In this document: piece by piece, positions 1 through 23,319 of the stretch
How positions within the stretch are numbered: position 1 is the first letter of the stretch
How the letters are laid out: the number at the start of each line of letters is the position of its first letter
DNA from: a virus
Virus record (IMG/VR): IMGVR_UViG_3300048003_000126
Coordinates: 1-23,319 of that record
Length of the DNA stretch: 23,319 bases
Strand: one strand, 5' to 3'
Notes under the pieces: generated by a model
What the model was told of the DNA's origin: nothing
Seen by the model: the letters and a program-made list of their open reading frames with translations, nothing else
Databases searched by the model: none
Program-made: the position numbers and the translations under genes

Positions 1-1277
1 CCCCATTTAGGTAGAATTTGTCTAAATACAATACTACTTGATCCACTGTCAGTTACATTAGAATTTGTGAGGGGAACACTATTATGTTCTGCTCTGGATA
101 TTGTAAAAGAGTTTGCATTAACATAAGAAATTGTATATTGAACACCTTGCGTTATTCCATCAGTAGCAACCCATCCTCCACCTTGAGATCCACCAGTAGC
201 AAATGTTAGTTCAACTTTATCATTGGTTTGTAAACCATGATTAGTTATATTAATAGTAACTAAATTACCTAATTGACTGTATGTTCCAGTGTTAAGTGTA
301 AGAAGAGAAGTAGCACCATTAACTTGTGAAAAACTAAATTCACCATTAGCTTGACGTATAAGAACGTGTGGCATTGTTGCGTAATTAAACTTAAAAGGTA
401 TCCCAGCTTCTACTGTTTCTTGCCATTGTCCTTCTTCAAAAGCATTACCATTATTAGTTGTAAATTTAACGTAGTAGTTATCAAAATTTGTACCTTCATC
501 ACCTGTAATTTCTACTACATATCCATTAGGTGACACATTTGGTAGATCAGTAAATTGCTGTACTGAATTTTTTATTACTGTCATCTTGGTATTACCTTGT
601 GTATCAGTACCATCTATTGAAAAATTACTACCATCATTTTTTTTAATATGAAGAACAGGACCATTTCTAACAATTGTGAAACCTGTAAGTCCAGCGTTTA
701 AACCGCTACCTAAATCAGCAGCAACAGTATCAGTTGATAAGGGATTATTACCAGCAGTATTATCTGAAACTGTCACGCCATCTACGGTAACTGAATAAGT
801 TGTATCTGCTGTTGCTTGAGTTATAAAGACTATTGCTTGAGTTATATTACTAGCACTATTTGATACTGCTGAATCCATTACTGGTGTAATACTTGTATTA
901 ACAACAAAAGTAAAATCAGCAATAGTTACAGTTTTTATAACGCTTCTAGGATTTGATGTATTTAAATATGTTGTTCCATCAGGTTTGTTTACTGTTTTTT
1001 CTGTTCCATCCAGTTCATAAACTTTTGCATCACCATTACTAAATATTGCTACATACTGTTCATTGACATCTCTATTTATAGTTTGTATATGAACATTACC
1101 AAGAGTAGAACTACCAACTGTAGCTAAGAACTGAGATCCCGACCTTTTAGTAAGACCAAGAACAGGGTTGCTATCAGCATTGTCTTGTATATCAGCGTGG
1201 TCTGCTTGCTTCAAGGCATCAGAAGACTGCGATATACCTCTTAGTAATGTAGGTATAGATCTTGAAATAACACTCAT
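1..1277 (-). CDS. Tail tubular protein B (T7 gp12-like), 3' end cut by window edge
   Basis: Forms the tail nozzle below the adaptor ring of a T7-type podovirus. The frame is open from ATG at 1277 to the window edge (about 425 codons, no stop reached), so the C-terminus is missing. The N-terminus (MSVISRSIPTLLRGISQ, then a QADHADIQDNADSNPV..GLTKRSG segment) is the strongly conserved start of the family: rings bind here in T7-like nozzles. The remainder is Thr/Ser/Asn/Gly-rich with alternating beta pattern, as expected of nozzle beta domains. T7 gp12 is about 794 aa, so roughly half is seen. It begins 2 nt downstream of the stop of tail tubular A, matching T7 order gp11-gp12. Identity is recognised from sequence pattern, not from a search. 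Confidence 0.93.
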   Translation of the reverse strand, partial: MSVISRSIPTLLRGISQSSDALKQADHADIQDNADSNPVLGLTKRSGSQFLATVGSSTLGNVHIQTINRDVNEQYVAIFSNGDAKVYELDGTEKTVNKPDGTTYLNTSNPRSVIKTVTIADFTFVVNTSITPVMDSAVSNSASNITQAIVFITQATADTTYSVTVDGVTVSDNTAGNNPLSTDTVAADLGSGLNAGLTGFTIVRNGPVLHIKKNDGSNFSIDGTDTQGNTKMTVIKNSVQQFTDLPNVSPNGYVVEITGDEGTNFDNYYVKFTTNNGNAFEEGQWQETVEAGIPFKFNYATMPHVLIRQANGEFSFSQVNGATSLLTLNTGTYSQLGNLVTINITNHGLQTNDKVELTFATGGSQGGGWVATDGITQGVQYTISYVNANSFTISRAEHNSVPLTNSNVTDSGSSSIVFRQILPKW

Positions 1278-1279
1278 AG

Positions 1280-1891
1280 TTATCTAATTAAAGCACTAGA
1301 AGGATTGTAGGTATTAAAGACATTTGTAAGAGAAGGATCTCCTCGTAGCATATTGTGATCTCCATTTGCTAAATCTGTTTCCATTAAAATTGATCTAGCT
1401 CTTACTTCATCTTCTTGTGTATAAGTTCTTAATCCTTGGTCACCTACAAGTCTATCAACAAATATTCTTGCAGCTTTAATATTCATATAGTATCTAGCTG
1501 GTTCTGGTATTTCATCAAAAGTTCTAAAATAAACAACAGTACAAATCAAGTCTTCTTCAAATTCAAACTTATTATTTTGTCTGTCGTATAATTTTAAACC
1601 ACGTTGTATAGGATCTATGGTCGGGTGTTGATGTATATTTGCATCTACTCTAAGAACATCTGTAGGTAAATTAATTTGATTAGAACTATCTCTTGTAAAA
1701 GTTACATCTGTTTCAGTATTAAAAGACCAACCTTCTGATTGAACACTTTTGTTTACTTCAGATAAGGTTGATTGAGCAATACGAGCATCAACAGGAAGTG
1801 TACCGACAAGACTGTTTATAGGTGCTTCTCCTATAGCGGCAAGCATTATGTTAATGCTTTCAAGTTCTGTGGTTGCAGCTATAATAGTCAT
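1280..1891 (-). CDS. Tail tubular protein A (T7 gp11-like adaptor)
   Basis: Adaptor ring protein joining the portal to the tail nozzle. At 203 aa it is close to T7 gp11 (196 aa). The N-terminus shows the typical ELESINIMLAAIGEAPINSL helix and the AQSTLSEVNKSVQSEGWSFN segment, which carries the family's E-x3-GW-x-FN pattern. The C-terminal half has YYMNIKAARIFVDRLVG, also a family signature. ATG at 1891 follows the 27-aa microgene by 3 nt, and tail tubular B starts 2 nt after the stop, so the three are probably one transcript beyond the capsid terminator. Recognition is confident from motifs and synteny. Confidence 0.93.
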   Translation of the reverse strand: MTIIAATTELESINIMLAAIGEAPINSLVGTLPVDARIAQSTLSEVNKSVQSEGWSFNTETDVTFTRDSSNQINLPTDVLRVDANIHQHPTIDPIQRGLKLYDRQNNKFEFEEDLICTVVYFRTFDEIPEPARYYMNIKAARIFVDRLVGDQGLRTYTQEDEVRARSILMETDLANGDHNMLRGDPSLTNVFNTYNPSSALIR

Positions 1892-1894
1892 TAA

Positions 1895-1978
1895 TTAGTA
1901 CCCCTTCTTTTTAATCTTAAGTGAGTCTCTCCCACCTTTCTTTTTCTTTTTAATGTTGTAGGCTTTTCCTTGTGGCAT
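1895..1978 (-). CDS. 27-aa lysine-rich microprotein
   Basis: A very short frame starting MPQGKAYNIKKKKKGG and ending KIKKKGY. It lies between the capsid terminator and tail tubular A, 3 nt before the latter's ATG. Similar tiny MPQG..KK proteins are, to my recollection, found beside tail and capsid genes in marine T7-like phages. About half of its residues are Lys or Arg, which suggests nucleic-acid or acidic-protein binding, but the function is unknown. The tight spacing supports translation; it could instead be a leader enhancing translation of tail tubular A. Confidence 0.6.
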   Translation of the reverse strand: MPQGKAYNIKKKKKGGRDSLKIKKKGY

Positions 1979-1983
1979 GATAA

Positions 1984-2020
1984 TAAAAAAAAAAGGGTAT
2001 CTAATAATAAGATACCCTAT
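1984..2020 (-). terminator. Intrinsic terminator after the capsid gene (T-phi position)
   Basis: On the minus strand a perfect 8-bp stem (AGGGTATC at 2011-2018 pairing with GATACCCT at 1994-2001) with a 9-nt loop is followed at once by a run of nine T (A run 1985-1993 on plus). It begins 12 nt after the capsid stop codon. This is the same place as T7's single strong late terminator, T-phi, between gene 10 and gene 11. Partial readthrough would be needed to express the tail genes from an upstream promoter. Confidence 0.88.
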
Positions 2021-2029
2021 AAATTGAAA

Positions 2030-3016
2030 TTAAGAAGCAGATAGCTTAATAGTAGCTGCACATTCTGGTCTTAGGATTCCATGACCAAGAGCATACTTAG
2101 CAACCATTAATGTACCTTGATACATAATTCCGTAGTCAGAACCAGAGATCTCAGTTGTCATATCCATTAGCTTAACTGTACCAACAGCAGACTTATGGAA
2201 GACAAGACCAATAGTTTTACTATCATCACCTGAGTAAGTGTTATTAGCACCACTTGGGTTAGATCCTACGTTTGCTTGAGGTACGTTATTAGACATCATT
2301 ACAGGGATGCCAGCTACTTGTTGTACCTTACCAGAAGCAAACGAACCATTACCTTGTGGGTTAAAGTCAACGTCAACTGTTCTAGTAGCAGATTCAGCAA
2401 GTTTGTAGTACTCAGCAGGTGGTAATACACAGAAACGATCTGTTGGAGGGATGTCTCTCTCGTCAAATGTCTGTGCAATGTCATAGATAGCTGCTGCTAT
2501 CTCATCACCAGTAACATCAGAAGATGCTGTATTACCATTAGCAAGTGTTAATACAAGACCACCATTACCACCTGTAAGAGTAGTAGATGCTCTTGAAGCA
2601 TTTGCTATTTGCTTGGCTACGTTTTGATCGTAAGTACGAGCAAGTGCTTTACCAAGTTCATCAGCGTAAGTTGCCCTTACGTCATAATGATTCTTGAGTT
2701 CATCTATTGAAGCAATGAAACTCTGTGCAATTAAAAGATCATCTATGTTGATAATCTTTTCATTCGCTAAGATCTGGTTTGCTCCTACCAATGGATTTCC
2801 GACCGTATGATAAGCCGCAGTTGCAGTTCCTAAAACAGGAAACTGTGCTGATTTTCCACTTGTAATAGTACGAACTGAATGAAGCTGTTCATTAAAAATG
2901 TTATTTCTGGTGAACGCAGTTAGCACCTCACCTGAGAAAATTTTTAAAAACAGGGCATCAAAGCCTGTTCCACTATTGTTAACCAGACCAAGGCGAGAGG
3001 TAGTGGCGTTAGCCAT
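2030..3016 (-). CDS. Major capsid protein (T7 gp10-like)
   Basis: Main shell protein of the icosahedral head; 328 aa compared with 345 for T7 gp10A. Family-typical stretches include the N-terminal LFLKIFSGEVLTAFTRNNIF, a FPVLGTATAAYHTVGNPLVG segment early in the HK97-like fold, the RATYADELGKALARTYDQNV helix, and DRFCVLPPAEYYKL followed by GIPVMMSNNVPQ. The start ATG at 3016 has a good Shine-Dalgarno (AAGGAG, 8 nt upstream). A 113-nt leader precedes it, containing a hairpin, and a terminator follows directly. I see no gp10B-like frameshift extension, because the terminator hairpin begins 12 nt after the stop. Confidence 0.95.
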   Translation of the reverse strand: MANATTSRLGLVNNSGTGFDALFLKIFSGEVLTAFTRNNIFNEQLHSVRTITSGKSAQFPVLGTATAAYHTVGNPLVGANQILANEKIINIDDLLIAQSFIASIDELKNHYDVRATYADELGKALARTYDQNVAKQIANASRASTTLTGGNGGLVLTLANGNTASSDVTGDEIAAAIYDIAQTFDERDIPPTDRFCVLPPAEYYKLAESATRTVDVDFNPQGNGSFASGKVQQVAGIPVMMSNNVPQANVGSNPSGANNTYSGDDSKTIGLVFHKSAVGTVKLMDMTTEISGSDYGIMYQGTLMVAKYALGHGILRPECAATIKLSAS

Positions 3017-3080
3017 ACGAAAACTCCTTGATTAATGTTTACAAATTTGAGAAACTAACTTTGCTTCAATCCTTTCTCAC

Positions 3081-3107
3081 AAGTGGTATCTGACGCATCA
3101 GGCACTT
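3081..3107 (-). promoter_or_regulatory. Hairpin in the capsid mRNA leader
   Basis: An interrupted inverted repeat lies in the noncoding leader upstream of the capsid gene: an outer 5-bp arm (AAGTG/CACTT, 3081-3085 with 3103-3107) and an inner 4-bp arm (CTGA/TCAG) around a 4-nt loop, with an asymmetric bulge. No U tract follows, so it is not a simple terminator. It could be an RNase processing site or mRNA 5' stabiliser, as found before T7 gene 10. In the same leader, CACTTGTGAG (minus strand) weakly resembles the promoter core at 16708-16732. Function is inferred. Confidence 0.4.
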
Positions 3108-3129
3108 AGATATTTAGATTTCTACTTTG

Positions 3130-3399
3130 TTAAGTTTTTACTGACCCACAATTCCACTTCCTTAAAGCAAGAGATTTGCGAGTTAACTTGCCATCTTTTT
3201 TTAATGGTCCTTTTGACTTAGACATTCTTGCACAAAAAGATTTCCTTCTTGATTTTTGTCTAGCCGAAAGACCTGTCTTCTTAGTAACAGGGGCTTGCAA
3301 GTTTCCACCTGTTGCTTTGTTATATTTCTTACGACCAGAAGCAGTCAGACCCCCTGTCGGGTCTTTGTCCTTCTTGGTAAGAGATACTCCTTTAGACAT
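3130..3399 (-). CDS. Basic 89-aa protein, DUF6321-like
   Basis: Lys/Arg-rich protein of unknown function. It has a conserved-looking order of blocks: LTKKDKDPTGGLTASGRKKYN near the N-terminus, a central ATGGNLQAPVTKK, then RRKSFCARMSKSKGP and a C-terminal LTRKSLALRKWNCG. This matches what I recall as DUF6321 proteins, widespread in marine phages near head genes. Two cysteines in the second half might bind metal or crosslink. It is the last of a run of small basic genes between scaffold and capsid. A nucleic-acid-binding role is only suggested by charge. Confidence 0.8.
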   Translation of the reverse strand: MSKGVSLTKKDKDPTGGLTASGRKKYNKATGGNLQAPVTKKTGLSARQKSRRKSFCARMSKSKGPLKKDGKLTRKSLALRKWNCGSVKT

Positions 3400-3431
3400 A
3401 AAAGATGTAAGCTATTTAAAATATAGCATTA

Positions 3432-3686
3432 TTACGCAATCTTTAAACTATTTCTTTTTTTTCTTCTATGTTGGTAGCTTATCTTTTTTGAACTGGTCTT
3501 AGCTGCTTTAAACCTAGCCTTTTCTTTACTACTCATCTCACCTGTAGTCTTTGGAGTTTTACTACTAACTCTTTTACTAGGTCTGCAAGCAGGGTAAGGT
3601 CTGCCTTTTTCATCCTTTCCTCTACCACAGTCTTTACCTGTTTTGACATCTACCCACTTTTCATCAAACCATCTTTTAAGACTCAT
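3432..3686 (-). CDS. Basic 84-aa protein, DUF5872-like
   Basis: Starts MSLKRWFDEKWVDVKTGKDCGRG, continues with GRPYPACRPSKRVSSKTPKT, and has SKEKARFKAAKTSSKKISYQHRRKK toward the C-terminus. I recognise this arrangement as the DUF5872 type common in marine phages and giant-virus or algal-virus datasets; function unknown. Strongly basic, with two cysteines (DCGRG and ACRPS) that could form a redox or metal pair. Its ATG overlaps the stop of the upstream 50-aa gene (ATGA, 4 nt), implying translational coupling. A 32-nt gap separates it from the next basic gene. Confidence 0.8.
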   Translation of the reverse strand: MSLKRWFDEKWVDVKTGKDCGRGKDEKGRPYPACRPSKRVSSKTPKTTGEMSSKEKARFKAAKTSSKKISYQHRRKKRNSLKIA

Positions 3687-3835
3687 TTACCTACCTGTTT
3701 CTGTGCTTTGTTGTGTGCAGATTTAAATGATGTACCTTCACGCATAAGCTTCTTCATCATGTCCATGTGTTTTTTGGAATGATGTTCTGAATGTTTCTTC
3801 AGAGTTCTCATCTGACTAAGACTAAGCTTTGCCAT
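3683..3835 (-). CDS. 50-aa basic helical microprotein
   Basis: Short frame beginning MAKLSLSQMRTLKKHSEHHS and continuing with a Lys/His/Met-rich helix (KKHMDMMKKLMREG) and a TSFKSAHNKAQKQVGK tail. I recall near-identical layouts among small proteins of marine phages, always unnamed. No catalytic motif is visible; predicted mostly alpha-helical. It overlaps its upstream neighbour by 14 nt and the downstream gene by 4 nt, so it is embedded in a coupled chain of five small genes between scaffold and capsid. The overlaps and codon pattern make it likely real. Confidence 0.72.
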   Translation of the reverse strand: MAKLSLSQMRTLKKHSEHHSKKHMDMMKKLMREGTSFKSAHNKAQKQVGK

Positions 3836-3944
3836 TTTTCTTTTTGTTCTTTAGTTTACGAACTAATAAAAAATCTTCTTTGGTAAGTTTACCATCACCA
3901 GTTTTGTCAAGACTTTTTTTTTGTTTGTCTGATAGTTTTTTCAT
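3822..3944 (-). CDS. 40-aa microprotein with an EF-hand-like loop
   Basis: The frame starts MKKLSDKQKKSLDKTGDGKL. Residues 13-24 (DKTGDGKLTKED) fit the 12-residue EF-hand calcium loop: D13, T15, D17 and D24 as ligands, G18 at the invariant Gly and L20 at the hydrophobic position, followed by a Phe that starts the exiting helix. The last position is Asp rather than the usual Glu. The rest is lysine-rich. A single EF-hand peptide could dimerise or bind Mg2+/Ca2+; whether it does is unknown. It overlaps the 50-aa gene by 14 nt and ends inside it. Confidence 0.68.
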   Translation of the reverse strand: MKKLSDKQKKSLDKTGDGKLTKEDFLLVRKLKNKKKNGKA

Positions 3945-3946
3945 AA

Positions 3947-4093
3947 TTAAGTTTTGCGATAACCTCCACCACGTTTCTTGTAAGTTCTTACAAGCCACGC
4001 ATTAGCATAAGCAGAAGGATATACTCTAAACTTCTTCTTTGCTTCTGATTTTACTCTTGAATACAGTGAAGGGTTTGTAGGTTTGTTAGCCAT
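3947..4093 (-). CDS. 48-aa basic microprotein
   Basis: Begins MANKPTNPSLYSRVKSEAKK and contains KKFRVYPSAYANAWLVRTYKKRGGGYRK. The block F-x-V-YPSAYANAW-x-V-x-x-Y-K-x-RGGGY is one I recall from many marine phage genomes, where it is an unnamed small protein near head or packaging genes. Aromatic and basic residues suggest nucleic-acid contact, but no fold is assigned. The ATG overlaps the scaffold stop by exactly 8 nt (ATGGCTAA), and its own stop is 2 nt before the next ATG, consistent with coupled translation. Confidence 0.75.
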   Translation of the reverse strand: MANKPTNPSLYSRVKSEAKKKFRVYPSAYANAWLVRTYKKRGGGYRKT

Positions 4094-4886
4094 TTCCAAA
4101 TACGTTAGAGCCAGCTAAACGTGATTTAACATTTTCTGTGTAAGCAGAATCTTTTTCCCAACGAGGATCAGACATAGCAGTTACAACTTCTGCTGTTGTT
4201 CTAAATGGTGTAGCACCATTACCAGCAGTACGACCTGAGTAAAGGTCTGGTTCAATTCCCATAGCGTTATTGTATTGTGAATAGATACCTTGAACAGCCA
4301 ACTTAATAGCAGGTCCATCTCCTGTATCAGTTAACTTATTAAAGGATTGGACTTGTTCAGCAGGTAAGTTTTCCATAGCCCACGAAACCATCTTGCCATA
4401 AGTTTCATCACCACCTACTGCATCTTTAATACCTTGAGCATCTACTTCACCTGCCATACCAGCATTACGAAGACCATCTAAATAGGTATCAATAATTTGT
4501 TTTGAGAAACCAGCTTCACCTAGTTTGCTGTAATCATCTTCAGAAATCTCATCATTCTCTTGAAAACGATTTGATATATCTTGAGCATCAATACCAACTT
4601 CTTCTAGTACAGAAGCAAGACCATCTCCATAAAATTCTTCAGCATTAAAGTCAGAATCATTAGTCTCTGTTTCTGTCTCTTCTGTTTGTTCTTCTGCGTT
4701 ACCTTCTGGTTCTTCTCTGGTTTGATCTATAGCTCCAAGCTTACCTTCAAGTTCTTTGTAGCTTCCTACTAAATCTTCTACGCTTTTAAACTTACCAGCG
4801 TATAAACCATTCTCATCTTTTAAACCTTCTAAGTCATTAGCAGACATTGGTGGTGTCTCTGACACATTTACTTGTGATGAAGTCAT
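4086..4886 (-). CDS. Capsid assembly (scaffolding) protein, T7 gp9-like
   Basis: Internal scaffold guiding prohead assembly, lost before DNA packaging. It has 266 aa compared with 307 for T7 gp9. The N-terminal third is highly acidic and low-complexity (EEPEGNAEEQTEETETETND around residues 58-77), then come helical segments and a C-terminal region ending SRLAGSNVFGNG. It lacks enzymatic motifs. Composition and position between portal and capsid support the call. The ATG at 4886 has no Shine-Dalgarno but has AACCACT directly before it. Unlike T7, five small genes separate it from the capsid gene. Confidence 0.88.
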   Translation of the reverse strand: MTSSQVNVSETPPMSANDLEGLKDENGLYAGKFKSVEDLVGSYKELEGKLGAIDQTREEPEGNAEEQTEETETETNDSDFNAEEFYGDGLASVLEEVGIDAQDISNRFQENDEISEDDYSKLGEAGFSKQIIDTYLDGLRNAGMAGEVDAQGIKDAVGGDETYGKMVSWAMENLPAEQVQSFNKLTDTGDGPAIKLAVQGIYSQYNNAMGIEPDLYSGRTAGNGATPFRTTAEVVTAMSDPRWEKDSAYTENVKSRLAGSNVFGNG

Positions 4887-4899
4887 AGTGGTTTTTTAT

Positions 4900-5055
4900 T
4901 TAACTATAGTGAATTGTACTGCCATGTCTAGTAGTAACGTCACCAGACTTCTTAGGTACAGGGTTTTTTTCGTTAACTCCTAGTTCGCTAACGATAGCTT
5001 TAGCAGAGATAAACTTTCCGTCTTCATCTCTTTCTCTAGACTTCTTGTTGGGCAT
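4900..5055 (-). CDS. 51-aa small protein between portal and scaffold
   Basis: The best start is the ATG at 5055, giving MPNKKSRERDEDGKFISAKA and ending in a THR..GSTIHYS-like tail. It is preceded by GGAGG 7 nt upstream, inside the end of the portal gene (20-nt overlap). A longer in-frame version to 5112 exists but has no supporting site. The hydrophilic, charged protein has no recognised domain. T7 has small gene 8-9 neighbours of no known function; similar short proteins occur beside marine podovirus portal genes as I recall. Function unknown. Confidence 0.65.
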   Translation of the reverse strand: MPNKKSRERDEDGKFISAKAIVSELGVNEKNPVPKKSGDVTTRHGSTIHYS

Positions 5056-6628
5056 TAGGTTCCTCCATTGGTTGTTGTGAAGCTGCTGCATCAGATAATT
5101 TTTTAGGATCAACTAAAGGTGAGCCTAAAGCAGCAGGTCCAAGACTTTGAATAAGTTGCTGCTGTTGTGCAGCTTCTTGTTCTGCTTGGATTTGATCTTG
5201 TGTTTTTACTAGGTTAGCAGTATCTATACCAATACTGGTAGCAAGACGTTTGACCGCTTCATCCACATTAACGTACTGTCTCATTACATCTGGCCCTAAA
5301 GCTTGAGCTACAGTTCCAATAAACTCAATCAGTTTGTTCTTATCATTACCTCTACCAAGACCTGATAAACCTGTCACTATCTTAGGTGTTATCAAATCAT
5401 CAGGCAGCTTTGGTACTTTACCTTGCCTTACTAATATGTGCATCCTACGTCTGAGGTATGGTAGTTGAAACTCTTGAGTCAAGATACTATAGATACCACC
5501 AAGACTATTTTCTAGCTCTTGTGCCATAAGATTTATCTCTGCTGCTGTTACTCTTTCTGCGTCACGTTGTACTGATCTAGCCATCAGGAAAGCAAACTCA
5601 AGTCTTGCTTCTATTCTTTGTATCGCACTAAAAGCAACAGAAAAATCTGCACTCTTACCTACTTGCATTACAGAAATATCAGTAGCAAGTCCTTCTCTCA
5701 CCGCACCATTCGGTGCTTTGCTTATGGTCGCTGCTCTTGTGACGCCATTTGGATTTACCAGAAATAAAGTTTTCGCAGAAGCAGCAGCCCCTTCGATTAT
5801 CGCTTGCATCAAAGACTCAAGACTGATTAAGTCTCCTCTGTATTCTTCTACATATCCTCTTCCGTAATCTTCTCCATCAATCCGAATGAACCTGAGAGGT
5901 AGCCAAGGTGTTACATCTATTCTTGATCTGCCATCTGTATTTGGTATCTTTTCTCCTTTACATTCTTGAAACCAGAAGACATCATCATTAACTCTTTTGA
6001 TGTGTGTATATATATCAAGATCATTCTCCATTGTCTTGGCATCATAGTTCTCTTTCTTCTTGATCTGTTCTAAGAAAGCAGCAGGTAAAGCTTGAGGATG
6101 TATTGTTTCTTTAGTTAATATCTCTAATACATTTCCTACTTCATCACGCTTACAAACAAACTTGGATAGTGGATATACCTTTAGTCCTTTTTCTGTCAGG
6201 TAGAGAAGAACATTACCTGATACAACTAAATGTTTGATAGCTTCAAACATAGCAACTCTGTCATTAGATATTTCTATCTGATTCATCAAAGCATTTTCTA
6301 TAGTGCGTAGTCCTTTATCTATCTCACTTTGCATTTGTTCTTGCCCTTGCTTTCTTATCTCAAGGTCATCTATTTCTAATTTAAAAAATGCTGTGCTTGG
6401 TGGCAGCAACGTCATTAATAATTTATTCGATAAGGAATTAACGCCACGACTACCAGTAGCTTGGAAGGGTGTTTTGATCCTTGCCCTTGTACCAGATGTT
6501 TGTTCTGGTATCAAGCTAGGTATCGTTAGCTTTGAAGACTCCTTTGCTTCTCTATCATAGACAGACCTACTACTAACAAGTGCTTCGTACCTACCTGCTG
6601 CGGTTGTACCTTGTGTCGAGTATTCCAT
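5036..6628 (-). CDS. Portal (head-tail connector) protein, T7 gp8-like
   Basis: Dodecameric DNA entry channel at one capsid vertex, partner of terminase during packaging and of the tail adaptor. Length 530 aa is close to T7 gp8 (536). Family features: N-terminal RYEALVSSRSVYDREAKESS, then GSRGVNSLSNKLLMTLLPP, the SGNVLLYL strand, PLRFIRIDGEDYGRGYVEEY in the stem region, and RDAERVTAAEINLMAQELE before a Gln-rich C-terminus. The start ATG at 6628 lies 1 nt past the stop of the preceding proline-rich gene. No Shine-Dalgarno is evident. Highly confident by motifs and synteny. Confidence 0.95.
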   Translation of the reverse strand: MEYSTQGTTAAGRYEALVSSRSVYDREAKESSKLTIPSLIPEQTSGTRARIKTPFQATGSRGVNSLSNKLLMTLLPPSTAFFKLEIDDLEIRKQGQEQMQSEIDKGLRTIENALMNQIEISNDRVAMFEAIKHLVVSGNVLLYLTEKGLKVYPLSKFVCKRDEVGNVLEILTKETIHPQALPAAFLEQIKKKENYDAKTMENDLDIYTHIKRVNDDVFWFQECKGEKIPNTDGRSRIDVTPWLPLRFIRIDGEDYGRGYVEEYRGDLISLESLMQAIIEGAAASAKTLFLVNPNGVTRAATISKAPNGAVREGLATDISVMQVGKSADFSVAFSAIQRIEARLEFAFLMARSVQRDAERVTAAEINLMAQELENSLGGIYSILTQEFQLPYLRRRMHILVRQGKVPKLPDDLITPKIVTGLSGLGRGNDKNKLIEFIGTVAQALGPDVMRQYVNVDEAVKRLATSIGIDTANLVKTQDQIQAEQEAAQQQQLIQSLGPAALGSPLVDPKKLSDAAASQQPMEEPNAQQEV

Positions 6629-6629
6629 A

Positions 6630-6842
6630 TTAAGTTGGGTAGTTTAAATCTCCACCTTTACTACCATCAAGCAATGGTATTTGTAATGACCTAGTTCCTA
6701 GCTTTCTGCCCATTGTTATTTGTTTAGATTCTTTCTTCTTTTGCTTACCAACACTAACTGCATCAGCAGTATCTTCTATAGGAGAATCAACAGGTTCGGG
6801 TGCAGGTGCAGGTGGGGGTGATGGTCGTGATCCTAAACACAT
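6630..6842 (-). CDS. 70-aa proline-rich MC-x-G protein
   Basis: Starts MCLGSRPSPPPAPAPEPVDS and ends QIPLLDGSKGGDLNYPT. The proline-rich N-terminus after a Met-Cys-x-Gly start is a form I recall from small genes just before the portal in T7-like marine phages. The cysteine at position 2 resembles a lipidation or crosslinking residue, but there is no signal peptide. Its C-terminal GRKLGTRSLQIPL may be an assembly tag. It shares its N-terminal style with the next gene upstream (6894-7133), suggesting relatedness. Function unknown. Confidence 0.7.
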   Translation of the reverse strand: MCLGSRPSPPPAPAPEPVDSPIEDTADAVSVGKQKKKESKQITMGRKLGTRSLQIPLLDGSKGGDLNYPT

Positions 6843-6893
6843 GGCAGGTGTATATTATTTTTTTCTTATACTAGCATGAACCAAACAAATGGC

Positions 6894-7133
6894 TTAAAAC
6901 CCTAGAGGATTTTTGCCTGTTAATCTTTTACCTGCTAATTTTTCTCCTATTATAGTATTTGGATTTTTATATATATTATCACGTTGTTGTCTTTTAATTT
7001 TTAATTCTTCAGTAACTTTTTTTGTATCTTTAGGATTTTCAACATCAATCTGCTCGCCTGTAACAATAGCGGCATCATCACGTTTTTTATATTTTGCAAC
7101 TTGACGTTGACCACCACCACCACCAATACACAT
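6894..7133 (-). CDS. 79-aa MC-x-GGG protein upstream of the portal
   Basis: Begins MCIGGGGGQRQVAKYKKRDD and ends GEKLAGKRLTGKNPLGF. Same Met-Cys-x-Gly opening and basic C-terminal Gly/Lys tail as its neighbour at 6630-6842. The middle (VTEELKIKRQQRDNIYK) is predicted helical or coiled coil. A Shine-Dalgarno GGAG lies 9 nt before the ATG, within the end of the preceding gene. A 51-nt AT-rich gap separates it from the next gene. Probably a virion or assembly accessory protein given its place in the portal operon; this is inference. Confidence 0.7.
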   Translation of the reverse strand: MCIGGGGGQRQVAKYKKRDDAAIVTGEQIDVENPKDTKKVTEELKIKRQQRDNIYKNPNTIIGEKLAGKRLTGKNPLGF

Positions 7134-7135
7134 AG

Positions 7136-7330
7136 CTAGTTCTCCAATAGTCTGTTGTTTAACATAGTTTCTTTCTGTCTTTTCTGCTGTTCTATTAGAT
7201 AGTTAACAACAGATCTTTCCCCTGCACGATACCATACTTCTCGATCAGTAAACGATAAGTCTGGGTGTCTATCAGGAAACACACTACTTAAACTGTTTAT
7301 AAGTTCGTCAGTAATTACTGGTAAATTCAC
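7136..7330 (-). CDS. 64-aa first gene of the late operon
   Basis: Small protein with GTG start at 7330 (no ATG is available in frame near it), reading MNLPVITDELINSLSSVFPD and containing DREVWYRAGERSVVNYLIEQQ. The FPDRHPDL..TDRE-x-WY-x-AG-x-RSVV-x-x-L pattern is one I recall in a small protein placed before the portal in marine T7-like phages. Helical, no enzyme motif. It is the first gene after the terminator at 7410-7450, so its upstream region should hold a late promoter. No clear Shine-Dalgarno precedes the GTG, so the start is moderately certain. Confidence 0.75.
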   Translation of the reverse strand: MNLPVITDELINSLSSVFPDRHPDLSFTDREVWYRAGERSVVNYLIEQQKRQKETMLNNRLLEN

Positions 7331-7409
7331 AGAGATAAAAGTGTTATATCTATTTTATATGTTATCGTACTGATAGCAAGGAGTGGTTACCTTGTTGCAC
7401 AGAAAAATG
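7331..7409 (-). promoter_or_regulatory. Candidate late promoter region
   Basis: This is the only gap between the replication-module terminator and the portal operon, so a promoter is expected. On the minus strand it holds TTGCTATCAG followed by GATAACATATAAAAT, which could be sigma-70-like (TTGCTA and TATAAA, but spaced only 14 nt). It also holds a 5-bp inverted repeat CAAGG/CCTTG (7377-7394) around AACCACT. ACCACT also occurs in the capsid leader. I cannot decide between a host-type and a phage-polymerase promoter. Confidence 0.4.
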
Positions 7410-7450
7410 AAAAAGACTCTAGGTGAGTGGTTCCATCTAGAGTTTTTTTT
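7410..7450 (-). terminator. Intrinsic terminator after the exonuclease gene
   Basis: A 7-bp stem, CTAGAGT with ACTCTAG (7437-7443 and 7416-7422), encloses a 14-nt loop. On the minus strand it is followed by a C and five T (plus-strand A run 7410-7414), and A8 precedes it, so it could work in both directions. The exonuclease stop codon lies within the A run. It closes the replication module. Confidence 0.8.
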
Positions 7451-8183
7451 ATGGCTGCCAAAGTTTTACTTCACCTGTGCTGTAGTTGTAGTCTCCTTCT
7501 CGTAGTATTCTTGTGAGTCTTGCATTGAGAATAGCATCAGCAATACTGTAACCTTTCTTTGTATATGTCTCCTGTACCTTAGACCATAGTGCATCTCTAG
7601 TATCTGGTGTATCAGCTAGTGTCTTGGAAGCAGTAACCATACCCATACCTTTAAGACCTGCGATACCATCACCTGAGTCACCAGCTAGTGACATCTCAAA
7701 CCAATGCCTGTCTGCTTTCTTCTCTGTTATATGTAAGATCTCATCTTCTTGTATTAACTTACAAGGTATAGTCTTCATGTCTTTATCTACTGAGACTATG
7801 ATTGGATTTTTATACTGACCATTGGTAGCCAGCAACCCAAGGACATCATCTCCTTCAAGGTTTGGATAGGCAGCAGATTCATATTCATTCTTTATTTTTT
7901 TAATAATACTTTTAAGTGCTAGTGGTTTTCGTTTACCTATCCTGTTAAGTTTGTACTCAGGAAATATCTCATGTCGAAATGTAGGGTAAGAAGTAAAGCA
8001 CATAACTACATCATGCTTGTCTTCTGCTATTTGTTTATATACATCTAACCTGCTTTCAATCAGATTCATAATATCTCTTTCATCAGAGTGAAGAGTATGT
8101 TGCCAATCATTCCATCTTGTATCTACTTCACAAGCACAACAAGAAGAATAGACTAGCCAATCGGCATCAATTAATAAAGTCAT
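7449..8183 (-). CDS. 5'-3' exonuclease (T7 gp6-like, FEN family)
   Basis: Removes RNA primers and degrades host DNA in T7-like replication. The 244-aa protein has the FEN/PIN-type order: N-terminal LLIDADWLVYSS (first metal-binding Asp), YPTFRHEIFPEYKLNR arch region, LEGDDVLG (acidic metal ligands near residue 109-113), SVDKDMKTIPC, and AGDSGDGIAGLKGMG, the helix-hairpin-helix DNA-binding part with two further Asp. All expected acidic residues appear present. The ATG overlaps the primase-helicase stop by 4 nt (ATGA). In T7 the DNA polymerase gene lies between these two; here it does not. Confidence 0.93.
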   Translation of the reverse strand: MTLLIDADWLVYSSCCACEVDTRWNDWQHTLHSDERDIMNLIESRLDVYKQIAEDKHDVVMCFTSYPTFRHEIFPEYKLNRIGKRKPLALKSIIKKIKNEYESAAYPNLEGDDVLGLLATNGQYKNPIIVSVDKDMKTIPCKLIQEDEILHITEKKADRHWFEMSLAGDSGDGIAGLKGMGMVTASKTLADTPDTRDALWSKVQETYTKKGYSIADAILNARLTRILREGDYNYSTGEVKLWQP

Positions 8184-9793
8184 AGGTCAGCAAAGTCATT
8201 TTCATATACGATTAATCGACCTGTCTTCTGGTCGTATAATAATTTATCTACCTCACCTGTCATCCCTGTATGTCTAGACTTGAGTACCTTTAGCTGTAAT
8301 CGTTGTCTCTCACTAGCATCCCCTGTCTGGTTTCTGGAAGCCGAGAGTACAACATCTGATAGTTGAAGTAGTGAATGAGATCCTCTCAAGTCTGAAGTAT
8401 CAACCTCCCTGCCTGACTCATGTGATTGTCCTTGTGGTCTTCGTAAGTGACTGACCAATACAAGAGCTATACCTGTGGCTTCACATAAACTTCTTAGCTT
8501 GGTCATTATAATATCTATTGCTTTACGTTCATTGTCTAACTCTAAGCCTGACAAAACTATACTGATGTGGTCAAGGATTACTACCTGCACTCCATCTACT
8601 GTTGCTAGGTATCTGATCTGTTCTAGTAGTACATCAGGTTCAAGACTACCGAAATGGTTGTAAAGAAAAAGACTGCGACTTGACGTTAGTTTGTCAAATG
8701 CAGTCTTCAGACTAATTTTATCTATGCCATCCTCATCTAAATGCAAAGGCACATTCATGTCAATACCTACCAGACCTTGAAGAGTTCTTTGTACTGATTC
8801 TTCTAGTCCTATATAACCTACCTTCAATCCTCTCTTAAGAAAGTGATAGCAGAACTCCCTGCAAATTGTGGACTTACCTGCCCCACTTGCAGAAGCTACT
8901 GTGAATAGTTGGCTAGGAAATAAACCTCTTGTAAAATCATTTAGTTTTGGAAAGGGAAAGTCTGTAACAGCTTTGCTTGTTTCTTTAGTAAACAAATCCC
9001 AAGCATCAGCCGCATTGATTAAGCAGTCAGGTCTTACTGGTCTAGCCTTCCATAATCTTTCTTGTACTACATCTCCTTCACCTAGTACAAGATGATCGTT
9101 GACATCATTACGATCTAACCTAGCTATTGCAACCTTACCTTTGGGTAAGACTTCCATGCACTTCTCTGCTGCTTTATTACCTGCTTCATCGTTATCAAAG
9201 CATAAGACTATACGACAATAAGTATCTAACCATTTGTAGTTTGCTGCTAAATACTTAGCTGCTGATTGTACCCCTGATGGTATTGATATACAGGGAAACT
9301 TGTTGCCTTGTATTTGAGATCCACTCATGCAATCAATTTCGCCCTCGAAGCAACTAACAAATACAGATCCATTGCTGCCATGTTGTCGCCATAAGTGTTG
9401 ACCCCATAGCTGTACGTTAGACATCTCACCTATCCAGATAAACTTCTTATCTTGAAAGCGTATATGTTGTGCTACATCTCTACCCTTTTGGTCTTTGTAT
9501 GTAGCAACTTGAACAGGTTGTCCTCTGTATTCTGCCTGTCCATATCCAAATAGTTCGCAAGTCTCCTTAGTGATTCCACGTTTAGGTAAAGCTATAGGTG
9601 TAACCTTCAATAGTTTTGGATTTGTTTTCTTTAATGGAATAATGTTACTCACTTTCTTTTCTTTGGTTTTGTTTGGGTAATAGGTGTATTCGCAATCCAT
9701 AGTGAAGCAATGTTCATGTCCATCATCAAAGACTGCACAGTTCTTCTTGCCACACTCAGGGCAAACTTTCTTTAACTTATATTTGCTAGTCAT
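8180..9793 (-). CDS. DNA primase-helicase (T7 gp4-like)
   Basis: Bifunctional replisome enzyme: primes and unwinds at the fork. The chosen ATG at 9793 gives 537 aa beginning MTSKYKLKKVCPEC; it overlaps the upstream stop by 8 nt (ATGACTAG). A 14-codon longer form is possible. Zinc-binding cysteines C11, C14, C29 and C34; TOPRIM residues EGEID near 150-154 and DNDEAG near 200-205; helicase Walker A SGAGKST near 303-309; Walker B VVILDH; then a SHLRRPQG segment followed by the arginine-finger region. T7 gp4 is 566 aa, so the protein is full length with both halves intact. Its retention without a visible DNA polymerase is notable. Confidence 0.95.
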   Translation of the reverse strand: MTSKYKLKKVCPECGKKNCAVFDDGHEHCFTMDCEYTYYPNKTKEKKVSNIIPLKKTNPKLLKVTPIALPKRGITKETCELFGYGQAEYRGQPVQVATYKDQKGRDVAQHIRFQDKKFIWIGEMSNVQLWGQHLWRQHGSNGSVFVSCFEGEIDCMSGSQIQGNKFPCISIPSGVQSAAKYLAANYKWLDTYCRIVLCFDNDEAGNKAAEKCMEVLPKGKVAIARLDRNDVNDHLVLGEGDVVQERLWKARPVRPDCLINAADAWDLFTKETSKAVTDFPFPKLNDFTRGLFPSQLFTVASASGAGKSTICREFCYHFLKRGLKVGYIGLEESVQRTLQGLVGIDMNVPLHLDEDGIDKISLKTAFDKLTSSRSLFLYNHFGSLEPDVLLEQIRYLATVDGVQVVILDHISIVLSGLELDNERKAIDIIMTKLRSLCEATGIALVLVSHLRRPQGQSHESGREVDTSDLRGSHSLLQLSDVVLSASRNQTGDASERQRLQLKVLKSRHTGMTGEVDKLLYDQKTGRLIVYENDFADL

Positions 9794-10070
9794 AGTACCA
9801 GTTGTAGGTGAACTCTTTAATAGGAAAACTAACATTACCGATACACATTTTTCTATGTGACCTTACAATTTTTTCTGCTGATTTTCTATCAAGACTGTTA
9901 AATAAATACTGACTTCTTTCCCATTGTGTTTGATAATGACGATTGGCTTTTACTACGTCATCAAACCAACTTCCAAGAAACCATACATATAAGACAGATG
10001 ATCTTGTGTTGTACCAGTAGTCACCTTCATCAGCATTAGGTGGTTGACTAACATTACAAAGTTGAGCCAT
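9786..10070 (-). CDS. 94-aa protein with a PPN-x-D-x-G ... W-x-D-V motif
   Basis: Not recognised as a named family. The N-terminal third (SQPPNADEGDYWYNTRSSVL, then YVWFLGSWFDDV) resembles short Gly/Trp motifs of the type 'GD-x-W-x-N ... LYVW ... W-x-D-V' that I know from phage structural proteins. The rest is basic and helical (NRHYQTQWERSQYLF, KSAEKIVRSHRKM). The stop overlaps the primase-helicase ATG by 8 nt, and its own ATG overlaps the upstream gene by 17 nt. The neighbour 10054-10215 has the same motif, so the two look like diverged paralogues within the replication module. Confidence 0.72.
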   Translation of the reverse strand: MAQLCNVSQPPNADEGDYWYNTRSSVLYVWFLGSWFDDVVKANRHYQTQWERSQYLFNSLDRKSAEKIVRSHRKMCIGNVSFPIKEFTYNWYYD

Positions 10071-10215
10071 GATCTATTTCGTTTAAGTTGCAGTTGTGTT
10101 CTTTAAGGTTTACATCTACCCATTCTTTGCCAGTAAATACTATCCACATATTTCTATGGTCATCAAATACTACACAACCTATGTCTGGGTTCGGTGGTAA
10201 AGGAAAGCTAGGCAT
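10054..10215 (-). CDS. 53-aa protein, paralogue of the 94-aa neighbour
   Basis: The ATG at 10215 is preferred because it overlaps the endonuclease I stop by exactly 8 nt (ATGCCTAG), the pattern seen at five other junctions here; a longer frame reaches 10278. The product starts MPSFPLPPNPDIGCVVFDDH and continues NMWIVFTGKEWVDV. Compared with 9786-10070, both have PPN-x-D-x-G, then about 15 residues with alternating hydrophobics, then W-x-D-V. This looks like a small beta hairpin unit. Function unknown; placement between endonuclease I and primase-helicase is where T7 carries lysozyme gene 3.5, which I do not see here. Confidence 0.68.
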   Translation of the reverse strand: MPSFPLPPNPDIGCVVFDDHRNMWIVFTGKEWVDVNLKEHNCNLNEIDHGSTL

Positions 10216-10621
10216 ACCATTCAGTAGGAATAAATTTATCGCAGTAGAGAAACCCATGTCTCTCACACCATTTGGCATAAGAGATAGAGTTCTTTGCTTT
10301 GGTTAGTTTGGTCTTGCTATTTTGAAAACAAAACCTGATGTCTAGTTCGGGTCTAGTCTTCTTAATAACAAGATGTTTTCTTCTGTCCTCACTTGAGAAG
10401 TAACCCTTAGTTTCACAATAGAAATCATTAAGGATAAAGTCTGGTCTGTAGCTGTAACTAATTGTGTAGTCAATGCTGATAGTTTCATAAGTAAATTTTA
10501 TTTTCTTTTTGTGTAAACTGTCGGCAAAAGCAGCTTCAAACTTACTCTTGTATTTAGAAGTCGGCTGCTGTGGCAGTCGCTTTTTCTTCGTAGCTCGTTG
10601 GCTCTGCTGTCTCGAAGTCAC
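10208..10621 (-). CDS. Endonuclease I (T7 gp3-like Holliday junction resolvase)
   Basis: Cleaves branched DNA and helps break down host DNA. The catalytic set fits T7 gp3: Glu in SKFEAAFADSL, Asp in YRPDFIL, and the E-x-K of CETKGYF. It is followed by the family segments SSEDRRKHLVIKKTRPELDI and LTKAKNSISYAKWCERHGF. There is no ATG; GTG at 10621, 8 nt after a GGAGG, gives 137 aa, while GTG at 10636 would add five residues. T7 gp3 is 149 aa. It overlaps the end of the SSB gene by 68 nt in another frame, a long overlap for this genome. Confidence 0.93.
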   Translation of the reverse strand: MTSRQQSQRATKKKRLPQQPTSKYKSKFEAAFADSLHKKKIKFTYETISIDYTISYSYRPDFILNDFYCETKGYFSSEDRRKHLVIKKTRPELDIRFCFQNSKTKLTKAKNSISYAKWCERHGFLYCDKFIPTEWYA

Positions 10622-11213
10622 TTGCTCCACCTCCACCTGTAAAGGGAACTATATTTCTAAAGCAAATACTTAATGGCATACATCTAATACCCACACCATT
10701 ACCACCTGCGTTATATCCAGAAGCCAAGAAAGATACTTGTCCTTCTGTCTCTGGACTTATCTTCTCCATCTGTAATCTTTCATCCTCATTCATAAGGACT
10801 ACTTGACCGCTTTGTTCTTCAGTCTTATAGAAAGCAACAGGTGTATTGATACCCTTCATGCCTTTATAATTTTTCTTTAGTCTGATAACTAAATCACTCT
10901 CCTCGAATGACCAAGGGAAAGATGGTTGTCCTGTCTTTGAACTCTTAGTTAAACTAAAAGATCTATCAGGGAAAGCAGCTTTCAGTTGACCCTTCCATAT
11001 CTCTAGTAATCCTTCTAGTTCTTCAATGATATAAGCAGTAGCTTCTACCATCTTGCCTTCTTTGTTCTTCATCATTGACCCTACTGGTATCAATGCTTCT
11101 GTCTTCCACTTCTGTTCACCCATATACTCATCAGGTGTTACTAAATAAGAGTAACGAAAGCGAGTTCCTACAGGAGTGACTAACTTAATAGTCTCCGACT
11201 TTATGTTGTCCAT
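10554..11213 (-). CDS. Single-stranded DNA-binding protein (T7 gp2.5-like)
   Basis: Coats ssDNA at the fork and contacts helicase (and in T7 the polymerase) through its C-terminal tail. At 219 aa it is close to T7 gp2.5 (232). Features: an OB-like N-terminal body beginning MDNIKSETIKLVTPVGTRFR, aromatic-rich RFRYSYLVTPDEY, and a C-terminal tail with acidic residues ending in Phe (ADF), the hallmark of gp2.5 and bacterial SSB. First gene after a 70-nt gap containing a promoter-like -10 and a palindrome. AAGG lies 7 nt before the ATG. The match is by position, length and tail, so slightly less sure than its neighbours. Confidence 0.85.
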   Translation of the reverse strand: MDNIKSETIKLVTPVGTRFRYSYLVTPDEYMGEQKWKTEALIPVGSMMKNKEGKMVEATAYIIEELEGLLEIWKGQLKAAFPDRSFSLTKSSKTGQPSFPWSFEESDLVIRLKKNYKGMKGINTPVAFYKTEEQSGQVVLMNEDERLQMEKISPETEGQVSFLASGYNAGGNGVGIRCMPLSICFRNIVPFTGGGGASDFETAEPTSYEEKATATAADF

Positions 11214-11242
11214 GTTTTACCTTGGTAATTAACTGGTTAGAT

Positions 11243-11270
11243 CGTCTAAATTAGACGTTCATTTATTGTA
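11243..11270 (-). promoter_or_regulatory. Promoter -10 and palindromic operator before SSB
   Basis: On the minus strand a TACAAT (11265-11270) resembles a sigma-70 -10 box; a poor -35 (TTTACT) lies 16 nt upstream inside the end of the RNA polymerase gene. Eight bases downstream is a perfect 15-base palindrome, CGTCTAA-t-TTAGACG (11243-11257), at about the +1 to +15 position. This is the classical layout for a repressor site blocking initiation. No U run follows, so terminator use is unlikely. Binding protein unknown. Confidence 0.5.
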
Positions 11271-11283
11271 CCTTAGTTCTCTG

Positions 11284-13680
11284 TTAAGTAAATATATATG
11301 GTGCGTTCAACACATCAGTAATATCAAACTCCCCCATGCGTAGTGCCTTGGGTAAATCCTTTGTCTCACTCAGTTGTTGTACTGCCTGATGGTATAGATT
11401 ATCTAAATTATTATCACTATAAATATCATAGAAACTTTGCTTAACACATTGGATTAAAGTTTCTAATTCACTAGCTGGACTACCATAGCAATCGTGGATA
11501 ATACAGAATTGATCTAGTCCTTTCTTACTGGCAGCAACCAAACTTAAATGGCAATGAGCAGCGTCAAGACTATGGATATAATTACTAGGAAAACCTTGAT
11601 GTTGTTTTCTTTTATCTACCTTAGTCTTATCTGTTTCAGCTAGGTTTAAATATATAGTTGAGTTACTTATCTTGCTCTTGATTCTTTTACTTTGATTTAC
11701 ATAATAGTTTTGTTCGATAAGAAAACCTGATGGGCTATGCCAACGTATAGGTTTATTCTCTTTGTTAAAGCAGCGAGCAATAGTAGCTAAGTGTTTTAAA
11801 AGCAAAGGACTCTCAGGGGTTACAGCCTTTACCGAATGTTGAATCATGTGTGCTAAGTAAAAATTGTTCTGAAAATTTTTTGCCATTGAAATGTTTTCGT
11901 TTACAAAATATCTTTCTATGTAGTTAGCTATCCCGAATGTTGTTGAGTTATAAGGAACCATAAGCACAGGTTTCTTTATAAACTTTCTGGTTAACTTGTC
12001 CTTTACCTCAAGCCATTCTTTAGCTTCTGGTTTATCATCTTTCTCTAATTCTTTGAGTAAAACTTCTAAGATTTGTGCATATAAATCTTGTGGTTTATTT
12101 ACATTCTGCAAGTTAACTTTATTAGCTAGATGTTGGTTGCCTGTAAGACCTGCTATATGTTGATAGCCATTGTTCGTACCATCAAGACAGCATACATGAT
12201 GAGATACATAACCCCATCCATCTCTTTGAAACTCAGCCCACTCTCGACACCACCCAAGGAACATGAATGGTTCTTTCGCTTTACCCCATAGATCTACATG
12301 AGCAATAGGGTCATCATATATTTGTAGAGCTATATCAGTACCAGCAATGTAAGCCCACTCCAATCTATCTTCGTAGGATTCTTTATTAAGACCCCAATGA
12401 TTAGCACCAGCTATAGCCAACCAGTTAAGTTGTTTCTTGTTATTAATAGCAGCACCCTTATGAAATATATGTAGCCCTCTAGCTATGTCATTACCTTGTG
12501 GATGAAAGTGTGCAGTAACAGGGTACATCCTACCTGTCCAATCAAATTGATATACATGAAAGAACTTTTCATCAGTATATTTTTGTGCTGTATCTATCAT
12601 TGAAAGTATTTGATAGCGTTTGCTTTTATTGTGTGCGTTCATATCATGTATAAGAGAAGCTAAGTATCTCCATTCCTTTCTGCTATCTGGATTTGTGTCT
12701 ATATCTAATGGTTTTGTAGGCAGTTCAGCTAGTTCTCTATCAATCAATGAACCTACTTCTATTCTTTCTTCCCAACAATACACAAGAATTTCAAGCACAA
12801 ATTTGTTTACAGTCCAAGCAGTTTGACTCGCCAGAGTTAACGCTTTCAGACTTGTTGATAAGTTTTCTTCTTGTAATCTCTTTATCGAATCTCGATCAGT
12901 CGTCTTGATTGCTCTAGTCTGTAGTCTCTTTGTATAATATCCTCCATCATTAATAGAAGTCCAAGGTCTAGGCTTATCGAAGCATGGTTGTAGTAGTGGG
13001 TAGGCAGCAATACGATTAGATCTTCCTTTTCTTATGTACTCCATAAAGACTTCAGTAAAAATAATATGTGAGACAGTAGTATTCTTAATCCTTTTATTAA
13101 TTATCTTGACCATACCTATCTTGGTCATGGTTAGCTCAATAAGTTTTAGCCCAACCCTAAGTTTATTAGCCCTAGTCCAAGGCTCAAACTCATGCCCTTT
13201 CTGGTTCATGTGATAGACCATAAGATTTCTTTTATATCTTTCGTGCCTTGTATCATTTGTATGTTTAATAATATTTTTAAAGTGTTTTGGATCTACCTCT
13301 TCAAACTTAGTAAACCTCAGTTCATCCTCTAACATTTGCCCTATCTTTAGTGCAGTTGAAGTTGTTGTTTTAGATTGTGAAGTGCTATCTATTATTACTT
13401 TGAAAGCAATAAAAGATACTACGTCTAAGTCAGGAAACTGAGATAGGAACAAGGCAGATATAGCCTTGACTCCTACCTTGCCAGATAGAGACTCCCATAT
13501 ATGTTTCTGTAGTTCTTTACTTAGTTGTTCAAGACCAGCTTCAATCATGTTGCGAGCATAGTAGTTCTCAGACTCCCTGCCCTTCTCAATGTTTCTGTTT
13601 TGTTTACTGATCTTGTTATAAGCTGAGATGCTACAGATACTTTGCTCTAGCTCTAGTTGTTTCTTACTTGGTTCAATCAT
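11284..13680 (-). CDS. Single-subunit RNA polymerase (T7 gp1-like)
   Basis: Transcribes middle and late phage genes. The start is ATG at 13680, overlapping the integrase stop by 8 nt (ATGATTGA), giving 798 aa; T7 gp1 is 883. Catalytic motifs are complete: motif A FDWTGRMYPV near 379-388 (first catalytic Asp), DGTNNGYQH near 500, motif B RKFIKKPVLMVPYNSTTFG near 565-583 with the Lys and the Tyr that discriminates NTPs, FPSNYIHSLDAAH near 697, and motif C IHDCYGSPA near 728 (second catalytic Asp). The shorter N-terminus suggests a reduced promoter-binding/N-terminal domain. Its promoters in this window are probably like the one at 16708-16732. Confidence 0.96.
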   Translation of the reverse strand: MIEPSKKQLELEQSICSISAYNKISKQNRNIEKGRESENYYARNMIEAGLEQLSKELQKHIWESLSGKVGVKAISALFLSQFPDLDVVSFIAFKVIIDSTSQSKTTTSTALKIGQMLEDELRFTKFEEVDPKHFKNIIKHTNDTRHERYKRNLMVYHMNQKGHEFEPWTRANKLRVGLKLIELTMTKIGMVKIINKRIKNTTVSHIIFTEVFMEYIRKGRSNRIAAYPLLQPCFDKPRPWTSINDGGYYTKRLQTRAIKTTDRDSIKRLQEENLSTSLKALTLASQTAWTVNKFVLEILVYCWEERIEVGSLIDRELAELPTKPLDIDTNPDSRKEWRYLASLIHDMNAHNKSKRYQILSMIDTAQKYTDEKFFHVYQFDWTGRMYPVTAHFHPQGNDIARGLHIFHKGAAINNKKQLNWLAIAGANHWGLNKESYEDRLEWAYIAGTDIALQIYDDPIAHVDLWGKAKEPFMFLGWCREWAEFQRDGWGYVSHHVCCLDGTNNGYQHIAGLTGNQHLANKVNLQNVNKPQDLYAQILEVLLKELEKDDKPEAKEWLEVKDKLTRKFIKKPVLMVPYNSTTFGIANYIERYFVNENISMAKNFQNNFYLAHMIQHSVKAVTPESPLLLKHLATIARCFNKENKPIRWHSPSGFLIEQNYYVNQSKRIKSKISNSTIYLNLAETDKTKVDKRKQHQGFPSNYIHSLDAAHCHLSLVAASKKGLDQFCIIHDCYGSPASELETLIQCVKQSFYDIYSDNNLDNLYHQAVQQLSETKDLPKALRMGEFDITDVLNAPYIFT

Positions 13681-14533
13681 TAAGTACACCCACTACAGAG
13701 TGCAAAGCCTTTGGTGCTAAGTGTGCATAGATCATGGTTGTCTGTATGTCCTCATGCCCTAGCCAATCCTTTACCAGTAGTAAGGGAACTCCTCGTTGTA
13801 CTAATCTTGAAGCACAAGTATGTCTGCATAGGTGCAAGGTATAAAACTTTTTCTTTTCATAACCTAAATCTTTTCTAGCCTTCTGCCATATAGCATTAAG
13901 CCAAGCATAATCAACACCACAAAATACTTTTTCTGTTGGTTTTGCACCATAAGAAAAACATTTTTTCATTATCTTTTGTACTCTATCTGTCATAGGTACA
14001 GCTACAGCTTGATCGTTTTTTCTATCATTAAAATTAATTTGATTGTTTTCAAAGTCAACAAATCTGTTTTCTAGATTCATTAGTTCATTTACTCTGCAAC
14101 CTAAATCAATTAAACATTTAATAATTTCTGCTGCCATCCAAGTGTTTGGATTTTGTTTTGAATAAAGATTATCTAATAAATCTTTCTCCATGTCAGCAGT
14201 AAGAAACTCTACCTTATGTCCTTTCACTCTATGTCTTTTGGGTAGCTTGATCTCTTCTTTAATGTGACCATCAAAGACCATATGTTCCAATACAATTTTA
14301 AGATACCCTCGTTTAGTATTGATGACCGCTTTACTATTCTTCAGTTCATCCCTTAAATAATCCATCATCTTATTAACTACAGGTGTAGTTATTTTATTTA
14401 CAGGCAAGTCTCCAATAGCTTTGATGTTATGTTTCATAGCTATCAAGAAGTTTTGTGCTGAGTCTGTTCCGTTGTAGGTTCTCTTATACACAAGCCTTGC
14501 AGCTTCCGATAAGGTCGGTACTTTAGTTTTCAT
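13673..14533 (-). CDS. int: Tyrosine integrase/recombinase
   Basis: Site-specific recombinase of the phage integrase family, 286 aa. The catalytic set is complete: R147 (LGCRVNEL), a beta-hairpin lysine at about 172 (DRKND), H234-x-x-R237 (LHLCRHTCASRL), H260 (WLGHEDIQTT) and nucleophile Y269 (MIYAHL). The N-terminal part resembles a short core-binding (SAM-like) domain without an arm-binding extension. It lies directly upstream of, and coupled to, the RNA polymerase gene, an arrangement I recall in cyano- and pelagipodoviruses. No repressor gene is recognised and no attP is evident, so real lysogeny is unproven. ATG at 14533 is preceded by GAACCAC. Confidence 0.95.
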   Translation of the reverse strand: MKTKVPTLSEAARLVYKRTYNGTDSAQNFLIAMKHNIKAIGDLPVNKITTPVVNKMMDYLRDELKNSKAVINTKRGYLKIVLEHMVFDGHIKEEIKLPKRHRVKGHKVEFLTADMEKDLLDNLYSKQNPNTWMAAEIIKCLIDLGCRVNELMNLENRFVDFENNQINFNDRKNDQAVAVPMTDRVQKIMKKCFSYGAKPTEKVFCGVDYAWLNAIWQKARKDLGYEKKKFYTLHLCRHTCASRLVQRGVPLLLVKDWLGHEDIQTTMIYAHLAPKALHSVVGVLND

Positions 14534-14551
14534 TAGTGGTTCTCTATAAGG

Positions 14552-14785
14552 TTAGTTAGGTGTTAGATCATCTATCATTTCAAGATAACCTTGTTTGCCA
14601 AAGGCAATAAGATCAGGGATTGTATATTCTCTTGTAGAAAACTTATGTCCACAAGAAAGGCACACCCTACGTCTATAGACATAAGGTGTGTCGCTTTTAT
14701 TTCTAAAGCCTTTTGTTTGTTCAGCTTTTCTATGCTTAGTTTCCCTTACCTTTACGTCTAGGCTTCCGCATTTAGTACACTTCAT
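14552..14785 (-). CDS. 77-aa zinc-ribbon protein (NrdR N-terminus-like)
   Basis: The ATG at 14785 overlaps the upstream stop by 4 nt (ATGA) and gives MKCTKCGSLDVKVRETKHRK, so the first zinc knuckle begins at residue 3 as in NrdR; a five-residue-longer reading is possible. Knuckles: C3-x-x-C6 and CLSC, with RRRVCLSCGHKFSTRE matching the NrdR zinc-ribbon signature. The ATP-cone domain of true NrdR is absent (NrdR is about 150 aa). It is therefore a stand-alone zinc ribbon, probably DNA-binding and regulatory, just before the integrase. A phage Ogr/Delta-like activator is an alternative. Confidence 0.78.
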   Translation of the reverse strand: MKCTKCGSLDVKVRETKHRKAEQTKGFRNKSDTPYVYRRRVCLSCGHKFSTREYTIPDLIAFGKQGYLEMIDDLTPN

Positions 14786-14916
14786 AAATCTTTTTCCCAT
14801 AATTTAATAAGGGTCTTTAACTCTGCTATACGCTTTTCAGCATTAAGTTTTTTCTCTAGCTTTCTAGTTGTAATTTGTTTCAACATGGCTTGAGTTTCTT
14901 TGTTGATCTCTTCCAT
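14782..14916 (-). CDS. 44-aa coiled-coil microprotein
   Basis: Starts MEEINKETQAMLKQITTRKL and is charged and heptad-like throughout (RKLEKKLNAEKRIAELKTLI), predicted as a single coiled-coil helix. ATG at 14916 has AGGAG 11 nt upstream; an ATG at 14925 in the same frame would be only 2 nt from it and is less likely. The stop overlaps the zinc-ribbon start by 4 nt. Such a helix could be a dimerisation partner for that protein, but this is guesswork. Confidence 0.65.
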   Translation of the reverse strand: MEEINKETQAMLKQITTRKLEKKLNAEKRIAELKTLIKLWEKDL

Positions 14917-14921
14917 AAAAT

Positions 14922-15239
14922 TCATTGCTCCTCTTTGCGTGGCTCTAACCACTTATCAAGTTTCTTTTTAATCTTGAGTAAGTTCTCCATAGTCTCAGCA
15001 CTTGCTCTGTTACCATGTTCTCTTTCTCTGCAAACATCTTCAATTTCTATAAAGTCAGAAAAGAATTTAACTATTGTTGATGATTTTATGTGTGGTAGAT
15101 GACATTCATCTCCTGATAAATCTTCTAATGAAAGAAAGCCCAGAGATTTATCGTCAAACATACCATTTTCTACTGTACAAAACTCCATGTTTACCCAATG
15201 ATCGTCAGGAAAAATATGTTTTGTGTTTGAAATTTTCAT
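14922..15239 (-). CDS. 105-aa acidic early protein, unknown
   Basis: Not recognised. Starts MKISNTKHIFPDDHWVNMEF and ends in a charged helix (TMENLLKIKKKLDKWLEPRK). Acidic N-terminal half rich in Asp/Glu, with no enzyme motif, signal peptide or membrane segment. It has the clearest ribosome site of the early region (AAGGAG 7 nt before the ATG, followed by AACCACA). It lies 15 nt after the upstream gene and 5 nt before the coiled-coil gene. Early T7-like genes in this position often inhibit host functions; nothing in the sequence identifies a target. Confidence 0.8.
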   Translation of the reverse strand: MKISNTKHIFPDDHWVNMEFCTVENGMFDDKSLGFLSLEDLSGDECHLPHIKSSTIVKFFSDFIEIEDVCREREHGNRASAETMENLLKIKKKLDKWLEPRKEEQ

Positions 15240-15254
15240 TGTGGTTCTCCTTTT

Positions 15255-15425
15255 TTAAATAGATGAAATAGTTTTTACAATTAGCCTTTTAAGTATGATG
15301 ATTGCTTGCTTGTAATCAAGATCTTTATAGGCTTCTGTATCAGGTTTGAAGCCTGTAATTCTACAGGCTCTATAGTAGATAGACTCTAACTCCCAATACG
15401 TTTGAGATGTCTTACGTTTAATCAT
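15255..15425 (-). CDS. 56-aa early protein
   Basis: Starts MIKRKTSQTYWELESIYYRA and includes CRITGFKPDTEAYKDLDYKQ before a hydrophobic basic end (IIILKRLIVKTISSI). Mixed helical, not recognised. The ATG overlaps the 42-aa gene's stop by 8 nt (ATGATTAA), typical of this genome. Codon usage is AT-rich like its neighbours. Function unknown. Confidence 0.7.
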   Translation of the reverse strand: MIKRKTSQTYWELESIYYRACRITGFKPDTEAYKDLDYKQAIIILKRLIVKTISSI

Positions 15426-15546
15426 TGTCTACCTCATCAAAGCCTAAAGATTTATAGACTTGATTTAGTTGATCATCCGTAAGAGATCCCTCCCACCAAA
15501 GACGCTCAGCTTCGGCTTGCTTCTTTCTTTGTTCTTCATTAAGCAT
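15418..15546 (-). CDS. 42-aa acidic early microprotein
   Basis: Begins MLNEEQRKKQAEAERLWWEG and ends SLGFDEVDND. A charged helix with two tryptophans, then an acidic tail. AAGGAG lies 10 nt before the ATG, inside the preceding membrane peptide gene; the start and stop each overlap a neighbour by exactly 8 nt. The middle (SLTDDQLNQVYKSLGFDE) looks like a short helix pair. Not recognised as a named family. Confidence 0.7.
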   Translation of the reverse strand: MLNEEQRKKQAEAERLWWEGSLTDDQLNQVYKSLGFDEVDND

Positions 15547-15616
15547 GATTCTTAAACTCCTTGATAAAGATATACAAAAGGATAATTAAACATATCCAGA
15601 CTATAAAGGCAGTCAT
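15539..15616 (-). CDS. 25-aa single-pass membrane peptide
   Basis: Starts MTAFIVWICLIILLYIFIKE, a nearly uninterrupted hydrophobic segment of about 17 residues, followed by KEFKNHA, positively charged, so it should insert with its C-terminus in the cytoplasm. Coupled at both ends: ATGA overlap (4 nt) with the 59-aa gene and an 8-nt overlap with the 42-aa gene. Such peptides in early phage regions may alter the host membrane or block superinfection; that is inference. The short length means it could be chance, but the coupled overlaps argue for a real gene. Confidence 0.58.
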   Translation of the reverse strand: MTAFIVWICLIILLYIFIKEFKNHA

Positions 15617-15792
15617 AACAATTTCAGGCAAACTTCAACACCTTTCTGACAAAGGTCTCTTTGTTTCTCTGTGAGTTGAGATCCTATAGACTCAGCAATT
15701 TTTAAACACTTAATAGATTTCTCTTTGTTAGGTGCTGTAATTGCAAGTACTAACGCCTGAAGATAAGCGTGTTCATTGTCTTTAATTTCCAT
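15613..15792 (-). CDS. 59-aa early protein
   Basis: Starts MEIKDNEHAYLQALVLAITA and continues with two helices containing cysteines (KCLKIAES, RDLCQKGVEVCLKLL). Not recognised. Its ATG is directly preceded by AACCAC rather than a Shine-Dalgarno. It follows a pair of hairpins at 15819-15858 that separate it from the 129-aa gene, and overlaps the membrane peptide by 4 nt. Probably a soluble early protein; function unknown. Confidence 0.7.
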   Translation of the reverse strand: MEIKDNEHAYLQALVLAITAPNKEKSIKCLKIAESIGSQLTEKQRDLCQKGVEVCLKLL

Positions 15793-15818
15793 GTGGTTCT
15801 AAGTTAGGGTTTACAAGA

Positions 15819-15858
15819 GATTCTTTTTTGAATCCCTTTTACAGGCTCTTACGAGCCT
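15819..15858 (-). promoter_or_regulatory. Two adjacent RNA hairpins between early genes
   Basis: On the minus strand, AGGCTC-GTAA-GAGCCT (15843-15858) forms a perfect 6-bp stem with a GNRA tetraloop. It is followed by AAGGGATTC pairing with GAATCTCTT (stem 15816-15837, one G-T pair) across an A6 loop. Neither is followed by a clean U tract. Between early genes this may be a processing site or transcript stabiliser, comparable in place to T7 RNase III sites. A weak terminator is the alternative. Confidence 0.5.
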
Positions 15859-15873
15859 ATAAGAGAGAATCTA

Positions 15874-16263
15874 TTAAGCAACTTTTAAAGACTCTTTTAA
15901 ATCTTCTGCAAGGTTACTTAAATCAACTTCATCTAATACTTCATCATCATTCTGTAATGCTTGATATACTTCTGATTCTGATAGTATTTCTTCACCTAAG
16001 ATGTAAGCGTACATATTAGCAACTCTCTCAGGATCGGAAAAATCGGTTGAGACTTCGCCAAAGTTTGACTGTTCATATTCTTTTATTGCTTCGATAGCAT
16101 CAAAGACTTCAGAGCCTAGCCATTGTTTAGCTTTATAAGTGCCAATAATAAAGTAATCTTCATTTAACAAATAATGGTGTAAATCTGATACATCATTATC
16201 TAATCCGACTTGATCCTCTAATTGAGAGATTACATAAGAGTAAACATCTTTTAATTGGTTCAT
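15874..16263 (-). CDS. 129-aa first early protein
   Basis: The ATG at 16263 gives MNQLKDVYSYVISQLEDQVG; it is preceded by AAGAACC, like other starts here. A GTG-started longer frame (to 16377) is possible but would bury the promoter and operator found upstream. Includes DVSDLHHYLLNEDYFIIGTYKAKQWL and EYEQSNFGEVSTDFSDPERV, a pattern I recall in an unnamed early protein of T7-like marine phages. Strongly acidic C-terminal half (LQNDDEVLDEVDLSNLAEDL), which could mimic DNA or bind basic host proteins. First gene after the noncoding junction, so probably the first to be expressed. Confidence 0.8.
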   Translation of the reverse strand: MNQLKDVYSYVISQLEDQVGLDNDVSDLHHYLLNEDYFIIGTYKAKQWLGSEVFDAIEAIKEYEQSNFGEVSTDFSDPERVANMYAYILGEEILSESEVYQALQNDDEVLDEVDLSNLAEDLKESLKVA

Positions 16264-16282
16264 GGTTCTTAGTTTGGTTTGA

Positions 16283-16298
16283 ATCAAATCGGTTTGAT
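16283..16298. repeat. Inverted repeat before the first early gene
   Basis: ATCAAA-tcgg-TTTGAT, a 6-bp arm palindrome 20 bases before the ATG at 16263. A second GGTTTGA copy lies just beside it at 16276-16282. It could be an operator or a small leader hairpin. If the first gene started at the upstream GTG, this would lie in coding sequence. Confidence 0.35.
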
Positions 16299-16379
16299 CT
16301 GATATTGCTATCATTACATATGCTGTTGCCAATTGCAAGGCTTCAATAGAAACTTTCTTATGATCCCTTACTATCACTA

Positions 16380-16408
16380 TGTATATTAATGTTTACATTG
16401 TGTAACAA
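16380..16408 (-). promoter_or_regulatory. Early promoter with an overlapping palindrome
   Basis: Minus-strand TTGTTA (-35, 16403-16408) and TATACA (-10, 16380-16385) are separated by exactly 17 nt, a sigma-70-type host promoter for early genes. A 13-base palindrome TTACA-ttg-TGTAA (16393-16405) overlaps the -35 and spacer, so a repressor could block it. A second candidate, TTGCAA with TATATA spaced by 17 nt, lies upstream around 16485-16513. T7-like phages need host promoters here because their own polymerase is not yet made. Confidence 0.55.
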
Positions 16409-16649
16409 TATACCCTCGCACCGATTATATGAAAACATATACCCTAATAATAAAAAATTAAGCCAGAATCTACCAGAATAATATTATATATATTATGAAA
16501 CACTAGTTATTGCAATGAATCTAGTCTATATAGTCCTTTATTTTTAAAATTTTCGGAAGGGTACGGGTAAAATTCAAAATCCTATATATGTATAACCCCC
16601 TCGAATTTTTGGAACTAATTTTTTTTCTGGTAGGCAGCAGTCTTCGTTT

Positions 16650-16703
16650 GGTCTTTTTATGGTCCTACTTGGTCTTAGTGTTATCTTAGTGTGTCCTTTT
16701 TTA
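16650..16703 (-). repeat. Degenerate 10-11-bp tandem repeat array
   Basis: Five consecutive units starting at 16650, 16661, 16671, 16682 and 16693: GGTCTTTTTAT, GGTCCTACTT, GGTCTTAGTGT, TATCTTAGTGT, GTCCTTTTTTA. The third and fourth share TCTTAGTGT exactly. Units are spaced by 10-11 bp, one helical turn. In T7, arrays of short repeats (SRL and SRR) flank the terminal repeat and are thought to serve packaging or end formation; this array has the equivalent position after the large terminase gene. Confidence 0.55.
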
Positions 16704-16707
16704 GCTC

Positions 16708-16732
16708 CCCTCTCCTATAGTGCAACCTAATA
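16708..16732 (-). promoter_or_regulatory. T7-like phage RNA polymerase promoter after terL
   Basis: Minus strand reads TATTAGGTTGCACTATAGG and continues AGAGG. The core CACTATAGG is identical to the T7 late promoter consensus from -7 to +2, and five of the ten bases upstream also match. It begins at the terL stop codon (the TAG is part of it) and points toward the early genes. T7 has phiOR, a promoter and replication origin, in the same position near its right end. Function here is inferred from sequence and place. Confidence 0.6.
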
Positions 16733-18448
16733 AGCGTCACTTATGAATCCATCGGTAGATACATTAGAATTTCTTATCTGAACAGGAGACATCCCCATAG
16801 CGGATTGAGAGATCGTGTTATTTAAGAGATCATTCCAATGGTCTGTGTGAATGGATAGTAGTTCATCTTTTCTTTTAGATATATTTAGGTCTTCATTTTG
16901 AGCCATGTAGTCAGTCCAGTAGGCAACTGCACCTGCTAGGGAGTCAACGAGGTCATCATGTACTAGAGAACCTTTATGTCTTGATATTCGAGATAGTTGG
17001 TAGATGAGTTGAAGCTTTAGTCTTCTTTCTGGTGTCTCTTGAGAGTTAGAACGGAAGTCTTTTTCTATTACTTTTTGGTCAATTATTAGTCTATGAGAGT
17101 TCATTACAGGTTCTAGTGTGTCGATTATTCGTAATTCTTTAGTCTTATTGTTCCTTACGTCTTCTAATTGGCATGGATGGAACCGCATTAGGAAAGGTTT
17201 TAGTAGTTCAGCGAACATACCACCACCGAAGTTTTGTTCTACAAGTATGGTATTAATCTTATTCTCTCTAGCAATCTTACTAATCTTCTCTAGAACAGCG
17301 TCAGAATAGCCTCCAGAGAGACCTAAACACTCTGTGACGTATAAATTACCATTAAGCATCTTTACACAGCTTATAGCGGTCTGGTCTTTACCTTTACCAG
17401 AGGGGTCAACGAACATAACGGAGCCTGTATATTCTATGAAGTCTCCGAATTGTTGTGCAGGTCGGTAGAACCTGTCGCCATTGAAGCCTACACATTGCAG
17501 ATCTGTGATTACATATTCGGGAGAGTTAGACCAAATTACTTTTTCTGGTGCAAATTCTTTGTTTATTGGCATTATCACAAGGTCATTTATCTTTAATGGG
17601 TAGCGATCTTGATCTGAGAGTGTTGTATCTAGCTGGAATTGTAAGTTAAAGCCACTACGACCATACGAAGCTTCTCTTTCCATAAGATCCTGTGCTGAGA
17701 ATCTTATAGGGTCTACAGGGTCTTTTGGTTGGGCTATACCATCTGTTAATTCCTTGAGAATTTTAGGGGCAAGTCTATCTCCGTAGTTGTTTTTTAGTTC
17801 TGGGTAACGTGCAGTCCATATTCTTGTTTCATATCCTCTTTCTTCTAGTGTTAAGTACACTGAGTTTTCTACTTGTGGAGTACCTAAGAAAGTAATCCGA
17901 CCATTAGGTTTTAGTATCGCTTCAAATTCTTTTACAGCTTCAGATAGTTTGTCTCTCATGGGTTGAGTAAAAGAATTATTAGGAACTTCTACGTCATCTG
18001 CAATTACTTCGTCTGCCCTAGCTCCTGACATCTGCCCTAGAACCCCTCTAGAAGAACAAGAAGGGGCATGGTCAGCTTGTGCTGGTCTTACATCAAAACT
18101 TACTTTACTGTTTCTCTGGTCGTCACTAGGAATCAATCCAGCAAGTATTGGCATCTCGTTTATAAGACGCATAGTAAAGGTCGTAAAGTTATCGGCTCTG
18201 TCTTTACTGGCAGATACCACTAAGAACTTTAGTTGTGGGTTCATACGAAGTCGCCACACAACGTAAGTAGAGGTAATCCAACTCTTACCTACACCACGAA
18301 ATCCCTGTATGATTTTACGTCTAGCACCATATTGTAGATATTCAGCTATATCTAATTGAACAGGAGTAGGATCTGGTAGGTTTAGATGTCTCCAAGTAAC
18401 GATTAAGAAATATCTAAAGTCTTGTAGTTTTTCTGGTAAAGGTTGCAA
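16727..18448 (-). CDS. Terminase large subunit (T7 gp19-like)
   Basis: ATPase and nuclease that packages DNA into the prohead through the portal; 573 aa compared with 586 for T7 gp19. Walker A FRGVGKSW (residues 50-57), Walker B DEVIADDVE (146-154), coupling motif region FLGTPQ near 192, and the RNase H-like nuclease with MFVDPSGKGKDQTA (first Asp), LVEQNFGGG and a C-terminal VHDDLVDSLAGAVAYWTDYM (last acidic pair). All catalytic parts are present. The start is TTG at 18448: no in-frame ATG occurs before residue 69, and family homology begins at once. A T7-like promoter begins at its stop codon. Confidence 0.95.
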   Translation of the reverse strand: MQPLPEKLQDFRYFLIVTWRHLNLPDPTPVQLDIAEYLQYGARRKIIQGFRGVGKSWITSTYVVWRLRMNPQLKFLVVSASKDRADNFTTFTMRLINEMPILAGLIPSDDQRNSKVSFDVRPAQADHAPSCSSRGVLGQMSGARADEVIADDVEVPNNSFTQPMRDKLSEAVKEFEAILKPNGRITFLGTPQVENSVYLTLEERGYETRIWTARYPELKNNYGDRLAPKILKELTDGIAQPKDPVDPIRFSAQDLMEREASYGRSGFNLQFQLDTTLSDQDRYPLKINDLVIMPINKEFAPEKVIWSNSPEYVITDLQCVGFNGDRFYRPAQQFGDFIEYTGSVMFVDPSGKGKDQTAISCVKMLNGNLYVTECLGLSGGYSDAVLEKISKIARENKINTILVEQNFGGGMFAELLKPFLMRFHPCQLEDVRNNKTKELRIIDTLEPVMNSHRLIIDQKVIEKDFRSNSQETPERRLKLQLIYQLSRISRHKGSLVHDDLVDSLAGAVAYWTDYMAQNEDLNISKRKDELLSIHTDHWNDLLNNTISQSAMGMSPVQIRNSNVSTDGFISDAY

Positions 18449-18451
18449 GGA

Positions 18452-18610
18452 TTATGTGTTTTTAATTCCGTAATATTGCTTTGGATAAAATTGTCTATCT
18501 TGTTCTTTAAGCTTTTCTTGTTTAGTTTTTTTTCTTTTTTTGCCTAAAGGTAAAGTTTTGAAATAAACTTTGCCATTTTCACTAGCAATTCGTAAAGCTT
18601 TTCTTGACAT
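18452..18610 (-). CDS. 52-aa basic protein between terminase subunits
   Basis: Starts MSRKALRIASENGKVYFKTL and is Lys-rich at its middle (KKRKKTKQEKLKEQ). ATG at 18610 follows the terS stop by 2 nt, with a strong GGGGAG 8 nt upstream. T7 has the spanin genes 18.5/18.7 here, but this protein has no membrane segment or signal peptide and so is not a spanin. It might assist DNA packaging as a basic factor; unproven. Confidence 0.72.
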   Translation of the reverse strand: MSRKALRIASENGKVYFKTLPLGKKRKKTKQEKLKEQDRQFYPKQYYGIKNT

Positions 18611-18612
18611 GA

Positions 18613-18834
18613 TTATAACTCCCCTACAGGTACAGCATCTAGGTCTGGTAAGTTCTCCATCAATTCTTGCATAGGGTTTTTCTCTACAGGTAAGCACTCA
18701 ACACCATTATCTTTTAGGAATTGTCTCGCTACGTTTAGATCACCAGCCTTTGCTTCGCCACTTGTAATCTTATCTGTTAGTTCTTTAGCGAGAAGTAGGT
18801 GTAACTTTTCTAGGATCTTAAAATTCTTATCCAT
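18613..18834 (-). CDS. Terminase small subunit (T7 gp18-like)
   Basis: DNA recognition subunit of the packaging motor, 73 aa (T7 gp18 is 89). N-terminal helices ILEKLHLLLAKELTDKI, followed by the typical GEAKAGDLNVARQFLKDNGV helix-turn region, and an acidic C-terminal tail (MENLPDLDAVPVGEL). The gea-x-x-x-dLnvarqFLKdNgi block is a signature I know from T7-like terminase small subunits. Placed two genes before terL as in T7. Confident by pattern and synteny. Confidence 0.88.
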   Translation of the reverse strand: MDKNFKILEKLHLLLAKELTDKITSGEAKAGDLNVARQFLKDNGVECLPVEKNPMQELMENLPDLDAVPVGEL

Positions 18835-18860
18835 AAAAACTACGTTTTAGATTAATATAA

Positions 18861-19169
18861 TCATTTTTTAAACGATTTGCCAAACATTTTTTGACGTAAT
18901 GTATTGAAAAGACTTAATTTACTTTGTCTTTTGTACTGATGTAACTTCTTTTCGTACCTATAAACTTTAGTTTCTACCTCAGAGATACGAACAAGTGCAG
19001 CCATAATTAACATATCTTGCAGTCTTACTTGTTTTACAAGGTCACAACAATAGTCTTTGATAACAAAATCAGGTAAGTCTTTAACCTCTCTGCATTTTAT
19101 TTCTATTTCAAGCTCTACTTCGGGAGGAGGATTACCAATAAGAATATCAAAAAATTCTTTATGGTTCAT
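18861..19169 (-). CDS. 102-aa protein upstream of terS, unknown
   Basis: Starts MNHKEFFDILIGNPPPEVEL and ends with a basic tail (FNTLRQKMFGKSFKK). A central hydrophobic helix (LIMAALVRISEVETKVY) then a charged coiled-coil-like segment (RYEKKLHQYKRQSK). Not recognised. The hydrophobic stretch is short and could be amphipathic, so membrane contact is uncertain. Twenty-six nt before terS and 1 nt after the preceding gene, therefore in the packaging-lysis operon. Confidence 0.75.
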   Translation of the reverse strand: MNHKEFFDILIGNPPPEVELEIEIKCREVKDLPDFVIKDYCCDLVKQVRLQDMLIMAALVRISEVETKVYRYEKKLHQYKRQSKLSLFNTLRQKMFGKSFKK

Positions 19170-19170
19170 A

Positions 19171-19335
19171 TTAATTCATTTTAGGAAACAACTGTTGCTC
19201 CAACATATCAACAGCACGATCATCCAATGTATTAGAAGTCTGTTTGCAAATAACACGAAGAAGATCTACTACTAATCTTTTTACGGCAGTCGTAGAAAGG
19301 AAGCGTAACAAAATAGGTTTTAGTATTTTGTACAT
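19171..19335 (-). CDS. 54-aa amphipathic small protein
   Basis: Starts MYKILKPILLRFLSTTAVKR and continues LVVDLLRVICKQTSNTLDDR. Two amphipathic or hydrophobic helices joined by a basic turn; I recall near-identical MYKILKPILL..AVKRLVVDLL proteins from marine cyanophages, always unnamed. The position before the terminase genes equals that of T7 holin gene 17.5, so a membrane or lysis role is possible. The stop lies 1 nt before the next ATG. Confidence 0.72.
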   Translation of the reverse strand: MYKILKPILLRFLSTTAVKRLVVDLLRVICKQTSNTLDDRAVDMLEQQLFPKMN

Positions 19336-19366
19336 AGTATGTTTGTTTTTCCAAACATAGCATACG

Positions 19367-19528
19367 TTATTGTATCTTGCCTTCTAATCTGCTAACCGCT
19401 TGCGATAACTTGTTTAATCTAGTGTAAATATCTATTATGGTACGTTCTCTACGATTACTCATGTTTGACAAGACCATAACAAATGCGGTAGCTGCTGCTC
19501 CTATCAACGCTGCTTGTACTTCTGTCAT
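19367..19528 (-). CDS. 53-aa single-pass membrane protein, holin candidate
   Basis: Starts MTEVQAALIGAAATAFVMVL, one membrane helix (about residues 5-21, Ala/Gly/Val-rich) near an uncharged N-terminus, then a basic turn (NRRERT) and a heptad-like helix (IIDIYTRLNKLSQAVSRLEG). This small one-helix layout with a cytoplasmic coiled coil fits small holins and XhlA-like proteins. T7 gene 17.5 holin (67 aa) lies in the same place. No lysozyme gene is adjacent. Role inferred. Confidence 0.68.
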   Translation of the reverse strand: MTEVQAALIGAAATAFVMVLSNMSNRRERTIIDIYTRLNKLSQAVSRLEGKIQ

Positions 19529-19574
19529 TTGCCTAAATCTTTAATTATGTCTAGTATGACTAATAAAACTACTT

Positions 19575-19967
19575 ATGGCAGAAGAAAAGAAAGGTCCACT
19601 TCAAAAGCTGAAGGAAAACATTACTGATAAAGAAGAGCAACTAGCTTTTATATCTGTAATCGTGAGACTCAGTGTTGTCGCTTGGAGTGGCTTCATAGTA
19701 TCCCTCAACTACATTACACTTCCTGGTTACAGTAACGAACCAAAGGATATAACTTTTCCAGCTTCTTTACTGACAGGTGCATTAGCCAGTTTTGGCTTGG
19801 AGGGTGCCAAAAAACGAGGTGATGGTACTTTTAAACCTGACGAAAAGCCACTAAACAAGAAAGAAGTAGAAGCGTTACTAGCGTCACAGTCAGGATCTTA
19901 CCAAACAGTTAGAATAGAAACACCAATTAAAATTATTGGTGCGGAAATTGTTGATCCTAAAAAATGA
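19575..19967 (+). CDS. 130-aa two-pass membrane protein, cyanophage-type
   Basis: First gene of a plus-strand cassette that opposes the rest of the genome. Starts MAEEKKGPLQKLKENITDKE; two hydrophobic segments, FISVIVRLSVVAWSGFIVSL (about 24-43) and FPASLLTGALASFGLEGA (about 60-77), then a hydrophilic Lys-rich tail with a VRIETPIKIIGAEIVD end. I recall this family from T4-like cyanophages. A two-helix membrane protein with a soluble tail could be a holin, but no function is established. Its stop overlaps the next ATG by 4 nt. A promoter must lie in the 46-nt gap before it, but none is clear. Confidence 0.78.
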   Translation: MAEEKKGPLQKLKENITDKEEQLAFISVIVRLSVVAWSGFIVSLNYITLPGYSNEPKDITFPASLLTGALASFGLEGAKKRGDGTFKPDEKPLNKKEVEALLASQSGSYQTVRIETPIKIIGAEIVDPKK

Positions 19968-20485
19968 AAAAACTATTACCTTTGCTTTTACTAGCATTTC
20001 CAACAGCTACTTTTGCCGACATCACTCATTCTATACAATCGGTGGCCTCAGTATCTACTCTGGGTGCTAGTGCTACATCAGAAAGACTTGGTGCTTCGAT
20101 AAGTGTCTCAGGCACAAATATACAGCCAAAAGCAAACACGGTCACCAATGCTATAGGTTCTCTTGATTTAGCAGATAATGGTATTACTAATGGTGTTCCA
20201 ACTGTTGATTACGATACTAGCTTTACGGTGGTAAATGCTGGAGATGCTTTTTCAGTGAGTGAAACCTATTTGCAAGCGGATAGTACGAGTACTACTGCAA
20301 GTACTGTTTCAAATGGAGTTGCTGCCTTGCCACTTTTAGGAAAATACACTGTTGTATCTGGTGGTGATCCTGGTTCTGTAGCTATCACAATGGATAGTGG
20401 ACAAGCACTGACCGTTAACCTAGCGGACATGGGTGCTGGTACTACTGCAACACTTCAATCAACTATTACTCTTGGCCTCGATTAA
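19964..20485 (+). CDS. Exported 173-aa beta-rich protein
   Basis: Starts MKKLLPLLLLAFPTATFADI: a textbook signal peptide with cleavage likely after TFA. The mature part is Thr/Ser/Ala/Gly-rich and almost without Cys or charged clusters, alternating like beta strands. It contains SVSGTNIQPK and VVNAGDAFSVSETYLQADST, both echoed in the next gene. I recall similar proteins in T4-like cyanophages, uncharacterised. Export from the host to periplasm or outer surface is implied by the signal, which is unusual for a structural virion protein. Ends with its last base shared with the next ATG. Confidence 0.8.
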   Translation: MKKLLPLLLLAFPTATFADITHSIQSVASVSTLGASATSERLGASISVSGTNIQPKANTVTNAIGSLDLADNGITNGVPTVDYDTSFTVVNAGDAFSVSETYLQADSTSTTASTVSNGVAALPLLGKYTVVSGGDPGSVAITMDSGQALTVNLADMGAGTTATLQSTITLGLD

Positions 20486-20916
20486 TGAAATGGTGGTTAT
20501 GTTTACTTGTTGTTTTAACTCCTAATGCTTTTGCTGAGACTCCTAGATTTGGTGCGAACCAGATTCAAAGCAATTCAAGGAGTATTTCAAAAATAGATGA
20601 AGTTATCATTACTGAAAACTATAACTCAGGCTATGCGTACTCAGTTACAGGATCTAATGTCAAAATCAAAGATGGTACTGTTATTTCTCCTGAAGCAACT
20701 TATACAACAAGTCAAAATACAGGTAATGCAGGTGCAGTTAATTTTGAATGGATAACACCACAACTAACAAGCAAACCACAGTGGGAGATCGTTTCAGAAG
20801 GAGATGCGTTCTCGTTAACAGAAAACTTTATGGCTCCTGGTTTAGACGCAGTAAGCATAATAAATCGAACACAAACAATCGAAACAACACAAACTTCTAC
20901 AACCTTATTTCAATAG
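20485..20916 (+). CDS. Exported 143-aa paralogue of the preceding gene
   Basis: Starts MKWWLCLLVVLTPNAFAETP, a signal peptide cleaved after AFA. Compared with the preceding gene: SVTGSNVKIKDGTV aligns with SVSGTNIQPKANTV, and VSEGDAFSLTENFMAPG aligns with VNAGDAFSVSETYLQAD, so the two are diverged duplicates. It ends with a Thr-rich tail (TQTIETTQTSTTLFQ). Its last 169 bases overlap another frame that encodes the next exported protein. Function unknown; probably secreted with its neighbours. Confidence 0.78.
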   Translation: MKWWLCLLVVLTPNAFAETPRFGANQIQSNSRSISKIDEVIITENYNSGYAYSVTGSNVKIKDGTVISPEATYTTSQNTGNAGAVNFEWITPQLTSKPQWEIVSEGDAFSLTENFMAPGLDAVSIINRTQTIETTQTSTTLFQ

Positions 20917-21521
20917 GACTTTTATTTGCTAGTCCTGTTTATGCAGAAACTACTATATCCAACCCTCAGAGTTCTACCCAATCGACTATTGTTAACCAAG
21001 GTTTTCAAAGTATAAGCGGATCTTTTCCTACGCATAGATATAGTAATGGTATTCAATGCCAAACACCTACTTTAAGTTTTAATCCGTTCATAACAAAAGG
21101 AGAATATTACAACAGTCCTAGAAGCACTGTACAAAGAACAAATATATATAACCAAGCAAAAGATAGTGATACAGGTCAGCTAACAAATCCTGGTGAAATA
21201 CTCTACATAGCAGAACAGGAAAGGCTAGATCAGATAAACCATAACTTTTCATATGGAGCGACTATAAGTCTACAAGTACCATTGGGGAAACGATTTAATG
21301 ATGAGTGCTTGAAGGCAGCCCAAACATATAGAAAGTATCAAGAGTTTCTACTCCAAGCTAAAAAATTAGAGGTCAATTTGAACAGGCTTTCTATTTGCTC
21401 GCAGCAACTTAAGCTCGGTGTTAAGTATGTAGGAGAAGATGCTGTTAGCTGTAAAAATGTTGTGTTGACCAGCGTTCCAAATCAAGTATTACCACATACT
21501 CATAAGCTTAAGGTTGATTAG
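20748..21521 (+). CDS. Exported protein of ~190 mature residues, start uncertain
   Basis: The convincing part begins at about 20905 with ISIGLLFASPVYAETT, a signal-peptide core with cleavage near 20946. It then has an Asn/Ser/Gln-rich segment (QSSTQSTIVNQGFQSISGSF), two Cys, and a helical C-terminal part (CLKAAQTYRKYQEFLLQAKK) with further Cys. No ATG, GTG or TTG lies close to the signal core; the nearest ATG in frame is 20748, far inside the upstream gene. Either a rare start (ATT/ATA), a coupled or frameshifted reading, or a sequencing error explains this. It converges with the minus-strand gene, overlapping by 14 nt. Resembles exported cyanophage proteins I remember. Confidence 0.68.
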   Translation: MDNTTTNKQTTVGDRFRRRCVLVNRKLYGSWFRRSKHNKSNTNNRNNTNFYNLISIGLLFASPVYAETTISNPQSSTQSTIVNQGFQSISGSFPTHRYSNGIQCQTPTLSFNPFITKGEYYNSPRSTVQRTNIYNQAKDSDTGQLTNPGEILYIAEQERLDQINHNFSYGATISLQVPLGKRFNDECLKAAQTYRKYQEFLLQAKKLEVNLNRLSICSQQLKLGVKYVGEDAVSCKNVVLTSVPNQVLPHTHKLKVD

Positions 21522-22167
21522 GTTTTTCTTTTTTCTTTGTCAGCTTTTTAATGACATTTTTTACTAGGGGTTTGACAATATTAAGTAGAAGTGGAGTGGT
21601 AGCAGCAATAGAACTAATAACAGCAGTAGATACAACAACACTAGCCGTTGGTATGTATTGGTCAACAAACGGTACTTTCTCCCAGATTGCGTCACAAGAA
21701 CCCTCCAATAGCCCACGCTCATATTTTACCAGCCTTTCCAATCTAAGCTCGTTTCTCCAATCCCCAGGTCTATATGGTGCGTTTTTAGGTGGACAGGGAA
21801 CTAACTCAACATCTTCATTCTCTTTTTGCTGTCCTAAATTAATATTTGTTCCAGTCCCTTTTTTCTGATAATTATATGTACCTTCTGTTTCTATAGTGTC
21901 CTGTGCATCATAAACAATAGGTCTAAATGTTTTAGCTTCTGGTTGAACTTTAATTGGTTGTGTGCCACCGATTGCTTGACCGTTAGGACAAGTAGCATAA
22001 GCCTTTCTTCCATGAAAAATAATAGTTGGATTTTCTGATAGTTCTATATCTCTATTACTTAAATCACAAGCAGGGTTCTCTCCTATCAAGACAGTCTCAG
22101 GTATATAAGGTGTTTCTGGTATTTCTACTTTCGGTATCTTTATATCAGGAACTTTGATCGTAGGCAT
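21508..22167 (-). CDS. 219-aa protein with C-terminal membrane anchor
   Basis: ATG at 22167 shares a base with the previous stop (TAATG). Starts MPTIKVPDIKIPKVEIPETP, an extended Pro/Ile/Lys-rich beta-strand repeat (x-I-P-x-V style), then a soluble region with four Cys (ACDLSN, ATCPNG, VPCPP, GSCDA), and a C-terminal hydrophobic stretch (VVVSTAVISSIAATTPLLLNIVKPL) with a basic tail (KKLTKKKEKP), so probably anchored with the tail in the cytoplasm and the rest outside. No named family. I recall IKVP-repeat starts among cyanophage proteins. First of three membrane-associated minus-strand genes counted from the left. Confidence 0.75.
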   Translation of the reverse strand: MPTIKVPDIKIPKVEIPETPYIPETVLIGENPACDLSNRDIELSENPTIIFHGRKAYATCPNGQAIGGTQPIKVQPEAKTFRPIVYDAQDTIETEGTYNYQKKGTGTNINLGQQKENEDVELVPCPPKNAPYRPGDWRNELRLERLVKYERGLLEGSCDAIWEKVPFVDQYIPTASVVVSTAVISSIAATTPLLLNIVKPLVKNVIKKLTKKKEKPNQP

Positions 22168-22712
22168 TAACAATCGTTAAAGTCAGAAGCCATATCTGCA
22201 CCTAACTTACCACCTTCTCTCCTTGCTGTATTAGTAGCAAAACCAGATAAGAACCAACCGACAATAGGAACATTAGATAATGAGGTTACAAGTCCTGTTC
22301 CTGTAGCTACTGACGTTCCAATAAGCTGTCCTGTAGATTCTCCTTTAGCTTTTTCTTTTATACAAGCTATTTGTTTTGCTGTTAACTCACCATTATTTAC
22401 AACGGTTATATCTTTTTCTCCAGCTACTCTTTGTGTTTCTTTAGTAGATAAAGCCTTACTTGCACCTAAGAACCCTGCTGGTTTTTTACTGGTCTCCATT
22501 GAAGCAATAATCTTTGGATCGTGCATACGATGTCTAATTCTATAACCTTGCATATCAGCTTCAATTTCGTAAGTAGAATATTTACTAACAGGTAAATCAA
22601 ACATAGGTAAGCGAGGTTTTGTAGCTAATAAATTTATTGCATAAAACTGAGAAGATACAAAAGCAGTACCAAGTCCTACTGCTACTCCTTTAAAAATAAT
22701 ATTAGTATTCAT
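22167..22712 (-). CDS. 181-aa membrane protein
   Basis: Starts MNTNIIFKGVAVGLGTAFVS, an N-terminal hydrophobic helix without a clear cleavage site. Central part soluble (YSTYEIEADMQGYRIRHRMH), then a Gly-rich hydrophobic region (IGTSVATGTGLVTSL, NVPIVGWFLSGFATN) near the C-terminus and two Cys. Glycine-zipper-like composition of the last part recalls membrane-perturbing proteins, but no family is recognised. Its ATG lies 6 nt after the upstream stop and its stop shares a base with the downstream ATG: a tight operon. Confidence 0.75.
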   Translation of the reverse strand: MNTNIIFKGVAVGLGTAFVSSQFYAINLLATKPRLPMFDLPVSKYSTYEIEADMQGYRIRHRMHDPKIIASMETSKKPAGFLGASKALSTKETQRVAGEKDITVVNNGELTAKQIACIKEKAKGESTGQLIGTSVATGTGLVTSLSNVPIVGWFLSGFATNTARREGGKLGADMASDFNDC

Positions 22713-22718
22713 ACAAGC

Positions 22719-22949
22719 CTAAAATTTAGGTAAAGACGTTGTAGGTAAAGATGGTCCTGTCATGTCTGGTAAGCCCTGATCTAATACTTTAGGCATAAGA
22801 CCTGTTACGTTACCCATAACCTCTTTCATTAGTTTAGATTTAAACTGTTCTGACGTTACATATTTATAACCAAAGTACCCTCCACCAATAACAGAAGTTA
22901 CCATTAAGAAAGAAATAATGCTTAAAACATTAGCAATTTTTTGAAACAT
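22719..22949 (-). CDS. 76-aa single-pass membrane protein
   Basis: ATG at 22949 gives MFQKIANVLSIISFLMVTSV with one membrane helix (about 8-30, ending GGGYFGYKYV), followed by a soluble part and a Pro/Thr tail ending LPTTSLPKF. A GTG at 22988 would add 13 residues; a perfect TATAAT lies just upstream of it, so transcription may start there and ATG is then more natural. The ATG shares CATG with the start of a plus-strand ORF. Function unknown; leads an operon of three membrane-associated genes. Confidence 0.72.
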   Translation of the reverse strand: MFQKIANVLSIISFLMVTSVIGGGYFGYKYVTSEQFKSKLMKEVMGNVTGLMPKVLDQGLPDMTGPSLPTTSLPKF

Positions 22950-23079
22950 GATTAAAGAAGCATTTTTAAAAGCGTTAATGCCTGTCACTATTATAACGTT
23001 TATGGCAATTCTGGCCTTGGCACCTCTTTATCTGACTATGGGCTTAATGACTAGACAGATGACAACTGAAACTAAGTAA
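22948..23079 (+). CDS. 43-aa single-pass membrane ORF, divergent
   Basis: Starts MIKEAFLKALMPVTIITFMA and continues ILALAPLYLTMGLMTRQ, one membrane helix flanked by positive charge. It begins on the same CATG as the minus-strand gene at 22949, and ends 9 bases before the stop of the convergent tail-assembly gene, so it fills the gap fully. No Shine-Dalgarno is seen. Composition looks like a real membrane peptide, but as the opposite strand of a promoter region it could be chance. Confidence 0.5.
   Translation: MIKEAFLKALMPVTIITFMAILALAPLYLTMGLMTRQMTTETK
22990..22995 (-). promoter_or_regulatory. TATAAT -10 box for the membrane gene operon
   Basis: A consensus TATAAT on the minus strand 40 bases before the ATG at 22949. 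No good -35 is seen at the usual spacing, which is common for cyanobacterial promoters. It lies inside the plus-strand 43-aa ORF. Confidence 0.4.
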
Positions 23080-23088
23080 CTAAATATT

Positions 23089-23319
23089 TTAGCTAGGTTC
23101 TGTAGGCCAAGTAATATTAAATGGATCTGATTGTGTTGGTATATCTCGTAATGCTTGCCTATAAGTTTTCCAAGCATCTGCCAAGGTTAGATCACTACTT
23201 GCTCTCCAATCTGTAGCTTGTAATAAATTATTTCTCATGTTTCTAACTGCTACCCATTTAGCGTTAGTAAGTGTAGTTTGTTCATCTGTGGTTGTAGATT
23301 CTACTTTTACACTGTAAGC
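23089..23319 (-). CDS. Tail assembly chaperone-like protein, N-terminus cut
   Basis: An open frame running in from the right edge to TAA at 23089, 76 residues seen. It ends LLQATDWRASSDLTLADAWK, then YRQALRDIP and ITWPTEPS. The order R-x-x-LL-x-x-tDW ... W-x-x-YRQ-x-LRDIP ... WP-x-P is the signature of the phage tail-fibre assembly/chaperone-like domain (Pfam Phage_TAC/APC type, as I recall PF16778). It usually lies at the C-terminus or next to tail fibre genes, so the unseen DNA to the right likely holds the fibre. Sequence motif is clear; exact role is inferred. Confidence 0.85.
   Translation of the reverse strand, partial: AYSVKVESTTTDEQTTLTNAKWVAVRNMRNNLLQATDWRASSDLTLADAWKTYRQALRDIPTQSDPFNITWPTEPS

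Follow-up and report, generated by a model that had tools for sequence, protein, structure and literature searches.

Which enzyme copies the DNA of a T7-like phage that seems to carry no DNA polymerase gene? The question is raised by a 23,319-base linear contig of a sea-water virus, taken whole from a metagenome (hereafter the window), in which the primase-helicase and exonuclease genes adjoin where polymerase-bearing relatives carry gene 5. Since the contig is linear and of this length, it is a genome fragment. The initial annotation, which had the DNA letters and their open reading frames to go on, proposed either that a host polymerase is used or that the gene has moved into the unseen part of the genome, and pointed to marine T7-like phages that lack it.

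Gene content of the window

The minus strand carries, in T7 order, genes for integrase, RNA polymerase, SSB, endonuclease I, two short ORFs, primase-helicase, exonuclease, portal, scaffold, capsid and tail tube, with the terminase upstream of this block; all coordinates in this section refer to that strand. The tyrosine integrase (13673..14533; PF00589, E=2e-25) is followed by the single-subunit RNA polymerase (11284..13689; PF00940, E=3e-77), which keeps the catalytic and sugar-selecting residues D503, K572, Y580 and D733. The gp2.5-like SSB (10554..11213; PHROG 112, E=2e-8) retains its C-terminal Phe (...TATAADF), and after it come the T7 gp3-like endonuclease I (10208..10636; PF05367, E=2e-36), the T7 gp4-like primase-helicase (8180..9835; PHROG 239, E=7e-157) and the T7 gp6-like 5'-3' exonuclease of 244 aa (7449..8183; PF02739, E=1e-13; PHROG 107, E=3e-48). 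The portal protein (5036..6628) is the first large structural gene past the replication block, and the terminase large subunit (16727..18448; PF22530, E=2e-35) is of T7 type. All five proteins first described as intact (RNA polymerase, SSB, primase-helicase, endonuclease and exonuclease) are present, each being matched by a PFAM or PHROG profile. Because relatives start at 9793 and the first codons of the helicase ORF overlap the upstream ORF, the helicase probably begins at 9793 rather than 9835, which gives 537 aa.

Several smaller features were also recorded. Two short proteins between endonuclease I and helicase (9786-10070 and 10054-10278) share similar Trp/Tyr-rich motifs (GDYWYNT...LGSWFDDV; PDIGCVVFDDHRNMWIVFTGKEWVDV); for the second, there is a weak hit to a virion protein (PHROG 20787, E=0.004), and its homologue in P-SCSP2 is 61% identical. 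Another short protein (14552-14800) contains an NrdR-like zinc ribbon (PF22811, E=1e-8), is 58% identical to its P-SCSP2 counterpart and leaves no room for an ATP-cone. No auxiliary metabolic genes were recognised among the window proteins examined, which represent a 23.3-kb fragment with ~14 kb of the genome outside it, and a tRNA gene, sought as a tRNA-type attachment site, is absent from the window.

Affiliation with the MPP-C cyanopodoviruses

Such marine phages do exist: they are the MPP-C cyanopodoviruses, Prochlorococcus phages published in 2022 as lacking a DNA polymerase (Cai et al., PMC9860041). By its sequence the window is assigned to this type, as a fragment of an MPP-C cyanopodovirus of the P-SCSP2 / Jalkavirus S08C159 group without a DNA polymerase of its own. 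It therefore belongs to a published polymerase-less lineage, and the absence was already known at the clade level. The window shows the T7-like architecture of MPP-C, with its RNA polymerase, primase-helicase, exonuclease and T7-type capsid and terminase. MPP-C genomes measure 37.3-37.9 kb, of which a fragment the size of the window would represent 23.3 kb. The host is presumably Prochlorococcus, by analogy with P-SCSP2.

Comparison with the nearest relatives, as the initial annotation had advised, identified P-SCSP2, MedDCM-OCT-S08-C159 and the 35.1-kb G001 as close, with the same polymerase-less state or the same junction. The P-SCSP2 subgroup (PMC9860041) is collinear with the window from tail tube B to terminase, and likewise has an integrase and no DNA polymerase. 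Identities to P-SCSP2 (helicase 81%, terminase 92%, capsid 95%, portal 80%) indicate separate phages, and the helicase-exonuclease spacing is +2 nt in P-SCSP2 versus -4 nt in the window. The uncultured MedDCM-OCT-S08-C159 (GU943031, Jalkavirus S08C159) is closer (helicase 97%, exonuclease 99%, the same -4 nt junction), but only 10.3 kb of it are known, a stretch that breaks off within the RNA polymerase gene on one side and close to the capsid region on the other. P-SCSP1a, of the P-SCSP1 subgroup, shares with the window the lack of a polymerase, the -4 nt overlap and a helicase tail without terminal Phe, whereas its helicase is 53% identical, no integrase is annotated and its terminase (34498-36240) and replication genes are encoded on different strands; in the window and P-SCSP2 they share a strand. 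The order RNA polymerase, SSB, endonuclease, primase-helicase, exonuclease, portal is common to the window and to P-SSP7, Syn5, P-RSP2, HTVC120P and T7.

In a helicase tree of 74 rows, rooted at the midpoint for drawing only, the polymerase-less rows form one clade (support 100/100) amid polymerase-bearing rows. The window falls within it together with P-SCSP1a and P-SCSP2 (100/100), and on this helicase tree alone it is grouped with these two phages apart from MPP-A, MPP-B and P-RSP2. A single loss of the polymerase would be the simplest reading of this topology and seems likely. Among 80 loci from bacterial genomes we found no second independent polymerase-less T7-like lineage. In the alphaproteobacterial prophage L290, an integrase comes after RNA polymerase, SSB, endonuclease I and helicase, and the 6 kb downstream contain no polymerase, perhaps as a result of a replication block divided by the integration site. 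The loci L241 and L242 (from the bacterium TMED161 MAG) are MPP-C phage contigs binned in a bacterial assembly, likely as bin contamination.

The comparison also bears on the annotation of P-SCSP2 (OM416780.1). Its endonuclease was reported in 2022 as not recognisable (PMC9860041); an unannotated gene at 5209-5628 (plus strand) matches PF05367 at E=6e-37 and is 72% identical to that of the window, indicating that P-SCSP2 does encode endonuclease I and correcting the earlier report. The product of gene 42 in the same phage (35301-36251, plus strand) is an anti-restriction protein of ArdC type (PF08401, E=1e-15; PF18818, E=1e-28); G001 and G002 encode a version of it with 32% identity, but none was seen in the window.

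Search for a DNA polymerase gene

Profiles for polymerase families A, B, protein-primed B and C (PF00476, PF00136, PF03175 and PF07733) found no match in the window, in the complete genomes of P-SCSP2 and P-SCSP1a or in 12 related contigs of 30-38.6 kb, while the family A profile was positive in all four polymerase-bearing controls (P-SSP7, P-RSP2, Syn5 and HTVC120P). The absence first noticed in the window is hence upheld, and the family A and B search that had been suggested extends it to complete relatives. A sensitive hmmsearch, with a custom T7-type polymerase profile against all frames of at least 20 aa, gave a best value of E=0.43 in the window, which is noise, and a polymerase remnant is accordingly rejected; short frames of P-SCSP2, P-SCSP1a and G001 gave noise only, and controls reached E=1e-253 and 7e-167. 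An identifiable DNA polymerase gene, the lack of which is one mark of MPP-C, is absent both from these 23.3 kb and from the near-full relative G001. The phage-encoded family A polymerase of the four-protein T7 replisome (gp4, gp5, gp2.5 and thioredoxin) is lacking in the window.

A phage polymerase too divergent for known profiles, hidden in a long unassigned late gene or a small early gene, was named as a possibility by Cai et al. (PMC9860041), and two long late ORFs are indeed without a confident family match (876 and 1596 aa in P-SCSP2; 844 and 1404 aa in G001). However, these ORFs belong to the late structural genes and are flanked by a gp13/gp14-like pair on one side and the tail fibre on the other, a position occupied in T7 by the internal virion proteins gp15/gp16. 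They are also poorly conserved, with 22-29% identity even between close MPP-C phages, whereas better conservation would be expected of a replicative polymerase. As no polymerase family was found in the short early proteins scanned either, we regard such an enzyme as improbable.

Displacement of the gene into the part of the genome outside the contig is less probable still. The window is linear and shorter (23.3 kb) than complete relatives (37-38 kb), and for its missing ~14 kb the absence is deduced from relatives because that segment itself is unseen. G001 is 91% identical to the window in DNA over 1067-9769 and close in its proteins (SSB 100%, portal 98.5%, exonuclease 97.5%, helicase 95%). 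It spans most of the missing part, with tail tube B, genes at the gp13 and gp14 positions, two long ORFs at the gp15/gp16 position and the tail fibre, but has no polymerase; P-SCSP2 proteins matching this late region include gp13, gp14 and tail-fibre domains. The window helicase, moreover, ends in the form typical of polymerase-less phages (see below). Together with the two complete genomes and the 12 contigs, these data make the supposed move into the unseen part very unlikely, and gene 5 has very probably not been relocated.

An even slighter chance is given to the single-subunit RNA polymerase doubling as a DNA polymerase. A Tyr639 to Phe exchange lets T7 RNA polymerase accept dNTPs, so a small change could suffice, but the window enzyme keeps the corresponding Tyr (Y580) together with its catalytic residues, as do polymerase-bearing relatives, and with the sugar-selecting Tyr retained we rejected this candidate. 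We also rejected a replication protein specific for MPP-C and common to both subgroups. Besides the fast-evolving SSB, the only window protein that occurs in both MPP-C subgroups and is absent from the four polymerase-bearing phages is a DUF6321 protein (3130-3399) encoded among the structural genes.

The helicase-exonuclease junction

The ORFs confirm that the primase-helicase (8180-9835) and exonuclease (7449-8183) overlap by 4 nt, the ATGA at 8180..8183 (minus strand) joining the helicase stop to the exonuclease start at the gene 5 site of polymerase-bearing relatives. We surveyed this junction in 112 related records, of which 110 differ from one another in their first 500 bases. The spacing is -4 nt in 60 and +2 nt in 45, and six records miss one end of the junction; a reading of -165 in L043 is a partial-match artefact, and the sequence itself gives +2. 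None of the 112 has a polymerase match. In polymerase-bearing marine relatives, in contrast, the two genes stand 1.8-3.1 kb apart with gene 5 in the interval; 98 of 117 of these relatives gave a polymerase match, the other 19 being contigs that end within ~650 bases of the helicase. The ATGA overlap is itself ordinary, and its significance is that nothing lies between the two genes. An assembly gap or chimera at 8180, the objection that a metagenome contig invites and that had been named at the outset, has a negligible probability. It is ruled out for the clade, since some 105 related records show the adjacency, as do the isolate genomes P-SCSP1a and P-SCSP2.

C-terminal tails of helicase and SSB

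In T7, the acidic tail of the helicase and its terminal Phe are needed for binding of the DNA polymerase (PMC12230644; PMC12593628). T7 gp4 ends STDWSNDTDF, with the final Phe at residue 566, and the helicases of P-SSP7, Syn5, P-RSP2 and HTVC120P likewise end in Asp-Phe, unlike the window, whose last ten helicase residues (IVYENDFADL, codons 8183..8212, minus strand) finish in NDFADL without terminal Phe. The proposed check of the polymerase-contact surface thus gave a divided answer: the helicase tail is altered and does not have the acidic, aromatic-ended form, and the SSB tail is unchanged (...AADF). The same division runs through the relatives. A terminal helicase Phe occurs in 0/109 polymerase-less tails versus 110/110 near relatives with a polymerase, whereas the SSB ends in Phe in every case counted in the two groups (82/82 and 107/107). 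Polymerase-less helicases always end in L, I or D (109/109; DL, EL, KL, AL, GL, EDFI, FGD or FFGEKL), and the mean net charge of their last 20 residues is -1.1, against -3.0 in the polymerase-bearing group. Cai et al. (PMC9860041) do not mention C-terminal residues; the loss of the docking Phe from the helicase of the polymerase-less lineage is new here.

Some care is needed in reading these counts. The hundred polymerase-less tails represent roughly one event because the group is a single lineage. The -4 nt ATGA overlap requires the last helicase codon to end in A and so excludes Phe, the codons of which never do; the group with a +2 nt gap is free of this constraint, yet also lacks the terminal Phe. 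A broader collection of polymerase-bearing sequences forms 75 clusters at 70% identity, 7 of which have helicases without a terminal aromatic residue, including a SAR11 prophage clade ending NFDE, so that a perfect helicase-tail rule is rejected and the link between tail and polymerase loss is suggestive only. The change fits the loss of a polymerase partner, from which it may well have followed, without proving it or naming a host polymerase. The loci L253, L256, L258-L266 and L288 (SAR11 genomes and one alphaproteobacterial) are polymerase-bearing and T7-like with helicases ending FDE, DFE or FDG, and are natural exceptions to the T7 docking rule.

Replication without a phage DNA polymerase

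We favour, with a probability of about 0.8, an MPP-C-type phage whose ancestor would have lost gene 5 from between primase-helicase and exonuclease, probably once. Its own proteins would then unwind the DNA, make primers, coat single strands and resect ends, while synthesis would be left to a host polymerase, either the Pol III holoenzyme or Pol I. The primase-helicase keeps its zinc-binding cysteines, Toprim acids and Walker A residues, which are invariant across relatives, and unwinding and priming are therefore predicted to work. MPP-C isolates grow on Prochlorococcus MED4 (PMC9860041), hence their genomes are replicated without a polymerase gene. Among the two options first offered, a borrowed host polymerase is accordingly the most likely, as we infer it, and a moved gene is very unlikely.

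No conserved sliding-clamp-binding motif in SSB, helicase, exonuclease or endonuclease is common to the three MPP-C phages compared, and therefore no recruitment route to Pol III is visible. Tentatively, and at less than even odds, the loss of the polymerase may have been accompanied by that of the helicase docking C-terminus with the SSB tail kept. Such phages would run a split replisome, in which the helicase-primase is uncoupled from the polymerase at this contact and the host polymerase is recruited otherwise, perhaps via the tail of the SSB or simply by primed ends.

Implications

The absence of the polymerase is published at the clade level and is not new here. Added are the assignment of the window, a measure of how widespread the junction is, evidence that excludes relocation to the extent that relatives permit, the contrast between helicase and SSB tails and the corrected endonuclease I of P-SCSP2. 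In surface waters, 43.5% of cyanopodovirus reads come from MPP-C phages (PMC9860041). The tail contrast makes the question of how MPP-C DNA is copied directly accessible to a binding test, and the lineage escapes entirely from surveys in which these phages are counted through the DNA polymerase gene.
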